A stretch of DNA of 64,000 nucleotides, taken from Sphingomonas carotinifaciens (lineage in GTDB: Bacteria; Pseudomonadota; Alphaproteobacteria; Sphingomonadales; Sphingomonadaceae). This document shows positions 1-64,000 of this stretch, in pieces; the first letter of the stretch is position 1, and every line of letters begins with the position of its first letter. The notes under the pieces are model-generated. The model searched no databases. It saw only the letters and a program-made list of their open reading frames with translations, and was not told the DNA's origin. The position numbers were made by a program, and so were the translations under genes. Location of the stretch: positions 261,361 to 325,360 of the forward strand of contig NZ_WSUT01000001.1 of the NCBI RefSeq assembly GCF_009789535.1, in the 5' to 3' direction.

Positions 1-1
1 G

Positions 2-802
2 ATGCCGCTGCTGGAGCGCAAGACGGATCGGGCGTGGCAAAACGGCATCGTCGCCGCGATGGAGAATTGGCACCGGACGCTGAAGGGCCGGGCGATGGCC
101 GATGCCAGCCCGGTCAATCCGCAGCGCGTGGTGTACGAAATGTCGCCGCGCCTGCCGGCGAATGCGATCGTGACGTCGGATTCGGGATCGTGCGCCAACT
201 GGTATGCCCGCGACTGGCAGGTGAAGCGCGGGCAGCGCGGATCGCTGTCCGGCGGGCTCGCCTCGATGGGGGCGGCGGTGCCCTATGCGATCGCGGCCAA
301 GTTCGCGCATCCGACCAAGCCCGTGGTGGCGCTGGTCGGCGACGGGGCGATGCAGATGAACAACATGGCCGAACTGATCACCATCCAGAAATACTGGCAA
401 CGCTGGGCCGATCCGCGGCTGATCGTGTGCGTGTTCAACAACGAGGACCTGAACGAGGTGACGTGGGAACAGCGGATCATGGAGGGCAATCCGCGCTTTC
501 CGACGACGCAGAGCCTGCCGGACGTACCCTATGCCCGCTTTGCCGAGATGCTGGGGCTGACCGGTATCTTCGTCGATGATCCCGAACAGGTCGGCCCGGC
601 ATGGGACCGGGCGCTTGCCGCGGATCGGCCCGTCGTGCTGGAGGTGAAGACCGATCCCAGCGTCGCACCGCTGCCCCCGCACGTCACGCTGGAACAGGCC
701 AAGGGCTTCCTGTCGTCGATGGTGAAGGGCGACCGCGGCACCGCCAGCGTGCTGGCCGATACCGCGCGACAGATCATTGGCGGGGTGCGCGAACGGCTTT
801 GA
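2..802 (+). CDS. Thiamine-diphosphate-dependent enzyme (acetolactate synthase/pyruvate oxidase-like), C-terminal part
   Basis: The reading frame is already open at the left edge, so only the last 266 residues are present. They hold the C-terminal TPP-binding domain of the acetolactate synthase / pyruvate oxidase / benzoylformate decarboxylase superfamily. The GDGAMQMNN stretch at visible residue 113 and the FNN at 145-147 form the usual GDG-to-NN cofactor and Mg-binding motif. The SGGLASMGAAVPYAIAAK segment before it is also typical. The N-terminal substrate and FAD-type domains lie outside the window, so the exact reaction (for example pyruvate oxidase versus a generic TPP-requiring protein) cannot be decided. 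The next gene on the same strand starts about 80 bases later. Confidence 0.88.
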   Translation: MPLLERKTDRAWQNGIVAAMENWHRTLKGRAMADASPVNPQRVVYEMSPRLPANAIVTSDSGSCANWYARDWQVKRGQRGSLSGGLASMGAAVPYAIAAKFAHPTKPVVALVGDGAMQMNNMAELITIQKYWQRWADPRLIVCVFNNEDLNEVTWEQRIMEGNPRFPTTQSLPDVPYARFAEMLGLTGIFVDDPEQVGPAWDRALAADRPVVLEVKTDPSVAPLPPHVTLEQAKGFLSSMVKGDRGTASVLADTARQIIGGVRERL

Positions 803-879
803 GCCGGGCTTTACGGCTCGCCACGGCGGAAAGGCTGGCCTAGCATCGGACGGAAAAATCCGTGGCTGGAGAGTGGTTT

Positions 880-1752
880 GTGACGGGATCGATGATCCGG
901 GCGGCGATCATGGCGGGGGCGATGACGATTGCCGGCGCCGGTTGGGGACAGACGCCGTCCGCCGACGTGCCACCTGGCTACACGCTGCGCTGGGCTGACG
1001 AGTTCACGGGCGAAGGGCTGCCCGACCCGGCCCGATGGCGGTTCGACACCCATGCCAACCGGACGGGCTGGTACAATAACGAGCTGCAATATTATGTGGC
1101 CGACCGACTGGAGAATGCGCGGGTGACGAATGGCCGGCTGGTCATCACCGCGCGTGCCGAAACACTGGCGGCGCCCGATCATGGCGGGCAACGCTACACC
1201 TCGGCCCGGTTGATCACGCAGGGGCGGGCGGCGTGGCGCTACGGCTTCTTCGAGATCCGGGCGAAATTGCCGTGCGGCGCGGGAAGCTGGCCGGCAATCT
1301 GGATGCTGGGCGAGCAGGGCGAATGGCCGGATGGTGGCGAGATCGACATCATGGAGCATGTCGGCAACGACCGCCATGTCGTGCACAGCACGGTGCACAA
1401 CCGCGCGACGGCGGGTACCAGCGGCGACGGGGCGAGCATCACCCTGCCGAACGCATGCGATGCGTTTCACCGCTACCAGTTGCACTGGACCAGGGATGCA
1501 CTCGACTTCGCCGTCGATGGCCGCCCGGTGCACCGTTACGCCAGGGCGGGCAAGGGCACGGCCGGCTGGCCCTATGACGCGCCCCAATATCTGTTGCTGA
1601 ACCTGGCGATCGGCGGGGACATGGGCGGCCGGGTCGATGACGCGATCTTTCCGGCGCGGTTCGAGATCGATTATGTGCGGGTGTACCAGAAGGGCGCCGC
1701 TACCGGACCGGAAGCAGCGACGACACCGTCCGCTCCACCTCATGCGCCATGA
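880..1752 (+). CDS. Secreted glycoside hydrolase family 16 protein (endo-beta-glucanase/laminarinase type)
   Basis: The protein is a GH16 enzyme expected to cleave beta-1,3 or mixed-linkage beta-glucans outside the cytoplasm. The catalytic signature GEIDIMEHVG is complete, with nucleophile and acid/base Glu about five residues apart (near residues 154 and 159). The flanking RYGFFEIRAKLP and SWPAIWMLG blocks are also GH16-typical. A signal peptide (MIRAAIMAGAMTIAGAGWGQ) follows the start. I chose GTG 880 because a GGAGAG Shine-Dalgarno lies seven bases upstream. GTG 862 and ATG 892 are in-frame alternatives. The last ~50 bases overlap the convergent GAF gene, and the C-terminal tail beyond the fold is low-complexity Ala/Pro. 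Exact substrate is unknown. Confidence 0.92.
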   Translation: MTGSMIRAAIMAGAMTIAGAGWGQTPSADVPPGYTLRWADEFTGEGLPDPARWRFDTHANRTGWYNNELQYYVADRLENARVTNGRLVITARAETLAAPDHGGQRYTSARLITQGRAAWRYGFFEIRAKLPCGAGSWPAIWMLGEQGEWPDGGEIDIMEHVGNDRHVVHSTVHNRATAGTSGDGASITLPNACDAFHRYQLHWTRDALDFAVDGRPVHRYARAGKGTAGWPYDAPQYLLLNLAIGGDMGGRVDDAIFPARFEIDYVRVYQKGAATGPEAATTPSAPPHAP

Positions 1753-2221
1753 TGACCAGCAATGCCCGGTCGAACGCCATGGTCAGCGGCTTCGTGTCGG
1801 CGACACAAACCGCGCCGAGCGCCAGCCCGGCATCGTCCGCGATCGGCACGCCGGCATAGAAGCGGATAAAGGGGTCGCCCTGCACGCTGCCGAAATCGGC
1901 GAAACGGGCATCGGCGCGCGCATCCGGCACGATCAGCGGCTCGCCATCCTGCTGGATCGTCGTCGCGCAAAAGGCGGTGCTGCGCGGCGTTTCTTCGACG
2001 CCGAGGCCGCGCTCGGCCAAAAGGATCTGCGAGCGCCGGTCGATGATCGAGATCGCCGCATAGGCGGTCTGGTAATGATCGCGCACGATGTCGACGATGC
2101 GGTCAAGCTCCTTGCTGCCGCGCATCGCCAGAACACCACTATGATCCACGGCCAGCTGACGCCTTTTCTCGGCCGAGAAGGCGTTCAACCATGAACTGAC
2201 GTACGGGTCCGACACGTCCAC
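1700..2221 (-). CDS. GAF domain-containing protein
   Basis: A 173-residue protein made almost entirely of one GAF domain. Diagnostic blocks are STAFCATTI, PLIVPDARADARFAD, IRFYAGVPI and LGAVCVAD. These match the GAF subtype usually found at the N-terminus of sensor kinases and GGDEF proteins. No output domain follows, so it is either a free-standing sensory module or a regulator acting through protein contact. Its 3' end overlaps the convergent GH16 gene by about 50 bases. The ligand cannot be told from the sequence. Confidence 0.85.
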   Translation of the reverse strand: MDVSDPYVSSWLNAFSAEKRRQLAVDHSGVLAMRGSKELDRIVDIVRDHYQTAYAAISIIDRRSQILLAERGLGVEETPRSTAFCATTIQQDGEPLIVPDARADARFADFGSVQGDPFIRFYAGVPIADDAGLALGAVCVADTKPLTMAFDRALLVIMAHEVERTVSSLLPVR

Positions 2222-2387
2222 TCCTACCCTGTTCTATCATCCACCGCCGCCACGGGAGAAAGGGAGCAGCCAAAGTTTTTTACGCGGATCATCGCGTCAA
2301 AACAATATGTTCGGCGCGATGAATAAGAACCGTTTCCAATGGTGTTCGCCCGCATTCTGCCGTGAAATCATCGTTAATGCAGGCGCG

Positions 2388-3347
2388 TCAGAAGGAGATC
2401 ACCACGCTGACATCGTCGCTATAGCTGCCGGGCGGGCGTGGTGGCTGGTCGGGATTGATCCGGGCGACGAAGGCATGGGCCTGAACCGGGGTCTGGCTGC
2501 CGGTGCCCAGGCGCTCGGCGGGCTGGGGATTGCTTTCGTCCCAGATGGTGACGCCGTCAGGGCGGTAGAGATTATATTGCAAGGCGGCACCGCCCGGGCC
2601 GCTCATCGCCCGCCACGGACGCGCGCTTTGCGCGTTTCCAGCGGTGAAAGCGAGCTTGTAGGCAGTGTCCTTGGTACAATCGGTCATCACCGCGGCGGTT
2701 TGCGGTGCGAACTGCTCGACCAGGGCGGCGGTGCCGAACTGGATGTCGGGCGCGGTGATGCGGCAATCACGGCCGACGACTAGTTTAACCGCGACGGTAA
2801 CCGTCACCTTGCGCGTTTCCCAGCCCAGGCAAAGAAGGCTGAGCAGTTGCACGCCGTTGCAGACCTCGTAATCCCAATTGATCGTCAGCGTGTCGGCATA
2901 ATCGCCGGCCGCGACATTGGCGGCGGCGACGGGCCGGGCGTAGAGCGGTGCGGTGAAGCTGGTCGCGCCAACGAGCCCGAGCAGCGACAACAAGGTGTCG
3001 CTGGCATAGTCGATCGTCGGCGTCTGGTTGAAGCTGAGCGTCTGGGCGGCATCGGGGGACAGGCGGTACTGGATCGCGTCGCCCGTCGGCCTGACCAGCG
3101 TGAAGCCGTTCAGGCTGGTGACGGTGGCCTGCGCCCGCGTGCGGCTGAGCAGGCCCAGCGCCGCACCGGTACAGGCCAGCCCCGCCGAACCCGATACGGT
3201 CGCCACCGCGGTGGCGCGCACATCATAGGACGAGGCGGGGGTGAAGGTCAGCAGGCCCGAAGAGGGCGTGCACCCGGCCCGCGCAGGCGTGGCGAAAAGC
3301 AGGGCGGCGAGCGCGGCGATGAGCCATGCGAGCGGCCTTACCGACAT
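2388..3347 (-). CDS. Spore coat U domain protein, two-domain tip subunit of an archaic chaperone-usher pilus
   Basis: 319 residues with an N-terminal signal peptide (hydrophobic run ending at ARAGC) and two spore-coat-U/SCPU beta-sandwich domains. Each begins with a Cys-containing strand and ends with an alternating hydrophobic strand (DTLTINWDYEV for the first, SYSDDVSVVISF at the very C-terminus). Double-domain SCPU proteins encoded last in such operons correspond to the CsuE-type tip adhesin of Acinetobacter Csu pili. The gene overlaps the 3' end of the usher gene by 10 bases, so the two are probably translationally coupled. Role at the tip is inferred from gene order and domain count. Confidence 0.87.
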   Translation of the reverse strand: MSVRPLAWLIAALAALLFATPARAGCTPSSGLLTFTPASSYDVRATAVATVSGSAGLACTGAALGLLSRTRAQATVTSLNGFTLVRPTGDAIQYRLSPDAAQTLSFNQTPTIDYASDTLLSLLGLVGATSFTAPLYARPVAAANVAAGDYADTLTINWDYEVCNGVQLLSLLCLGWETRKVTVTVAVKLVVGRDCRITAPDIQFGTAALVEQFAPQTAAVMTDCTKDTAYKLAFTAGNAQSARPWRAMSGPGGAALQYNLYRPDGVTIWDESNPQPAERLGTGSQTPVQAHAFVARINPDQPPRPPGSYSDDVSVVISF

Positions 3348-5578
3348 GGCACCGCCCCGAGATCGGGCATCGCCGTGGCCGTGGCGGGAAGATCGGCGTT
3401 CGCGCGGCAGGCGATGCCGTCACGGCGCAGCACATCGAGCGCGATGTGGGCGCCGACATCCTCCAGATAGACCACGCCGTCCCACCCGGTCACCGCATCG
3501 GGCATGCCCGCGCGGGTGACGCGGCCGCCGGGGGCAAGCGCGCGGCCGGCGGGGTCGACCAGCTTCAGCGTGACGTTGCGCGATCGCCGGACGGGCAGGC
3601 GGACCACCGCCCCGCTGGCGCGGCGGACCGCGAGGCGCGTCTCCACCTGCGGCGCCACATGATCGACCGACAGTGCCAGCGGATCGATCGAGAAGCGGCT
3701 GGGTAGCCACGACACGATGTTGGGGACGAACAGATAGCCGCGCGCATCGGTGACGCCGATCGTCTGGTTCTCATACGCGACCTTCACCCCGCGCGTGCCG
3801 GTCGCGACGACGGCAAAGGCGTCGCTGACCTGATTGGCGGCAAAGACGCCGTGATCCATCGCGACAAGGGCGCCCGACACGCTGCCCCATGCCGACCGCG
3901 CGCCGCCCACCACCGCGCCGCCCGCCTGCACGGTGACCGGCCGGGCACGCCAGGTCGCGGTGGCCTGGCCATAGGCGGTGCCCGATGCGTCGGTCGCGAT
4001 ATTGGCGTCGACGCCCAGGCCGCCGCTTGCCGGCATCGCGCGGGCATAGCCGATCTGGTAAAGGTTGCGGCCACCGGTACGGCTGATCCCGGCATTGGCG
4101 GCATTGCGACCGAACGGCACGAACAGGCGCAGTTGCGCGCTGGTGCGCCCGGTCGAGACATCCCGATCGGCGCTGACGAACAGGCTGGCGTGGCCGAACA
4201 GCGGCCGGCTGTAGGACAGGCTGGCGATGCGCGCTCGCGCGCCATCCAGCGCGCGGCCGTCGAGATAGGCGGCACCCAGGCTGCCGTGGCGGCCGAGCGT
4301 GACGCTGGCGATGACGCGATCGGCGCGGCGGTTGCGCAGGGTGCTGCGCAGGTCGAAATCGCCCAGGTCACGAAAGCGCCGATCCCGCTCCTCGTGCAGC
4401 GCGGCGATGCTGAATCCCCGCGCGGCATAGCTGTAGCCGAGGGAATAGCGCATGGCGCCGTTCGAGCGGGCGGCCGACAGCGACAGCGTGCCGATCCGCC
4501 AGGGGGCGACGACGGCGCCGATCCCGGCGAGCGCGACCCCGCCCCCCATCTCGCCATGCGCCTCCAGCGTCAGGCGCTCGGTCGTGCCGCGACGCCACGT
4601 GCCGCTGGCGACGAGCGGGCCATAGCCGAAGGAGCGCAGGCCATAACCGCGGCGGACGAAGCCGATCTCCGCGCCGCCATCGCTCAGGCCGGGACGCAAC
4701 AGGCTGGCCGAGACGTAGAAGGGGATGGTGGTCGCGATCTGGCGGCCGACCGCGTCGGTGGTGACGATCGTCGCCTCGCCCGCGCCGTTCACGACCGGAA
4801 TGTTGTCGAGCAGGAAGCGGCCGGGCTCCACGGTGGCGCTTTGGCGGCGATAGCCGTCGACGAACAGGTCAACCGCCGATGGCACCGCCGCCTGACCGGC
4901 AAACCGCGGCAACGGCATGGTGACGAGATCGGGCCGGATGCCGAAGTCGCGCGCCACCTGTATCCCGCCCATGCGGATCGCGGTGGTCCAGGGCAGCGCG
5001 CGGGTGATGAGGTCGCCCGCCGCCCACCCGAGCGCGCGGTCCTCGTCGATGCGGCGGATGCTGGTATCATAGCGCAGATAGCCCGCGCCGCTGCGCCACG
5101 TGCCGGTGTTGGACAAGGTGCCGGCCGGGCCGAACAGCCGCTGTTCGGTCCACAGCGCCGCGCTGCTCCGTCCGGCCGCGGTCTGGCCGTAGAGTTCGTA
5201 GTTGAGCATCGCGCCCCAGTCCGCGACGCTGGCCATGCGCGGCGCGCCGGTAGCGGCGATGCGCGCGACGGGCAGGCGATCGGGCGCGATGGTGAGGTGC
5301 AGTTGCTGAAGGGCCGCGTCATAGCGCGCGCCGAGATCGGGGCGGCGGGCGACATCGATCTCGCCCTCGTCCCCCGGCGCCAGCGGCACGCCGTTGCGGC
5401 GCAGCGCCTCGGCCGGGACGATCATCGCCTCGCCCGCCAGTGCCAGCTCGACGACATCGCCGGTCGAGCGGCCGTTGACCACCAGTTCCACGAACAGCTG
5501 CTGGCGCGGATCAGCGGCGTGCGCGGGCATCGCCAGCATCATGGCCCCGAAAAGGAGCAGAAGAAGCGCCCGGCGCAT
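3338..5578 (-). CDS. Fimbrial outer-membrane usher protein (archaic/Csu type)
   Basis: 746 residues, starting with a signal peptide (MRRALLLLLFGAMMLAMPAHA). The N-terminal domain follows, then a long beta-barrel with a plug, then Ig-like C-terminal domains (residues ~620-740). Recognisable usher features include DLFVDGYRRQSATVEPGRF and the following IPVVNGAGEATIV region. Ushers form the outer-membrane channel through which chaperone-bound pilins are exported and polymerised. At 746 residues it is shorter than FimD/PapC (about 830-870) but in the range of archaic ushers. It follows the chaperone gene by 27 bases and overlaps the tip gene. Confidence 0.93.
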   Translation of the reverse strand: MRRALLLLLFGAMMLAMPAHAADPRQQLFVELVVNGRSTGDVVELALAGEAMIVPAEALRRNGVPLAPGDEGEIDVARRPDLGARYDAALQQLHLTIAPDRLPVARIAATGAPRMASVADWGAMLNYELYGQTAAGRSSAALWTEQRLFGPAGTLSNTGTWRSGAGYLRYDTSIRRIDEDRALGWAAGDLITRALPWTTAIRMGGIQVARDFGIRPDLVTMPLPRFAGQAAVPSAVDLFVDGYRRQSATVEPGRFLLDNIPVVNGAGEATIVTTDAVGRQIATTIPFYVSASLLRPGLSDGGAEIGFVRRGYGLRSFGYGPLVASGTWRRGTTERLTLEAHGEMGGGVALAGIGAVVAPWRIGTLSLSAARSNGAMRYSLGYSYAARGFSIAALHEERDRRFRDLGDFDLRSTLRNRRADRVIASVTLGRHGSLGAAYLDGRALDGARARIASLSYSRPLFGHASLFVSADRDVSTGRTSAQLRLFVPFGRNAANAGISRTGGRNLYQIGYARAMPASGGLGVDANIATDASGTAYGQATATWRARPVTVQAGGAVVGGARSAWGSVSGALVAMDHGVFAANQVSDAFAVVATGTRGVKVAYENQTIGVTDARGYLFVPNIVSWLPSRFSIDPLALSVDHVAPQVETRLAVRRASGAVVRLPVRRSRNVTLKLVDPAGRALAPGGRVTRAGMPDAVTGWDGVVYLEDVGAHIALDVLRRDGIACRANADLPATATAMPDLGAVPCR

Positions 5579-5605
5579 GATCGCAGGTCCGGCCCGGCAT
5601 CGCCG

Positions 5606-6319
5606 TCAGGCAGTGATCGGCAGCACCGCGTCGGTGCCGTTCACGTTGACGGTCAGCTTGCCGAGATCGGCCGCGGCATCGGGCAGGGGCCAGCGCATCG
5701 TCTGACCCGGCAGGACATAGCCGACCAGCCCCGGCAGCAGGGGCGTGCGCCCCCCGCGCAGATCGACCAGCCGGGCATGGCGCGCGCCGCTGTTGGTGAC
5801 GACCAGATAGCGTCGCCCCTCGCTCAGCAGGATTCGTGCGGCAAGGACCGGCTGCGCGTTGGCGCTCGCCCCGGCACGGACGAACAGCGGAATCGAATAC
5901 CGCATCTGTACCGCCAGTTGCGCACGCGGGCCGGCCTCGGCGCCCTTGGTATCGATCGCGGGCGGCAGCTCGTCGATCAGCAGACGGTAGCTTTGCTCGC
6001 CGCTGCCCGTATCGGCCACGTCGCGGCGCAGGATGCGGACGAGCTGACGCTGGCCCGGGGCCACCGTGGCGATGGGCGGGCTGGCGACGATCCTGTCCTG
6101 ATCGACGTGCCGGTCCTCGCCGTTGTCCTGCGTCCAGTGGAGGGTGCGGACCTGCAGGGTAACGGGGGCGTTGCCCTTGTTCTCGATCCACAGGGCGGTG
6201 GCGCGTTCGCCTGCGGCGATCACGGGATCGATCGGCCAGATGACGACCGTCGCGGCGGAGCAGGGGGCGGCGAGGGCGAGCAGGAGGAAGGCGCACAGGC
6301 GGAACAGCCGCAGGGTCAT
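5606..6319 (-). CDS. Periplasmic pilus-assembly chaperone
   Basis: 237 residues with a signal peptide (MTLRLFRLCAFLLLALAAPCSA). The first Ig-like domain of a PapD/FimC-type chaperone follows (VIWPIDPVIAAGERATALWIENKG, then VRILRRD). The second half carries the YRLLIDELPP and SIPLFVRAG blocks characteristic of the family. It would bind pilin subunits by donor-strand complementation and hand them to the usher. ATG 6319 was chosen because the signal peptide begins there; an upstream extension to 6394 has no signal-like character. It lies between the second small pilin gene and the usher gene with 27-28 base gaps, the classic order of an archaic chaperone-usher operon. Confidence 0.92.
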   Translation of the reverse strand: MTLRLFRLCAFLLLALAAPCSAATVVIWPIDPVIAAGERATALWIENKGNAPVTLQVRTLHWTQDNGEDRHVDQDRIVASPPIATVAPGQRQLVRILRRDVADTGSGEQSYRLLIDELPPAIDTKGAEAGPRAQLAVQMRYSIPLFVRAGASANAQPVLAARILLSEGRRYLVVTNSGARHARLVDLRGGRTPLLPGLVGYVLPGQTMRWPLPDAAADLGKLTVNVNGTDAVLPITA

Positions 6320-6347
6320 GGCAGGCGACTCGGCAAGGGGTGAGGGG

Positions 6348-6854
6348 TTACCAGCGGACGGTGATCCGCACGACATCGGCGTAGCGGCCGGCACGGGCAG
6401 GGCGGGGCACGGTGGCGCGGGCGCGTACCGGCAGGCTGAGGCGGGAGGTGCCCGGCGGGAAGGTCAGGGCGATCGACTGCCCCTCCCACGGCGTCGTGCC
6501 GCCGTTCACGAACAGGTGATAGGGGATCAGGCTGGCGCCGTCCCCGGCATGGGCCAGTTGCGGCACGCCGGCGCGGGCATGTTCGCCGGCATCCGCGCTG
6601 ACCGTGGCGACGGTGCCGGGGGTGCAGGCCAGTTGCACGCCGTCCGTCACCCCCGCCTCCAGCGTGGCGCCGGTCGCGCCGTTCGCGGTGCCGAGATCGA
6701 TGCGCCCCCAGGCGCCGGTGCCGTCGACCGTGACCGCGCAGCCGCTGGCGATGGAGGCGGAGACCTTGAACGTCCGGGCGGTCTCCGCCGGGGCGGCGCC
6801 GGGGAGCAGCAACACGCCGACGACCAGCACCGCGATCCCGGCGCGGCGGGTCAC
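6348..6854 (-). CDS. Small spore coat U domain pilin
   Basis: 168 residues: a signal peptide (VTRRAGIAVLVVGVLLLPGAAPA) and one SCPU domain ending in GRYADVVRITVRW. The donor-strand-like C-terminal pattern and the paired cysteines (SGCAVTV and LACTPG) fit a Csu-type pilin subunit. The start is taken as GTG 6854, which overlaps the stop of the upstream pilin in a GTGA arrangement, so translation is probably coupled. The longer open frame upstream has no coding character of this family. Minor versus major subunit cannot be decided from sequence alone. Confidence 0.86.
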   Translation of the reverse strand: MTRRAGIAVLVVGVLLLPGAAPAETARTFKVSASIASGCAVTVDGTGAWGRIDLGTANGATGATLEAGVTDGVQLACTPGTVATVSADAGEHARAGVPQLAHAGDGASLIPYHLFVNGGTTPWEGQSIALTFPPGTSRLSLPVRARATVPRPARAGRYADVVRITVRW

Positions 6855-7405
6855 CAAGTCAGCGTCACCTGCACGGTATCGGTATAGGCGCCCGCCGCCA
6901 GCACCTTGCCGCCGCTGTTCACCCGCGCGAAGATCGGCAGCGAGATGGCGTCGGTCGTGGCGGTGCCCAGTGCGACCGGCTGGCCGATCATGATCTCGTT
7001 GCTGTGGTTGGCGTCGCTGTAAAGACGATAGGGCACCATGTTCTGCCCGAACGCCATGCGCCGCACGCTGCTGTCGGCATGGGCGCCCGCGCCGATCGCC
7101 ATGGCAGGCGTCAGTCCGGGCGAGCACAGGATGGTGATGGCGCCCCCGCCGGTCCGGGTCGAGACGACGGTGGCATCGATATCGCCGAAGATGCCCGGTT
7201 GCGGCGCGAAGGTGATCGTGCCCAGTTCGCCCAGCGTACCGGCGGTCACGGTGCCGCCGTTGACCGCACAGGCGCCGGAAACATCGAGGGATATGCCGAT
7301 CGTGCCATTGGAATCGCCCGCCATGGCGGGCTGCGCGGCAAGCAATGCGACGAAGGCGAAGGATGCCGCCGCCGCCCTGCGCGTGATGGATGAATGCGTG
7401 AACAT
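6851..7405 (-). CDS. Spore coat U domain pilin, first gene of the pilus operon
   Basis: 184 residues starting at MFTHSSITRR, with a clear signal peptide ending near AQPAMAG and one SCPU domain. The mature part starts GTIGISLDVSGACAVNGG and ends YTDTVQVTLTW, the same terminal strand pattern as the next gene. As first gene of the operon it is the best candidate for the major rod subunit (CsuA/B-like). The open frame extends upstream to 7510 but the signal peptide fixes the start at 7405. A 6-bp stem-loop sits directly in front of the start codon in the leader. Confidence 0.88.
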   Translation of the reverse strand: MFTHSSITRRAAAASFAFVALLAAQPAMAGDSNGTIGISLDVSGACAVNGGTVTAGTLGELGTITFAPQPGIFGDIDATVVSTRTGGGAITILCSPGLTPAMAIGAGAHADSSVRRMAFGQNMVPYRLYSDANHSNEIMIGQPVALGTATTDAISLPIFARVNSGGKVLAAGAYTDTVQVTLTW

Positions 7406-7411
7406 GACCAA

Positions 7412-7430
7412 ACCCCGTTTAGACCGGGGT
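7412..7430 (-). promoter_or_regulatory. Leader hairpin in front of the pilus operon
   Basis: A perfect 6-bp inverted repeat (ACCCCG, 7-base loop, CGGGGT) ends 6 bases upstream of the first pilin ATG on the minus strand. It would overlap the ribosome-loading region, and no strong Shine-Dalgarno is visible outside it. It may modulate translation. Only the repeat itself is seen; the role is inferred. Confidence 0.3.
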
Positions 7431-7622
7431 ATATTGATGTTCAGGCCGTTAACGACAGGTTTAATAACCTTTATCGTCGCGATCATCTGCTGATACCGTG
7501 CAATCTGCATCTATAACGGAACAGCTTCGACGACCATGAACAACTATAATGGTTCGATGACCACGCCAGCTTTTACACGCATATCCTAATCGACAACTTG
7601 ACCGATGGTTCCCGTCGCCATG

Positions 7623-7648
7623 GGAACGATCGCGGTGGGCCATGCGTC
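7623..7648 (+). promoter_or_regulatory. Possible EcfG-type (general stress) promoter of the SDR gene
   Basis: GGAAC (7623-7627), a 17-base spacer and CGTC (7645-7648) match the alphaproteobacterial general-stress sigma factor consensus GGAAC-N16/17-cGTT with one mismatch in the -10 element. The start codon lies 30 bases downstream, a sensible leader length. A single-site match of this kind can occur by chance. Confidence 0.33.
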
Positions 7649-7677
7649 ATCCCCGCTTCCAGCAAAGGGACCGCGCG

Positions 7678-8688
7678 ATGTCGATCAGGTTGAAGCCGCT
7701 TGCCGAGCAGGTGATCGTGGTGACGGGTGCCAGCAGCGGGAATGGGCTGGCCATCGTCGAGCAGGCGGCACGGCAGGGTGCGGCGGTGGTCGCCGTCGCA
7801 CGCGGCGAGCCGGCGCTGGACGCGCTGCGCACGCGGCTGGCGGCCGAGGGCGCGAAGATCGCGACCTGCGTCGCCGATGTCGCCGATGCCGACGCGGTCG
7901 AGCGGGTCGCGGCGGTGGCGGTCGCCACGTTCGGGCGGATCGATTCCTGGGTGAACAATGCCGGCACCGGAACCTATGGCACGCTGGAACAGGTGCCGCT
8001 GGACGATCACCGGCGTGTGTTCGACGTCAATTATTTCGGCGTGCTGCACGGATCACTGGTTGCGGCACGCTATCTGCGCGGGCAGGGCGGCGCGATCGTC
8101 AATGTCGGCTCGATCCTGGGCGACCGGGCGATCCTGCAACAGGGGCCATATTGCGCGACCAAGCATGCGGTACAGGCACTGACCGATACACTGCGCATGG
8201 AACTGGAAGCGGCAGGCGCGAACATCTCGGTCACGCTGGTCAAGCCGGGCGCGATCGACACGCCCTTTCCCGAACATGCCCGCAACTTCATGGACAAGCC
8301 GCCGCGGCTGCCCCCGCCGCTCTACACGCCCGAGGTGGTCGCCGACGCGGTGCTGCACGCCTGCGCGCATCCGCAGCGCACCCTCTATGCCGGCGGCGGC
8401 GGGCTGCTGTCGTCTTTGCTGCCCCAGCTTGCCCCGCGCATCGCCGATGCGATCATGGAAGTGGTCGGCACGCCCGCGCAGCAAAAGCCGGCCGATCCCG
8501 GCGACCCCGAGCGCCGCGACAATCTGTACCAGCCCCGCAAGGGTGCGCGGCGTGGCAGCCAGCATCTGTTAGCCCGTCATTCCAGCCTGACACTGCAGGT
8601 ACAGAAGCTGCCCAAGGCGTTGCTGGTCCTGGGCGTTGCGGGGCTGGGTACCACCATCGCGATCGGCCGGCGCCTGTCACGACGGTGA
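7678..8688 (+). CDS. SDR family NAD(P)-dependent oxidoreductase
   Basis: 336 residues. The Rossmann glycine motif TGASSGNG is at 16-23, NNAG at 93-96, and the catalytic Ser145, Tyr158 and Lys162 (YCATK) are all present, so it should be an active classical SDR. The C-terminus is extended beyond the ~250-residue core and ends in a hydrophobic helix (ALLVLGVAGLGTTIAI) followed by arginines. This suggests membrane anchoring. ATG 7678 has an AAGGGA ribosome site 7 bases upstream; an in-frame ATG at 7642 has none. The substrate is unknown. Similar long SDRs with this C-terminus are common in sphingomonads and often stress-induced. Confidence 0.92.
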   Translation: MSIRLKPLAEQVIVVTGASSGNGLAIVEQAARQGAAVVAVARGEPALDALRTRLAAEGAKIATCVADVADADAVERVAAVAVATFGRIDSWVNNAGTGTYGTLEQVPLDDHRRVFDVNYFGVLHGSLVAARYLRGQGGAIVNVGSILGDRAILQQGPYCATKHAVQALTDTLRMELEAAGANISVTLVKPGAIDTPFPEHARNFMDKPPRLPPPLYTPEVVADAVLHACAHPQRTLYAGGGGLLSSLLPQLAPRIADAIMEVVGTPAQQKPADPGDPERRDNLYQPRKGARRGSQHLLARHSSLTLQVQKLPKALLVLGVAGLGTTIAIGRRLSRR

Positions 8689-8798
8689 ACGCATCTTTAA
8701 CATAACCTGTATTATCGATCTTATGTAGGACGCTTCCGGGCCGTCTTCGCATACGCTTAGCGTTGGACTTCGCGGCGTCGACTTAGCACAAAGGGACC

Positions 8799-9485
8799 AT
8801 GCCCGAACGCGTGATGATCGTTGAGGACGACCGGGACATTGCGGACCTGTTGACCGCCTATGCCGAGCGTGCGGGCTTTCAGGTGCAATGGGCGGCCAGC
8901 GTCACCGATGCGGTGCAGATGCATGCGCGGTGGCGGCCCGACCTGATCATGCTGGACATCGGTTTGCCTGGCGGCGACGGCATCGATGTGCTGACCGCGG
9001 TCAGGCGGCGCGACGATACCCCGATCATCATGCTGACCGCGGTCGATGACGACGTGACCAAGCTGATGAGCTTTCGCATCGGCGCCGACGACTATGTGGT
9101 GAAGCCGTTCAATCCCTCCGAGGTGATCGAGCGGGTGCGCGCCGTGCTGCGCCGGGCGCGCGGGAGCAGCGCCGCGCGCGCGCTGATCGTCGGGGATCTG
9201 GCGATCGACCTGGAGGCGCGGCTGGCGGAGCGCCGCCCGGCGGACGGTGTGGCGGCCCCCCTGCCGTTGACCCCGACGGAATTCGCGCTGCTGGCGCATA
9301 TGGCCCGCCAGCCGCGCCGGGCCTTTACCCGCACCGAGTTGCTCGACGCGGTGTCGCCCGACAGCGATGCGCTGGACCGGGTGATCGACTCCCACATCTC
9401 GAAGCTGCGCACGAAGCTGGCGGCTGCGGGCCTGCCCGCGCTGATCGAACCGGTCCGTGGGCTGGGCTATCGCCTGTCGTCATAG
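8799..9485 (+). CDS. OmpR-family response regulator
   Basis: 228 residues: a receiver domain with acidic pocket Glu9-Asp10-Asp11, phospho-acceptor Asp53 (LIMLDIGLPG), Thr80 and Lys102 (DDYVVKPF). An OmpR/PhoB winged-helix DNA-binding domain follows (LPLTPTEFALLAHMARQP, then HISKLRTKL and VRGLGYRL). The downstream histidine kinase starts two bases after the stop codon, so the two form one transcription unit. The overall look is BaeR/CreB-like, suggesting an envelope-stress or efflux-type circuit, but the target genes are not identifiable here. An AT-rich stretch at 8692-8725 probably holds its promoter. Confidence 0.95.
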   Translation: MPERVMIVEDDRDIADLLTAYAERAGFQVQWAASVTDAVQMHARWRPDLIMLDIGLPGGDGIDVLTAVRRRDDTPIIMLTAVDDDVTKLMSFRIGADDYVVKPFNPSEVIERVRAVLRRARGSSAARALIVGDLAIDLEARLAERRPADGVAAPLPLTPTEFALLAHMARQPRRAFTRTELLDAVSPDSDALDRVIDSHISKLRTKLAAAGLPALIEPVRGLGYRLSS

Positions 9486-9487
9486 GG

Positions 9488-10639
9488 ATGAACCGGCTGT
9501 CCACCCGGATGCTGCTGCTCGCGGCGTTCATGACCGTGCTGACGCTGGCGATCGGCATCGGCGCCTCGTTCCTGCTGACCTATTTCGACTTTTACGACCT
9601 GAGTGCGGAAATGCCGCGATCGGGCTGGCTGGAACTGGGTGCGATGCTGCGCGACGACCCGGCCGCACAGGCGCGGTTTCGACAGTTGTTCGTCCGCTAC
9701 AGCCGTACCGAGATCGGCGCACGCGACTGGTATTTCATTGCCCTCACCGCGGCGATCTCGACGCTGGCGGGCGGCGCGGTCGCGTTCGTCTTCGCACGGC
9801 GGCTCAGCCGTCCAATCACCGCGGTCGCCGATGCGGCGGCAAAGGTCGCGGCGGGCCGGCCGGATGTGCGGATCACCCCGGCCGCGGCGGCCGGCGAGGT
9901 GGCCGATCTGGTCGACAGCTTCAACGCGATGGCCGCATCGCTCGACGCCTATGCGCGCGAGCGCACCATCCTGACCGCCGGGATCGCGCACGAGATGCGC
10001 ACACCGCTGACCGTGCTGCGCGGTCGGTTGCACGGTGTGATCGACGGGGTCATCGCGGTGGATGCGGACGAGGCGCCGCGCCTGCTGCGCCATGTCGACA
10101 AGCTGTCGCGCATCGTCGAGGAGTTGCGCACCCTGGCCCATGCCGAGGTACAGCCGCTGGCGCTGGAGCGGCGGACGGTGGATCTTGCCGAGGCGGCGCG
10201 GCTGGTCGCGTCCGACCTGGAGGCGATGGCGGCGGGAGGGGATGTGCGGATCAGGGTGACGGGCGCGGCGCCACCCGTCGCGGTCGATCCGCTGCGCATC
10301 AACCAGGCGCTGACCAACCTGATCGTCAACGCGGTACGCCATGCGCCCGCCGGCACGACTGTGTATGTCACGATCGGCGACATGCGCGATGGCGTGGCGA
10401 TCGCGGTCGCGGACGAAGGACCCGGCTTCGCGGCCGATGACGCCGCGCAACTGTTCGTCCCCTTCTGGCGCGCCGATACCGCGGTGAACGCGCGCAAGCC
10501 GGGCAGCGGGCTGGGCCTGAGCCTGGCGCAGAAGATCGCGCAGGCACATGGCGGCAGCATCGCAGCGGAGAACCGGTCGGATGGCGCCGGCGCGCGCTTT
10601 ACGCTGCGCCTGCCGCACCTCGCGCCGCCGGTCATCTAA
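9488..10639 (+). CDS. Sensor histidine kinase, partner of the preceding response regulator
   Basis: 383 residues with two transmembrane segments (about 9-31 and 82-103) around a short ~50-residue periplasmic loop. A HAMP linker follows, then a HisKA dimerisation helix with phospho-acceptor His168 in GIAHEMRTPLTVLRG. The HATPase_c domain shows the N box (NQALTNLIVNAVRHA), G1 (DEGPGF) and G2 (GSGLGLSLAQKIA). All catalytic boxes are intact. The small sensor loop suggests detection of membrane or envelope state rather than a bulky ligand. It is co-transcribed with the OmpR-type regulator. Confidence 0.95.
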   Translation: MNRLSTRMLLLAAFMTVLTLAIGIGASFLLTYFDFYDLSAEMPRSGWLELGAMLRDDPAAQARFRQLFVRYSRTEIGARDWYFIALTAAISTLAGGAVAFVFARRLSRPITAVADAAAKVAAGRPDVRITPAAAAGEVADLVDSFNAMAASLDAYARERTILTAGIAHEMRTPLTVLRGRLHGVIDGVIAVDADEAPRLLRHVDKLSRIVEELRTLAHAEVQPLALERRTVDLAEAARLVASDLEAMAAGGDVRIRVTGAAPPVAVDPLRINQALTNLIVNAVRHAPAGTTVYVTIGDMRDGVAIAVADEGPGFAADDAAQLFVPFWRADTAVNARKPGSGLGLSLAQKIAQAHGGSIAAENRSDGAGARFTLRLPHLAPPVI

Positions 10640-10692
10640 ACCCGCACCGTTCCTCCATCAAACCTCCATGTCGGGCGTCTAGGGCGCTGCCC

Positions 10693-11949
10693 GTGTCGAG
10701 TGTTCCGCTTATTCTGCCAGGGGCAGCGGCGCTGGCGCGGCTGGCGCCCTCCCCCGTCCGGCCCGCCGCGCGCGCGATCTGTCCCTCTTCCCGGCCCGTT
10801 GGCGATGCGGCGCTGCGCGTCGCGTTGTTCTCCGGCAACTACAATTGCGTGCGTGACGGCGCGAACCGGGCGCTCAACCGCCTGATCGGGCATGTCCTGT
10901 CGCGTGGCCACGGCGCACGCGTCTATTCGCCGGCCATCGCCGAGCCGGCCTTTGCGCCGGCGGGCGACCTGGTCCCGGTCGCCTCGCTGGCCATTCCGGG
11001 GCGGCCGGAATATCGCCTCGCGCCGCGCCTGCCCGGTGCAGCCGCCGCCGACGTGCGCGGCTTTGCGCCCGATATCGTGCATGTGTCGGCGCCCGACGGC
11101 CTCAATGCCGGCGCGATCCGGCTGGCCCGGCGGATGGGCGTGCCGGTGGTGGCAAGCATGCACACCCGGTTCGAGACCTATTTCGAATATTACGGGCTGG
11201 GCCTGCTGCGCCGCCCGGCGGAGGCGTGGCTGCGCCGGTTCTACAATCGCTGCGACATGGTGCTGGTGCCCAATGCCGGCATCGCCGACGAGATGCGCGC
11301 GGGCGGCGTTACCAGCCCGATGCGCATCTGGAGCCGCGGGGTCGATCCGCGCCAGTTCAGCCCGGCATGGCGCGACGATGGCTGGCGCCGGCGCATGGGG
11401 ATTGCGCCGCATGAGGTGGCGGTGCTGTTCTTCGGGCGGCTGGTCGCCGAAAAGGGGCTTGCCATGTACGAGGCGGTGATCGCCGGGCTGCGGGCTCGCG
11501 GCCTGCGCGTTCGGCCGCTGGTGATCGGCGACGGGCCGGAGCGCGACCGCTTCGCCCGCCGGCTGGAGGGTGCGGTGATGACCGGCCATCTGGGCGGCGA
11601 GGCGCTGGGCCGCGCGGTCGCGAGTGCCGACCTGTTCGTCAACCCCAGCCTGACCGAGGCGTTCGGCAACGTCACGCTGGAGGCGATGGCATCCGGCGTG
11701 CCGGTGGTCGCCGCCGATGTCGCGGCTACCCGCGCGCTGATCGACGACGGGCAATCCGGGCTGCTGGTGTCGCCCCGCGATACGGTCGCCTATGTCGAGG
11801 CGGCCGCCACGCTGATCGCCGATCGCGGGCGCGCAGCCGCACTGGCGGGCGCCGCGCTGGCCGCGACGCGCAGCTTCGACTGGCCGGCGACGCTGGATGC
11901 GGTGATCGCGGGCTACCGCAGTGCCGCCCTGTCGGCGAACCGCGCATGA
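10693..11949 (+). CDS. GT4-family glycosyltransferase
   Basis: 418 residues with a GT-B fold of family GT4. The N-terminal acceptor domain has ALFSGNYNCVRDGANRALNR and HTRFETYFEYYGLG. The C-terminal nucleotide-sugar domain has the GRLVAEKG loop, GDGPERDR, and the EX7E-type motif in NPSLTEAFGNVTLEAMASG. The family includes GDP-mannose-dependent mannosyltransferases and SqdX/MgtA-like glycolipid synthases, so a glycolipid or polysaccharide product is plausible but not proven. GTG 10693 with AGGG upstream is used; the first ~36 residues are less conserved, so a later start is possible. The next gene overlaps its stop by 4 bases. Confidence 0.9.
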   Translation: MSSVPLILPGAAALARLAPSPVRPAARAICPSSRPVGDAALRVALFSGNYNCVRDGANRALNRLIGHVLSRGHGARVYSPAIAEPAFAPAGDLVPVASLAIPGRPEYRLAPRLPGAAAADVRGFAPDIVHVSAPDGLNAGAIRLARRMGVPVVASMHTRFETYFEYYGLGLLRRPAEAWLRRFYNRCDMVLVPNAGIADEMRAGGVTSPMRIWSRGVDPRQFSPAWRDDGWRRRMGIAPHEVAVLFFGRLVAEKGLAMYEAVIAGLRARGLRVRPLVIGDGPERDRFARRLEGAVMTGHLGGEALGRAVASADLFVNPSLTEAFGNVTLEAMASGVPVVAADVAATRALIDDGQSGLLVSPRDTVAYVEAAATLIADRGRAAALAGAALAATRSFDWPATLDAVIAGYRSAALSANRA

Positions 11950-12653
11950 GGTGGGCATACTGGTCGGCCGCGGCCGTAGCGGTGCTGACGATCGCACCGG
12001 CACAGGCGCAGGAGGCGCCCGAGATCGCCGAGCCGATGGTGTTCGATCTCGTCCGGCCGCTCGGCGCCAGGCGCGGCGAGCTGGAGGTCAACACGCTGGC
12101 GCAGCACAGCCTGTCCGGCCCGGACCGCAGCGTCGAATGGGCGCCGGAGATCGAGCTGGCGGTGGCCGACGGCTTTGCGGTGGAACTGGAACTGCCGCTC
12201 ACCAATCGCCGCGTCACCGATTTCAAGCTGGGGCTGCAGGGCACGTTCGGCACCATCAATGGCGGGCGTGGCATCCACGGCGTCCAGTATCTCGGGCTGT
12301 GGAACCGGGAGCGCGGGCAATGGGAAAGCTCGCTGCTCTATGTGATCGGCAACCGGTTCGGGCCACGCTTCAGCACGCTCAGCATGATCGGCGTGGGCGA
12401 GGTCAGCGCGGCCGGTGCGGAGGCGCGCGGCCTGATCGTGAACCATACCAGCTTCTACGACATCAGCGATGCGACGACCGCGGGCGTCGAGGTGAATATC
12501 CGCGCCGGGCATGACCGCTCGACGCTCATCATGCCGCAACTGCAACAGGATGTGACCGACCGGTTCCAGATCCAGTTCGGCATGGGCGCGGTGCGCGAAA
12601 CCGGCACCGCCTGGCACCCGCGCGTCGGCGCCCGCGTGGTGCGGCAATTGTAG
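11946..12653 (+). CDS. Exported protein of unknown function, coupled to the GT4 gene
   Basis: 235 residues with a signal peptide ending at AQAQEAPE. The mature part is rich in alternating-hydrophobic segments such as FAVELELPLTNRR, IQFGMGAVRE and HPRVGARVVRQL. This fits a small outer-membrane beta-barrel or periplasmic beta protein. I do not recognise a named family. The ATGA overlap with the glycosyltransferase gene means translational coupling, and the following exported protein starts about 20 bases after its stop. The trio may work together on a surface glycoconjugate. Confidence 0.72.
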   Translation: MRWAYWSAAAVAVLTIAPAQAQEAPEIAEPMVFDLVRPLGARRGELEVNTLAQHSLSGPDRSVEWAPEIELAVADGFAVELELPLTNRRVTDFKLGLQGTFGTINGGRGIHGVQYLGLWNRERGQWESSLLYVIGNRFGPRFSTLSMIGVGEVSAAGAEARGLIVNHTSFYDISDATTAGVEVNIRAGHDRSTLIMPQLQQDVTDRFQIQFGMGAVRETGTAWHPRVGARVVRQL

Positions 12654-12674
12654 GGAATGGTTCGGGGGACGATG

Positions 12675-13388
12675 ATGACGGGTCGGACGATCTGGATGGC
12701 GGCACTGGCGGGCACGGCGATGCTGGCGGCACCCCTGCCCGCCGCCGCGCAATTCTTTCTGAAAAGCTATGATTACAGCGGCGCGGCCGTGACGGGCGCG
12801 AATGCCGGCCTCGCCCAACCGCTGCCCGGTGCCACCGACGCGGAGGGCAAGGCGGCCATGGTCTGGACGATGCGCGCCGCCCTGAACGTCGCGGCGCTGC
12901 AATGCCAGTTCGAGCCGACGCTGCTGACGCAAGGCACCTACAACGCCATTCTGGCGGACCATGCCGAGGAACTGAAAGCGGCATGGGGCACGCTGAACGG
13001 CTATTTCACCCGCACCAGCAAGACGGTAAAGGCCGGACAGACCGCGCTCGACCAATTCGGCACGCGGACCTATTCCAGCTTCGCCACGGTATCCTCGCAA
13101 TATGGCTTCTGCCGCACCGCCGCCGCGGTAGGACGCGACACCCTGTTCGCCGCCCGCGGGGGACTGGCGACCATCGCGGCGGACCGCATGCAGGAGCTGC
13201 GCAACAGTCTCGTCCCTTATGGCGAGCAGCATTTCCCCCGCTATATCGGCCGCGATGCGGCGACCCTGCCGCGGCTGGACGTCACCTGCTGGGACAAGAA
13301 GGCGCGGTGGCGTGCGCGTGCTTGCGGGGCGGAGATGTGGCCCCGCCTCGCCGATGCCCGGTCCGGGACGCGGTCAGGCGAGGGTTGA
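12675..13388 (+). CDS. Exported protein of unknown function
   Basis: 237 residues with a signal peptide (MTGRTIWMAALAGTAMLAAPLPAAAQ). Four cysteines are spread through the mature domain, with long amphipathic helical stretches, e.g. NAILADHAEELKAAWGTLNG. No catalytic motif is visible. The start is placed at ATG 12675, five bases after a GGGGGA ribosome site; ATG 12672 and 12657 are alternatives. Proteins of this look are common in sphingomonads as unannotated periplasmic proteins. It is the last gene of the apparent GT4 operon and faces the minus-strand NUDIX gene. Confidence 0.72.
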   Translation: MTGRTIWMAALAGTAMLAAPLPAAAQFFLKSYDYSGAAVTGANAGLAQPLPGATDAEGKAAMVWTMRAALNVAALQCQFEPTLLTQGTYNAILADHAEELKAAWGTLNGYFTRTSKTVKAGQTALDQFGTRTYSSFATVSSQYGFCRTAAAVGRDTLFAARGGLATIAADRMQELRNSLVPYGEQHFPRYIGRDAATLPRLDVTCWDKKARWRARACGAEMWPRLADARSGTRSGEG

Positions 13389-13420
13389 GAGCAGGCCGGA
13401 GCATCGATCGTCAGCGGCGG

Positions 13421-13894
13421 CTACCAATCGCCCGCCCCTGACCGTCCGGCGCGATATTCCTCGATGCGGCGCCCGGTCGCCGGTGAGAGGGTGGCGGGCA
13501 AGGCGTCCAGTGGGAACCATTCCGCCTGCTCGATCTCCATCGGATCGGCGCGCTTCAGGGTGCCGCCCGCGCTCGAAGCGATCCGCGCGACGAAGATGAC
13601 GATGTGGTCGTCCTTGTGCTCCCGCCGGCTGTGATACACGCCCAGAACACGCTCGATGACGGCATTCTCCACCGCGATCTCCTCGCGCAACTCGCGGAGC
13701 AGGGCGGCCTTGGTGCTTTCGCCCTTCTTCACGCCACCGCCCGGCAGATACCACAGATCGGTGTAGCTATGGCGTACCAGCGCCACGCGATCCTGCTCGT
13801 CCAGCAACAGGACCCGCACGCCGATGGTGCGCGGCTTTGTCATTCGCCACGCCGCCCGCGCAACCCTGCCTCTGACCCGGTGGTGCCATGCCAT
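13421..13894 (-). CDS. NUDIX hydrolase
   Basis: 157 residues. The NUDIX box runs from Gly53 to Val75 with Glu59 and the RELREE core (67-72) that coordinates the metal. The usual Gly near the end of the box is Ala74, a mild deviation. The preceding LWYLPGGGV strand is typical. It would hydrolyse a nucleoside diphosphate linked to another moiety; the substrate is not predictable. The start has an AGGAGAG ribosome site 5-6 bases upstream. It lies 68 bases after the NAD(P)HX dehydratase gene on the same strand. Confidence 0.92.
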   Translation of the reverse strand: MAWHHRVRGRVARAAWRMTKPRTIGVRVLLLDEQDRVALVRHSYTDLWYLPGGGVKKGESTKAALLRELREEIAVENAVIERVLGVYHSRREHKDDHIVIFVARIASSAGGTLKRADPMEIEQAEWFPLDALPATLSPATGRRIEEYRAGRSGAGDW

Positions 13895-13962
13895 CGCGCT
13901 CTCCTGTCGGAACGAGACCAGGCTCGATCAGGCATGGCGGCAATCGCGGGCGGCACATCCCG

Positions 13963-14847
13963 CTATTGTGGCAGCAGGCGGGGAAACTCAGCCGGCACCT
14001 CGCGCGCGAGGAATCCGATCGGGCCGCTGGTGGTGGCGACCCGCCGGCCGCTCTGGCCGTGCAGCCATACGCCCCATCCCGTCGCCTCCAGCGGCGGGGC
14101 GCCGCGCGACAACAGGCCGGCGATGGCCCCGGCCAGCACGTCGCCCGATCCGCCCGTCGCCAACCCGGTGCCGCCCCCGCCATAATGGAGCAGCGTTCCG
14201 TCCGGCCCGGCGATCACGGTGTCGCTGCCCTTCAGGGCGACGACCGCGCCATAATGCGCCGCGACCTCGACGGCGATGCCGGCCGGGTCGTCGGCCACCG
14301 CATCTTCGTCACGCCCGGTCAGCACCGCCATCTCGCCGTGATGCGGGGTCAGCACCCATTGCCCGGCAAAGCCGGCAAGCTCCGCGCGCAAGGCCTTGAT
14401 GCAGCCGATCGCCATCGCATCGACCACCAGCATCATGTCGTCGCGCCGCTGGCCGGCCACCATGCGCAGGATGCGCGACGACGCCTCCGGGCTGCCGATG
14501 CCGGGCCCGATGACCAGCGTGTCGCACCCGTTGATCGCCGCCTCCAGCGTGTCGACCGCATCGATATGGATTTCGCCGTCCGCGTCCTCAGGCAAAGCGA
14601 TCGCGGCCGCCTCCGGCACCAGCAGGCCCAGCATCGTCGCGGCGGAGGCGATCGTCGCCATCTGCAACTTGCCCGCACCGACGCGCAGTGCCGCCTCCCC
14701 GGTCAGGCGCAGCGCGCCCGGCACGCGTGCCGAACCCCCGATCGCCAGCACCTTGCCGCGGCTGTTCTTGGTCGTGCCCCGCCCGTGGACCGGGGCGGGA
14801 TTGGCGGAAATCCAGGCGCTGTCCAGCGGGGTCATCCGGTCGCTCAT
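13963..14847 (-). CDS. nnrD: ADP-dependent NAD(P)H-hydrate dehydratase
   Basis: 294 residues of the ribokinase-like NnrD/CARKD family, which restores damaged hydrated NAD(P)H at the expense of ADP. Visible signatures are the N-terminal GKVLAIGGSARVPGA block, DTLVIGPGIG, VLTPHHGEMAVLTG, and the nucleotide-binding GLATGGSGDVLAGAIAGLL. In many bacteria this domain is fused behind the epimerase NnrE; here it stands alone. Its start overlaps the stop of the histidine phosphatase gene in an ATGA arrangement, so both are translated from one message. Confidence 0.93.
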   Translation of the reverse strand: MSDRMTPLDSAWISANPAPVHGRGTTKNSRGKVLAIGGSARVPGALRLTGEAALRVGAGKLQMATIASAATMLGLLVPEAAAIALPEDADGEIHIDAVDTLEAAINGCDTLVIGPGIGSPEASSRILRMVAGQRRDDMMLVVDAMAIGCIKALRAELAGFAGQWVLTPHHGEMAVLTGRDEDAVADDPAGIAVEVAAHYGAVVALKGSDTVIAGPDGTLLHYGGGGTGLATGGSGDVLAGAIAGLLSRGAPPLEATGWGVWLHGQSGRRVATTSGPIGFLAREVPAEFPRLLPQ

Positions 14848-15614
14848 CCGCGCACCCCCGCCGTCCGCTCGGGCTCGGCCGTCACCGGCACCGCATCGTC
14901 GCTCACCACATCGTTGTAGCGGACGAGCGTCAGCCCGCCGCCCGGATCGGCGCGATATTCGGTGACGGAGCAGTTGGCGACGTCACCCTGCCGGTCGATT
15001 GCCAGGATCTCCTCCTCGGACATATTCTCGATCACATAGCGCAGGCACAGCACGACCACCTGATGCGCGACGATCATCACCCGCCGCCCGGCATGGTGCA
15101 GCGCGATCGTATCCATCAGCGAGCGGAGGCGCAGCACCACGTCGCACCAGCTCTCCCCGCCGGGCGGCCGGTGGTAGAATTTGCCGAGCAACCGGCGAAA
15201 CTCCGCCTGATCGGGATAAACGGCGGCGACGCCGCTGGTGGTCAGCCCGTCGAGGATGCCGAACTCCTTTTCGCGCAACCGCTCGTCGACGCAGATCGGC
15301 GCACCCTCGTCGGTGCCGCCATGATCGCGGAACAATTGCGCGGTATGGCAGGCGCGGACATAGGGCGAGGCAAGGATGATGTCCGGCCGGTCGTCGGGAT
15401 CGGCCTGCGCGAACCTTGTGCCGAGCGCCGCCGCCTGTTCCTCCCCGCGCGGCGACAGCATGATATCCACGTCCCGCGCCGCCAACTCGATGCGGTCGGC
15501 ACCGCTGGCCTGCGCGGCATCGCGCGCGACATTGCCGGCGCTCTCACCGTGCCGGACGATCCACAGCCGGCGGGGCCAATGCAGTGCATTCCGTGGTTCC
15601 AAGTCCTTCAACAT
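14844..15614 (-). CDS. Histidine phosphatase family protein
   Basis: 256 residues with the phosphoglycerate-mutase-like signature RHGES starting at Arg21-His22, the second arginine in ILASPYVRACHTAQLF, and the distal histidine in VMIVAHQVVVL. These form the two-histidine phosphatase site. The substrate is unknown. It is encoded just downstream of the broken ATP-grasp gene (12-base gap) and overlaps nnrD, so it belongs to a minus-strand operon. Confidence 0.92.
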   Translation of the reverse strand: MLKDLEPRNALHWPRRLWIVRHGESAGNVARDAAQASGADRIELAARDVDIMLSPRGEEQAAALGTRFAQADPDDRPDIILASPYVRACHTAQLFRDHGGTDEGAPICVDERLREKEFGILDGLTTSGVAAVYPDQAEFRRLLGKFYHRPPGGESWCDVVLRLRSLMDTIALHHAGRRVMIVAHQVVVLCLRYVIENMSEEEILAIDRQGDVANCSVTEYRADPGGGLTLVRYNDVVSDDAVPVTAEPERTAGVRG

Positions 15615-15626
15615 CCACGCGTCTCC

Positions 15627-16738
15627 CTAAGGATGGGACAAGCGCGCGACGGACGCCGGCGTTCCTTCGCGGTTCGCGCCCAGCGCCTGCATCAGCGTGT
15701 CGCTGTACCAGCGATGCGTGGGGTTCACCCGGTCGACACCCGCGGCGGCGGGCGCGATGCCGAGCGCTGCGGCCGGGGTAAAGGTCAGCTCGCCGAAATA
15801 GATGCCGTCGGCGCCGTCATACAGGTCGACCCGCACGAAATCGAAGGGCGCGGACAAGGCCCGCGCGGCATCGATCATCGCGGCGATCCGCTCCGGCGCG
15901 GCCAGCCGGAAACCGGCGGGTGCGACCAGCCCGTCCGCGTCATCCAGGGGGGCAAAGTCGGGCAGGCGCAACAACCGGCTCCACGCCGCGCCGAAGGTGC
16001 GACCAGCCCGTCCGCGTCATCCAGGGGGGCAAAGTCGGGCAGGCGCAACAACCGGCTCCACGCCGCGCCGAAGCGGCCATGATCGACCTGGGCGAGCAGC
16101 GGCTCGCCGTGGACGCAGTGGAACTTGTAGTCGTCGGGCGGGCCGCTCGCCCTCGCCGGCACCATCGCCTCGACGATGATCGTCTTGGGCAGGCGCCAAT
16201 ATTGCATCTCGCGCAGGATCGTCGCGTAGTCGCGCCGGGCAAGGTCGTGAAGCGCGCGCACCTCGCGTTCGGAGGGAGCATGGCGCAAGAATGTCGCCGC
16301 ACCGCTGGCATGTCCGGGCTTGGCGATCGCGTCGCGGCCGACAAAGGGCTGCAACCGCGCCCATAGATGTTCGGGCGACGGCAGTTCGGCGACGGGGATC
16401 ACCGCCAGCGTTTCGGCCGTGCGCAAGGCCGGGGCCAGCCGCTGCGCCTCGATCTTGGCGCGATCCTTGGCAACGAAGCGGCGGTGCAGCGCCGACCAGT
16501 CGGGTTCGATCATCCGTGCGAAGATCACGTCGTTGATCGTCGCGGCGGCATCGCCGGGAGACAGCGGCCACCGACCGAACCGGCGGGCGAAATGCGGGCC
16601 GGCGATCAGATGGTTGAACGCGCGCGTCATCGGCGCGTCCCGTCGGAATCGTTCCCATGCCGGCCCCGAAAGATCGTCGTCGGTGGCGGGAAACGGAAGC
16701 TGGCGCAATGCGGGGTCCTTCGGCGGGGGATGCCACAA
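15627..16738 (-). pseudogene. TupA-type ATP-grasp protein, frameshifted by a 77-bp tandem duplication
   Basis: The gene resembles the TupA-like ATP-grasp (amidoligase) family linked to surface polysaccharide modification. The N-terminal frame runs from a TTG at 16738 for about 245 residues (FARRFGRWPLSP, FVAKDRAKIEAQ, KTIIVEAMVP, DDYKFHCVHGEP). It then goes out of frame and ends at 15875. The essential C-terminal part (FDFVRVDLYDGADGIYFGEL) is in another frame down to 15627. The cause is a perfect 77-bp direct duplication; removing one copy rejoins both parts into one 344-residue protein. Either the gene is inactivated by a recent event or the duplication is an assembly error. It lies 31 bases after the GH39 gene. 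Confidence 0.85.
15919..16073. repeat. Perfect 77-bp tandem duplication inside the ATP-grasp gene
   Basis: The segments beginning at 15919 and 15996 are identical over 78 bases, so the period is 77 and the copies share the boundary base. 77 is not a multiple of three, and the duplication therefore shifts the frame of the gene it lies in. The absence of any mismatch points to a very recent event or to an assembly artefact. Confidence 0.95.
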
Positions 16739-16769
16739 CGCCTTGTGCCCCCGGTCGTCTCCCGATGCC

Positions 16770-18458
16770 TCAGCGCTCCGCGAGCATGACGAGGGCGACG
16801 CCCTGGCGCGGCAAATCGAAGGTGGCGACCGCCGCGCCGTTCGCCCCGGCTTTCAGCACGACTGGTTGCGGCTGCATCACCGATGCCGCCTCCAGCGCGG
16901 CATATTGCGTCGCATCGGGATTCAGCGGTGCGCCCATCCTCTTCCACGCGGCAAAGGCGTTGCCATGGGCGTCGTCCACCCGCAGGATCGTCGCCGTCCC
17001 GCCCTGCCGCCCGCGCACCGTCAGTCGGATCGCGGCCGGCGGTCCGGCGACATCGTCGTCATGATAATGCCATACCAGCACCGCGGTGCGCCCGTCCGCC
17101 AGCCGCGTCGCGATGGTCCCGATATCGGCCGCCCCGCGCACGCCCTCTGCGACGATCCGGTCGAGCGGCACCTGTGCATCGCTCACCGCATGCAGCCGCT
17201 CCGGCCCGAGCTGCGCGAACAGGCGGAAGACGTTCAGCACCGGCAGCGCGACGCCGTTGGAGGCGAGCTGGCGATAGCCGGCGAACCAGGGCTGATCCTC
17301 GAACTCGAACGACCAGGACAATACGCCGTCCAGGTTCACCTGCCGCCGTACCGCCAGTTCCCAGATGCGCGCGAAGCTGGCCGCGGTGTAGCTGGAATAC
17401 ATGGTACCGTTGCGATAGGCGTTTTCTGGCCCCGGACAGGCGGCGCACCCCTCGGGATCGCTTTCGCCGATCACCACTGGTTTCGCGGCGAGCGCCGGGA
17501 TCGCGGTGACTTTCACGAACCCGCGGTCGACCTCCTTCAGATGGGTGGAAATGCCCATGCGGACATGGCCGTTGACGAAGCTGGGCTGCCCCTTGGCGTG
17601 AAAGGCCAGGAAATCGGTCGGCGTGCCGATCCGGCCGGTGGCGTAATTGGTGCCCGACGTCATATGGCGCAGGAAATCGTCCATGAACTGGCCGCCCGCC
17701 CCCGCCGAGTCAGGCCCACCGACCCGCGCCGTCGGCAAGGCGCGCCGCACCCCGTCCACCGCATAATCGTGCAGCTTGTAGAAATCCTCGCGCGGCGCCT
17801 GCCAGTAATAGCCGTTCGCCTCGTTCCATACCTCGAAATACCAGCGCTCCACCTCGGCCCGGCCGTAGCGCGCGACATTGTGGCGGGTCCATTCATAGAC
17901 CAGCGTGCGCCACTTGTCGTAACTCTTGGGCGGATAGGCCCAGCCCGAGATGATGTTTTTGTAATCGAAGCCGGGGCGCCAGCCATGCTGATAGGGGGTG
18001 CCCGGCGGTGCCGATGACATCGCCTCCGGCATGAAGCCGATCTGGAGATAGGGGCGCACCCCACGCGCCAGATAGGTGTCGATGATCCGGTCGACATGGG
18101 TCCAGTCATATACCGGCTTGCCATCCCTGGTCTCGGTATAGACGTTGGTGCTGCCCCATTTGAACGATGCGGTGCCGTCGCCGGTGTTGAGCAGGTTGTG
18201 CGCGCGGAAGAACACGTCGCCGGTGCGCAGCTTGCCCAGCTCCACCAGCAGCTTGCGGCCATCCTTCATGGTCGCGTAATTCGGCTCGTCCGCTCCGAAG
18301 AAGCGCCACACCGGGGGCAAGGTGCCCTCCACCCGGTCGGCGTCCACCGTAATCGCCACCGGGCGAGGCCGGGCAGCGCTCTGTGCCGATGCCGGTGCCG
18401 GTGGCGCCAGCGACAGGCAGGCGGCCGCAAAAGCCGCCGCGCAACGGATCATCGACAT
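16770..18458 (-). CDS. Secreted GH39 family glycoside hydrolase (beta-xylosidase-like)
   Basis: 562 residues, with a signal peptide (MSMIRCAAAFAAACLSLAPP) and a clan-A TIM barrel of the GH39 type. The acid/base Glu213 sits in EVWNEAN and the presumed nucleophile Glu332 in VVIGESDPEG. A C-terminal beta domain follows after about residue 430. GH39 enzymes are mostly beta-xylosidases. ATG 18458 is preceded by a GGGAGGGG ribosome site; the frame upstream to 18560 lacks coding features. It is transcribed divergently from the TonB receptor / GH53 / GH115 genes, which suggests shared induction by plant cell-wall sugars. Confidence 0.92.
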   Translation of the reverse strand: MSMIRCAAAFAAACLSLAPPAPASAQSAARPRPVAITVDADRVEGTLPPVWRFFGADEPNYATMKDGRKLLVELGKLRTGDVFFRAHNLLNTGDGTASFKWGSTNVYTETRDGKPVYDWTHVDRIIDTYLARGVRPYLQIGFMPEAMSSAPPGTPYQHGWRPGFDYKNIISGWAYPPKSYDKWRTLVYEWTRHNVARYGRAEVERWYFEVWNEANGYYWQAPREDFYKLHDYAVDGVRRALPTARVGGPDSAGAGGQFMDDFLRHMTSGTNYATGRIGTPTDFLAFHAKGQPSFVNGHVRMGISTHLKEVDRGFVKVTAIPALAAKPVVIGESDPEGCAACPGPENAYRNGTMYSSYTAASFARIWELAVRRQVNLDGVLSWSFEFEDQPWFAGYRQLASNGVALPVLNVFRLFAQLGPERLHAVSDAQVPLDRIVAEGVRGAADIGTIATRLADGRTAVLVWHYHDDDVAGPPAAIRLTVRGRQGGTATILRVDDAHGNAFAAWKRMGAPLNPDATQYAALEAASVMQPQPVVLKAGANGAAVATFDLPRQGVALVMLAER

Positions 18459-18602
18459 GGACGCCCCTCCCTCTGCCCGGCACCTTTGATGCCGATTTCT
18501 GCCATCTATGACCCAAGCGACCGGGCGGTACAATCGCGGGGGCGGCGGAAAACGATGCAAAAGGAGAGAAGTAATTTCGATATAGCAAAGGCTTAATTTG
18601 TA

Positions 18603-18625
18603 TGATATTGTGGTTTAACATATCA
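18603..18625. promoter_or_regulatory. Possible operator between GH39 and the TonB receptor gene
   Basis: TGATAT (18603-18608) and ATATCA (18620-18625) form a perfect 6-bp inverted repeat with an 11-base gap. It lies in the only AT-rich part of the divergent intergenic region, about 50 bases upstream of the receptor start. Position and symmetry fit a repressor site controlling the sugar-uptake genes. No regulator gene is adjacent. Confidence 0.33.
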
Positions 18626-18671
18626 CATAATGGGACAGCGCAAAGCGGTTCCGATCAGGGAGAGGAATGCG

Positions 18672-21641
18672 ATGAAGCAGTTCCAGACGCGCGACTGGGT
18701 TCGCGTCACCATGTCGCTGGGAGTTTCGACCTGGGCACTGACCGCCGCTGCGGCCGTCGCGCAGGTCGCCAACCCCGTGCCGACCCCGGCCGGCAACGAT
18801 ACCGAACGGCCGGAGGAAGTGTCCGAACCCGACATCGTCGTCACCGGTTTCCGCGCCGCCCTGAACAGCGCGCTGAACCAGAAGCGGCGCGAAACCGCCG
18901 CGGTCGACAGCATCGTCGCCGACGACATCGGCAAGTTCCCCGATTCAAACCTCGCCGAATCGATGCAGCGTATTCCGGGTGTCGCCCTTGCCCGCGGCGA
19001 TGGCGGCGAAGGGCGCAACATCTCGGTCCGTGGCCTCGGCGCCGCCTTCACCCGCGTGCGCATCAACGGCATGGAGGGTACCGCACAGACCGGATCGTCC
19101 GACATCTACGGCGCCGGCAACAACGGCCGCAGCTTCGACTTCAACGTGTTTCCGACCGAAATCTTCTCGGCCCTGTCGGTGCGCAAAACGCCGTCCGCCG
19201 ATGTGGAAGACGGCTCGCTGGGTGCCACCGTTGATCTGAACGCGCCCAAGCCGCTCGACAACAACGAGGATTTCGTGCTGACCGCCACGGCGCGCGGCAT
19301 CTACAACGAATTGTCGAAAAAGGTCGATCCGCGCGCCTCGCTGCTCGTGTCCAAGAGCTTTGCCGATGGCACCTTCGGCGTCCTGGCCTCGGGCGCTTAT
19401 CAGAAGCGGCATCTGCGCGAGGTCGGCTATTCCGCCGTCGACATCCTGTCGGCCAATACCAATGGCGGCTTCTGTTCGCCGGTCGGCTTCGCCCCCGTCA
19501 ACCCGGCGGTCGGCAACAAGGGGGCGACCGCCACCCTGTGCAGCACCGGCAATCCCCGCACCAGCACGGTTGCCGCCTATCAGACGATCCAGAACCTGCG
19601 CCGCGCCGACCTGCCCAATACACCGGGCAGCGGCGCCTTCCTGCCGCGTCTGCCCCGCTATCTGAACTCGGAACAGGATCAGGAACGCATCGGCGGCACC
19701 GTCACCTTCCAGTTCAAGCCCGACGATGCCACCGACATCTCGCTCGACCTGCTCTATTCGCGGTTCGAGGTCACGCGGCGCGACAACTATATCGCCGGCA
19801 TCTCGTTCGGCCGCTCGATCGCCAATAACGGCCAGCCGATGGTCTCGGTCCGCGACATCGCGTTCGACGGCAACGGCTCGCTGGTCAACGCCACGTTCGA
19901 CGGCGTCGACGTCCGCTCCGAAGGGCTGGTCGACAATTTCGTGTCGACCTTCAAGCAGGCGAACCTCAACTTCAAGCGCAGCCTGACCGATACGCTGGAG
20001 GTCAGCGGACTGGTCGGCCTCAACCAGTCGATCTGGGACGGGCGCAAGCGGCTCCAGACCTTCATGGACGTGATCGACAGCGACAATTTCACGCTGAATG
20101 CGCGCAACGGGTCGACGCCGGCGATCGGCTTCGGCTTCGACGTCGCCGATCCCAACAACTATTCCTATGCGCCGTCGCTGGCCGACGGCACCGTGCTGGG
20201 CGGCTTCAGCTATCAGGGCAAGCCGTCGAAGAACGACACCAAGAACCTGACCGGCGAAGTGAACGTCGCCTGGAAGGCGGGCGACGACCTGACGATCAAG
20301 GCGGGCGGCCAGTACCGCGAAAGCGATTTCCTTTCCACCTTCCTGCGTCCGTTCAACGCCGACACGGTGGTGCGCGCGCTGCCCGCGGGCACCACCCTTG
20401 CCAGCATCACCCGCCAGGTCACCGGCGTCGGCGGCCTGTGGGGCAATGGCGCGCCGGACAGTTGGGCGGCGATCGATCCCGACAAATGGGCGCAGACCTT
20501 CGGCTTCGACGCGGTGCGCTATTGCGGGGTCGAATGCGGCGGCGGGCGCTCACGCGTGCGCGAGGAGATCAAGAGCGCCTATATCATGGGCACCTTCGAC
20601 CTGGGCGACCGCTACGGCGTCGGCCTTCGCGGCGATGTCGGCGTGCGCTACGTCAAGACCGACATGCGCGCCTCGGGCATCATCGCGGTGGCCCCGCCCG
20701 CGGGTGTGACCTCGCCGACCAATCTGGTCGGCCAATATGCGGTCGCCTACAACGCCTATGACGACTGGCTGCCCTCGGTGAACTTCGTGGTGGAGCCGGT
20801 GCAGAACCTGCTGGTCCGCCTGTCCGCCGCCAAGGTGCTGGCACGGCCCGAACTGGGGCTGCTGACCCCGACCAGCGGCGTCAACCCGATCACCCGCGTC
20901 GGCAACATCAACAACCCGTTCCTGGACCCCATTCGCGCCGACACGTTCGATGCGGCGGTGGAATGGTATTTCCGTCCCGGATCGCTGCTGTCCGTCGCTT
21001 ATTTCCGCAAGAACATCAAAAGCTTCATCCAGAACGTCAACAGCCAGATCCCGTTCAACCAGCTTGGGCTGCCCAACGCCCTGCTGGAAAATTCGAACAC
21101 CGCGCCCGACGAGCTCTTCACCGTGTCGCAGCCGTTCAACACGCCCGGCGGCCCGCTGGAGGGCGTGGAGCTGAACGCGCAGGTGCCGCTTACCTTCCTG
21201 CCCGGCTTCCTGCGCAATTTCGGCTTCCTGGCCAACTATACCCGGGTCACCTCCACGATCCGCTACATCCTCGCCAGCGTGAACGGCGTACCTACCGTCA
21301 CCACCACCGCGGACCTGGTCGGCCTGTCCAAGAACACCGCCTCCGGCACCCTCTATTATGAGGACGACCGCTTCAGCATCCGCAGCACCGCCAACTACCG
21401 CGACCGCTTCATCCGCGGCATCCCCGCCTCGCCGGGCAGCGATCTTCAGGGCAACGCCCCGACCCTCTACGTCGACGCCTCCGCCTCCTACAACCTCACC
21501 GACCGCATCAAGCTGATCGTCGAGGCCCAGAACCTCACCGACGAACAGAACCGCCTTTATACCGACAGCGTGCGCCAGGACACGTTGTTCGAGACGCGGA
21601 TCGGCCGCACCGTGACGGTCGGCGTCACCTTCCGCCTGTGA
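18672..21641 (+). CDS. TonB-dependent outer-membrane receptor of the carbohydrate-utilisation type
   Basis: 989 residues. A signal peptide (ends near AAAVAQ) is followed by a short Pro/Glu linker, the TonB box-like PDIVVTGFRAALNSAL, and a plug domain (SMQRIPGVALARGDGGEGR, then ISVRGLG). A long 22-strand barrel follows and ends in aromatic-hydrophobic GVTFRL. Its length and plug resemble the large sphingomonad/Caulobacter receptors that import plant oligosaccharides. ATG 18672 with AGGGAGAGGA upstream is preferred over ATG 18630. The GH53 gene overlaps its stop codon and GH115 follows, so oligosaccharides from xylan or galactan are the likely cargo (inference from context). Confidence 0.94.
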   Translation: MKQFQTRDWVRVTMSLGVSTWALTAAAAVAQVANPVPTPAGNDTERPEEVSEPDIVVTGFRAALNSALNQKRRETAAVDSIVADDIGKFPDSNLAESMQRIPGVALARGDGGEGRNISVRGLGAAFTRVRINGMEGTAQTGSSDIYGAGNNGRSFDFNVFPTEIFSALSVRKTPSADVEDGSLGATVDLNAPKPLDNNEDFVLTATARGIYNELSKKVDPRASLLVSKSFADGTFGVLASGAYQKRHLREVGYSAVDILSANTNGGFCSPVGFAPVNPAVGNKGATATLCSTGNPRTSTVAAYQTIQNLRRADLPNTPGSGAFLPRLPRYLNSEQDQERIGGTVTFQFKPDDATDISLDLLYSRFEVTRRDNYIAGISFGRSIANNGQPMVSVRDIAFDGNGSLVNATFDGVDVRSEGLVDNFVSTFKQANLNFKRSLTDTLEVSGLVGLNQSIWDGRKRLQTFMDVIDSDNFTLNARNGSTPAIGFGFDVADPNNYSYAPSLADGTVLGGFSYQGKPSKNDTKNLTGEVNVAWKAGDDLTIKAGGQYRESDFLSTFLRPFNADTVVRALPAGTTLASITRQVTGVGGLWGNGAPDSWAAIDPDKWAQTFGFDAVRYCGVECGGGRSRVREEIKSAYIMGTFDLGDRYGVGLRGDVGVRYVKTDMRASGIIAVAPPAGVTSPTNLVGQYAVAYNAYDDWLPSVNFVVEPVQNLLVRLSAAKVLARPELGLLTPTSGVNPITRVGNINNPFLDPIRADTFDAAVEWYFRPGSLLSVAYFRKNIKSFIQNVNSQIPFNQLGLPNALLENSNTAPDELFTVSQPFNTPGGPLEGVELNAQVPLTFLPGFLRNFGFLANYTRVTSTIRYILASVNGVPTVTTTADLVGLSKNTASGTLYYEDDRFSIRSTANYRDRFIRGIPASPGSDLQGNAPTLYVDASASYNLTDRIKLIVEAQNLTDEQNRLYTDSVRQDTLFETRIGRTVTVGVTFRL

Positions 21642-22885
21642 CGCGGCAGGCGCCTGCTGCCCGGCCGACGCGACGCGCGACGCTGGGCCTGCTCGCGGCG
21701 GGCATGGCGCTGCCGGCGCGATTGCCCGCCGCCGCGCCCGCCACCGCACCCGCCGGTGGCGCCCGGCCCGGCGCCTATATGCTGGGCGCCGACATATCCT
21801 GGGTGCCGGAGGACGAGGCGGCGGGCGCACGCTATTTTGACGGCCCCGCGTCGCGCGACCCGATCGCGATCCTGCGCGATGCCGGGTTCAACTATATCCG
21901 GCTGCGCATCTTCGTCGATCCGGCGCGAGGCTATTCCGCGGCGGCGCCGGACCGGGCCTGGGGTGGCCTCCGCCAGACGGTGACGCTCGGCGCGCGCGTC
22001 AAGGCCGCGGGCATGGGGCTGGCGCTCAGCTTCCATTATTCGGACAGCTGGGCGGACCCGGAGCATCAGCGTCCACCCGCTGCCTGGGCGCAGTTCGGTC
22101 CCGCCGCGCTGGCCCGTGCGGTGGAGGCGCATACGCGCGACACGCTGCGGGCGATGCGTGCAGGTGGCGCGCCCGTCGACATGGTCGTGATCGGGAACGA
22201 GATCACCTTTGGCATGCTCTGGCCGCAAGGCCGCGTCCGGCTGGCGGCGACCACGGGCAATCCCGTCACCGATGCCAATCACCGCGACGTCGGCGCGATC
22301 GGCGGTTTCGACGGGCTGGCCCAGTTCCTGCGCGCCGGGATCGCCGGCGCACGCGCGGCCGAGCCGGGGGCGTTCATCCAGCTGCACAACCACCTCGGTC
22401 GCCGCTGGCCGGTGGTGCGCGAATGGACCGATGCGCTGGTCGCACGCGGGGTGGACTTCGACGTCATCGGCTTCTCCTGCTACCAGCAACTGGCGCAGGG
22501 CGACTGGCAGCGCACCTTTGACGCGTTTCTGGACCGCTATCCCGACAAGGGGCTGCTCGTCGCGGAATATTCCAGCCGCAAACGCTACCTGAACGATCTC
22601 GTCCATGCGCTGCCCGGCAATCGGGGCTGGGGCACCTTCATCTGGGAGCCGATCCGCCATCAGGAGGCGGTGTTCGACCGCAACGGGCGCAACGCAGGCG
22701 GCGGGCCGAAGCCCGATCTGCTGGCACAGGGGCTGAACGGTGCGGAGGCGCCGGGCGGCCTGATCGCCACCGCACCGCCAGCCCCCGTCCCGCCGCACCC
22801 CATGATGGGCGTGGGCGGCGATTATCATGCCAACGCACTGCTCGACACCTATCGGCGGATCGCGCACGATTATGGCCTTCGCTAG
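21638..22885 (+). CDS. GH53 arabinogalactan endo-beta-1,4-galactanase
   Basis: 415 residues with a twin-arginine-like signal region (PTRRATLGLLAAGMALPARL) and a GH53 TIM barrel. Diagnostic blocks are ADISWVPEDE, IRLRIFVDP and FHYSDSWADPEHQ. The acid/base Glu188 is in VVIGNEIT and the nucleophile Glu310 in LLVAEYSS. It should cut beta-1,4-galactan side chains of pectin. The GTG start overlaps the TonB receptor stop (GTGA), so translation is coupled. The 3' end overlaps the next gene by 14 bases. Confidence 0.9.
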   Translation: MTRQAPAARPTRRATLGLLAAGMALPARLPAAAPATAPAGGARPGAYMLGADISWVPEDEAAGARYFDGPASRDPIAILRDAGFNYIRLRIFVDPARGYSAAAPDRAWGGLRQTVTLGARVKAAGMGLALSFHYSDSWADPEHQRPPAAWAQFGPAALARAVEAHTRDTLRAMRAGGAPVDMVVIGNEITFGMLWPQGRVRLAATTGNPVTDANHRDVGAIGGFDGLAQFLRAGIAGARAAEPGAFIQLHNHLGRRWPVVREWTDALVARGVDFDVIGFSCYQQLAQGDWQRTFDAFLDRYPDKGLLVAEYSSRKRYLNDLVHALPGNRGWGTFIWEPIRHQEAVFDRNGRNAGGGPKPDLLAQGLNGAEAPGGLIATAPPAPVPPHPMMGVGGDYHANALLDTYRRIAHDYGLR

Positions 22886-25328
22886 GCGGGTCCTGGCGAT
22901 CGCGGCGCTGGCGGTGCTGCTGATCGCCGGCCCCACATCCGCGCAGACGCTGGTTCGGTTCGCGGCAGGCGGCGACGGGCTGGCGCTTGCCGATGCGCGC
23001 GGTCTGGCGTGTATCGTCACCGATCCGCGCGACCATGCCGTGGTCGCCATCGCCGCGGCTGACCTTCGCCGCGATCTGGCCCGGGTGTCCGGCCGCACCG
23101 GCGACAGCGGCGTGCAGCTGTGGCTGGGAACGCTCGGGCGTCACCGCGGGATCGACCGGCTCGTCCGGCGCGGGCGCCTGGACGTCACCCGCCTGCGCGG
23201 CGCGTGGGAAAGCTTCGTGATCGCCACCGTCGCCGATCCGGCCCCCGGCGTGGCGCAGGCGCTGGTCATCGCCGGCAGCGACCGGCGCGGCACCGCTTAC
23301 GGCGCCTATGAACTGGCGCAGGCGATCGGCGTCTCGCCCTGGCACTGGTGGGCCGACGTGCCGCCCGAACACCATGCCGACATCCGGGTGGTGCCCGGCA
23401 CCGTCCGCTTCGGCCCGCCGTCCGTCCGCTATCGCGGCATCTTCCTGAACGACGAGGATTGGGGGCTGGAGCCCTGGGCCGCGCGCACGCACGAGCCGGA
23501 GAACGGCACGATCGGCCCGCGAACCTATGCGCGGCTGTTCGAACTGATGCTGCGGCTGAAGGCCAATCTGGTCTGGCCGGCGATGCACAAGGTGACGCGA
23601 CCCTTCAACGCCGATCCCCGCAACGCGGCGCTGGCCGACCGTTATGGGATCGTCATAGGGTCCAGCCATGCGGAGCCGATGCTGCGCAACAATGTCGGCG
23701 AATGGACCGGCCCGGCCGATGGCTATGATTATGCGCGCCACCCGGCCGCCGTCGCCGATTACTGGCGGGCGCGCGTGCGCAGCCACCGCGATTACGAAAG
23801 CATCTGGACGCTGGGGATGCGCGGCATCCACGACAGCGGCATGATCGGCCCCGGCACCGATGGCGAGCGTCGCCGCCTGCTGGAGCGCATCATCACCGAT
23901 CAGCGCGCCTTGCTGCGCCGCGATGGCGGTCTCGATCCGTTACGCACGCCACAGGTCTTCACCCCGTACAAGGAGGTACTGGACCTGTATCGCGGCGGGC
24001 TGGCCGTGCCCGAGGATGTGACGCTGATGTGGCCGGACGACAATTTCGGCTATATCCGCCACTTCCCCGATGCCGCGGAGCGGCGCCGTCCGGGTGGCTC
24101 CGGCGTATATTACCACCTGTCCTATCTGGGTGCGCCCCTCTCCTATCTCTGGCTGTCCACCACGCCGCCCGCGCTGATCCGGGAGGAGATGGGCCGCGCC
24201 TGGGACCGGGGGGCGCGCACCATGTGGGTCGCCAATGTCGGCGATCTGAAGCCTGCCGAGCTGGCCACCGACTATTTCCTGCGCCTCGCCTGGGACGTGG
24301 CCGGCACCCGCGCGCACCCGATCGACGCGGTCGTCGCGGACTGGGCCGGGCGCAGCATCGGCACCGGCCTGGGTGCGGAGGCGGCCGCGATCCTGGCCGA
24401 GCATCACCGGCTGAACTTCATCCGCCGTCCCGAACATCTGCAATGGTGGCTTCCCGGCGAACTGTCCCGCCCCAGTCCGCTTGCGCCCGCCGAGGTCGAG
24501 GTGCGCCTCGCCGATTTCGCCCGGCTTGCCGCCCGCGTCCTCGCGCTGGCCGCCCGTGTCGCGCCCGATCGCCGCGATGCCTTCTTCGAACTGATCGACT
24601 ATCCGGTCACCGCCGCGGCGCTAGCCAATGTCCGCGTGTTCGAGGCGGAGGCGCATGACCGGTTGCGCGATACGGCCCCCGCCGCCGCCCTGGCCGCCGC
24701 GGCGCGCGCGGTTGCGGCCGATACCGCCATCGCCGCGCTCACCCGGCGCTACAATCACGATGTCGCCGGCGGCAAATGGCGCCACATCATCGCGGCGGAG
24801 CCGGCCGACGGCCAGTGGCGACGCTATCGGCTCACCCCGCCCATCCTTCCCGCCGTACCGCCCGCGCCCACACCGTGGCGCACCGGCCCCGTCGCCCCCG
24901 CCACACCACCCGATCCCGTCCTGGAAGCGGCGGATGCCACCGGCCCGGCGATCGGCTGGCGCCGCATCGACGGGCTGGGCCAAAACGGCGCCGCCGTCAC
25001 GGCCCAGGCCGGCGTCACCCTTGACTACCGCATCACCCTGCCGCCCGGCCGCTGGCGGATGACGGCCGATCTGCTGCCGACCTATCCCGATACGGATGGT
25101 GCGCCCCTGGCGCTGTCGGTCGCGCTGGACGGCGCCGCGCCCGTCATGCTGGCCGCGCCGCGCAACACCGGCGACCCCGCCTGGGCGCAGGCGGTGCTTG
25201 CGAACCGCATCGACCTGGCGCTCCCCACGCCCATGGCGGGGGGTGCGCACCGCATCAGCCTGCGCTTTCCGGCCGCGGGGTTGATCGTCGACCGGATGCG
25301 CTTCCAGCGGATCGCCGCGGTGGATTGA
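22872..25328 (+). CDS. GH115 family alpha-glucuronidase-type glycosidase
   Basis: 818 residues with a signal peptide (MAFARRVLAIAALAVLLIAG). GH115 enzymes remove (4-O-methyl)glucuronic acid from xylan. Characteristic segments are YRGIFLNDEDWGLEPWA, LMLRLKANLVWPAMHK, IVIGSSHAEPMLRNN and the MWPDDNFGYIRHFP region. The C-terminal ~150 residues form the beta-rich domain seen in this family. ATG 22872 lies inside the end of the GH53 gene; the frame continues slightly upstream without a better start. It closes the receptor-GH53-GH115 transcription unit and, with GH39, makes a small xylan/pectin side-chain set. Confidence 0.92.
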   Translation: MAFARRVLAIAALAVLLIAGPTSAQTLVRFAAGGDGLALADARGLACIVTDPRDHAVVAIAAADLRRDLARVSGRTGDSGVQLWLGTLGRHRGIDRLVRRGRLDVTRLRGAWESFVIATVADPAPGVAQALVIAGSDRRGTAYGAYELAQAIGVSPWHWWADVPPEHHADIRVVPGTVRFGPPSVRYRGIFLNDEDWGLEPWAARTHEPENGTIGPRTYARLFELMLRLKANLVWPAMHKVTRPFNADPRNAALADRYGIVIGSSHAEPMLRNNVGEWTGPADGYDYARHPAAVADYWRARVRSHRDYESIWTLGMRGIHDSGMIGPGTDGERRRLLERIITDQRALLRRDGGLDPLRTPQVFTPYKEVLDLYRGGLAVPEDVTLMWPDDNFGYIRHFPDAAERRRPGGSGVYYHLSYLGAPLSYLWLSTTPPALIREEMGRAWDRGARTMWVANVGDLKPAELATDYFLRLAWDVAGTRAHPIDAVVADWAGRSIGTGLGAEAAAILAEHHRLNFIRRPEHLQWWLPGELSRPSPLAPAEVEVRLADFARLAARVLALAARVAPDRRDAFFELIDYPVTAAALANVRVFEAEAHDRLRDTAPAAALAAAARAVAADTAIAALTRRYNHDVAGGKWRHIIAAEPADGQWRRYRLTPPILPAVPPAPTPWRTGPVAPATPPDPVLEAADATGPAIGWRRIDGLGQNGAAVTAQAGVTLDYRITLPPGRWRMTADLLPTYPDTDGAPLALSVALDGAAPVMLAAPRNTGDPAWAQAVLANRIDLALPTPMAGGAHRISLRFPAAGLIVDRMRFQRIAAVD

Positions 25329-25343
25329 CCGACCGACGGTCGG
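25329..25343 (+). terminator. Hairpin directly after the GH115 stop codon
   Basis: CCGACC and GGTCGG (25329-25334 and 25338-25343) form a 6-bp stem around a 3-base loop, beginning with the base after the stop codon. There is no downstream U-run, so it is at best a weak or Rho-assisted end point before the glycine riboswitch leader. Confidence 0.3.
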
Positions 25344-25364
25344 GCGGATACCACGGCGGGGTCG

Positions 25365-25523
25365 ATGTGGGAGAGATCGGGGCGATCCCGGCGCCGAAGG
25401 AGCAACCGCCCCGGAAACTCTCAGGCAGAAGGACCACGCGGCGCATAACATCTGGAGAGTGATGCGGTTTTCCCCGCGTCCGCCGACGGGATAGCGATCT
25501 CAGGCACAAGGGACAGAAGGGGC
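25365..25523 (+). promoter_or_regulatory. Tandem glycine riboswitch upstream of sdaA
   Basis: Two consecutive glycine-aptamer-like elements are visible. The first (about 25367-25436) has GGGAGAGATC, the core CGCCGAAGGAGCAACCG and CTCTCAGGCAGAAGGACC. The second (about 25450-25522) has CTGGAGAGTG, CCGCCGACGGGATAGCG and ATCTCAGGCACAAGGGACAG. These are the conserved aptamer cores of the glycine riboswitch family, which usually controls gcv glycine-cleavage genes. Here the double aptamer precedes L-serine ammonia-lyase, so glycine probably switches on serine/glycine breakdown. No intrinsic terminator is obvious; the expression platform may be the hairpin at the ribosome site. Confidence 0.9.
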
Positions 25524-25531
25524 ATGCAATG

Positions 25532-25547
25532 GCCGGCACCTGCCGGC
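25532..25547 (+). promoter_or_regulatory. Hairpin just upstream of the sdaA ribosome-binding site
   Basis: GCCGGC, a four-base loop ACCT and GCCGGC form a 6-bp GC stem. It ends one base before GAAAAGGACCGC, the sdaA ribosome site and spacer. It starts 9 bases after the second glycine aptamer. It is a natural candidate for the expression platform acting on translation or transcription; this role is inferred. Confidence 0.4.
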
Positions 25548-25559
25548 GAAAAGGACCGC

Positions 25560-26954
25560 ATGCACACCGATCCCGTCACCACCCCGCTCGACCGCGACGT
25601 CCACCGACCGATCAGCGTCGCCGAATTGTTCACCATCGGCATCGGGCCCTCCAGCTCGCACACGGTGGGGCCGATGCGCGCGGCGTTCGACTTCGCACAG
25701 CGGGCGCTGGGCCTCGAAAGCGCGCCGGTGCGCGTCACCTGCGACCTGTACGGGTCGTTGGCGCTTACCGGGCGCGGCCACGCCACCGACACCGCAACCA
25801 TCCTGGGACTGGCCGGATGGGAGCCGGAACGGCTCGATCCCGATGCCGCACCCGCGATCCTGCGCGACATAGCGGAGGGCGGGCAGGTGATGCTGGGCGG
25901 TACGCACGCCATCGCCTTTCCGGCCGACGCCATCGTCTTTCACCCGCGCGCCTTCCTGCCCGAACACCCGAACGGCATGACCTTCACCGCCACCTGCGCC
26001 GATGGCCGCGTTCATGCCGAAACCTATTTCTCGATCGGGGGCGGCGCCATCCTGCGCAAGGGTGCACCGGTCGCCGCCACCAACGTCGCGGTGCGCCACC
26101 CCTTCGCCTCCGGGCTGGACCTGCTGGCGATCGGCGACGCCACCGGGCTCGGCATCGCCGATATCGTCCGCGCCAACGAGGAGGCGTGGCGGTCGCCTGC
26201 CGAGACGGATGCGTTTCTGGATGCGGTGCGCGGCGCGATGAGCGCGTGTATCGATCGCGGGATCGCGCAGGAGGGCGTGTTGCCGGGCGGGCTGAAGGTC
26301 AGGCGGCGGGCGCACAGGCTGGCGGAGAGCCTGACGGGCGAGCGGCCGGGCAGCAATCCGGCAGAGGTGTTCGAGTGGGTGAGCCTGTGGGCGCTGGCAG
26401 TCAACGAGGAGAATGCGGCGGGCGGCCGGGTGGTGACCGCGCCGACCAATGGCGCCGCCGGGGTGCTGCCCGCGGTATTGCGCTTCTATGAAACGCTGAT
26501 CCCGGGCGCGACGCCGCAGGGCGCGCGTACCTTTCTGCTCACGGCGGCCGCGATCGGCATGTTGTACAAGAAGCGCGCCTCGATCTCCGCGGCCGAAATG
26601 GGGTGCCAGGGCGAGGTCGGCGTCGCCTGTTCGATGGCGGCGGGCGCGCTGGCCGCGGTGCTGGGCGGCAGCAACCGCCAGATCGAGAATGCCGCCGAGA
26701 TCGGCATGGAGCATAATCTGGGCCTGACCTGCGATCCGATCGGCGGACTGGTCCAGATCCCGTGTATCGAGCGCAACACGATGGGCGCGGTGAAGGCGAT
26801 CAATGCCGCCTATCTGGCGCTGCGCGGCGATGGCAGCCATGTCGTCTCGCTGGACGCGGTGATCGAGACGATGCGCCAGACCGGCGAGGACATGCGCTCG
26901 CAATACAAGGAAACCAGCCTGGGCGGGCTGGCCGTGAACGTGGTGGAATGCTGA
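25560..26954 (+). CDS. sdaA: L-serine ammonia-lyase (L-serine deaminase), single-chain iron-sulfur type
   Basis: 464 residues. It converts L-serine to pyruvate and ammonia in the cytosol with a 4Fe-4S cluster. The N-terminal beta domain starts ISVAELFTIGIGPSSSHTVGPM and the C-terminal catalytic domain carries the cluster cysteines in MGCQGEVGVACSMAAGA and LTCDPIGGLVQIPCIE, all intact. NGAAGVLPAVLRFYE is also diagnostic. ATG 25560 is preceded by AAAAGGA; the in-frame ATG 25524 would place the leader hairpin inside the coding region and is less likely. The tandem glycine riboswitch upstream indicates glycine-responsive expression, linking it to serine-glycine-one-carbon balance. Confidence 0.95.
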   Translation: MHTDPVTTPLDRDVHRPISVAELFTIGIGPSSSHTVGPMRAAFDFAQRALGLESAPVRVTCDLYGSLALTGRGHATDTATILGLAGWEPERLDPDAAPAILRDIAEGGQVMLGGTHAIAFPADAIVFHPRAFLPEHPNGMTFTATCADGRVHAETYFSIGGGAILRKGAPVAATNVAVRHPFASGLDLLAIGDATGLGIADIVRANEEAWRSPAETDAFLDAVRGAMSACIDRGIAQEGVLPGGLKVRRRAHRLAESLTGERPGSNPAEVFEWVSLWALAVNEENAAGGRVVTAPTNGAAGVLPAVLRFYETLIPGATPQGARTFLLTAAAIGMLYKKRASISAAEMGCQGEVGVACSMAAGALAAVLGGSNRQIENAAEIGMEHNLGLTCDPIGGLVQIPCIERNTMGAVKAINAAYLALRGDGSHVVSLDAVIETMRQTGEDMRSQYKETSLGGLAVNVVEC

Positions 26955-26961
26955 GCCGCAC

Positions 26962-27705
26962 TCAGAACAGGTTGCGCCGGAACAGCGCCAGCGTCCAGTC
27001 CATCGCCTGGAGGAACAGCGCGGGGTCGTAGCGCGGCCCTTCGTCGCGCAAGAAAGCGTGCTGCCCGTTCACCTCATGCCATTCGTACCGCGTACCGGCC
27101 GCCTCCAGCGCCGCGCGGATCGCCTCGCGCCCCGCATAAGGAACGTGCGGGTCCTGCCGCCCCCAGACGAACATCGCCTCGCCCTGCAATGCCGCCATGC
27201 GCGCCAGGCTGTCGTCACAGCGGCCATGCCCCAATGTGCCGGAATGGATATCGGTGGCATAGAAGCAGGCGGCGGCCGAGACGCGCGGGTCCAGCGCGGC
27301 GCGGTAGGCGAGATGGCCGCCCAGACACACGCCAAAGGTCGCGAGCCGGCCGCTGCAGGCGGGATGTGCGGCCAGCGCGGTCAGCGCGGCTTGGGCATCG
27401 GCGTCATAGGCGGCGACCGGCTTGGTGAATTTCAGCGCGTTGCCGCGGTCGGTGCCGGCCGGGTCATAGGCGAGAACGGTGCCGGCGAGTTCATATTCGT
27501 GATAGACCTCCGGCACCGCCACCACATAACCCTGCCCGGCCAGCATCGCCGCCAGCCGACGGATCGGTGCGGTCACCTGATAGATTTCGGAAAACAGCAG
27601 GACGCCGGGATATCGCCCGTCGACCGCGGGGCGGAACAGGTGGGTGCGCATCGTGCCGGCACCCGGCACCTCGACATCCAGGGTTTCGTCGCTGCGAAGG
27701 ATCAT
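26962..27705 (-). CDS. Dienelactone hydrolase family protein
   Basis: 247 residues with an alpha/beta-hydrolase fold of the DLH family. The nucleophile is Cys127 in FGVCLGGHLAYRAAL, the acid Asp185 in WGRQDPHVPY and the base His216 in NGQHAFLRDEGPRYD. Family members hydrolyse dienelactones or related esters; the true substrate here is unknown. ATG 27705 has AGGA seven bases upstream, and the longer open frame to 27885 has no family-like sequence. It converges on sdaA with an 8-base gap. Confidence 0.92.
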   Translation of the reverse strand: MILRSDETLDVEVPGAGTMRTHLFRPAVDGRYPGVLLFSEIYQVTAPIRRLAAMLAGQGYVVAVPEVYHEYELAGTVLAYDPAGTDRGNALKFTKPVAAYDADAQAALTALAAHPACSGRLATFGVCLGGHLAYRAALDPRVSAAACFYATDIHSGTLGHGRCDDSLARMAALQGEAMFVWGRQDPHVPYAGREAIRAALEAAGTRYEWHEVNGQHAFLRDEGPRYDPALFLQAMDWTLALFRRNLF

Positions 27706-27784
27706 CGTTCGTTCCTGCTTGGCCTTGAGAGCGGGCATGGCAGTGGCAGCGCGGCGCCCCCGAGGCAAGGATCGTTGCAGCGAC

Positions 27785-27810
27785 GGAACGTAAGTGCCGC
27801 GGTCGCAGTT
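27785..27810 (+). promoter_or_regulatory. Possible EcfG-type promoter of the DUF1206 gene
   Basis: GGAAC (27785-27789), 17 bases, then AGTT (27807-27810) followed by TTC. It matches the general-stress consensus apart from the weakly conserved first -10 base. The start codon is 26 bases downstream of the -10 element. Confidence 0.4.
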
Positions 27811-27835
27811 TCTCGCGGACATCGGAGTGACATAG

Positions 27836-28624
27836 ATGACCGCCAGTGCCCGCCTGACGTTTCTGACCCGGATCGGCTTCGCCACGCGCGGGCTGCTCTA
27901 CATCGTCATCGCCATGCTGATCCTGCGCACCGACCGGGCCGAGGACCCCAGCGGCGCGCTGGAATATCTGGGCGAGGGCGGCGGCCAGTGGCTGCTCAGC
28001 GTCATGGCGGCGGGCCTGATCGCCTATGGCATATGGCGGCTGGCGGATGCGGCATTCGATATCGAGCGCCACGGCAGCGACCGGAAAGGCGCGATGGAAC
28101 GCGTCGGCGCCGGCATCAGCGGCCTGGTCCACCTGTTCCTGTCCTGGCAGGCGATCAGGCTGATGCGCGGCGCGGCGGCCTCGGGCGACGGCACGCAGGC
28201 GGGAGCGCAGGCCGCCCTCGACCTGCCCGGTGGCTGGGCGCTGGTGCTACTGGGTGCCGCGATCCTGTTCGGGCTGGGCGCGATCCAGTTGGTAAAGGCC
28301 GCCAAGGGCAGCTTCCTGCGCTATCTGGAGCCCGAAATTGCCCGCCAGCGCTGGGCGCAGTGGAGCGGCCGGGCCGGCTATGCCGCGCGCGGCCTCGTCT
28401 TCCTCATCAGCGGCTATCTGCTGATGCGCGCCGGGCTGGACGAGCAGGCGGCACAGGCCGGAGGCATGGCCCGCGCCCTGTCATGGCTGACCAGCCCGTT
28501 CGACCTGATCGTCGGCGTCGGACTGGCGGGCTTCGGCCTGTTCAGCCTGATCGAGGCGCGCTTTCGCCGGTTGCACGACGTACCCGTCGACCATGTGGTG
28601 CGCCGCGCCACCCGCCTGCGCTGA
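27836..28624 (+). CDS. DUF1206 membrane protein
   Basis: 262 residues with six predicted transmembrane helices arranged as three internal repeats. Each repeat begins with a similar R-x-G-x-x-x-x-G segment: TRIGFATRGLLYIVIAML near the start, ERVGAGISGLVHLFLSW in the middle and GRAGYAARGLVFLISGYLL near residue 180. This triplication defines DUF1206. Function is not known; members often sit with stress genes. A GGAG ribosome site precedes ATG 27836, and an EcfG-like promoter lies upstream. It converges with the next gene across a 4-base gap. Confidence 0.88.
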   Translation: MTASARLTFLTRIGFATRGLLYIVIAMLILRTDRAEDPSGALEYLGEGGGQWLLSVMAAGLIAYGIWRLADAAFDIERHGSDRKGAMERVGAGISGLVHLFLSWQAIRLMRGAAASGDGTQAGAQAALDLPGGWALVLLGAAILFGLGAIQLVKAAKGSFLRYLEPEIARQRWAQWSGRAGYAARGLVFLISGYLLMRAGLDEQAAQAGGMARALSWLTSPFDLIVGVGLAGFGLFSLIEARFRRLHDVPVDHVVRRATRLR

Positions 28625-28628
28625 CCCG

Positions 28629-29414
28629 TCACGCGGATGCCTTGGCATCGCGTTTCAGCATCACGTCCTTGACGGTGTTGCCCGCCAGGCCACCTGCCGC
28701 CAGCGACACGACGACGTTGCCGACCAGCATATCGGCGATGCCGACCACGCTGGCGAACGCGACCAGCGCGGTGGTGGTGATCGGCATCGCCGCCGCCGCC
28801 TTGGTGAGCGTCACCCTGGCCGAATCCCGGATCGCCTGCACGCGGGTGAGCGCCGCGGCCAGCGGCTGATCCGCCTCCACCAGCGCGATCAATGCGCCCA
28901 GCGCCGCGTGCAGCGCGCGCAAATGGGCCAGCGCATCCTCCCGGTCGTTCTCCACCGGTCCACCATTGTCGCGCAGGCGGGTTTCCTCCGCGATCAGGCG
29001 ATCCACCGCCAGCAGCGCCGCCGGCGCCAGCGTGCGGACCAGCAGCGCCTGTTCGCGGGTGGAGGCACGACCCGTCCACCCCGATGCGCTGACCGGCGCC
29101 TGCCCGCACACCGCCTCCATCAACGGCGCGAACGCACTGCGCACCATGTCGCGGCGTTGCTGCCGGTCCGCGGTTTCGCGGACGTGGCGGACAAAGGCGG
29201 GCAGATTGGGCTCGGCGGCGACGCTGGCCGGCGCCAGCGGCCGCAGGTCGCTGCGTTGCAGGAGCGCGCGGCGCAGCGCCTTGTACCGGCTGTCGTCGGC
29301 CAGATCCTGGATGCCGTCGCATCCGCCCAGGCACAGCGTGCGCAGGCGCTGCACCGCTTCCTCGTCCGACAGGCCTTCGGGCCAGCCGGTCATCCGGGTC
29401 CCGTTCCTCTCCAT
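28629..29414 (-). CDS. Protein of unknown function with C-terminal membrane hairpin
   Basis: 261 residues. The first ~190 are mainly helical and hydrophilic with several Arg-rich stretches. Residues ~205-245 (MPITTTALVAFASVVGIADM, then LVGNVVVSLAAGGLAG) form one or two membrane segments before a basic tail (VMLKRDAKASA). I do not recognise a family or catalytic motif. The start is well supported by an AAAGGAGG ribosome site seven bases upstream. It is divergent from the siderophore receptor gene. Confidence 0.65.
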   Translation of the reverse strand: MERNGTRMTGWPEGLSDEEAVQRLRTLCLGGCDGIQDLADDSRYKALRRALLQRSDLRPLAPASVAAEPNLPAFVRHVRETADRQQRRDMVRSAFAPLMEAVCGQAPVSASGWTGRASTREQALLVRTLAPAALLAVDRLIAEETRLRDNGGPVENDREDALAHLRALHAALGALIALVEADQPLAAALTRVQAIRDSARVTLTKAAAAMPITTTALVAFASVVGIADMLVGNVVVSLAAGGLAGNTVKDVMLKRDAKASA

Positions 29415-29511
29415 GTCGCGGCCTCCTTTCCGGCGTGTCGACCCGGCGTATCACAGCACTTGGCGAAAAGGAACATAGCAAGAACATCAACTTAGCGCCT
29501 AGCCTATCTAT

Positions 29512-29523
29512 TTGCGATCGCAA
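29512..29523. promoter_or_regulatory. Palindrome upstream of the siderophore receptor, possible iron-regulator site
   Basis: TTGCGATCGCAA is a perfect 12-bp palindrome in the AT-richer part of the region about 65-75 bases upstream of the receptor start. Position fits an operator; Fur or another iron regulator would be expected for this gene class, but the sequence is not a textbook Fur box. Confidence 0.3.
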
Positions 29524-29585
29524 CGCAAAACGCTTGCTCCACTTCGTTAGATCGCTATTGCGAGCCGATATCAAGGATCGGGGGA

Positions 29586-31826
29586 ATGAAGATGGTGGCT
29601 GGTTCCAGCCTGTGGACGATCGCGCTTGTCCTGAGCGCCGCACCGGCAACGGGCAATGTCGCGGTGGACGATGCCCCCGCAGCGGCGGTGTCGATGCCGG
29701 ACGAGGACCCGCAGGATCAGGCCATTGTCGTCACCGGCGAAAAGGACAAGCGGCCGACGACGTCGACGCGGCTCCCGCTGACCCTGAGGGAAACGCCGCA
29801 ATCGGTGACCGTGGTCGATCGCCAGCGTATCGAGGATTTCAACCTGACCTCGGTCACCGAGGTCCTGGCCCAGACGCCGGGCGTGACGATCTCGTCCACC
29901 GACAGCAACCGCACCAATTTCAACGTCCGCGGCTTTGCGGTGCGCAACTTCCAGCTCGATGGCGTGCCGACCATCTATCAGGTGAGCGGATACGAGAACA
30001 GCGCGGTCGGCGACATCGCCATCTATGACCGGGTGGAGGTGATCCGCGGCGCGGCCGGGCTGGTGACCGGCGTTGGCGACCCGTCCGCGACGGTGAACCT
30101 GATCCGCAAGCGCGCACCGGGCGAATTTCGCGGCTATTTCTCGATGCAGGGCGGCAGCTTCTCGACCTATCGGCTGGAGGCTGATATCGGCGGCCCGGTG
30201 ACGCAGGACGGGTCGGTCCGCGCCCGCGTCGTCGCGGCCTATACCGACCGCGAATCCTATATCGACCTGCAGCATGATCGTGTCCCGGTGTTGTACGGCA
30301 CGCTGGAATGGGACGTGACGCCGCACACCCGTCTGCGCGTCGGTGCCGACTATCTGCGCACCGACTCGCGCGGGGCGGGCTGGGGCTCGGTCCCCCTGCT
30401 CTACACCGACGGCACGAAGACGGATTTCCCGCGCTCCTTCACCGGCACCACGCGCTGGACCCAGTGGCTGCGCGAGACGACAACCGTGTTCGGCGCGGTG
30501 GAACAGGATATCGGCAGCAACTGGCTGCTGCGCGTCAGCTATAATGGCCGGCGCGGCGATAACGACAGCACGCTGTTCAACATCCCCAACGGCTTTCCCA
30601 ATCGCGACGGCACCGGTCTGGGCGCGCCCTTCTCCTTCTATGGCGAGGTCGACCAGAACGAGGACGCGATCGACGCCTATGTCGCGGGCAAGGTGACGCT
30701 GTTCGGCCGCGAGCATGAGGTGGTCGCCGGCATGAACCATTTCGAGCGCGACTTCCTGGTCAATCGCTCGCGCTACGGCGCAACGCCGCCAGGCTATCCG
30801 ACCGCGGAGACAGGCACCCCCGACATCGACCCGTGGAACCCGACTTTCCCCCGGCCCGACATCATCCGCTCGACCGTGCCCGATTTCACGCAGGACCTGC
30901 GCCAGACCGGCGGCTACGGCGTCGTGCGCCTGAACCCGGCGGACTGGCTGAAGGTGATCGCCGGCGTGCGCTACACCGACTACAAGGCCGATCGCGACAA
31001 TTACCTGGACGGCGTGTTGCAGCCCGACGGCGTCAGCAACGTGCAGCATGAGAGGAAATGGGCGCCATATGGCGGCATCGTCGCCGATCTGACGCCAGCG
31101 ATCTCGCTTTATGCCAGCTATGCCAGCGTCTTCACGCCGGTGTCGGCGCGCAACGCCAACAACGACATCCTGCCCCCCACCACCGGCGCCAATTACGAGG
31201 CGGGTGTGAAGGCGACACCCTTTGGCGAAGGCTTCACCGTCTCGGCAGCGGGCTTCCATATCCGGCAGGACAATCTGACGATCACCGATCCCAATGCCGT
31301 GCCCAACTCCCTGCCCGGCAACCTGACCCCCTCGCTGTCGGTGTCGGGCGTGAAGACTTGGGGCGGCGAGGCCGAGGTTGCCGGCGAGCCGCTGCCCGGC
31401 TGGACGATCAACGGCAGCTATACCTATGCCCGGTCGGAGGATCGCACCGGCCTGCGCATCAACCCGTTCTTCCCGCTGCACCTGGGCCGCGTCTATACAA
31501 CGTACCGCCTGCCCGGCGACCGGCTGACGATCGGCGGCGGCGTGACCGCGCAGTCGCGCATCTTCGACCGCGGCAACGTGCCCTCCGGCCGGTTCACCGC
31601 CGCCGGTGCGCCGATCCTGGTCGCCGGCGAGGTCGAACAGGGCGCCTATGCCACCGTCGATGCGCTCGCCCGCTACAAGCTGACCGAGCGTGCGATCCTC
31701 AGCGTCAACGTCACCAACCTGTTCGACCAGAGCTATTATCGCAACGTCCGCTTCGCCTTTGGCGGGCCGGGCGGTTTCTATGGCGAGCCTCGCCGGGTGA
31801 TCGGCAGCATCCGGGTAAATTTCTGA
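29586..31826 (+). CDS. TonB-dependent siderophore receptor (FhuE/FpvA type)
   Basis: 746 residues: signal peptide, the TonB-box-like QAIVVTGEK, and a plug domain with the hallmarks of siderophore receptors. These are TLRETPQSVTVVDRQRIEDF, LAQTPGVTISS, FNVRGFAV, and IYDRVEVIRGAAGLVTGVGD followed by PSATVNLIRKR. A beta-barrel follows, ending GSIRVNF. It should import a ferric siderophore using TonB-ExbBD energy. ATG 29592 (third residue) is as likely a start, being six bases after GGGGGA. No siderophore biosynthesis genes lie nearby, so it may take up foreign siderophores. Confidence 0.94.
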   Translation: MKMVAGSSLWTIALVLSAAPATGNVAVDDAPAAAVSMPDEDPQDQAIVVTGEKDKRPTTSTRLPLTLRETPQSVTVVDRQRIEDFNLTSVTEVLAQTPGVTISSTDSNRTNFNVRGFAVRNFQLDGVPTIYQVSGYENSAVGDIAIYDRVEVIRGAAGLVTGVGDPSATVNLIRKRAPGEFRGYFSMQGGSFSTYRLEADIGGPVTQDGSVRARVVAAYTDRESYIDLQHDRVPVLYGTLEWDVTPHTRLRVGADYLRTDSRGAGWGSVPLLYTDGTKTDFPRSFTGTTRWTQWLRETTTVFGAVEQDIGSNWLLRVSYNGRRGDNDSTLFNIPNGFPNRDGTGLGAPFSFYGEVDQNEDAIDAYVAGKVTLFGREHEVVAGMNHFERDFLVNRSRYGATPPGYPTAETGTPDIDPWNPTFPRPDIIRSTVPDFTQDLRQTGGYGVVRLNPADWLKVIAGVRYTDYKADRDNYLDGVLQPDGVSNVQHERKWAPYGGIVADLTPAISLYASYASVFTPVSARNANNDILPPTTGANYEAGVKATPFGEGFTVSAAGFHIRQDNLTITDPNAVPNSLPGNLTPSLSVSGVKTWGGEAEVAGEPLPGWTINGSYTYARSEDRTGLRINPFFPLHLGRVYTTYRLPGDRLTIGGGVTAQSRIFDRGNVPSGRFTAAGAPILVAGEVEQGAYATVDALARYKLTERAILSVNVTNLFDQSYYRNVRFAFGGPGGFYGEPRRVIGSIRVNF

Positions 31827-31844
31827 TGCAAGGGGGGCGCCCGC

Positions 31845-31887
31845 CTGCGCCGCGATCGCCTGCCTATCCTATGCGATTGCGGCGCAG
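31845..31887 (+). terminator. Strong 15-bp hairpin after the siderophore receptor gene
   Basis: Arms at 31845-31859 and 31873-31887 pair over 15 bases with a single G-U wobble and a 13-base loop, 18 bases after the stop codon. The following bases are CCAAAAAACC, so the classic U-tract is missing. It most likely marks the transcript end or protects the 3' end. Confidence 0.5.
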
Positions 31888-31973
31888 CCAAAAAACCTGA
31901 TCGGGCAGACGCTTCTGGCTTCGGAACCGGCGGGTTCGGGGGTATGCGCATGCTGATGCAGGAAGGTACCCCC

Positions 31974-32993
31974 GTGAATTCACCGGCCACACGCGACATC
32001 GTCGTGATCGGGGGCTCGGCGGGAAGCGGCGCCGTCCTCAAGACGTTGATGCAGCGCCTGCCCGCCGACCTGCCGGCCAGCCTCTTCGTCACCACGCACA
32101 TCCCTGCCCACAGCCCCGGCTTCCTGGCCGAGATCCTGTCGAGCCGCAGCGCGCTGCCCGTGATGCAGGCGGTCGATGGTCAGCCGGTCGAGCGCGGCCA
32201 TGTCTATCTGGCGGCACCCGACCGGCATCTGCTGCTGATCGACGGCATCATCCGCCTCGGGCTCGGCCCGCGCGAGAACATGGTGCGCCCGGCGATCGAC
32301 CCGCTGTTCCGGTCCGCCGCGCTGTCCTTCGGTCCGCGCGTCATCGGCGTGATCCTGACCGGCATGCTGAACGACGGCGCGGCCGGGTTGCATGCGGTAA
32401 AGGCGTGCGGCGGACTGGCCGTCGTCCAGAACCCCGTCGATGCCCATGCCGACCAGATGCCGCTGGCGGCCCTGCAGACGACCGAGGTGGATCATGTCGT
32501 GGCCGAGGCCGGGCTGGGCGACCTGCTGGTCGAACTGGTGAACGGCGTGGCAGGCCCGCCGGTGCAGCCGGACGAGAATCTGCGGCTGGAGGTCGGCATC
32601 GCCGCGGGATCGCGGCTGGGCAGCACCAGGCTGCTGGACATCGCCAATCCCAGTGCCCTGTCCTGCCCCGATTGCCATGGCGTACTGTCGGAGGTTCGCG
32701 GGGCCGTGCCCCTGCGCTACCGTTGCCAGATCGGGCATGGCTATACCGCGGAAACGCTGGCCGCGCACGGGGTTGAGGTGGATGAAGCGATCCGGGTGGC
32801 GATGCGGGTGATGGAGGAACGGGTGACGCTGGTGGAGCGCATGGCACTGGATGCGCGGGCAAGCGGCCGCATTGCGGTTGCCGAACTCTATGAGGCGCGT
32901 GGGCAGGAATATCGCCGCTATGCCGCCACGCTGCGCGACGCGGCGGTGGCCTCGCTCCGTCTGGGCGGCGCGCCGCACGCACAGGATGTCTGA
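31974..32993 (+). CDS. Stand-alone CheB-type protein-glutamate methylesterase
   Basis: 339 residues. The CheB catalytic triad is complete: Ser15 in VVIGGSAGSG, His42 in VTTHIPAHSPGF and Asp134 in ILTGMLNDGAAGL. There is no receiver domain in front. Instead a C-terminal Cys cluster (SCPDCHGVL, then RYRCQIGHGYTAETL) typical of CheB proteins outside chemotaxis operons is present. GTG 31974 is chosen for its AGGAAGG ribosome site; ATG 31944 or 31950 would add up to ten residues. It overlaps the start of the giant CheB-CheR kinase gene by 8 bases, so they are coupled and probably act in one signalling pathway. Confidence 0.9.
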   Translation: MNSPATRDIVVIGGSAGSGAVLKTLMQRLPADLPASLFVTTHIPAHSPGFLAEILSSRSALPVMQAVDGQPVERGHVYLAAPDRHLLLIDGIIRLGLGPRENMVRPAIDPLFRSAALSFGPRVIGVILTGMLNDGAAGLHAVKACGGLAVVQNPVDAHADQMPLAALQTTEVDHVVAEAGLGDLLVELVNGVAGPPVQPDENLRLEVGIAAGSRLGSTRLLDIANPSALSCPDCHGVLSEVRGAVPLRYRCQIGHGYTAETLAAHGVEVDEAIRVAMRVMEERVTLVERMALDARASGRIAVAELYEARGQEYRRYAATLRDAAVASLRLGGAPHAQDV

Positions 32994-35900
32994 CCCCATG
33001 GCCCGTGACATGCAGGACGGGGGCACGCCGTCCGCCATCGTCGGCATCGGCGTCGGCACCGCCTCGCTCGCGTCGCTCCAAGCGCTGTTCGGCGGCATCG
33101 CGGGCAGCGCGGCGGGCGAAGCCGCCTATCTGGTCGCGGTACGCCAGCAGGACGGGTCGGATGTCGCGGTCGTGGTGGAGGCGCTGCGCGCCGCCGCCCC
33201 GCTGCCCGTCGCCCTTGCCCGCGATGGCGAGCGGATCGCCCCCGGCCATGTCTATGTCGGCGGGCACGACGACGTGGTAACGATCGCCGACGGGCATCTG
33301 GCGGTCCGCGTCGCCTCCGAACCGGTGGAGCATCGCGGCACCATCGATACCATGCTGATCTCGCTGGCCGAACAGGTCCATGAACGCGGCATCGCCGTCA
33401 TCCTGTCGGGCCTCGGCACCGACGGCAGCGCCGGCGTCACCGCTACCAAGAAATGCGGCGGCCTGTCCATCGCCGAGTGGATGGATGACGGGGATGCGCC
33501 AACCGTCGACGGGGGCGGCCCCTACGGCGTCACCGACATCCGCGTACCCGCCGCGGAAATGGCCGGGCAGATCGAACGCTACATCGCCAACCTTGCGGCG
33601 CCGGGCGCCGAGGAAAGCGAGCAGGCGCCGGGCGACGACGAGGTGCAGGTGACGCAGATCACCACCATCCTGCGCAACGTCACCGGCAACGACTTCCACG
33701 ACTATAAGCGCGGCACCTTTCAGCGCCGGGTCCATCGCCGCATGCTGGTGACGCAGGTGGACAGCATCGACGCCTATGTCGCGCGGCTGCGCGAGGATCA
33801 TGACGAGGTGCAGAGCCTGTTCCAGGACCTGTTGATCGGCGTCACCCAGTTCTTTCGCGACCCCGCCGAGTTTGCGGTGCTGGAGGGCGAGATACCGCGC
33901 CTGTTCCAGAACAAGGCGCCCGGCGGGCAGTTGCGGGTCTGGGTGCTCGGCTGCGCCACCGGGGAGGAGGCGTATTCGATCGCCATCCTGCTGCGCGAGC
34001 ACATGGCGACGCTGGCCCGACCGCCCGAGGTGCAGATCTTCGCCACCGATCTCGATGCCAGGGCGCTGAACCTGGCGCGCGCCGGCCGCTATACCGCGGC
34101 GATCGCCGGCCATATCCGGCCTGACCGGCTGGAGCGCTGGTTCGTGCGCGAGGGCGACACCTATTGCGTCGCCAAGGAACTGCGCGAGATGTGCATCTTC
34201 TCGCCGCACAACATCGTCAAGGATGCGCCCTTTTCGCGCATCGACATCCTGTCGTGCCGCAACCTGCTGATCTACCTGAACGCGGAGTTGCAGGGGCGGG
34301 TGATCCCGATCTTCCACTTCTCGCTGCAACCCGGCGGCGTGCTGTTCCTCGGCTCCTCGGAAAGCGTCTCGCGCCACCAGAAGCTGTTCACGCCGGTCGA
34401 TCGCCGCAACCGGGTGTATCGCCGGCTGGAAACGGGGCTGCGCACCATTCCGGATTTCCCGCTGAGCGCGCGGGTGCGTACCCCCGACATGCAGTTTGCA
34501 CCGGCCGCCGCCCGCTCGCCGGCCGGGCAACTGGCCAGCGCGGTCAGCCGCAAGGCCGAGGCGCTGGCCGAGCGCTATGCGCCTGCCTATGTCGTGGTCG
34601 ACCAGCAGTTCGACGTGCTGCACTTCTCCGGGCGCACCGGCCGCTATCTGGAACCCAGCACGGGAGCCGCGACGCTCAACCTGCTCAGCCTCATCCACCG
34701 CGACCTGCGCCTCGACCTGCGCTCCGCCCTTTCCCGCGCCACCAGCGAAAGCCGCCGCATCGAACTACCCCGCCTAACCATCCACCAGGAAGACCGCGCC
34801 CATGCCGTCAACCTGATCGTGGAGCCGGTCGGCGGGCCGGACGCGCAGGCGCTTATGGTTCTTTTCCAGGATGTTGGCCCGGTCGCCCTGCCCGAGGACG
34901 GCGACGGCGACCGGCTGGCGACCGACGAGCATGTCCAGCGGCTGGACGCGGAACTGCGCGTGACCCGCGACCGCCTTCAGGCGACGATCGAGGAGTTGGA
35001 ATCGACCAACGAGGAACTGAAATCCTCCAACGAGGAATATCAGTCGATCAACGAGGAACTCCAGTCCGCCAACGAGGAACTGGAAACGTCGAAGGAGGAA
35101 CAGCAGTCGATCAACGAGGAGTTGCAGACGCTGAACCACGAACTCGGCCACCGGGTGGGCGAGCTGGGACAGACCAACTCCGACCTGAAGAACCTGCTGG
35201 AATCGACGCAGATCGCCACCGTCTTCCTGGACATCGACCTGCGCGTGCGCTCGTTCACCCCGATTGCGACCGAGATCTTCCACCTGCTCGACACCGATGT
35301 CGGCAGGCCGCTCGATCACGTCGTCTCGCGCGTCCATTATCCGGAACTGCCCGACGATGTGCGCCGTGTGTTGAAGACGCTGCAACCGGTCGAGCGGGAG
35401 GTGATCGAACCCGGCACCAGCCGGCACTTCGCCGCGCGCGTGCTGCCCTATCGCAGTACCGACAATTTCATCAGCGGGGCGGTGGTGACCTTTACCGACC
35501 TCACTGCGGTGCGTCAGGCCGAAACCGCCAGCCGCGCCAGCGAGGAACGCTACCGCGCCTTCGTCACCGCCAGTTCGGACGCGGTGTTCCGCATGAACGC
35601 GGACTGGAGCGCGATGCGCCAGATGGACGGGCGCGGCTTCCTGGCCGACACCAACAGTGCGTCCCATGACTGGATGGACAGCTACATCCCCCACGACGAC
35701 CAGCCATGGATGCGCGTGGCCATCGACGATGCCATCCAGACCAAGGCGATGTTCGAGCTGGAACATCGCATCCGCCGCGCCGACGACACGATGGGCTGGG
35801 CCCATTCGCGCGCGGTGCCGATCCTGGATGGCGAGGGCGAGATCGCCGAATGGATCGGCACCGCCAGCGACGTGACCGACGAACATGGTGTCGAGGTCGA

Positions 35901-36906
35901 TCGCCGCGCGGGCGAGGAACGGCTGCGCAGCGCGATCCAGGTCGCCCGCGTCGGCACCTGGGACTGGAACATCGTCAGCGACGAGATCATCTGGTCCGAG
36001 GAATATTTCCGCATGCTCGGCTACCGCATCGGCGAGGTGACGCCCAGCCGCGACGCACTGCTCGACCGCATTCACCCGGAGGATCGCGAGGCGACCGAAG
36101 ACGCCATCGCGCATGCCCGTGATACGCAGCAGGAATATGTGCACGAGTTCCGCTCGCTCCACCCGGACGGCTCGGTCCACTGGCTTTCCGCGCGCGGCCG
36201 CTTCCTTTACGCCGAAGACGGCGAGCCGCTGCGCATGATCGGCGCGATGATCGAGACGACCGAGGCGCGCGAGTTGCAGAAGCGTCAGGCGGTCCTCGTC
36301 ACCGAATTGCAGCACCGCACCCGCAACCTGATCGCGGTGGTGCGCTCGATGACCGACAAGACGCTGCGCCATGCCCCCGATCTGCAGACCTTTCGCGGCC
36401 AGTTTCGTGTCCGGCTCGATGCGCTTGCCCGTGTCCAGGGGCTGCTCTCGCGGCTGGACGAGCATGACCGCGTCACCTTTGACGAACTGCTGCGCACCGA
36501 GCTCGCCGCGCACGGCGCGATGGAGAACGAGCCCGATCGCGTGACGCTGACCGGGCCGAGCGGCATCCGCATGCGCTCGGGCATGGTGCAGACGCTGGCG
36601 ATGGCGCTGCACGAACTGGCCACCAACGCCACCAAATATGGTGCGCTGAAGGAAAGCGGCGGGCGGCTGGCGATCAGCTGGCGCCTGCTGGACGAAGGCG
36701 ACCGGCCCAAGCGGCTGGAGATCACTTGGCAGGAACATGGCGTCGCCATGCCTCCCGCCGACGCGCCGCCACAGGGCAGCGGACAGGGGCGCGAACTGAT
36801 CGAACGCGCCCTGCCCTATCAGCTTGACGCGGAAACCAGCTACGCCTTCGGGCCGGACGGGGTGCGCTGTGTCATCATTGCCCCCATCTCCAGGACCACG
36901 GCATGA
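32986..36906 (+). CDS. CheB-CheR-PAS-HWE hybrid signalling histidine kinase
   Basis: 1306 residues. Order: CheB-like domain (15-195), CheR methyltransferase (about 215-485, SAM loop VLGCATGEEAYS near 320), a Glu-rich coiled coil (about 658-721, repeated NEEL/NEEY units), three PAS segments, and a C-terminal HWE/HisKA_2 kinase. The kinase has the phospho-acceptor His in ELQHRTRNLIAVVRSM near 1109 and the HELATNATKYGAL N-box. In the CheB part the catalytic Ser is Gly24 and the His is Gln54, while Asp146 (LSGLGTDGSAG) remains, so methylesterase activity is probably lost. CheR looks intact. The kinase overlaps its receiver partner's start (ATGA). ATG 32998 is an alternative start. Confidence 0.92.
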   Translation: MSDPMARDMQDGGTPSAIVGIGVGTASLASLQALFGGIAGSAAGEAAYLVAVRQQDGSDVAVVVEALRAAAPLPVALARDGERIAPGHVYVGGHDDVVTIADGHLAVRVASEPVEHRGTIDTMLISLAEQVHERGIAVILSGLGTDGSAGVTATKKCGGLSIAEWMDDGDAPTVDGGGPYGVTDIRVPAAEMAGQIERYIANLAAPGAEESEQAPGDDEVQVTQITTILRNVTGNDFHDYKRGTFQRRVHRRMLVTQVDSIDAYVARLREDHDEVQSLFQDLLIGVTQFFRDPAEFAVLEGEIPRLFQNKAPGGQLRVWVLGCATGEEAYSIAILLREHMATLARPPEVQIFATDLDARALNLARAGRYTAAIAGHIRPDRLERWFVREGDTYCVAKELREMCIFSPHNIVKDAPFSRIDILSCRNLLIYLNAELQGRVIPIFHFSLQPGGVLFLGSSESVSRHQKLFTPVDRRNRVYRRLETGLRTIPDFPLSARVRTPDMQFAPAAARSPAGQLASAVSRKAEALAERYAPAYVVVDQQFDVLHFSGRTGRYLEPSTGAATLNLLSLIHRDLRLDLRSALSRATSESRRIELPRLTIHQEDRAHAVNLIVEPVGGPDAQALMVLFQDVGPVALPEDGDGDRLATDEHVQRLDAELRVTRDRLQATIEELESTNEELKSSNEEYQSINEELQSANEELETSKEEQQSINEELQTLNHELGHRVGELGQTNSDLKNLLESTQIATVFLDIDLRVRSFTPIATEIFHLLDTDVGRPLDHVVSRVHYPELPDDVRRVLKTLQPVEREVIEPGTSRHFAARVLPYRSTDNFISGAVVTFTDLTAVRQAETASRASEERYRAFVTASSDAVFRMNADWSAMRQMDGRGFLADTNSASHDWMDSYIPHDDQPWMRVAIDDAIQTKAMFELEHRIRRADDTMGWAHSRAVPILDGEGEIAEWIGTASDVTDEHGVEVDRRAGEERLRSAIQVARVGTWDWNIVSDEIIWSEEYFRMLGYRIGEVTPSRDALLDRIHPEDREATEDAIAHARDTQQEYVHEFRSLHPDGSVHWLSARGRFLYAEDGEPLRMIGAMIETTEARELQKRQAVLVTELQHRTRNLIAVVRSMTDKTLRHAPDLQTFRGQFRVRLDALARVQGLLSRLDEHDRVTFDELLRTELAAHGAMENEPDRVTLTGPSGIRMRSGMVQTLAMALHELATNATKYGALKESGGRLAISWRLLDEGDRPKRLEITWQEHGVAMPPADAPPQGSGQGRELIERALPYQLDAETSYAFGPDGVRCVIIAPISRTTA

Positions 36907-37265
36907 CCGACCTCCCCTTGCGCAACCGCACGATCCTGGTGGTGGAGGACGAGTATATGCTCGCCGAGGAGCTGTGCACCAATCTGGCGGAGGCGGGCGC
37001 CAGCATCGTCGGTCCGGCGGCAACGGTCGCGGCCGGTCTGGCACTGCTTCATGCTGCCGCGCATCTGGACGGTGCGGTGCTCGATGTCAGCTTGCGCGGA
37101 GAGCCCGTCTTCGATCTGGCCGATGCACTGGTGCTGCGGCATGTGCCCTTTGTCTTTGCTACCGGCTATGACGTGGCGGCCATTCCCGAACGGTTCCAGT
37201 CCGCACGCCACTTCCAGAAGCCCGTCCCGATCGCCAAGATCGTCGCCACGCTGCGCAACCGGTAG
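36903..37265 (+). CDS. Single-domain response regulator of the FAT GUY family
   Basis: 120 residues, receiver domain only. Acidic pocket VVEDE (13-17), phospho-acceptor Asp61 (AVLDVSL), FATGYD at 85-90 and Lys106 (FQKPVP). The FATGYD motif marks the 'FAT GUY' subgroup known from Sphingomonas and Caulobacter, where such receivers relay phosphate in the general stress response. It overlaps the preceding HWE kinase gene by 4 bases and is its evident partner. It is clearly paralogous to the receiver at 49.8-50.2 kb. Confidence 0.93.
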   Translation: MTDLPLRNRTILVVEDEYMLAEELCTNLAEAGASIVGPAATVAAGLALLHAAAHLDGAVLDVSLRGEPVFDLADALVLRHVPFVFATGYDVAAIPERFQSARHFQKPVPIAKIVATLRNR

Positions 37266-37333
37266 GGACGCTCACCAGACGCCTCCTTTCCAATGGCGTG
37301 GACGGCCGCGCTGATCGAAGTTAGCATCACGGG

Positions 37334-37615
37334 ATGACGCATTATACCCGTGCCGATCTCGACATGGCGGACCGCCACATTGCGCAGGGCGAGCGGCATA
37401 TCGTGCAGCAGGAACAGCTCGTCACCAGCCTGCGTCTGAAGCAACTGCCGACCGCGGCGGCGGAGGCGCAACTAGTGACGTTGAACGCGACACTGGTGCA
37501 ACACCGTGCCCATCGCGCCGCCATCGCCGAGGCCTTGAACGTGGCCCTGAACGCGGCCCTGAACGCGACCGGGCGCCGGTCCGGCCCTGATGCGAATCTA
37601 CCATCCTGTACGTAG
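37334..37615 (+). CDS. Small coiled-coil protein of unknown function
   Basis: 93 residues, hydrophilic and helical. The segment MADRHIAQGERHIVQQEQLV followed by QHRAHRAAIAEAL resembles a family of small alphaproteobacterial proteins often found beside receivers and HWE kinases. Near the C-terminus a short tandem repeat (ALNVALNAALNA, from 12-base DNA repeats around 37530-37570) extends the helix. No ribosome site is convincing. Function unknown; a partner of the neighbouring signalling genes is possible. Confidence 0.62.
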   Translation: MTHYTRADLDMADRHIAQGERHIVQQEQLVTSLRLKQLPTAAAEAQLVTLNATLVQHRAHRAAIAEALNVALNAALNATGRRSGPDANLPSCT

Positions 37616-37660
37616 ATCGGTAGGATATGGCCGCCCGATCTCGCAGGCTATATCAACGGC

Positions 37661-37858
37661 ATGCGCCAGAAAAACGACACCAGCGAGCCCCCTGTCCGCT
37701 CCGACGAGGATGAACGCGCATATTTGCTGAAGCGTGCGAAGGATCATCAGCAATTGTCTGAAAGATCACAAGAGTTTGCCTCCAAGGCGATACATGAGAA
37801 GCTGCGTCAGCTTTATGTCGATCGTGCCGAACGCATCGAAATAGTAGTTCCCGACTAG
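37661..37858 (+). CDS. Small hydrophilic protein of unknown function
   Basis: 65 residues, very charged (DEDERAYLLKRAKDHQQLSE, then HEKLRQLYVDRAERIEIV), probably a single helical hairpin. Similar short proteins occur in many sphingomonads near stress genes. No motif or cofactor site is visible, and the base composition is less GC-rich than its neighbours. Confidence 0.6.
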   Translation: MRQKNDTSEPPVRSDEDERAYLLKRAKDHQQLSERSQEFASKAIHEKLRQLYVDRAERIEIVVPD

Positions 37859-37877
37859 AAATCCCGCAAAGATACCA

Positions 37878-37902
37878 GGAACACAAACCTTTGCAGTAGG
37901 TT
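37878..37902 (+). promoter_or_regulatory. Possible EcfG-type promoter of the lipoprotein gene
   Basis: GGAAC (37878-37882), 16 bases, GGTT (37899-37902). It matches the general-stress consensus except for the weak first -10 position, about 55 bases upstream of the lipoprotein start codon. Confidence 0.38.
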
Positions 37903-37955
37903 GATGCGCCCGAACCGGCCCCGTTCCTCGTGGTGCCGGACGTGGAGGATCGGGC

Positions 37956-38276
37956 GTGAAGGCTTTAGCAATAATAGTGTCCGGTGCCGCGCTCCTGTCC
38001 GCCTGCGCGGCGCCGGCGACACGTATCTCCACCGGTCTGCAACGCTATGGTTTCGACACCCAGCGGGCCGATTGTGTCGGCACCCGGTTGCAGCGCGACC
38101 TTTCCCTCGGCCAGCTTCAACAACTCGGCCGTGCCGCGGCCGCCTATGGCAAGGATGACCCGAACCCCGGCGTGCTGACCGTTGGCGATCTGTTGCGCGT
38201 TGCGGGCGAGTTGAAGGATCCCGCCATCGTCGTCGCGGTCGGCAAGGCGGCGGCCGGCTGCGGCGTGTTGCCCTGA
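37956..38276 (+). CDS. Small predicted lipoprotein
   Basis: 106 residues with a lipoprotein signal (MKALAIIVSGAALLSAC; lipobox Cys17). The ~90-residue mature part is helical and carries two further cysteines (ADCVGT and AGCGVLP) that could form a disulfide. GTG 37956 has a GGAGGA ribosome site six bases upstream. It precedes the PAS-LuxR gene by 19 bases, so the two may be co-transcribed. Role unknown, probably envelope-associated. Confidence 0.75.
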   Translation: MKALAIIVSGAALLSACAAPATRISTGLQRYGFDTQRADCVGTRLQRDLSLGQLQQLGRAAAAYGKDDPNPGVLTVGDLLRVAGELKDPAIVVAVGKAAAGCGVLP

Positions 38277-38295
38277 TCCTCCCGCCCTTCCTCCC

Positions 38296-39798
38296 ATGTC
38301 GCCACCCCCGCCCAAGACGCTTCGCGAGACCGCCGACCTGCGCCACCTGCGCCAGATCATCGGCGGGCTCGACGAGGGCGTGATCCTGATCGATCCCGAC
38401 CAGAGCCTGCTCTGGGCGAATGCGGCGGCGCTGCGGATGCACGGCGTCGGCGACCTTGCCGATCTGGGTGCGACGGTGGCCGAATACCGCGCCCGCTTCC
38501 ACCTGCGTTACCGCAACAATCATCGCGTCCCGCCGGACGACTATCCGCTGGAGCGTGTGGTCGCGGGCGACGACTTCTCCGAGGTGGTGGTCGAGGTGAC
38601 GGTCGCAGGGGAACCGGAACCGCGTTGGGTGCATCAGGTTCGCAGCCTGGTGCTCAACGACGCCGACGAGGATGCACCCGCCTGTCTGGTGCTGATCATC
38701 CAGGATGTCTCGGCGCGGTTCGAGGCGGAGGATCGTTTCGAACAGTCGTTCAACGCCAATCCCGCCCCCGCGGTCATCTGCCGGTTGAACGACCTGCGGT
38801 TCGTGAAGGTGAACCAGGGGTTCCTGGACCTGACCGGGCATCCGCGCGATCAGGTGTTGTGCCGCACGGTCTATGACATCGACGTGCTGCGCGCGGCCGA
38901 GCGGCGCGACCTTGCCAAGCAGCGGCTGGCCGAGGGACGGACGATCCCGCAGATGGAGGCCGAGCTGGAGTTGCCCGGCGGCGGGACCAGGCTGGTCATC
39001 GTCGCCGGCCAGCCCATCGACCTGGGCGACCAGCCTTGCATGCTCTTCACCTTTGCCGACCTAGAGCCGCGACGGGTCGCGGAAGGGGCGCTGCGCCACA
39101 GCGAGGAGCGCTTCACCCGCACCTTCCAGATGGCGCCGGTGGCCATGGCGATCGGCGCGCGCGACGGCCATTTGCTGTGCGAGGTCAATGCCAGCTTCAC
39201 CCGGATGACCGGATATGCCGCGGCCGAGATCATCGGCCGCCCGCTCGGCGATGTCGAGCTGTGGGAGACCGGCGCGATCCGTCGCGAGATCGAGGCAGCG
39301 ATCGATGCCGGTCACGACCTGCGCGCCCACGAGGCCCGCATCCATGCCAAGGACGGCGCGACCATCGATTGCATCGTCTCGACCGAGGCGATCCGGCTCG
39401 GCGACGATGCCTGCGTCCTCTGGGCGTTCCAGGACATCACCCAGCGCAAGGCCACCGAGCTGGAACTGGTCGAGGCGATCGAGGCGGTGATGAAGGATAC
39501 GAGCTGGTTCAGCCGCTCGATCATGGACAAGCTGGCCCGGCTGCGCGCGCCGCAGCCCGGGGTCGAGGGGCCGGGGCTGGGCGACCTGACCGCGCGCGAG
39601 CGCGACGTGCTGGCGCTGATCTGCCGCGGCTATGACGACAAGCGGATCGCCCGCACCCTCGACGTCGCCGCCAACACCGTGCGCAACCATGTCGCGCGCA
39701 TCTACGCCAAGATCGGCGTGAACCGCCGGATCGCCGCGGTCGCCTGGGCACGCGCGCGCGGCTTCGACGGCACCGGCGTGGCGACACCGCCATCATGA
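38296..39798 (+). CDS. Multi-PAS LuxR-family transcriptional regulator
   Basis: 500 residues with three PAS modules (starting about residues 14, 147 and 270), each ending with the usual beta strands (e.g. MLFTFADLEPRR and CVLWAFQDITQRKATELEL). A C-terminal LuxR/GerE helix-turn-helix (from ~430: LTARERDVLALICRGYDDKR, then NTVRNHVARIYAKIGVNRR) follows. It is a one-component sensor-regulator that presumably binds DNA in response to a PAS ligand, redox state or light. No cofactor-binding residues can be assigned with certainty. It sits in the middle of the signalling island. Confidence 0.9.
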   Translation: MSPPPPKTLRETADLRHLRQIIGGLDEGVILIDPDQSLLWANAAALRMHGVGDLADLGATVAEYRARFHLRYRNNHRVPPDDYPLERVVAGDDFSEVVVEVTVAGEPEPRWVHQVRSLVLNDADEDAPACLVLIIQDVSARFEAEDRFEQSFNANPAPAVICRLNDLRFVKVNQGFLDLTGHPRDQVLCRTVYDIDVLRAAERRDLAKQRLAEGRTIPQMEAELELPGGGTRLVIVAGQPIDLGDQPCMLFTFADLEPRRVAEGALRHSEERFTRTFQMAPVAMAIGARDGHLLCEVNASFTRMTGYAAAEIIGRPLGDVELWETGAIRREIEAAIDAGHDLRAHEARIHAKDGATIDCIVSTEAIRLGDDACVLWAFQDITQRKATELELVEAIEAVMKDTSWFSRSIMDKLARLRAPQPGVEGPGLGDLTARERDVLALICRGYDDKRIARTLDVAANTVRNHVARIYAKIGVNRRIAAVAWARARGFDGTGVATPPS

Positions 39799-39848
39799 CA
39801 TCCTCGCGGCGCCGACCGCAGGCAAGACAAGGTTCAACAGGAGTAACT

Positions 39849-40730
39849 ATGGCTACGAATAAAACTGCCGGCTTTGCGGCCGCGGACGAACGGCTGGTGG
39901 GCAAGACGGCGACCCGGCTTTCCTGGGGCGCGATCTTCGCCGGTGTCGTCATCGCGATCGCGGTGCAGGTCGTCCTCGGCATCCTGGGCGCGGGCATCGG
40001 TCTGACGATGGTCGATCCGGTCGAGGGCACGACGCCGGGTGCGACAGGATTCGGCATCGGCGCGGGCATCTACTGGCTGATCACCACCGTGCTGGCGCTG
40101 GGCGCCGGTGGCTATGCCGCCGCGCGCGTGGCCGGCGTGCACGAACGGTTCGACGCGCTCGTCCACGGCCTCGTCGTGTGGGGCGTCACGCTGATCGTGA
40201 CCTTGTACCTGCTCACCTCGGCGGTCGGCGGCATCATCGGCGGCGCATTCCGCACCGTCGGCGCGGTCGCGGGTGCCGCGGGCACGACGGTCGGTGCAGC
40301 GGTACCCCAGGCCGCAGCAATCGCCGGCGTCGACAAGGGCGATGTCCGCGAACAGGCCGCCGCCTATCTGTCCGACACGCCGAACGATCCCGCCAGCATG
40401 ACGCCAGAACAGGCGCAAAAGGAGATCGCCAAGGAACTCCCCGCGCTCGCGGCCGGCGGTGCCGAGGGCCAGCAGGCGGAGGCCCGCATCGTCGAGATCG
40501 TCGCCGCCCAGCGTAAGATCAGCCGCCCCGAGGCGCAGGCTCAGGTCACCCGCGCCAAGCGGCAGTTCGTGCAGACCAAGAACGAGGCGGTATCGACCGC
40601 CAAGTCGGCCACCGATCAGGCCGCCGGTGCCGCGGCCGGCACCTCGTTCGTCCTCGTCGTCGCGCTGCTGATCGGTGCAGCGGCCGCCGGTTTCGGTGCA
40701 ACCGCGGTCACCCGCCGCCGGCTGCGCTGA
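39849..40730 (+). CDS. PhnA-like conserved membrane protein
   Basis: 293 residues. Transmembrane helices lie near residues 23-48, 73-92, 108-128 and at the C-terminus (SFVLVVALLIGAAAAGFGAT). Between them is a long, charged Ala/Gln/Glu-rich helical region (residues ~150-250) and a recurrent glycine-rich core (GGIIGGAFRTVGAVAGAAGT). Proteins with this KTATRLSWGAIFAGVVIA start are annotated 'PhnA-like' in alphaproteobacteria but show no phosphonate-related motif. ATG 39849 has AGGAG seven bases upstream. It is followed by the entericidin gene, and both look like envelope stress proteins. Confidence 0.8.
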   Translation: MATNKTAGFAAADERLVGKTATRLSWGAIFAGVVIAIAVQVVLGILGAGIGLTMVDPVEGTTPGATGFGIGAGIYWLITTVLALGAGGYAAARVAGVHERFDALVHGLVVWGVTLIVTLYLLTSAVGGIIGGAFRTVGAVAGAAGTTVGAAVPQAAAIAGVDKGDVREQAAAYLSDTPNDPASMTPEQAQKEIAKELPALAAGGAEGQQAEARIVEIVAAQRKISRPEAQAQVTRAKRQFVQTKNEAVSTAKSATDQAAGAAAGTSFVLVVALLIGAAAAGFGATAVTRRRLR

Positions 40731-40790
40731 GTGTCTGCGGCGGGTCAGCGTATCGGCCCGCCGCCCCCTCCATCCAACAGGAGATCATCC

Positions 40791-40931
40791 ATGACCAAGA
40801 CCATCGGCCTTGCCGCAGCCCTTATCGGCATGATCGCGCTGTCGGCGTGCAATACGGTGAACGGCGCCGGCCGCGACATGCGTTCGGCCGGGGAGGCGGT
40901 GTCCGACGCCTCGGGCCAGTCCAAGAAGTGA
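40791..40931 (+). CDS. Entericidin A/B-family lipoprotein
   Basis: 46 residues. Lipoprotein signal MTKTIGLAAALIGMIALSAC (lipidated Cys20), followed by the entericidin signature NTVNGAGRDMRSAGEAVSDA. Entericidins are tiny stationary-phase or stress-induced membrane lipoproteins; the ecnB type is linked to cell lysis. AGGAGAT lies seven bases before the ATG. It stands alone here rather than as an A/B antidote-toxin pair. Confidence 0.87.
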   Translation: MTKTIGLAAALIGMIALSACNTVNGAGRDMRSAGEAVSDASGQSKK

Positions 40932-40975
40932 CCATGCCGGGCGGGGCGGTCTTCTGATCGACCGTCCCGCTCCGC

Positions 40976-41818
40976 TTATCCGGTTATCCAGCGGAGCGCC
41001 TGCCGCAATCGCGCGGCACCGTCCCGGTCGAACCATGCGCCATGCGCGAAGATCACCCGCTCCGGCGTCAGCGCCAGCATCGCGCGCAGCGTCGCAGCGA
41101 CCTCGCCATAACGCAGGTAGAGCGCCAGCCGCAGATAGCGCGGCGTCCCTCCCGCCTCTGTTCCGGCCAGTCGCGAAAACACGCGGGTGGCGGTCGGCAG
41201 ACGCCGTGACCGCAGATGCTGCACCAGATCGGTCAGCATCAGCGTGCGCGAGGCGCGGTGGAACAGATAGACCTCGGCAAAGCCCGCACCGCGGATCACC
41301 CCCTGTTCGATCTCACTCCGCCACGCGTCCGGCGCCTCTTCGGCCAGATCATGGTCGATCCGAAGACCGGCGGCACGCACCTGACGCCGATCGCGCAGGC
41401 CCGGCGCCCCCCAGGTCACCGCATCCGGAAAGCGCGCCTGCCACCCGGCCACATAGGTCCAGTGCGCGATGTTGGGCGCCACCAGATGCCGGACGGGCCC
41501 GAGCGGCTGCAACGCCGCGATCAGCGCATCGGTCACCTGTGTCGGGGAATGCAGCAGCAGGTCGCCATTATCCAGCCGTACCACCGTCATGCGCACCGGC
41601 ATCGGGATGCCGCCCGGATGCATCGGCCCGCTGTCGACGATCCAGACATTCTCGGCGACCGGCTTGGGCGTGTCGAGCGGCGGATAGGTCGCGGCTTCGT
41701 CCGCATCATCCTCGGGGCCGGGATCGCGACCACCCCCGCGAAGGGCGCTGGCGAGCAACAGCGCCGCCCCGCCCGCCAGTGCCATCCCGGCGACTTTTCC
41801 GGTAGAGTTGATCCGCAT
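40976..41818 (-). CDS. DUF4336 domain protein, N-terminally anchored
   Basis: 280 residues. A hydrophobic N-terminal segment (GKVAGMALAGGAALLLASAL) is followed by a metallo-beta-lactamase-like fold of the DUF4336 family: ENVWIVDSGPM, RMTVVRLDNGDLLLHSPTQV, VRHLVAPNIAHWTYVAGWQ, and a terminal FAHGAWFDRDG. The classical HxHxD zinc motif is degenerate, so enzymatic activity is uncertain. ATG 41818 with GGAG upstream is preferred over the longer frame. It is downstream of the receiver/kinase pair on the same strand. Confidence 0.82.
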   Translation of the reverse strand: MRINSTGKVAGMALAGGAALLLASALRGGGRDPGPEDDADEAATYPPLDTPKPVAENVWIVDSGPMHPGGIPMPVRMTVVRLDNGDLLLHSPTQVTDALIAALQPLGPVRHLVAPNIAHWTYVAGWQARFPDAVTWGAPGLRDRRQVRAAGLRIDHDLAEEAPDAWRSEIEQGVIRGAGFAEVYLFHRASRTLMLTDLVQHLRSRRLPTATRVFSRLAGTEAGGTPRYLRLALYLRYGEVAATLRAMLALTPERVIFAHGAWFDRDGAARLRQALRWITG

Positions 41819-41919
41819 CGCATTCGCTCCGGCCTGTGGCCAACGGGATCGCGGCACGCCCCCTCTTGGTTCCACAACTACGGATACCATTCGGTCGTAT
41901 GGCGCCCCCGAAGCGACGA

Positions 41920-42276
41920 TCAGAGCCCGACCAGCTCGCGCAGCACCGCCAGCACGCGCCGCTCGTTCGTCGGCTTGCCGGCATTGGGCACGTCGGCCAG
42001 GATCGCACCGCCGAAATCCTGCGGACGATGATGCGCGCTGGCCAGAGCGAACGGCACGCCCCGCGCCGCCAGGGCCTCGGCCACCGGTGTCACCAGTTCG
42101 CCGCCCAGATTGACGTCGAGCAGCGCGACGGTGGGGCGTTCCTCGTCCAGCAGTTGCAGCGCATCCTGAACGCTGGGCACCGGACCCAGCACCTGCCAGC
42201 CATGGCTTTCCAGCATCAACTGAAGGTCCAGCGCGATCAGATATTCGTCTTCAACAACCAGAACCGATTTGCGCAT
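41920..42276 (-). CDS. Single-domain response regulator
   Basis: 118 residues, receiver only: VVEDE (7-11), phospho-acceptor Asp54 (ALLDVNLGG), Lys101 (NAGKP). In place of the FATGYD motif it has FALASAH, so it is a diverged member of the same receiver group. It starts nine bases after the PAS-HWE kinase gene, its likely phosphodonor. Confidence 0.92.
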   Translation of the reverse strand: MRKSVLVVEDEYLIALDLQLMLESHGWQVLGPVPSVQDALQLLDEERPTVALLDVNLGGELVTPVAEALAARGVPFALASAHHRPQDFGGAILADVPNAGKPTNERRVLAVLRELVGL

Positions 42277-42285
42277 GGACGGCCT

Positions 42286-43290
42286 TCAACGCGACAGAGG
42301 GGCACTCCCAAGCGGAATGACGATCTGCGCGCGGAAACCGCCGATCGCATAATCCTGTTCCACCGTGCCGCGCAGTCCGTAGCTGGTCGTCGCCTCGATC
42401 AGGCGGGTGCCGTACCCCGTCGTGGTCGGCGGCGTGACGGCGGGACCGTCGCTTTCCGCCCAGTCCAGCCGCAGCGCGGTTCCCGCATCCTCCACCTGCC
42501 AGCCGATGCGCAACCGCCCGTCCGGCACCGACAGCGCGCCGTGCTTGGCGGCGTTGGTCGCCAGTTCGTGCAGCACCAGCGCCAGCGATCCGATGATGTG
42601 GGGCCCCAGTTCGACCGGGGCGCCCGGTACCATTACCACCGCCTCCGGATTGTCGCGGTACGGCTCCATGATGCGATCGAGGAGTTCTGCCACCCCGCTC
42701 GATCCCTGTTCGGCAAAGGACAGGTCCTGTGCCTCGGCCAGCGCGCCGAACCGGCCGAGAAAGGCGTCGCGATATTCCTCCGCCGTCCGCCCCGCCGTCG
42801 GCGTTTGCCGCGCGATCGACTGCGCCACCCCCAGCAGGTTCTTGATGCGGTGGCGCAACTCGCCGAACAGCATGTCCTTTGCCACGTCATTGCGGATGCG
42901 GTCGGTCGCATCGACGATCGACAACAGCAGCGAATGGCTGAGCCCGTCCGGATGGTACAATGTCCGCGCGGTCAGCAGCATGGTACGCCGCCCGAGCCGC
43001 GGGAAATCATGCTCGACCCGGTAATTGACCACCGCGTTCGCTCTGGGGATCACGTCTTCCAGCAGGCGGCGGAGTTCGGGAATATCCCACTGGCCGTTGC
43101 CGAGCGTGTACAGGCGCCGCCCGATCGTATCGTCCCGCTCCACCCCGAACGTGTTCAGAAAGGCGCGGCTGGCGTTCTGAACACACAGATTGCCGTCCAG
43201 CACCAGCATCGGATCGGCGACGGTATCGACGATACCCTGCAACTGCACATGCCCGGTGCGCAGCACGCGGTACAGGTCTTCCATGTTCAT
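42286..43290 (-). CDS. PAS-domain HWE/HisKA_2 sensor histidine kinase
   Basis: 334 residues, soluble: one PAS domain (about 12-130: LQGIVDTVADPMLVLDGNLC) and a HisKA_2/HWE kinase with phospho-acceptor His147 in GELRHRIKNLLGVAQSIA and the HELATNAAKHGALS N-box. The region after the PAS fold has VDATDRIRNDV, the usual linker. It follows the thioesterase gene by 18 bases and is followed by its receiver. Input signal unknown; kinases of this group feed the general stress phosphorelay in sphingomonads. Confidence 0.93.
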   Translation of the reverse strand: MNMEDLYRVLRTGHVQLQGIVDTVADPMLVLDGNLCVQNASRAFLNTFGVERDDTIGRRLYTLGNGQWDIPELRRLLEDVIPRANAVVNYRVEHDFPRLGRRTMLLTARTLYHPDGLSHSLLLSIVDATDRIRNDVAKDMLFGELRHRIKNLLGVAQSIARQTPTAGRTAEEYRDAFLGRFGALAEAQDLSFAEQGSSGVAELLDRIMEPYRDNPEAVVMVPGAPVELGPHIIGSLALVLHELATNAAKHGALSVPDGRLRIGWQVEDAGTALRLDWAESDGPAVTPPTTTGYGTRLIEATTSYGLRGTVEQDYAIGGFRAQIVIPLGSAPLSR

Positions 43291-43308
43291 GCCGGTATGC
43301 TCGCGCGG

Positions 43309-43719
43309 TCAGTCTGCTGCGGTTGTCGGAAAGAAGCGCTCCACGACGTCGCGCGCCAGTCGGGCGGGGCGAAAGGTCTTGGCATCGATGCAGCACCAGC
43401 TGGACCGGACTTCGGCCAGCACATCCTCGCCGCGCCGGATGATGGTGTTGTAGAAGGCGCGCGCCCCTTCCACCTTTTCCAAAAGGACGGTGGCGATCAC
43501 ATCGTCCCCCAGATAGGTGGGGCGGCGATAGGTGATCTCGTGCTTGAGTGCCACCCACAGATGCCGGGCGACCGCATCCGCCGGGGCCAGCGATCGCCAA
43601 TGATCGATCACCGCATTCTGTACCCAGTTCAGGTAGCTGGCGTTGTTGACGTGCCCCATGAAGTCGATGTCCGACGGCTGGACCGGCACGGAATAGCGAA
43701 ATGGCGCCGCATTGCTCAT
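43309..43719 (-). CDS. 4HBT-type acyl-CoA thioesterase
   Basis: 136 residues with a hot-dog fold of the 4-hydroxybenzoyl-CoA thioesterase/YbgC type. The signature SDIDFMGHVNNASYLNW includes the catalytic Asp near residues 17-19 and the GHVNN turn. The rest (EITYRRPTYLGDDVIATVLL, then FYNTIIRRGEDVLAEVRSSW) is complete. It should hydrolyse acyl-CoA thioesters; substrate unknown. It is the first gene of the minus-strand group leading into the HWE kinase. Confidence 0.9.
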   Translation of the reverse strand: MSNAAPFRYSVPVQPSDIDFMGHVNNASYLNWVQNAVIDHWRSLAPADAVARHLWVALKHEITYRRPTYLGDDVIATVLLEKVEGARAFYNTIIRRGEDVLAEVRSSWCCIDAKTFRPARLARDVVERFFPTTAAD

Positions 43720-43805
43720 GGGTACAGGATTAGCATGCAGGGCTGCGAACAGATAGCGTTATCGGCTTTGGGCCGCACAGGATCAGCTTGGGCGCAAGAG
43801 GTTAA

Positions 43806-43832
43806 GCCCGGGCCGCATCAGGCGGCCCGGGC
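43806..43832 (-). terminator. GC-rich terminator hairpin behind the CsbD gene
   Basis: A perfect 11-bp stem (GCCCGGGCCGC / GCGGCCCGGGC) with a 5-base loop starts 7 bases after the CsbD stop codon on the minus strand and is followed by TTAAC. It is the cleanest terminator-like structure in the window, though the U-tract is short. Confidence 0.6.
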
Positions 43833-43839
43833 CCGTCAC

Positions 43840-44121
43840 TCACTTGCCGCGGAGCGTGTTCGCAATGGCAAGGCCGATCACGCCGACCAGTGCGGCGGTG
43901 GCATAGGGGCGCGCCTTGGCGAAACCCGTCGCCTTGTCGATCACCGGGCCGGGGTTGGCGATCGCGTCCTTGGCGGCACCGGCAACCTGCTTGGCGTTGC
44001 CGATGATCTGGTCGGCCACACCCTCATTCTCGATCTGCTTGTCGCCGATCGCCTTGCCGATGCCTTCCTTGACGTTGCCGCCCAGATCCTGCGCTTCGCC
44101 CTTCAGGGTGGTCGTGTTCAT
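43840..44121 (-). CDS. CsbD-family stress protein with C-terminal membrane segment
   Basis: 93 residues. The N-terminal half is CsbD-like (LKGEAQDLGGNVKEGIGKAI, then ADQIIGNAKQVAGAAKDAI). The C-terminus has a hydrophobic anchor with glycine and a basic end (RPYATAALVGVIGLAIANTL, RGK), as in YqjD/DUF883 proteins. Both families are general-stress induced. ATG 44121 has GGAGG seven bases upstream, and a strong terminator follows. Confidence 0.85.
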   Translation of the reverse strand: MNTTTLKGEAQDLGGNVKEGIGKAIGDKQIENEGVADQIIGNAKQVAGAAKDAIANPGPVIDKATGFAKARPYATAALVGVIGLAIANTLRGK

Positions 44122-44209
44122 GATGGTGCCTCCGTATGCTAGGGTAATGGAACGGGATGCGTAACGATTGAAATGCGGGGAAGTCTCGCCGCGATGCGGT
44201 AAATTTGCC

Positions 44210-44884
44210 TTACCCGGCGATATTGCCCAGCGGCGAACCCGCGTAATCCGCCAGCAGTGCCGCGACATCGTCATAGATCGCCACCGCCCCCGCCTGGGTC
44301 AGCACATCGTCGGCAAACCCGCCCGAGCGGACCGCGACCGCTGCGATGCCGCATCGGCCCGCGGCCTCGATGTCATAGGGGGTGTCGCCGACGACGATCA
44401 CCGCATCCGCCGGCGTGTCGGGCAGCTTGTCCAGCGCCGCGGCGAAGATATCCGGCGCGGGCTTGGTCCGCGCGACGTCGTCGCCGCTGGTCGTCTCCGC
44501 GACCAGGTCGCGCACGCCGAGCAGGTCCAGATAATGATCCAGTTCGTTTCGCGATGCCGAGGAGGCCAGCACCACCGACTGGCCGAGACCATGGGCATGG
44601 GCCAGCAGGTCATGGGCCCGTGCGAACGGCTTCGCCCGGTCCAGATATTTCTCCTTGAAGATCCTGCCATGCGCTTCGCCCAGGCGCGTCACGCCGTCTT
44701 CGTCCAGGTCGGGCAACAGGCTTGGCACCAGCATGTCGGTGCCCTTGCCGATCTGGTCGTGGATCGCCTGTCGGTCGAGGCGCGCACCGATGCCGGCGAA
44801 CGCCTCCTCCCAGGCCAGCACGTGCAGGTCGTTTGAATCGATCAGCGTCCCGTCGATGTCGAAAAGAATGGCCTTGATCGGCAT
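44210..44884 (-). CDS. HAD-superfamily phosphatase
   Basis: 224 residues. Motif I LFDIDGTLID has the nucleophile Asp9 and Asp11. The Ser of motif II is in VVLASSASRNEL, the Lys in KPAPDIFAAAL, and the acidic pair in VVGDTPYDIEAA. A helical cap lies at 15-85. It is a phosphoglycolate-phosphatase/beta-phosphoglucomutase-like HAD of unknown substrate. On the minus strand it lies upstream of csbD. A TGAAC-N16-CGTT element at 44923-44947 may be its promoter. Confidence 0.9.
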   Translation of the reverse strand: MPIKAILFDIDGTLIDSNDLHVLAWEEAFAGIGARLDRQAIHDQIGKGTDMLVPSLLPDLDEDGVTRLGEAHGRIFKEKYLDRAKPFARAHDLLAHAHGLGQSVVLASSASRNELDHYLDLLGVRDLVAETTSGDDVARTKPAPDIFAAALDKLPDTPADAVIVVGDTPYDIEAAGRCGIAAVAVRSGGFADDVLTQAGAVAIYDDVAALLADYAGSPLGNIAG

Positions 44885-45015
44885 GGTCGCAGGTCCTGAC
44901 GTGCACGGGGGGAAAGGAGCAGAACGACCCGGGGCCGTGCCTGTTCACCAAAGAAACGGTCGCACGGCCGAAGATTTCGCTTTCCCCGGTGAAGCAAGTG
45001 ACTCATAGAATCCGC

Positions 45016-45462
45016 ATGCCGATCCGTCCTGAAAACCGATGGCTCTACCCGATCGACTGGCAACAGCTTTCCCATTCGGTGCGCTTCACGCGTGCGGGTG
45101 CGCGGTGCGAACGCTGTGCGCGGCCGCATCGGCGGCGGGTGGCGCATCTGGGCGACGGGCGCTGGTGGGACGCGGGCGCGGCGTGCTGGCGCTCGGACCG
45201 GGGCAAGCGGGTGGCGATCAAGGGCGGCTTTACGCTGGCCGCGGTGCGCATGACCTATGTCGTGCTGGCCTGCGCGCATCTCGACCATGATCCCGGCAAC
45301 AACGCGCCCGCCAATCTGAAGGCGCTGTGCCAGCGTTGCCACATGCTCCACGACGCGGCCGAGCATCGCTGGCAACGCTGGTGGAACGTCTATCGCCGGC
45401 GCGGCATCCGCGACCTGTACGAGGATCCGCGCATCACCCGCGCCCGCCTGGCATCGCGCTAG
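45016..45462 (+). CDS. HNH-type zinc-binding protein (putative nuclease)
   Basis: 148 residues. CxxC at 31-34 and CxxCH at 105-109 would hold a structural zinc, and His88/His91/Asn95 (ACAHLDHDPGNN) with His112 make an HNH-like active site. The arrangement AHLDHDPGNN...NLKALCQRCHMLHD is characteristic of a small HNH family seen in bacteria and phages. Whether it cuts DNA is untested. ATG 45016 fits the conserved start (IRPENRWLYPIDW); GTG 44989 is an upstream alternative. Its stop codon overlaps that of the convergent NADH dehydrogenase gene in CTAG. Confidence 0.75.
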   Translation: MPIRPENRWLYPIDWQQLSHSVRFTRAGARCERCARPHRRRVAHLGDGRWWDAGAACWRSDRGKRVAIKGGFTLAAVRMTYVVLACAHLDHDPGNNAPANLKALCQRCHMLHDAAEHRWQRWWNVYRRRGIRDLYEDPRITRARLASR

Positions 45463-46808
45463 TCGATCAGGCGCGCGCCGCGCTCGAAGGTGAAGTAGCG
45501 CCAGATCCACTGCGCCATCACCGAGGCCCGCCGCTCGAACCCGATCAGCAGATAGACGTGCACAATCGACCATAGCAGCCATGCGGCGCGGCCGGTCAGG
45601 GTGAAGCGGCCATAAACATAGACCGCGGCATGGCGCCCGATCACCGCAGTGTCGCCGCGCGTGCGATAGCGATAGGGTGGCGGCGGGCCCGCCTTGCGCA
45701 GGGCACGGCCGAGATGATGGCCCTGCTGCTGCGCCACCTGTGCCAGCGCGGGCAGCGGCGCGCCGTCCTGCCGGAACAGCGCCACGTCGCCCAGCGCATA
45801 GATGTCGCGCTGCCCCGTCACCGCCAGGTTGCCGTCGACCGCGATCCTGCCGCCGCGGTCGTCCGTGCCGCCGATCCAGGCGGCGCCTTCCGCGGCGCGT
45901 ATCCCGGCGCCCCACACCACGTTCGCCGCCTCGATCCGCTCCCCCGACACAACGACCGCCCCGTCCTCGATCCGCTCCACCGCCCCGCCAAGCCGCACCT
46001 CCACCCCCATCCGGCGCAGCCTTTTCGCCGCATAGTCCCCCAGCTTCTCCGGAAACGCCCCCAACAGCCGCGGCCCCGCCTCCACCAGGATCACCCGCGC
46101 CGCCGCAGGGTCGATATGCCGGAAGTCCCCCCTGAGCGTGTAGCGGGCAAGTTCCGCGGTCGTCCCTGCCATCTCCACCCCGGTCGGACCGCCCCCCACC
46201 ACCACGATCGTCATCAACGCCGCCCGCCGCCCCGGATCGCCACAATGCTCCGCCTCCTCGAACGCCCTCAACAGGCGCGCGCGGATCGTGCGGGCATCCG
46301 CGATCGATTTGGGTGCGGGGGCGAGGGGAGCCCACTCGGGGTGCGCGAAGTAGTTGTAGGCCGATCCGGTCGCCAGCACGAGCTGATCGAAGGGCAGGTC
46401 CGCGCCGTCAGCCAGCTTCACCGTCCGCCCCGCCGTATCGACCCCGGTGACATCGGCGAGCACGACATCGACATTCCGCGCGCGCGCCAGCACCCGGCGG
46501 ATCGGCGCGGCGATATCGGCCGGCGACAGCGCCGCCGTCGACACCTGATACAACAGCGGCTGGAACAGATGATGGTTGCGCCGGTCGACCAGCGTGACCT
46601 GCGCCTCGGCCCCTGCCAACGCCCGCGCACAAGCCAGCCCCCCAAACCCGCCCCCAACAATAACAATGCGCCGCCCGCGGCAGGCGCTTGGCGGCGTTCC
46701 GCCCTGCTGGATTGTCCGTGCGATCGTTCGTCTCCCATGCTGTCGGACCCGCGTCCCGTTCTGATCCGCGATCGCGCGGACGCCTGGCATCACCTGGATC
46801 ATGATCAT
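45459..46808 (-). CDS. Type II NADH:quinone oxidoreductase (NDH-2-like)
   Basis: 449 residues. Two dinucleotide-binding folds are seen: FAD site IVIVGGGFGGLACARAL (from ~48) and NADH site IVVVGGGPTGVEMAG (from ~200). NDH-2 hallmarks LYQVSTAALSPADIA, YALGDVA and AQVAQQQGHHLGRAL follow, with a C-terminal amphipathic membrane helix (AWLLWSIVHVYLLIGFERRA). It would pass electrons from NADH to quinone without pumping protons. The first ~45 residues before the FAD fold are unusual, so the true start may be further downstream than 46808. Confidence 0.9.
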   Translation of the reverse strand: MIMIQVMPGVRAIADQNGTRVRQHGRRTIARTIQQGGTPPSACRGRRIVIVGGGFGGLACARALAGAEAQVTLVDRRNHHLFQPLLYQVSTAALSPADIAAPIRRVLARARNVDVVLADVTGVDTAGRTVKLADGADLPFDQLVLATGSAYNYFAHPEWAPLAPAPKSIADARTIRARLLRAFEEAEHCGDPGRRAALMTIVVVGGGPTGVEMAGTTAELARYTLRGDFRHIDPAAARVILVEAGPRLLGAFPEKLGDYAAKRLRRMGVEVRLGGAVERIEDGAVVVSGERIEAANVVWGAGIRAAEGAAWIGGTDDRGGRIAVDGNLAVTGQRDIYALGDVALFRQDGAPLPALAQVAQQQGHHLGRALRKAGPPPPYRYRTRGDTAVIGRHAAVYVYGRFTLTGRAAWLLWSIVHVYLLIGFERRASVMAQWIWRYFTFERGARLID

Positions 46809-46873
46809 GCGCCGGAACGCGCCACCTATCCGGCTAAGCTAATGTAGTTGAACAAGAATTGTCTGCACCCGCC

Positions 46874-46898
46874 TGAACTGCACCCTGCCCGTTGCGTT
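46874..46898 (+). promoter_or_regulatory. Possible EcfG-type promoter of the small His/Lys-rich protein gene
   Basis: TGAAC (46874-46878), 16 bases, CGTT (46895-46898) followed by TC. One mismatch in the -35 and a perfect -10 relative to GGAAC-N16/17-CGTT; the start codon lies 43 bases downstream. Confidence 0.4.
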
Positions 46899-46941
46899 TC
46901 AATGCGGTTGATATGTTTCACGCTCATGATGGAGGATGGCC

Positions 46942-47085
46942 ATGACCGATCACAAGAAGAAGGGCGATTTCCACAAGAACGGCAAGGACGATATCGGCGG
47001 CAATGCCAAGCAGGACAATGACCGCAACCCCGACGATCACAGCCGCACCGGCGGGCAGAATGCCGGTCATGGCGGACATAAATAA
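46942..47085 (+). CDS. Short disordered His/Lys/Gly-rich protein
   Basis: 47 residues (MTDHKKKGDFHKNGKDDIGG at the start, ending GGQNAGHGGHK), with no hydrophobic core, rich in Lys, His, Asp, Asn and Gly. It has a very good GGAGGAT ribosome site six bases before the ATG and an EcfG-like promoter, which support it being a real gene despite its size. Composition resembles hydrophilin/LEA-like stress peptides or a metal-binding peptide. Function unknown. Confidence 0.62.
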   Translation: MTDHKKKGDFHKNGKDDIGGNAKQDNDRNPDDHSRTGGQNAGHGGHK

Positions 47086-47117
47086 CGTCCTTCGAAAACG
47101 CTGAAGTGGAGATCGAC

Positions 47118-47306
47118 ATGGCGCAGAAAGGTGCGGGTGGAAATCCCGGGGCGATTACTGCCAAGGGGGGGGACGGGGCGAGGGGCAGTCTGGGGACCGG
47201 TCGCGGCGGCGGTACGGGGACGGGTGCGAAGAAAACGGCCACCAAGAAGTCGCCCGACAAGGGCGAGGACGGCAAAGACAATTCGGGCGGCGGTCATCTG
47301 GATTAG
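47118..47306 (+). CDS. Short disordered Gly/Lys-rich protein
   Basis: 62 residues, low complexity: a Gly-rich half (GNPGAITAKGGDGARGSLGT) and a Lys/Asp-rich half (KKTATKKSPDKGEDGKDNSG). ATG 47118 has GGAGAT upstream. It follows the other disordered peptide by 32 bases and precedes the PAS kinase by 33, so the three may share a transcript. No known family recognised. Confidence 0.58.
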   Translation: MAQKGAGGNPGAITAKGGDGARGSLGTGRGGGTGTGAKKTATKKSPDKGEDGKDNSGGGHLD

Positions 47307-47339
47307 TGTCGATCACCCGCACGCGTCGTAAGAGGCGCG

Positions 47340-49812
47340 ATGGCTGAACCGGCGCACACACTCGAACGCCAACAGGCCCTGGTCGATTTCGGCGATTTCG
47401 TGCTGGATTGCGACGATCTGCCGATCATCTTGGAAGAGGCAAGCCGCCTGATCGCCGGCGCTCTGCGGGCTGCGACGGCGACGATCGTGAAAGGCGAAGC
47501 CGACACAAGCGGGTCGGTCGAGGTGCCGATCCTTCTGCCGGGACGCAGGCTCTATGGCGTGTTGCGGGTCGAGCCGGATGTGGCCCGCCCGTTCGATCCG
47601 GCGGACATGCAGTTCCTGCGCCTGTGGGCGATCGCGCTCGGCCCGGTGATCGACCGGCTGGACAAGGCGCGCGCGCTGGAGCGGGCCACCACGCTCAACC
47701 GGTTGATCGTCGAGAATGCGCAAGACTATGCGCTGGTCTTCACCGACGCCGATGGCCGGATCGACGGCTGGTTGCCCGGCGCGCAGGCGGTGTTTGGCTG
47801 GACGGAGGCAGAGGCGATCGGCCAGTCCGACGCCATGCTGTTCACGCCGGAGGACCGCGCCGCGGGCGTGCCGCAATGGGAAATGGGCGTGGCGCGCCGC
47901 GACGGCCGGGCGCCGGATACGCGCTGGCATTGCCGCAAGGATGGCAGCCGCGTCTTCATCAACGGCCAGACGACCGCGCTCCGGCACGACGACGGATCGA
48001 TCGCCGGCTTCATGAAGATCGGGCAGGACGTCACCGCGCGCAAGCGGGTGGATGCGGCCCTCCAGGAAAGCGAGCTGCGCCTGGCCAGCATTCTGGACCA
48101 GGTGCCGATCGGCGTCGGCCTGTTCGATACCGACGGGCGCTTCACGCTGAAGAACCCGCAATTGCAGCACCTGATCGGCGACCGCATACCTTCATGCGAT
48201 CCGGTGGAGGGGCAGCATTGGCAGGCGTTCGACGCGCAAGGCGATGCCGTGGCAGAGCAGGACTATCCCGGTGCCCGCGCACTGCGCGGGGAAAGAACCA
48301 CCGTTCCGGTCGACTTCCGCCATGTCGGGGGTTGACGGCGAGCGCTGGTTGCGTGTCACCGCGGTGCCGATGATGGCGGGCGACACCGTCACCGGCGGCG
48401 TCGCCGTATTGCAGGACGTGACGCAGGAACGCAGCGCGCAGATCGCCCTGCAGATATTGGCGGCGCGCAACCGCGAGATACTGGAAAGCATCTCCGACGC
48501 ATTCTACGCGGTCGATGCGCAGTGGCGGCTCACCTATATCAACCGCAAGGCGGAAGAAATCTGGGGCCGCTCGCGCCGCGACCTGCTCGGCCTCAATCTG
48601 TGGGAAGCCTTTCCGGCGACGTTCGAGCCCCAGGCGCATGACGCCCACCTGCGCGCGGCGGAGACGCGCGAGGTCGTCCGGATGGAGACGGGCTCGGCGA
48701 TCCGGGGGCACTGGATCGATCTGACCATCTACCCGGCCGCGGACGGCCTTTCGGTGTATTTCCGCGACATTTCCGAACGCAAGACCGCCGAGGATCGCCT
48801 GCGCGAAAGCGAGGAGCGCCACCGCGCGATCCTGGACAGCGTGCTGGACTATGCGATCTTCACCACCGATGGGGAGGGGCGGATCGAGACGTGGCCGCGC
48901 GGTGCCGAGGCGGTGTTCGGATGGAGCGCCGCGGAAGCGGTCGGCCGGCATGCCGCCATCACCTTCGTGCCCGAGGATCGCGACGCCGGCGTGCCTGACG
49001 CCGAACTGGCGGAGGCGCGCGACACCGGCTTTGCCGCCAATGTGCGCTGGCACCGGCGCAAGGACGGCCGGCGCGTGTTCATCGAGGGATCGACCCGCCC
49101 GCTGCGCGGCGACGGTGCAGAGCCGCTCGGCTATCTGAAGGTGGGACAGGACGTCACCCAGCGCCGGCAATGGGAGGGGCGGCAGACCGTGCTGGTCGCC
49201 GAGTTGCAGCATCGCACCCGCAACCTGATCGCCGTCGTCCGCTCCATGGCGGACAAGACGATGCGCCGTGCCGCCGATCTCGGCGATTTCCGCGAGAAGT
49301 TTCGCGACCGGCTGGAGGCCCTGGCGCGCGTGCAGGGATTGCTGTCGCGGCTGGACGAGCATGACCGGGTAACCTTTGACGAACTGGTGCGCACCGAACT
49401 GACCGCGCTGGGGGTGCCGGATGCCGGGCCGGAACGGGTCGTGCTGGACGGCCCTGCGGGCATTCGCCTGCGCTCCGGCACAGTGCAGACGCTGGCGATG
49501 GCGCTGCACGAACTGGCGACCAACGCCGCCAAATACGGCGCGCTGCATCAGCCGGAGGGTCAACTGGTCCTTTCCTGGCGTTTCGAGGCCAATGGCGAGG
49601 GCGATCGGCCGTGGCTGCATATCGACTGGCGCGAACACGGTGTCGTCATGCCCGATCCGGGCACCGCGCCCCATGGCTCCGGCCAGGGCCGCGAACTCAT
49701 CGAACGGGCCCTGCCTTATCAGCTCAAGGCCCGGACCAGCTACGCACTGGAGGAGGACGGGGTGCGTTGCACGATCAGCATCGCGGTCTCCGCCACCGTC
49801 GCCGACGGGTAG
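47340..49812 (+). pseudogene. GAF/multi-PAS HWE histidine kinase interrupted by a one-base frameshift
   Basis: The first frame (47340-48335) encodes a GAF-like domain, a PAS domain and half of a second PAS. It stops at TGA directly after a GGGGG run (48327-48331). One base over, the frame continues without a gap as GERWLRVTAVPMMAG, more PAS domains, and a complete HWE kinase (His in ELQHRTRNLIAVVRSM, HELATNAAKYGAL). With four G instead of five the gene would encode one ~823-residue kinase closely paralogous to the C-terminal half of the CheB-CheR kinase at 33-37 kb. The break may be a sequencing error, a phase-variable homopolymer or a true mutation. The convergent receiver at 49834 is its natural partner. 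Confidence 0.85.
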
Positions 49813-49833
49813 CGACCGCCTGCGCTCCGCCGT

Positions 49834-50205
49834 TCAGCCGTGGATCACGCGCCCGATCGCCTGCGTCACGATCCGGAGGTTGATCGGCTTTTCGCATTGC
49901 ACGACGCCGTCGAAACGCTCCGGGATCACCGATCGGTCATAGCCGGTGGTGAACACGAAGGGCACGCCGCGTTCGGCCAGCAGGTCTGCCGCGGCGAACA
50001 CCATGTCCCCGTCCAGATTCACGTCGAGAATGCCGCCATGGATGGCATCGCTCGCCCGGATCAGCGCCTCTGCATCGCGGATGCTGCCCACCGGTCCCAG
50101 CACGACGGCACCGGCGTCTTCCAGCTCCATGCAAAGCTCGTCGGCGAGCATATACTCATCCTCGACAACAAGGATGTGGCAATTGCGAAGCGAGGGGTCA
50201 GCCAT
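49834..50205 (-). CDS. Single-domain response regulator of the FAT GUY family
   Basis: 123 residues, receiver only: VVEDE (13-17), phospho-acceptor Asp61 (GILDVNLDG), FTTGYD at 85-90 (one change from FATGYD) and Lys106 (CEKPINL). It is a paralogue of the receiver at 36.9 kb, sharing LVVEDEYMLA-EL and VPFVF-TGYD--IPERF. It converges on the frameshifted HWE kinase with a 21-base gap, suggesting a functional pair on opposite strands. Confidence 0.92.
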   Translation of the reverse strand: MADPSLRNCHILVVEDEYMLADELCMELEDAGAVVLGPVGSIRDAEALIRASDAIHGGILDVNLDGDMVFAAADLLAERGVPFVFTTGYDRSVIPERFDGVVQCEKPINLRIVTQAIGRVIHG

Positions 50206-50302
50206 GCGCCCATGTCCGGATATCGATCGTCATGGCACGGGCGATAGGCCAGCGTGCGCCGGCCCGCGCCAACGTGCATGAGGTTTCCGACAAACCCGGT
50301 CG

Positions 50303-52672
50303 TCAGAAGCCGATCCGGCCGATCACCCCGAAATAGCGATCCGCCTCGCGCGGGATGATGTAGCGATAGCTGCCGCCCGGCCCGCCGCTGGTGATCGATG
50401 CGGCGAAGCTCTGATCGAACAGGTTCTTCACCTGAAAGCCCAGCCGGAAGCGATCCCGCGCGTCGATCAGCGCAACGCCGAGATCGACCAAGGCATAATC
50501 GCCGATCGTCGTCGCCTGCCGGATCGCGGGCGAGGCATCGAACTGGCTGATCTGGTCGGACTGCCACGATCCTTGCGCGTTCAGCCCGAAATCGACCGCT
50601 CCGCCGGTGCGGATCCGCCAGTCGCCGGCCAGCGACGCCTTCCATTCCGGCGCATAGGCCAGCCGCGTGCCGGGCGCGATCACGCCGGTGACGGTGCCGG
50701 TCGGCTGGCGGAACCGGTCGACATGCGCATCGGTATAGGCCAGCCCACCCGACAGCGACACGTCGCGCGCCGGGTTCCAGATCAGGTCCAGCTCGCCACC
50801 CCTCGTGGAAATGCGCCCGGCATTGGTGAAGCGGGTGACGAGGACGCCGGCCACCACATCCGGGTTGTTCGCCTGAAAATTGTCGTAGCGCGCGTAATAG
50901 GCGGCCAGGTTCAACACCAGCTTGCCACCGAACAGCGTGTTCTTGATCCCCGCCTCGTAGCTGTCGACCGTTTCCGGTTCGATGACATTGGTGCCGGTGC
51001 CCGCCAGATTGTAGAAGATGTTGTAGGCCGGGCCCTTATAGCCACGCGTCCAGGTGGCGTAGACGGTGTGGTCGTGCGACAGGTCGAACTGCGCGCCGGC
51101 CATGCCCGACCAGTTGTCGTTGGTCGTCTTGGTGGTGAAGGGGATGCCGTTGGCGGCAACCACCGCCTGCGTCTGGGCCGTTGTCGGCGCCACGCCGTTC
51201 GTGACCAGCGAGACGTAGCGGTCGTACACGCCCTGGTCGAAATTGGGCTGGATACCCGGCCCGGTCAGGGCGGTCTGCCGGATGTGGAAGACGTTCAACT
51301 GGTCATGGGTGAAGCGGATACCGCCGAGCAGGCGCAACCGCTCGCTGACATTGACGGTGAAGCGCCCGAACGCGGCGAGGTTCTTGAAGGTCGACCCGAA
51401 ATTCGCGGTGCCCGTCGGCCGCGTCACGGTGACGCCGGGCGCATCGCATCCGGTCAGCACCGCAGCGTTCGGCGCGCACAGCGTGACGTCGCGGCGGAAG
51501 GTACGCTCCGTATCCGCCCAGCTGTAGAAGACGCCGCCGACATAATCGACCAGCCCGCCGCTCGGCGACGTGATCCGAACCTCCTGCGTGAAGGTGCGGC
51601 CCACCTGCGGCCCGAAATCGTGGAGCTCGTTCAGCCCGGCATTGGCATAGGGTTGCGCCAGCCAGTCGCCGTCGCGGATTTCGGTATTGTCGTAACGGCG
51701 CCATGCGGTGATCGAGGTGAGCGTGTTTCGGCCCAGCGTCGCATCGATCTGGAGCGAGCCACCATAGCTTTCCTCACTGGTCGCGGTCACCAGATTCTGG
51801 CGCACCCGGCGCGTGCGGTTGCCCAGGGGCGTGGGAAGGATCTGCGCGGCGAGATTGTTGGGGGTCGTCCCGATCACCTCCGCGCAGCAGTCATCATCGG
51901 CCTTGCGATAATCGCCGATCAGCGTGATCGTCAGGTCCGGTGTCGGATCGGCGACGACGATGCCGCGCACGCCCCAGCGCTCATAGCCGTTGACGCGGCG
52001 ATCGACATTGGGCGCCTCGTTGAACAGGTTGCCGTCATATTTGCTGTAGAAGCCGGTGACGCGGCTCGCCACCCGCTCGCCCAGCGGCACGTCGATCGCG
52101 GCGCGGGCGCGATATTCGTTGCCATTGTCGAAGAAGAAGCCGCCTTCCGCATAGCCAGACAGGTCGCGCCCCGGCTTGCGGCTGACGATGTTGATGACGC
52201 CCGCCGACGCGTTCTTGCCGAACAGCGTGCCCTGCGGCCCGCGCAGCACCTCGATCCGCTCGATATCGACAAGGTCGCTGAACGCCTCGCCGGCGCGGCT
52301 GTAGACCACGCCGTCCACCACCGTGGACACCGACGGCTCGCCCGCGATCGAAAAGGTGGAGGTGCCGACGCCGCGCAGGAACAGCGACTGGTTGATGCTC
52401 GTCCCCGATTTGCGGAAGTTGAGCGTGGGAACCAGATATTGCGCGCTTTCCAGGTTGATGCCGCCCTGTCGCGCGATCAGGTCGCCGCCGATCACCGACA
52501 CCGCGACCGGCACGTCCTGCAACCGCTCCTCGCGCTTCTGCGCGGTGACGACGATATCGCCGCTGCGCTGCTCGGCCTGGGGCGTCTCCGGCGTGGCATC
52601 CTGCGCCGCGGCGGGGCTGGCGAACGCGGCGACCAGCGCGGCGGTCGCGGCGCGGGTGAAAAGATGGTTCAT
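50303..52672 (-). CDS. TonB-dependent receptor of the putative sulfosugar cluster
   Basis: 789 residues: signal peptide (MNHLFTRAATAALVAAFASP), TonB box-like GDIVVTAQKREERLQDVPVA, plug domain (PTLNFRKSGTSINQSLFLRG, then VDIERIEVLRGPQGTLFGKN and ASAGVINIVSRKPG) and a barrel ending YFGVIGRIGF. The plug type is the common sphingomonad receptor for small organic substrates. ATG 52672 has GGGGAG upstream. It lies 89 bases after the MFS gene on the same strand and would bring the cluster's substrate across the outer membrane. Substrate inferred from neighbours only. Confidence 0.93.
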   Translation of the reverse strand: MNHLFTRAATAALVAAFASPAAAQDATPETPQAEQRSGDIVVTAQKREERLQDVPVAVSVIGGDLIARQGGINLESAQYLVPTLNFRKSGTSINQSLFLRGVGTSTFSIAGEPSVSTVVDGVVYSRAGEAFSDLVDIERIEVLRGPQGTLFGKNASAGVINIVSRKPGRDLSGYAEGGFFFDNGNEYRARAAIDVPLGERVASRVTGFYSKYDGNLFNEAPNVDRRVNGYERWGVRGIVVADPTPDLTITLIGDYRKADDDCCAEVIGTTPNNLAAQILPTPLGNRTRRVRQNLVTATSEESYGGSLQIDATLGRNTLTSITAWRRYDNTEIRDGDWLAQPYANAGLNELHDFGPQVGRTFTQEVRITSPSGGLVDYVGGVFYSWADTERTFRRDVTLCAPNAAVLTGCDAPGVTVTRPTGTANFGSTFKNLAAFGRFTVNVSERLRLLGGIRFTHDQLNVFHIRQTALTGPGIQPNFDQGVYDRYVSLVTNGVAPTTAQTQAVVAANGIPFTTKTTNDNWSGMAGAQFDLSHDHTVYATWTRGYKGPAYNIFYNLAGTGTNVIEPETVDSYEAGIKNTLFGGKLVLNLAAYYARYDNFQANNPDVVAGVLVTRFTNAGRISTRGGELDLIWNPARDVSLSGGLAYTDAHVDRFRQPTGTVTGVIAPGTRLAYAPEWKASLAGDWRIRTGGAVDFGLNAQGSWQSDQISQFDASPAIRQATTIGDYALVDLGVALIDARDRFRLGFQVKNLFDQSFAASITSGGPGGSYRYIIPREADRYFGVIGRIGF

Positions 52673-52712
52673 GGACAGGCTCCCCGGCATCATTGTTTCG
52701 GGGGTAGCTTGT

Positions 52713-52738
52713 ATATCCCACCGGTGAAATGGGAATAT
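52713..52738. promoter_or_regulatory. Imperfect inverted repeat upstream of the TonB receptor
   Basis: ATATCCCA (52713-52720), nine bases, then TGGG-A-ATAT (52730-52738): an 8-bp dyad with a one-base bulge, 41 bases upstream of the receptor start. It could be an operator for the putative sulfosugar genes. Confidence 0.3.
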
Positions 52739-52761
52739 GGCTTTACTTCATGGCGGGTTGA

Positions 52762-53994
52762 TCAGGCTTTAGCGCGGGGGACGGCGGGCATCATCATGCG
52801 CAGCCACGCAAATCCCAGCAGATAGGACGCGCCTGCGAATACGAACAGCGGCGTATAGCCCCCACCCGCGCTCAGCACCGCGCCCGTCACCCACACGATC
52901 GCGACGCCGCCCAGATTGCCGCAGAACGCGCCGAACGCGGTCACCCGGCCGACCTTGCTGCGTGGCACCACATCGGTGATCGTGCCGAAGATGCTGAGCG
53001 AGAAACCCTGATGCCCGGCCAGCACCAGCCCCATCATCACCGTCACCGCCCAATAGCTGTCGATGCGCAGGATGACCGGCACCGGCGCCACGACCAGTGC
53101 GGAGACCAGCATCACCGCGGCGCGCACCCGCGCGGGCGCCCAGCCCCGCGCCATCAACCGCCCGGACACCCATCCCGCCAGCAAGGCGCCCAGCCCCGAT
53201 CCCAGGAACGCGATCGCCAGCGGCAGACCGAGTTGCTCGGTGGAAAGCCCCAGCTCGCGACGATAGAAATCGGGCAGCCAGAAGTTCAACAGCCACCACG
53301 TCGCATCGGACAGCGCCTTGGCGACGACGATCGCCCAGGTCCGCCGCTCCAGCAGGATCGGGCCATAGGGCGCCGCGCCGTCCGCATAGTCCAATGCGGG
53401 ATCCTCGGCAGCATCGTCGAACACCACGCCGCGCGCCGCGATCCACCACAGCGCCAGCACGACGAACCCCCCGGCCCCCGCAAAGATCAGCGCGCCCCGC
53501 CAGCCCCAGGCTGCGGCCAGCACGGGGATGAAGAAGGGCAAGGTGATCGTGCCCGCCGCGCCGATCAGCGTGCCGGCCCCGATCGCCAGCGACCGCAGCC
53601 TGGGGCCGAACAAGGTCGCCACCGTCTTGATGGTCAGTGGCGTCTGCACCGCCTCGGTCGCGCCCAGGCCGACGCGCGCGGCGACCACCTGCCACCCGGT
53701 CATCGCCCAGCCATGCACCGCAGCCGCCAGGCTCCAGGCGGTGACGCCCGCCACCATCGACCGGCGCACGCCCAGCCGGTCGATCATCCAGCCGGTGAAC
53801 AGGTAGGATAGCGCCGCGGCAAACTGCGTCACCGCCGCCAGCCGCCCGAAATCGGCATCGCTCCACCCGAACTCCGCCGACATGTCGGGTTTCAGGATGG
53901 CGATGATCGGCCGGTCCATCGCGTTGAAGATGCCCGCCGCGCAGAGCAGCGCGAACAGCAGCCAGGCGCGCGAGCGCGAAAGCGAAGAGGTCAA
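52762..53994 (-). CDS. MFS transporter
   Basis: 410 residues with about 12 transmembrane helices. The first helix is AWLLFALLCAAGIFNAMDRP. The MFS motif A-like loop is GWMIDRLGVRRSM, and PLTIKTVATLFGPRLRSLAI is also present, resembling organic-anion/sugar-acid permeases (ACS-like subfamily). The TTG start at 53994 overlaps the stop of the monooxygenase gene (TTGA), so it is coupled to it. A permease for an anionic sugar such as sulfoquinovose or its glycoside would fit the neighbouring enzymes; this substrate is inference. Confidence 0.9.
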   Translation of the reverse strand: MTSSLSRSRAWLLFALLCAAGIFNAMDRPIIAILKPDMSAEFGWSDADFGRLAAVTQFAAALSYLFTGWMIDRLGVRRSMVAGVTAWSLAAAVHGWAMTGWQVVAARVGLGATEAVQTPLTIKTVATLFGPRLRSLAIGAGTLIGAAGTITLPFFIPVLAAAWGWRGALIFAGAGGFVVLALWWIAARGVVFDDAAEDPALDYADGAAPYGPILLERRTWAIVVAKALSDATWWLLNFWLPDFYRRELGLSTEQLGLPLAIAFLGSGLGALLAGWVSGRLMARGWAPARVRAAVMLVSALVVAPVPVILRIDSYWAVTVMMGLVLAGHQGFSLSIFGTITDVVPRSKVGRVTAFGAFCGNLGGVAIVWVTGAVLSAGGGYTPLFVFAGASYLLGFAWLRMMMPAVPRAKA

Positions 53995-55067
53995 GGCTGC
54001 AGCGGCGCGTGATCGAGGTGCGGCAGCACGTGGCGCGCGAACAGGTCCGCCTCCGCCGCGTGCGGGTAGCCGGACAGGATGAACGCCTCGATCCCCTCCG
54101 CCCGGTACGCGTTCAGCTTGGCGAGCACCTGATCGGGATCGCCGACGATCGCCGCGCCGCAGCCCGAGCGCGCCCGGCCGATCCCGGTCCACAGATTATC
54201 CTCGACATAGCCGTCCTGCCGCGCCGCTTGCTCGCGCAGTTCGGCCTGCCGTGCGACGCCGGCCGACTGGCTGTCCAGCGACTTGGCGCGGATGGCCGCC
54301 CCCGTATCGGCATCCAGCTTCGACACCAGGCGTTCCGCAGCCCGGCGTGCCTTGGCCTCCGTCTCGCGCACCACGACATGGACGCGGTAGCCGAATTTCA
54401 GCGTACGGCCCCGCGCCGCGGCGCGCGCGCGCAGGTCCGCGACGATGCCGCGCACGCCCGCCATCGTATCGGGCCACATCAGATAGACGTCCGCCCCTGC
54501 CGCCGCGGCATCGCGGGCCGCGGGCGACAGGCCGCCGAAGTAGAAGGACGGGCAGCGGCCGGACACCGTCGTCACGCGCGGCGGCGCGACATCCAGTTGC
54601 CAGAACTCGCCGTCATGGCGCAGGGGCTCGCCGTTCAGCAGCGTGCGCAGGATGTGCATGGCCTCCACCGTGCGGCGGTAGCGCGGGGCGCTTTCCAGCG
54701 TCTGGCCGGGCAGGTCGCTGGAAATGATGTTCACCGTCAGGCGTCCGCCCAGCATCCGGTCGATCGTGGCGATCTGGCGCGCCAGTTGCGGCGGCCAGCT
54801 TTCGCCGATCCGCACCGCCATCAGCAGGCGGATACGCGTGACCAGTGCCGCCATCCCTGCGGCAAAGGCGGTGGTGTCGATCCCCAGCGCATAGCCCGAC
54901 GGTAGCAGCACATTGTCGAAGCCTCCGCTTTCCGCCTGCAACACGATGTCGCGACAATGCTCGAAACTGGACGCCAGCCGGGCGTCGGGCACGCCCAGAA
55001 ACTCGTAATCGTCATCGCACAGCGCGGAGAACCAGCTTACCTCGCACGGGGGCAGCGCGGCGGTCAT
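53991..55067 (-). CDS. LLM-class FMN-dependent monooxygenase, SmoC-like (putative sulfoquinovose monooxygenase)
   Basis: 358 residues of the bacterial luciferase-like, alkanesulfonate-monooxygenase (SsuD) branch. SsuD-type blocks are visible: WFSALCDDDYEFLGVPD, NVLLPSGYALGIDTTAFAAG, GRLTVNIISSDLPGQ, YFGGLSPAARDAAA and FGYRVHVVVRETEAKA. Enzymes of this kind use FMNH2 and O2 to split a C-S bond and release sulfite. In the known sulfo-SMO pathway SmoC converts sulfoquinovose to 6-oxo-glucose. The adjacent aldo/keto reductase and Gfo/Idh/MocA genes make that role likely here. No flavin reductase gene is adjacent, so FMNH2 must come from elsewhere. It overlaps the AKR stop by 4 bases. Confidence 0.85.
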   Translation of the reverse strand: MTAALPPCEVSWFSALCDDDYEFLGVPDARLASSFEHCRDIVLQAESGGFDNVLLPSGYALGIDTTAFAAGMAALVTRIRLLMAVRIGESWPPQLARQIATIDRMLGGRLTVNIISSDLPGQTLESAPRYRRTVEAMHILRTLLNGEPLRHDGEFWQLDVAPPRVTTVSGRCPSFYFGGLSPAARDAAAAGADVYLMWPDTMAGVRGIVADLRARAAARGRTLKFGYRVHVVVRETEAKARRAAERLVSKLDADTGAAIRAKSLDSQSAGVARQAELREQAARQDGYVEDNLWTGIGRARSGCGAAIVGDPDQVLAKLNAYRAEGIEAFILSGYPHAAEADLFARHVLPHLDHAPLQP

Positions 55068-55957
55068 GGCAGGCGCTCCCCGGTGCCCGCCTGCATCACC
55101 GCATACCAGCGCTCCCGGTCCCATTCGACCTTGAAGGCGTCGGTGGACGCGCGGATGCGAGCGGCCTTTTGCGACCCGACGATCGGAATGATCCGCGCCG
55201 GATGCACCATGATCCAGCTCAGCGCCGCGGCGACCGCATCGACGCCGTAGACCGCACCCTGCTCCGCCAGCAACGCCCCTGCGGCATGCCCCGTATCGGT
55301 CAACCGCCCTCCGCCCAGCGGCGACCAGGCCAGCACCGAAACATTCGCCGCCATCGCCTGGTCCAGCGTGCCGTCGTACAAGGGCGCGACGCACAGCGGC
55401 GAAAATTCGGGCTGCGTCGATACGATCGGCAGGTTCAGGAAACGCTGCAACGCGCCCAGCTCCGCCGGGCTGTGGTTCGACACGCCGACGCTGCGCACCT
55501 TGCCCGCCTCGACCAGCCGGGTCAGCGCGGCGGCGACCTCCTGCGGATGGGTCAGGAAGTCGCGGCGGTGGATCTGGTACAGGTCGATCACATCGGTCTG
55601 CAGGCGGCGCAGAGAGGCGTCGCACGCCGCCGCCAGATAGTCGGCGCTCGTATCATAGGGCACCGGTGGGGTGATCCCACCCTTGGTGGCCAGCACGATC
55701 CGGCCGCGCAGCCCCCTGTCTGCGGCCAGCACCTCGCCCAGTATCGCCTCCGCGCCGCCAAAGCCCTCGGGCGCGTCGAAACCGTAGATGTCGGCGGTGT
55801 CGAACAGGGTGATTCCGGCATCCAGCGCGGCATGGACGAGCGCCGTGGCCGCCGCCACCTCCCCCGTCAGCCGCCACATGCCCCAGGCGATGGGGGAGAC
55901 GGAAATGTCGCTGTTGCCGAGTTGGCGGGGCTGGCGATCGGGAAGGAGCTTGTGCAT
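55064..55957 (-). CDS. Aldo/keto reductase, SmoB-like
   Basis: 297 residues, AKR fold. The catalytic tetrad is intact: Asp53 and Tyr58 (FDTADIYGF), Lys92 (LATKGG), His130 (DLYQIHRRD). NADPH-binding features appear near the C-terminus (IPIVGSQKAARIRAS). In the sulfo-SMO pathway SmoB reduces 6-oxo-glucose made by the monooxygenase to glucose. Order and coupling with the LLM gene (ATGA overlap) suggest the same task here. Its start codon lies only 29 bases from that of the divergent Gfo/Idh/MocA gene. Confidence 0.88.
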   Translation of the reverse strand: MHKLLPDRQPRQLGNSDISVSPIAWGMWRLTGEVAAATALVHAALDAGITLFDTADIYGFDAPEGFGGAEAILGEVLAADRGLRGRIVLATKGGITPPVPYDTSADYLAAACDASLRRLQTDVIDLYQIHRRDFLTHPQEVAAALTRLVEAGKVRSVGVSNHSPAELGALQRFLNLPIVSTQPEFSPLCVAPLYDGTLDQAMAANVSVLAWSPLGGGRLTDTGHAAGALLAEQGAVYGVDAVAAALSWIMVHPARIIPIVGSQKAARIRASTDAFKVEWDRERWYAVMQAGTGERLP

Positions 55958-55986
55958 ATGCCCATCAGGTAAATAGGAAATCGGCT

Positions 55987-57072
55987 ATGACTTCAACCGT
56001 TCGCTACGGCATCGTCGGCACCGGGATGATGGGCGTGGAGCATATCCGCAACATCGCAATTCTTCCCGGCGCCGAGGTCGCAGCTATCGTGGATCCGGTG
56101 GCCACGTCCCTCGACTGGGCGCGCGACGCGCTTGGCGAGGGTGCCGCCTCCGTCGCGGCGTTCGGCGACGTGGCCAGCTTCGCGCGCGAGGCGCGGGTCG
56201 ATGCGGTGGTGGTCGCCTCCCCCAACTATACCCACCGCGACGTGCTGGCGCCGCTGTTCGCGACCGGGGCTGCGATCCTGTGCGAAAAGCCGCTGGCGAC
56301 GACGATGGCGGATGCGCGCTGGATCGTGGAGCAGACCGCCGACCGCGACGCGCCATTCTGGACCGGCATGGAATATCGCTACATGCCGCCCGCCGCCGCC
56401 TTTATCGAACAGGTGCATGGCGGCCGCATCGGCCGCTTGCAGATGCTGTCGATGCGCGAACATCGCTTTCCCTTCCTTCAAAAGGTCGGCGACTGGAACC
56501 GCTTCTCCCGCAATACGGGCGGCACGATGGTGGAGAAATGCTGCCATTTCTTCGACCTGATGCGCCTGATCGTGCAGGCGGAGCCGGTGCGGGTCTTCTG
56601 TTCCGGGGGGACGGACGTGAACCATCTGGACGAACGCTATGGCGGTGAACGACCCGACATCATCGACAACAGCTATACCGTGGTGGACTTCGCCAACGGC
56701 GTCCGCGCGATGCTGGACCTGTGCATGTTCGCCGAGGGTGCGGAACATCAGGAGGAAATCTCCGCGACCGGTGACAAGGCGCGGCTCGACGTGCTCATTC
56801 CGCCCGGCGACCTGGTGTTCAGCCCCCGTGTCGAATGGCCTGCGCCCAAGACGCCGGAGGTCACGCATATATCGGTCGACGATGCCGCGATGCGTGCCGG
56901 CTCGCACCACGGCGCCACCTATTACCAGCATGCCGCCTTTCTGGCCGCGGTGCGGGGCGAAGCCCCCGTGCACGTCACCGCCGAGGATGGCCTGCGCGCC
57001 GTTGCGATTGGCACTGCGGCCGAGATCAGCGCCCGCGAACGCCGCGTGGTGGAGATGGCGGAATTGATCTAG
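55987..57072 (+). CDS. Gfo/Idh/MocA family protein, possibly NAD-dependent sulfoquinovosidase (GH188-like)
   Basis: 361 residues. Rossmann motif GIVGTGMMG (8-16), EKPL (100-103) of the Gfo/Idh/MocA fold, then HRFPFLQKVGDWNRFSRNTG (159-178) and MVEKCCHFFDLMR with Lys184 and His187. Besides sugar dehydrogenases this superfamily includes glycosidases that use bound NAD+ in a redox mechanism; the GH188 sulfoquinovosidases are such enzymes. The flanking SmoC/SmoB-like genes make the release of sulfoquinovose from its glycoside a reasonable guess. An ordinary sugar dehydrogenase or another NAD-dependent glycosidase remains possible. AGGA lies about eight bases before the start. Confidence 0.8.
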   Translation: MTSTVRYGIVGTGMMGVEHIRNIAILPGAEVAAIVDPVATSLDWARDALGEGAASVAAFGDVASFAREARVDAVVVASPNYTHRDVLAPLFATGAAILCEKPLATTMADARWIVEQTADRDAPFWTGMEYRYMPPAAAFIEQVHGGRIGRLQMLSMREHRFPFLQKVGDWNRFSRNTGGTMVEKCCHFFDLMRLIVQAEPVRVFCSGGTDVNHLDERYGGERPDIIDNSYTVVDFANGVRAMLDLCMFAEGAEHQEEISATGDKARLDVLIPPGDLVFSPRVEWPAPKTPEVTHISVDDAAMRAGSHHGATYYQHAAFLAAVRGEAPVHVTAEDGLRAVAIGTAAEISARERRVVEMAELI

Positions 57073-57133
57073 CCGGACGCGGCGGGCGCGACATTACCGA
57101 AAGATCATCTTCCCGCCAGCCTGTTGATAAGGC

Positions 57134-57164
57134 GCCCTGCCTAATCGCCGTGATCATGCAGGGC
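57134..57164 (+). terminator. Hairpin between the Gfo/Idh/MocA gene and acvB-like gene
   Basis: GCCCTGC (57134-57140) and GCAGGGC (57158-57164) are a perfect 7-bp inverted repeat with a 17-base loop, about 60 bases after the stop codon. No U-tract follows. It could end the upstream transcript or be a regulatory dyad for the downstream gene. Confidence 0.3.
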
Positions 57165-57250
57165 CCGGCTCCCCTTCCCCCTCTCCCCGGGCAGCAGCCG
57201 CTGCAACGGGGGGGATCATCGCCGGCTCGTCGCCATCGAGGAGGTCGCCG

Positions 57251-58015
57251 ATGCCATCGCCATCCCCCCTTGCGCGCCGCATGTTGGAAACCCCGTCACG
57301 CCGCCGGTTCGGTTTCGTCATGCTGCTTGCCGGCCTGGCGCTGGTGCTGGGGGCGATCGGCTATCTGGGATATATCGGCTGGTTCGGCGGCCCCGTTTAT
57401 CGGCTGGTTCCCGCCGCCGGGGCGGCACCCGCGCGTGAGCGCGGCGTCGCGGCCGTCTTCCTGTCCGGTGACTCCGGGGCCAACACCGGCATGGCACCGC
57501 ACCTGATACAGGCGATCGCCGACCGCGGCGTGCCGGTGCTTGCCATCAATTCCCTGACCGCCTTTGCCCATCGCCGCACGCCCGAACAGGCGCGCATGTT
57601 GATCGTGGAGGCGACCCGGCGTGCGCTGGCACTGCCCGGCGTGCAGCGCGTCGTCCTTGCCGGCCAGTCCTTCGGGGCCGACATGCTGCAATTCGGCGTC
57701 GCCACGATGCCGGCGAGCCTGCGGCCGCGCATCGTTCAGGTCATCCTGGCGGTGCCCGGCGATTCCCTCGTCTTCAAGGCGACGCCCGGCGGCTTTCTGG
57801 ATGGCCCGCCGGACCGCGCCGCCTTGCCCAGCGCGCGCAGCATCGACTGGCTGCCGGTCACCTGCATCCACGGCACGCAGGAGGAGAACAGCCTGTGCCC
57901 GCTGCTCCACGCCCGTAACGTGCGCCGCGTGACCCTGCCGGGCGACCATTATCTGCACCATGACGCCGCGGCATTGTCCGCAACGATCTGGCAAGCGATC
58001 CGCCGGGGCGGATGA
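57251..58015 (+). CDS. AcvB/VirJ-like serine hydrolase, membrane-anchored
   Basis: 254 residues. An N-terminal membrane segment (FGFVMLLAGLALVLGAIGYL) is followed by an alpha/beta-hydrolase of the VirJ/AcvB family: FLSGDSGANTGMAPHL, RTPEQARMLIVEATRRAL, the nucleophile Ser in VVLAGQSFGADMLQFG, and a terminal HYLHHD histidine. In Agrobacterium and relatives AcvB is encoded with LpiA (an MprF) and degrades lysyl-phosphatidylglycerol in the periplasm. The same pairing here suggests it trims the aminoacylated lipid made by the next gene. A GAGGAGGT ribosome site precedes the start. Confidence 0.85.
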   Translation: MPSPSPLARRMLETPSRRRFGFVMLLAGLALVLGAIGYLGYIGWFGGPVYRLVPAAGAAPARERGVAAVFLSGDSGANTGMAPHLIQAIADRGVPVLAINSLTAFAHRRTPEQARMLIVEATRRALALPGVQRVVLAGQSFGADMLQFGVATMPASLRPRIVQVILAVPGDSLVFKATPGGFLDGPPDRAALPSARSIDWLPVTCIHGTQEENSLCPLLHARNVRRVTLPGDHYLHHDAAALSATIWQAIRRGG

Positions 58016-58119
58016 TCGGCGCCGCGGATGACGGAATGTTCATCCGGCGTCGATCCGCCGGCAAGCTCGGCGACCCTATTGCGGTCGCATCGCACCATGC
58101 GATGACTGGAGCGCCGTTC

Positions 58120-60744
58120 ATGACCATCACGCCCCGCGTGGCTGATCCGCTGGCGCTTGTCCGCCGGTACCGCATCGCGCTGACCATTGCCGCGACGTTG
58201 GTGCTGGGGATTGCGGCGATGGAGGCGCTGACGCGCCAGATCACCTTTGCCCAGGTGCGCGCGGCGCTGCACGCGCTGGCGCCTGCCCGCATCGCGATGG
58301 CGATCGCGCTGACCGCCGGCAGCTATCTTGCCCTGACCTTTTACGACGTGCTGGCGCTGCGCATCATCGGCCGGCCACTACCATGGCGGATCGCGGCGCT
58401 CGCCTCGTTCACCAGCTACACGCTCAGCCACAATCTGGGGCTTTCGCTGCTGACCGGCGGATCGGCACGCTATCGCATCTACACCCGCGCGGGACTGGAC
58501 GGTCCCGATGTCGCGCGCGTGATCGCGGTCGCGAGCGCGACCTTCTGGACGGGCATCGTCATCATCGCGGGGGCCGCGCTGCTCGTCCGGCCGGGCGCGC
58601 TGGCGGTCGGCGGGCTCGTGATCCCGCCGGCGACGCTCCACCTCGCCGGAACCCTGATCCTCGCCGCGGCCGCGCTGCTGGTCGGCCTGTGCGCGCGAAC
58701 GCGCGGACCGCTGCGGCTGTGGCGCTTTCACCTGCCACTTCCCTCCGTGGGCCAGGCCATGGTTCAGATCGGCATCGCCCTGCTCGACACGTCGGCTGCG
58801 GCCGCGGCGCTGTTCGTGCTGGTGCCGGATGCGACGCCCTGGCTGCTCCCCGCCTTCATCCTCGCCTATGCACTAGGCATCGTCGCTGCGGCGGTGACGC
58901 ACATACCCGGTGGCATCGGCGTGTTCGAGGCCGTGGTGCTGGCGGTGCTGCCCGGCGACCGGACGACCGCCCTTGCCGCGTTGGTGGCGTACCGGGTGAT
59001 CTACTACCTCGTGCCGCTCGGCGCCGCGATCACCCTGCTGGCCCTTCGCGAGGGGATGCGGCACCGGCGCCGCGCTGCACAGTGGCTTCACGAGGGGCGT
59101 GACGCCGCGGGCGGGATCGCACCGTCGTTGATGGCGGTGGCAAGCGCCCTTGGCGGCGCGTTGCTGTTGCTGTCCGGCTCGCTGCCGTCGCTGCATGCCC
59201 GCATGGGCGCCCTGGCCGCGATCGTGCCGCTGCCCTTCATGGAGGCGAGCCATATCGCCGCCAGCCTGGTCGGCACCGGGCTGCTTCTGCTTGCGCCGGG
59301 CCTGTATCGCCGGCTCGACGGAGCGTTCGTCGCGGCGCGGGTCTTGCTGATCGCGGGTGCGATATTCTCGCTGTGCAAGGGCATCGACTATGAAGAGGCG
59401 GCGGTCTGCCTGTCGCTGGCCGGGTTGCTGCAATGGACCCGCGCGGCCTTCTACCGCCACACCGCCCTGACCCAGACGCCGCTGTCGGGTGCATGGCTGG
59501 CCGCATTGGCCGCGCTGTTGACGGGTATCGCCTGGATCGGCCTGTTCGCCTATCGCCATGTGCCCTATGACGATGCGCTGTGGTGGCGCTTCGCATGGAC
59601 CGGCGATGCCCCGCGCTTCCTGCGGGCGACGCTCGCGGCGGCGGTGTTGCTGGCGGCGGTGACCCTGTGGCGCTGGCTGGGTCCGGCCCCCGTGGTCGAG
59701 GAGACGCCGGTCGACCCGGCGGCGATCGCCGACGTGCTGACGGGGGCCGATCGCACCGATGCCATGCTGGCGCTGACCGGCGACAAGCGGTTCCTGCTGT
59801 CCGAGGACGGGCAGGCGATGCTGATGTACCAGCGGCGCGGCGCCACTTGGGTCGTGATGGGCGACCCGGTCGGCGACCCCGCCGCCTGGCCGGCGCTGCT
59901 CTGGCGCATCCGTGACATGGCCGACCGGGCGCAGGGGCGGCTGCTGCTGTATCAGATCAGCACCCCCGTTCTCGACCTGGCGATCGGCATGGGCCTGAGC
60001 ATCGTCAAATATGGCGAGGAGGCGATCATCGACCTGCCGGACATGACGTTCGAGACCCCGCGCCTGCGCTCGCTGCGCAAGGCGGAGCGCGCCGCCGCCC
60101 GCCGCGGCCTGTCGTTCCGGATCGTGCCGGCGGGCGCGGTGCCGGTGATCCTGGATGCGCTGGAGGCGGTGTCCGACGAATGGATGCGCGCCAAGGGGCA
60201 TGCCGAAAAGGGCTTCAGCCTCGGCCGGTTCGACCGCGACTATATCTGCCGGTTCGATGTCGCACTGGCGATGGCGGGCGACCGCATCGTCGCCTTCGCC
60301 AATCTGTGGTTGACCGCAAATGGCCGGGAAGCGTCCGTGGATCTGATGCGCCACCGCAGCGATGCCCCGCATGGTACGATGGACTTCCTGTTCTACCACA
60401 TCATCGACTGGGCGATGGCGCGCCGTTACGCCCGCTTCTCGCTGGGCATCGCGCCGCTGTCGGGCATCGCCGGACGCCGGCTGGCGCCCGCATGGGCGCG
60501 GGCGGCGGCGCTGATCTTCCGGCATGGCGAACGCTTCTACGGCTTTCGCGGGCTACGCGCCTACAAGGAGAAGTTCGCCCCCCGCTGGGAGCCGCGCTAC
60601 ATCGCCGGGCCGCGCGGGCTGGCGCTGGTCCAGGCGCTGCGCGACCTGTCGCTGCTGGTCGGCAGCGTGGCGCCGCGGCAAGATGACCAAGCGGTAATCT
60701 CCGGCCCAGTGTCCGCTCACCCGGCATCCCCTATCGCCGCCTGA
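58120..60744 (+). CDS. mprF: Bifunctional aminoacyl-phosphatidylglycerol synthase/flippase
   Basis: 874 residues. About 14 transmembrane helices (residues ~15-520) form the flippase and lower TM region, including TSYTLSHNLGLSLLTGGSAR. The C-terminal cytoplasmic synthase domain (~540-850) has the DUF2156/GNAT-like fold: KRFLLSEDGQAMLMYQRRG, VVMGDPVGDP, FSLGRFDRDYICRFDVA, FSLGIAPLSGI, LRAYKEKFAPRWEPRY. It transfers lysine or alanine from tRNA to phosphatidylglycerol and flips the product, making the membrane more cationic. ATG 58120 has GGAG upstream; the open frame reaches ATG 58012, which overlaps the acvB-like stop, as an alternative. Confidence 0.93.
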   Translation: MTITPRVADPLALVRRYRIALTIAATLVLGIAAMEALTRQITFAQVRAALHALAPARIAMAIALTAGSYLALTFYDVLALRIIGRPLPWRIAALASFTSYTLSHNLGLSLLTGGSARYRIYTRAGLDGPDVARVIAVASATFWTGIVIIAGAALLVRPGALAVGGLVIPPATLHLAGTLILAAAALLVGLCARTRGPLRLWRFHLPLPSVGQAMVQIGIALLDTSAAAAALFVLVPDATPWLLPAFILAYALGIVAAAVTHIPGGIGVFEAVVLAVLPGDRTTALAALVAYRVIYYLVPLGAAITLLALREGMRHRRRAAQWLHEGRDAAGGIAPSLMAVASALGGALLLLSGSLPSLHARMGALAAIVPLPFMEASHIAASLVGTGLLLLAPGLYRRLDGAFVAARVLLIAGAIFSLCKGIDYEEAAVCLSLAGLLQWTRAAFYRHTALTQTPLSGAWLAALAALLTGIAWIGLFAYRHVPYDDALWWRFAWTGDAPRFLRATLAAAVLLAAVTLWRWLGPAPVVEETPVDPAAIADVLTGADRTDAMLALTGDKRFLLSEDGQAMLMYQRRGATWVVMGDPVGDPAAWPALLWRIRDMADRAQGRLLLYQISTPVLDLAIGMGLSIVKYGEEAIIDLPDMTFETPRLRSLRKAERAAARRGLSFRIVPAGAVPVILDALEAVSDEWMRAKGHAEKGFSLGRFDRDYICRFDVALAMAGDRIVAFANLWLTANGREASVDLMRHRSDAPHGTMDFLFYHIIDWAMARRYARFSLGIAPLSGIAGRRLAPAWARAAALIFRHGERFYGFRGLRAYKEKFAPRWEPRYIAGPRGLALVQALRDLSLLVGSVAPRQDDQAVISGPVSAHPASPIAA

Positions 60745-60773
60745 TCCGCATCTGCCACCGGAATTCACGCGCC

Positions 60774-63700
60774 ATGTCCTCCCCCGTCTTCTTCGATCCC
60801 ACCGGTCGCCGCAGCCGGATCTCGCGCCGGGCGCTGGCCGCGCTGCTGGTGGTCGTGGTGCTCGCCGCGCTGGCCTTTGCGACGACGTTGGTGATGATGC
60901 CCCACCGGCGCGAGCTGACCCTGCCCTTTCCGCACCCCCACGCCGCCGCTGCGCGCGGCGAGCCGCACCGCCACGGCATGGCCGCATGGCTGCCGCGGCG
61001 CGGGGGGGCGGCCGACCGGACCCCGCTCAGCATCGGCTTCTACGTGCCCGGCGACGATGCCAGCCTCGCCTCGCTGCGGCGCAACATCGCCGCGCTCGAC
61101 TGGGTGGTGCCCTCGCTGGTCAACGTGGCGGGGCCCGATCACCGGTTCACGATCGCGGCCGATCCCGCCTTCGCACGCACCATGGCTGCCCTGCCGCATC
61201 CGCCCAAGGTCCTGCCGATGGTCCAGAACTTCGGCGGCGACGAATGGGACGGCACCGGCACGGCGCGGCTGCTCGCCGACCCGTCGGCGCGCGCGAAGCT
61301 GGCCGCCCGCCTGTCCGCGTTCGTGGCGCAGCGCCATGTCGCCGGGCTGGTCATGGATGTGGAGGCGCTGCCCGCAAGCGCGATGCAGCCCTATCTCGCC
61401 TTCCTGCGCCAGCTGCATGCCGCGCTCCCCGCCGGCAGCATCTTGGCCGTCACCGCCCCGGCGGAGGACGAGCGGTGGCCGCTGAAGGCCTTGGCGGCGG
61501 TGTCGGACAAGGTCATCTTCATGGCCTATGACCAGCATTGGGAGGGGGGTCAGGCCGGCCCCATCGCCGGGCAGGACTGGTTCGTCCGCCAGGTCGAGGA
61601 CGCACGCCGGGCCATTCCCGGCGACAAGCTGGCGGTGGCGCTCGGCAGCTATGCCTATGACTGGCACGGCGACGACACCGATGCGCTGTCTATCGAAGAG
61701 GCCTGGCTTGCCGCGCATGACAGCGACACCGTGCCCCGCTTCGATCCCGCCAGCGGCAACGCCGCCTTCGCCTATGACGATAACGGTCAGCGTCACGACG
61801 TCTGGATGCTCGACGCCGCGACCAGCTGGAACGAGATGCAGGCGCTGAAGCGGCTCGGCATCGGCGACGTCGCCTTGTGGCGGCTGGGCAGCGAGGATCC
61901 CGGCTTCTTCGCCGACCTGGCGGCGATGCGCACCGGCACCCGCCCCGACCTGTCGCATCCGGCCGCGCTGCTCAACACCGATGTCGAGGGTTCGGGCGAG
62001 ATCCTGCGCATCACCGCCACGCCGCGCGACGGCGCCCGCACGATCCGCACCGATGCGCAGGGCATCATTCGGGACGAACGCTATGCCGCCCTGCCGACGC
62101 CCTATGTCGTCCACCGCACCGGCGCGGGCGACCCCAAGGTGCTGGCGCTGACCTTCGACGACGGCCCGGACGGCACCTGGACGCCGCGCATCCTGGACGA
62201 ACTGGAATCCGCGCAGGTCCCCGCCACCTTCTTCGTGGTGGGGGAGAATGCGCTGGCGCATCCCGCCCTGCTGAACCGCATCGTCGCCGACGGGGACGAG
62301 ATCGGCAACCACAGCTACACCCATCCGAACATGGCGCGACTGGGGCCGCGCGGCACGCAACTGGAGCTGAACGCGACGCAGCGGCTGGTACAGGCCTATA
62401 CCGGACGGTCGATGACGCTGTTCCGCGCGCCCTATTTCGGCGATGCGGAACCGACCACCACCGACGAACTGGGGCCGGCGCTGGCGGCGCAGCAGGCGGG
62501 CTATACCGTGGTCGGGCTCCACGTCGATCCCAATGACTGGCAGCGGCCGGGCACCGATGCCATCGTCGATCAGGTATTGACCCAGGTCGCCGACGCGACC
62601 GCGCAGAACAGCGGCAACGTCATCCTGCTCCATGATGGCGGCGGCGACCGCGCGCAGACCGTGGCGGCGCTGCCGCGCATCATCGCGGCGCTGAAGGCGA
62701 AGGGATACCGCTTCGTCACCGCCTCGCAACTGGTCGGCGTGTCGCCCGCCCAGGCGATGCCGCGCGTCGCCGGGCACGACCTGTGGGCGGTGCGCGCCGA
62801 CGTCGCGATCTTCGTGGTGCTGGCCGGACTGTCGGCCCTGCTGGCCTGGCTGTTCTACGTCGCCATCACCCTCGGCATCGCGCGGGCGGTGATGATGGCG
62901 ATACTGGCCCGCCTCCAGGCACGCCGCCACCGCGTCACCCCGCCCGACTTCTCCCCCGGCGTGTCGGTCGTCATCCCCGCCTTTAACGAGGAGCGCGTCA
63001 TCGTCGCCTCGGTCGCACGCGTGCTGGCCAGCGACTATCCCGGCCTGCAAGTCATCGTCGCGGACGACGGTTCGAGCGACCGTACCAGCGCCCTCGTCGC
63101 CCAGGCCTTCGCACAGGACCCGCGCGTCCGGCTGCTAACGCTGCAAAATGGCGGCAAGGCGGCCGCGCTGAACCGCGCCTTGCTGGAGGCCGATGGCGAG
63201 ATCGTCATCGCGCTCGATGCCGACACGCAGTTCGAGCCGGCAACGATCGCGCGGCTGGTACGCTGGTTTGCCGACCCGCGCATCGGTGCGGTCGCGGGCG
63301 ACGCGCGCGTCGGCAATCGCGTCAACCTCGTCACCCGCTGGCAGGCGGTCGAATATATCACCGCGCAGAATCTGGAACGCCGCGCGCTGGCCGGGTTCAA
63401 CGCGATGACGGTGGTGCCCGGGGCCGTCGGCGCATGGCGGCGCGCGGCGCTGGACATGGTGGGCGGCTATCCGGAGGATACGCTCGCCGAGGATCAGGAT
63501 CTGACCATCGCCATCCAGCGCGCGGGCTGGCGCATCACCTACGATCCACAAGCCGTCGCCTGGACCGAGGCCCCCGAATCCTTTCGCGCGCTTGCCAAGC
63601 AGCGCTTCCGCTGGGCGTTCGGCACGCTGCAATGCCTGTGGAAGCACCGCGCCATTCTGCGCACCCGCAAGCCTTCCGGCCTCGCGCTGGTCGGCCTGCC

Positions 63701-64000
63701 GCAGGCATGGCTGTTCCAGATCGTCTTTGCGGCCATCTCGCCGCTGATCGATCTGGCGCTGCTGGTGTCGGTGGTCACGACCGCCCTGCGCGTCAGCCAG
63801 CATGGCTGGGCACAGACCAGCGGCGATGTCGGCACGATGGCGCTATACTGGATCGCCTTCACCACGATCGACATGGTGTGCGGCTGGGTCGGCTACCGGC
63901 TCGACGGCCGCGGCCTGCGCTTCCCCGCCCTGCTGCTCGTGGCGCAGCGGCTGGTCTATCGCCAGATCATGTATTGGGTCGTGCTGCGCGCCATTGCGGA
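60774..64000 (+). CDS. GH18-like / NodB deacetylase / GT2 synthase fusion protein (3' end outside window)
   Basis: At least 1075 residues, open at the right edge. A basic N-terminus and membrane anchor (RALAALLVVVVLAALAFATT) is followed by a GH18-like barrel (about 85-400; catalytic Glu197 in GLVMDVEAL). Next comes a NodB/CE4 polysaccharide deacetylase (about 455-650: LTFDDGPD, HSYTHPN, FRAPYF, ILLHDGGG), a transmembrane segment, and a processive GT2 domain (from ~730: VSVVIPAFNEE, ADDGSSDRT, ALDADTQFE, AEDQDL, QRFRWAFG) with further helices. The combination suggests synthesis, deacetylation and trimming of an N-acetylglucosamine-type polymer by one protein. It starts 29 bases after mprF. Confidence 0.9.
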   Translation, partial: MSSPVFFDPTGRRSRISRRALAALLVVVVLAALAFATTLVMMPHRRELTLPFPHPHAAAARGEPHRHGMAAWLPRRGGAADRTPLSIGFYVPGDDASLASLRRNIAALDWVVPSLVNVAGPDHRFTIAADPAFARTMAALPHPPKVLPMVQNFGGDEWDGTGTARLLADPSARAKLAARLSAFVAQRHVAGLVMDVEALPASAMQPYLAFLRQLHAALPAGSILAVTAPAEDERWPLKALAAVSDKVIFMAYDQHWEGGQAGPIAGQDWFVRQVEDARRAIPGDKLAVALGSYAYDWHGDDTDALSIEEAWLAAHDSDTVPRFDPASGNAAFAYDDNGQRHDVWMLDAATSWNEMQALKRLGIGDVALWRLGSEDPGFFADLAAMRTGTRPDLSHPAALLNTDVEGSGEILRITATPRDGARTIRTDAQGIIRDERYAALPTPYVVHRTGAGDPKVLALTFDDGPDGTWTPRILDELESAQVPATFFVVGENALAHPALLNRIVADGDEIGNHSYTHPNMARLGPRGTQLELNATQRLVQAYTGRSMTLFRAPYFGDAEPTTTDELGPALAAQQAGYTVVGLHVDPNDWQRPGTDAIVDQVLTQVADATAQNSGNVILLHDGGGDRAQTVAALPRIIAALKAKGYRFVTASQLVGVSPAQAMPRVAGHDLWAVRADVAIFVVLAGLSALLAWLFYVAITLGIARAVMMAILARLQARRHRVTPPDFSPGVSVVIPAFNEERVIVASVARVLASDYPGLQVIVADDGSSDRTSALVAQAFAQDPRVRLLTLQNGGKAAALNRALLEADGEIVIALDADTQFEPATIARLVRWFADPRIGAVAGDARVGNRVNLVTRWQAVEYITAQNLERRALAGFNAMTVVPGAVGAWRRAALDMVGGYPEDTLAEDQDLTIAIQRAGWRITYDPQAVAWTEAPESFRALAKQRFRWAFGTLQCLWKHRAILRTRKPSGLALVGLPQAWLFQIVFAAISPLIDLALLVSVVTTALRVSQHGWAQTSGDVGTMALYWIAFTTIDMVCGWVGYRLDGRGLRFPALLLVAQRLVYRQIMYWVVLRAIA

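Follow-up and report, generated by a model that had tools for sequence, protein, structure and literature searches.

Organization of the Cluster

Five genes coding for a TonB-dependent receptor, an MFS permease, a monooxygenase (LLM), an aldo/keto reductase (AKR), and a Gfo/Idh/MocA protein lie together in the window, that is, the whole stretch of 64,000 nucleotides analysed in this work (Table 1). The five-gene arrangement described in the first-pass annotation was confirmed, including the 29 bases (55958-55986) that separate the divergent starts of AKR and Gfo. The MFS gene starts with TTG, overlapping the LLM stop codon in TTGA, and the LLM gene starts with ATG, overlapping the AKR stop codon in ATGA. 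The same annotation had pointed to the absence from the cluster of a GH31 enzyme, an ABC importer, and a flavin reductase, and indeed none of them was detected among the five genes and the neighbours scanned with them.

Table 1. Genes of the cluster and their predicted products.
Predicted product	Positions	Strand	Length	Basis
TonB-dependent outer-membrane receptor	50303-52693	-	796 aa	PF00593 141.8 bits, PF07715 61.3 bits
MFS permease	52762-53994	-	410 aa	PF07690 163.6 bits
SmoC/SquD-type FMNH2-dependent sulfoquinovose monooxygenase (LLM), putative	53991-55067	-	358 aa	PDB matches, quick tree
SmoB/SquF-type aldo/keto reductase (AKR; 6-oxo-glucose to glucose), putative	55064-55957	-	297 aa	PDB matches, tetrad
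GH188 NAD+-dependent sulfoquinovosidase, SqgA type (Gfo/Idh/MocA), putative	55987-57072	+	361 aa	PDB matches, active-site residues

Assignment of the Enzymes

The conservation of the cluster was evaluated on the best 80 of 525 Gfo loci, 64 of which have full flanks. When compared with PDB entries, the Gfo protein matched 8qc3 (369.9 bits), 8qc2 (369.2 bits), and 8zn9 (355.3 bits), the next entry being 3ezy (85.9 bits), and the inositol 2-dehydrogenase 4hkt scored 74 bits. 8QC3 and 8QC2 are SqgA proteins, i.e., GH188 NAD-dependent sulfoquinovosidases (PMC10755693), and the identity to ArSqgA is 178/352 (51%). The active-site description of ArSqgA in that paper names a sulfonate triad (Arg166, Leu170, and Lys172) and further contacts (Lys107, Tyr136, Glu189, His193, and His321), whose counterparts here are R160, L164, and K166, and K101, Y130, E183, H187, and H307, respectively; all eight residues are invariant in 80/80 of the best 80 loci. 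A ninth residue given in the same description, Glu163, aligns to Val by the offset used, with a Glu adjoining. No signal peptide was recognized on inspection by eye. The idea that this protein might belong to GH188 is in agreement with these data and, judging from its sequence, it is a member of this family rather than another Gfo/Idh/MocA protein of the inositol/glucose dehydrogenase group.

The closest PDB entries to LLM are 7olf (379.5 bits, 54.6% identity) and 7oh2 (370.9 bits, 52.4%), both of which we take to be SmoC, followed by the MsuD-type 7jv3 (214.6 bits, 38.0%) and SsuD 1nqk (195.5 bits, 36.1%). At the 119 diagnostic positions, defined as those where both SmoC sequences agree and differ from both 7jv3 and 1nqk, LLM agrees with SmoC at 59 and with SsuD/MsuD at 20, whereas the remaining 40 are occupied by other residues. 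The phylogenetic check suggested earlier gave the same result as scores and identities: in a quick tree LLM groups with SmoC, apart from SsuD/MsuD (SH-aLRT 96, with a long-branch warning), as a sister clade lying outside the solved SmoC proteins. Furthermore, it misses the equivalog cut-off of TIGR03565 (SsuD), with 253.4 vs. 518.2 bits. The residues W198, R228, H230, R300, Y334, and H336, presumably the sulfonate-site residues common to SsuD and SmoC, are kept in 73/73 SmoC-bearing loci among the best 80 of 525. Thus, LLM is assigned to the SmoC/SquD type rather than to the SsuD/MsuD one. Proteins 79-80% identical to LLM are also encoded by four rhizobial plasmid regions; since no AKR or Gfo match (E<=1e-6) occurs there within ~6-7 kb, the LLM clade is not bound to this enzyme set.

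Concerning AKR, the best matches were 7bby/7bbz (177.1 bits), with 7BBY presumably representing SmoB, followed by 7twz (137.8 bits) and YdhF (136.6 bits). The tetrad D53, Y58, K92, and H130, whose integrity had already been noticed, is indeed intact, and it is invariant in 68/68 AKR-bearing relatives among the best 80 of 525. With a margin of ~40 bits over the next match, SmoB/SquF is the type to which AKR appears nearest.

Linkage in Related Loci and in the Rest of the Genome

Among the best 80 of 525 loci, SmoC is present at 73, AKR at 68, MFS at 71, and a TonB homologue at 72. The complete set of GH188, SmoC, SmoB, MFS, and TonB was observed at 47 of the 64 full-flank loci, most of them from sphingomonads. 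A TonB homologue was found at 57/64 full-flank loci; it shares at least 45% identity with the receptor of the window in 20 of them and is a different receptor (<45%) in 37. A Poisson estimate based on the genome of the strain itself, whose 76 TonB-barrel matches correspond to an expectation of 0.35 in every 19 kb, would predict such a homologue in ~30% of the loci. In 15 loci the receptor sharing at least 45% identity lies downstream of GH188, and in 5 it flanks the cluster at the side of SmoC; since it is found on either side, it moves with the enzyme set. The best NCBIfam match of the MFS permease is the D-galactonate transporter TIGR00893 (94.1 bits, under the cut-off of 395).

Two families of neighbours, each identified from one scanned member, are PF03601, found in 11/80 of the best 80 loci, and the sulfite-oxidase-like PF00174, found in 7/80, and genes annotated as "putative sulfate exporter" lie near related clusters, including those of Salipiger and Rhizobium sp. 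SL42; these neighbours fit a release of sulfite from the pathway. No PF03601 exporter was matched in the genome of the strain itself. An S1-type sulfatase is encoded at 16 of the best 80 loci, with the motif CSPSR in 16/16, and none is present in the window cluster.

AKR is missing from 12 of the best 80 loci, 9 of them with full flanks. SmoB was searched for elsewhere in eight of the corresponding genomes: three keep a SmoB of 67-69% identity outside the cluster, and in the other five no SmoB orthologue was detected genome-wide. Five loci (L049, L060, L065, L071, and L073) embed SmoC and GH188 and no recognisable SmoB. Sphingomonas kyeonggiensis and S. pituitosa likewise possess SmoC and GH188 and lack a SmoB orthologue. 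Hence, the pathway as drawn below would be incomplete in five relatives, whose genomes lack a SmoB orthologue. A PhyH dioxygenase was considered as a substitute for SmoB; AKR is also present in 8/12 PhyH loci, so that this idea is not supported.

In the genome harboring the window, no second SmoC or GH188 was found, the only other candidates for the monooxygenase step being a 35% identical LLM protein (C5:1524248) and a weak one (C1:71584), both of which were rejected. Nor is a YihQ-type GH31 sulfoquinovosidase encoded in this genome: its two GH31 proteins match alpha-xylosidases best (1040 and 416 bits vs. 65 and 114 bits for the YihQ type). Flavin-reductase-type matches are two for PF01613, both outside the cluster (G000 C1:219344 and C5:1060850), and five for PF03358. 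Out of the six genomes of the genus listed, the Gfo gene is present in one, the window's own.

Proposed Pathway and Alternatives

On the basis of the SmoC, SmoB, and GH188 matches, of their linkage across loci, of the lack of a second SmoC or GH188, and of the xylosidase-type nature of both GH31 proteins, we consider it highly probable that the cluster encodes a sulfolytic sulfoquinovose monooxygenase pathway (sulfo-SMO or sulfo-ASMO) in which GH188 acts as the gateway enzyme. The three adjacent enzymes of Salipiger and Rhizobium sp. SL42, the neighbours fitting sulfite release, and the SmoB kept outside the cluster in three genomes also speak for this reading. Weighing against it are the ~40-bit margin of the SmoB assignment, the 60/119 diagnostic positions at which LLM does not carry the SmoC residue, together with its sister-clade position, the lack of a flavin reductase in the cluster, the five genomes devoid of SmoB, the rhizobial LLM proteins found apart from the set, the presence of Gfo in one of six genomes of the genus, and the Val aligned to Glu163. 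This gene set, as read from sequence, would very probably free sulfoquinovose (SQ), the sugar of the plant sulfolipid, remove its sulfur, and yield glucose. Sulfoquinovosyl glycerol or SQ might cross the outer membrane through the TonB receptor and be moved into the cytoplasm by the MFS permease; GH188 would then free SQ through a transient C3 oxidation with NAD+, as expected from its family, SmoC would convert it with FMNH2 and O2 into sulfite and 6-oxo-glucose, and SmoB would reduce the latter to glucose. FMNH2 might be supplied by a flavin reductase encoded outside the cluster.

Gene linkage is what points to the TonB receptor and the MFS permease as candidate importers of sulfoquinovosyl glycerol or SQ, and it has to be weighed against the possibility, which we regard as rather unlikely, that the enzymes do form a GH188/sulfo-SMO set, as in the preferred reading, and the receptor (perhaps also the permease) is an unrelated neighbour, SQ entering through a porin or another route. 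TonB-barrel genes are indeed abundant in this genome, 37 of the 57 TonB matches in full-flank loci fall under 45% identity, in Salipiger and Rhizobium sp. SL42 the neighbour of the enzymes is a TRAP importer, and the only nearby TonB receptor of Salipiger is annotated for siderophores and lies a few genes off. However, the frequency of TonB homologues among the full-flank loci of the best 80 exceeds the Poisson estimate, the more similar receptor travels with the set on either side, and TonB receptors are also encoded in the two plasmid clusters of Novosphingobium where an alpha-glucosidase takes the place of GH188. A broader proposal, according to which sphingomonads possess a dedicated TonB and MFS route importing intact sulfoquinovosyl glycerol to a cytoplasmic GH188 and, in addition, the five loci devoid of SmoB use a different reductase, is advanced tentatively, since as a whole we would not quite call it probable; a limited literature search retrieved no previous report of such a dedicated import.

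The same enzymatic logic might act on another 6-sulfo sugar or glycoside (e.g., sulfofucose or a sulfated sugar), with the aid of a sulfatase in some relatives, and the sulfatases mentioned above would be odd for a sulfonate substrate, although the window cluster has none; nevertheless, the GH188 sulfonate and sugar-contact residues never vary in the best 80 loci, and the sulfofucose pathway, as outlined in PMC12421959, couples other enzymes, which makes this an improbable explanation. Even less credit can be given to an SsuD-like scavenging of sulfonates for sulfur supply: LLM shares 36-38% identity with SsuD/MsuD and gives a sub-cut-off match to TIGR03565, and yet SmoC is far closer to it in both scores and tree. 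Moreover, we know of no requirement for a sulfoquinovosidase or SmoB in alkanesulfonate scavenging. Lastly, Gfo/Idh/MocA, AKR, and MFS proteins are generic families that would also suit an ordinary, sulfur-free catabolism of sugars or inositol, an idea that the large difference in score between SqgA and 4hkt and the presence of SmoC render hardly credible.

Sphingomonas strains are common on leaves. If the sulfo-SMO reading with import to glucose in one conserved cluster is true, these bacteria would rank as primary degraders of the sulfolipid of plants, the passage through the outer membrane via TonB being a candidate step. The split and SmoB-less versions of their relatives offer natural material in which to look for an alternative reductase. 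The production of sulfoquinovose is estimated at ~10 billion tons/year (PMC10755693).

Comparison with Known Systems

According to the criterion reported in PMC13372026, SmoB and SmoC genes located inside a 10-ORF window denote sulfo-SMO, genomes being scored positive on both; here the two genes are adjacent, with overlapping frames. The first-pass annotation had regarded the cluster as a distinct layout. The absences on which this was based hold true for the cluster and the neighbours scanned with it, but the kind is already known: clusters without a flavin reductase have been described (PMC9594981), and Sphingomonas sp. Leaf17 and Dinoroseobacter shibae appear among the representative GH188 clusters in the legend of Figure 5 of Kaur et al. 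2023 (PMC10755693). In that work, as far as its account of the clusters goes, GH188 occurs in SQ clusters including sulfo-SMO ones, the comparison with Leaf17 being limited to its name in the legend. Hence, the combination of GH188 and sulfo-SMO is not new, and Sphingomonas had been represented by name.

The same SmoC/SquD and SmoB/SquF pair characterizes the sulfo-SMO systems of Agrobacterium tumefaciens and Novosphingobium aromaticivorans, as presented in PMC9594981 and PMC12890257. The sulfo-ASMO cluster of the latter, which emerged from a survey of clusters containing the sulfoquinovosidase YihQ, is depicted without SsuE (PMC9594981) and shares the lack of a flavin reductase with the window cluster, whereas Agrobacterium is described with an SQGro ABC transporter where the window has TonB and MFS, plus a GH188 gene. 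The SsuD/MsuD alkanesulfonate monooxygenases belong to the same family as LLM and form a separate group of the tree. In the plasmid clusters of Salipiger sp. CCB-MM3 (L110) and Rhizobium sp. SL42 (L165), relatives of the three enzymes are encoded by adjacent genes (Gfo 47-50%, LLM 52-53%, and AKR 37-38% identity); unlike in the window, these operons embed GntR, a flavin reductase, and a TRAP importer and neither MFS nor TonB. Two Novosphingobium plasmid clusters (L111 and L166) resemble the window one in having LLM (70% identity), AKR, and TonB, with GH188 replaced by a gene annotated as alpha-glucosidase and with a glycerol kinase adjoining in L111.

Gene organization and genomic context

The five genes of the putative sulfoquinovose (SQ) cluster lie at the coordinates reported in the first-pass annotation and overlap as described there: the TTG start codon of the MFS gene is inside the LLM stop, the ATG start of the LLM gene spans the AKR stop, the starts of the AKR and Gfo genes are separated by 29 bases, and the TonB gene begins 68 bases past the MFS stop. 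The LLM and MFS frames are those listed in the table, a mechanical ORF list placing both starts further upstream. The window corresponds to C1:261361-325360 of its own genome (G000; 4.09 Mb, 7 contigs). Ten ORFs scanned in its remainder included a GH115 gene accompanied by TonB receptors, in agreement with the earlier remark on hemicellulases.

Coordinates of the cluster and of the other features discussed
Feature	Location	Strand	Remark
TonB receptor	window 50303-52693	-	
MFS transporter	window 52762-53994	-	
LLM monooxygenase	window 53991-55067	-	
AKR	window 55064-55957	-	
Gfo/Idh/MocA protein	window 55987-57072	+	
VirJ-domain protein, then MprF	window 57251-60744		directly 3' of the GH188 gene; MprF match strong (882.8 bits, cut-off 600)
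GH115 glycoside hydrolase	window 22827-25328		
TonB receptors	window 18630-21641, 29586-31826		
PF01613 flavin reductase	C1:219344		adjoins two aldehyde-dehydrogenase-like ORFs (by eye)
PF01613 flavin reductase	C5:1060850		own genome
Second LLM	G000 C5:1523348-1525288		L099, L161
S1-type sulfatase	L025:2356-3894		
S1-type sulfatase	L049:4189-5730		
S1-type sulfatase	L108:8583-10145		
PhyH dioxygenase	L049:6985-7803		
PhyH-family dioxygenase	L108:11398-12144		

Neither a second SmoC nor a second GH188 protein was found in the genome. Its two GH31 proteins are closest to alpha-xylosidases, which supports the claim that the classical GH31 sulfoquinovosidase is absent. Flavin reductases are encoded away from the cluster; PF00174 (sulfite-oxidase-like) has four matches in the genome and PF03601 none. 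A second LLM, 35% identical, adjoins a PF00174 molybdenum oxidoreductase and probably represents a separate sulfonate or sulfone locus. LLM homologues labelled Sphingomonas carotinifaciens were 99% and 97% identical to that of the window, the latter on a plasmid-labelled record (both among the best 120 of 8000 scored).

Assignment of the three enzymes

The best PDB matches of the LLM protein were 7olf (379.5 bits, 54.6% identity) and 7oh2 (370.9 bits, 52.4%), which we take to be SmoC and which the PDB calls 'Methanesulfonate sulfonatase' and 'Alkanesulfonate monooxygenase'; then came 7jv3 (214.6 bits, 38.0%), presumably MsuD, and 1nqk (195.5 bits, 36.1%). A quick maximum-likelihood tree (99 rows; the tool gave a long-branch warning) placed the window LLM, 83 relatives, the two SmoCs and a Salipiger LLM in a single group (support 96) separate from SsuD/MsuD. 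The window LLM clade (84 rows, support 95) is the sister of the solved SmoCs and takes in the Novosphingobium pentaromativorans protein (L111), encoded there with an AKR and an alpha-glucosidase. Ranking, identities and tree all place this protein with SmoC and not with SsuD, in agreement with the SmoC role proposed earlier. The literature describes a further enzyme of the sulfo-SMO pathway from a sphingomonad, N. aromaticivorans SquD, which is biochemically characterised (PMC9594981).

The Gfo protein matched best 8qc3 (369.9 bits) and 8qc2 (369.2 bits), given as SqgA enzymes in the accessible text of the paper founding GH188 (PMC10755693), followed by 8zn9 (355.3 bits), whose PDB name is only 'Oxidoreductase, putative', and then by 3ezy with just 85.9 bits; 178 of 352 residues are identical to ArSqgA. 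The same text (Kaur et al., PMC10755693) names Lys107, Tyr136, His193, Glu189 and His321 as SQ contacts, and Arg166, Leu170 (backbone) and Lys172 as the sulfonate triad. Mapped onto 8qc3 with a numbering offset of 13, all eight match the named type; the window protein is identical at each, and they are kept in 80/80 loci (the top 80 among 525 retrieved with the window Gfo). The ninth published residue, Glu163 (PMC10755693, same portion), falls at that offset on a Val, the neighbouring position being a Glu kept in the window as E158. The window protein has the usual Leu at the equivalent of position 170, where Tyr variants are described in the available text of Backlund and Higgins (PMC11465081). 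Both the gap between about 370 bits and 85.9 bits and the eight retained residues argue for a GH188 member, as had been proposed, with the sulfonate triad.

The AKR is nearest to the entries 7bby/7bbz (177.1 bits), which we take to be SmoB and which carry the PDB name 'Aryl-alcohol dehydrogenase', against 137.8 bits for 7twz and 136.6 for YdhF. The tetrad D53 Y58 K92 H130, already described as intact, occurs in 68/68 relatives with an AKR. On these sequence comparisons, its assignment as a putative SmoB is the least secure among the three.

Distribution and conservation of the cluster

A Gfo match at E<=1e-50 was present in 63/298 Sphingomonadaceae genomes (two of the 63 merely 36-37% identical) and, among the six own-genus genomes listed, in the window genome only; the gene set is therefore patchy. 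Some copies are plasmid-borne, as seen in Sphingobium yanoikuyae and Sphingomonas paeninsulae.

The 80 loci, chosen through Gfo, are mostly from sphingomonads, with a few from Caulobacterales. SmoC was found in 73, AKR in 68, MFS in 71, TonB in 72 and the full five in 53; for the 64 loci with full flanks the corresponding counts were 62, 55, 63, 57 and 47. The commonest order, TonB- MFS- LLM- AKR- GFO+ (29/64 full-flank loci), is that of the window. In profile searches the TonB receptor and the MFS protein appear generic, the closest model of the latter being a D-galactonate transporter, far below its cut-off; it is their linkage to the enzyme genes that suggests a role in uptake. The 76 TonB-barrel matches of the genome correspond to 0.35 expected per 19 kb, that is, to about 30% of 19-kb stretches with at least one. 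In 15 loci a receptor orthologue (identity of 45% or more) is located downstream of GH188, and in five it is on the SmoC side. Of the 57 receptors in full-flank loci, however, 37 are no orthologues of the window receptor, so that different receptors may serve, or just accompany, the same enzymes. Titles and abstract openings retrieved for sulfoquinovose with TonB or TonB-dependent contained no report on SQ uptake.

Accessory genes, counted as ORF clusters among the 80 loci and named after scanning one or two members per family, comprise a LacI regulator (24/80), an S1-type sulfatase in or adjoining the SQ cluster (16/80, L065 and L073 among them), a PhyH dioxygenase near SmoC (12/80, including L040, L051 and L054), PF03601 (11/80) and PF00174 (7/80); all five are absent from the window cluster. 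The CSPSR motif is present in 16/16 sulfatases, and that of L025 is closest to the solved GlcNAc-6-sulfatase 5g2v. Such a neighbour is odd, because SQ is a sulfonate.

Twelve of the 80 loci lack the AKR, and eight were traced genome-wide. In three genomes (L025, L028, L045) a SmoB 67-69% identical is located elsewhere, in one case within a second LLM-AKR-GFO cluster (L146) and in two (L156, L157) with no LLM or Gfo match within ~7 kb. The genomes of L049, L060, L065, L071 and L073 (a MAG) have SmoC and GH188 and yielded no SmoB orthologue, their best AKRs being distant, with 35-45% identity along a portion of the sequence; in these genomes 6-oxo-glucose is reduced by some other enzyme, or else the pathway is altered or broken. 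Four rhizobial plasmid regions (L109, L142, L143, L144) encode an LLM 79-80% identical with no AKR or Gfo match nearby; that of L109 adjoins a LacI regulator and an ABC sugar importer.

Comparison with known clusters

On plasmids of the Bacteroidota Emticicia and Spirosoma (L163, L164), LLM proteins 43-48% identical are encoded next to a GH95 gene together with genes for a symporter or for SusC/SusD. Salipiger and Rhizobium sp. SL42 share Gfo-LLM-AKR with the window but differ in having GntR, a flavin reductase and a TRAP importer, whereas two Novosphingobium plasmids share LLM-AKR and a TonB receptor and differ in an annotated alpha-glucosidase. Monooxygenase and reductase are thus constant, while glycosidase and importer vary. 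Sphingomonas sp. Leaf17 is named among the GH188 clusters in the Fig. 5 legend of JACS 2023 (PMC10755693). According to PMC13372026, Novosphingobium takes up 13C-SQ, and sulfo-SMO is predicted for close relatives of it. The window cluster is real and the initial reading of it correct, with TonB/MFS import as a candidate route; it is one further member of a type of cluster already known.
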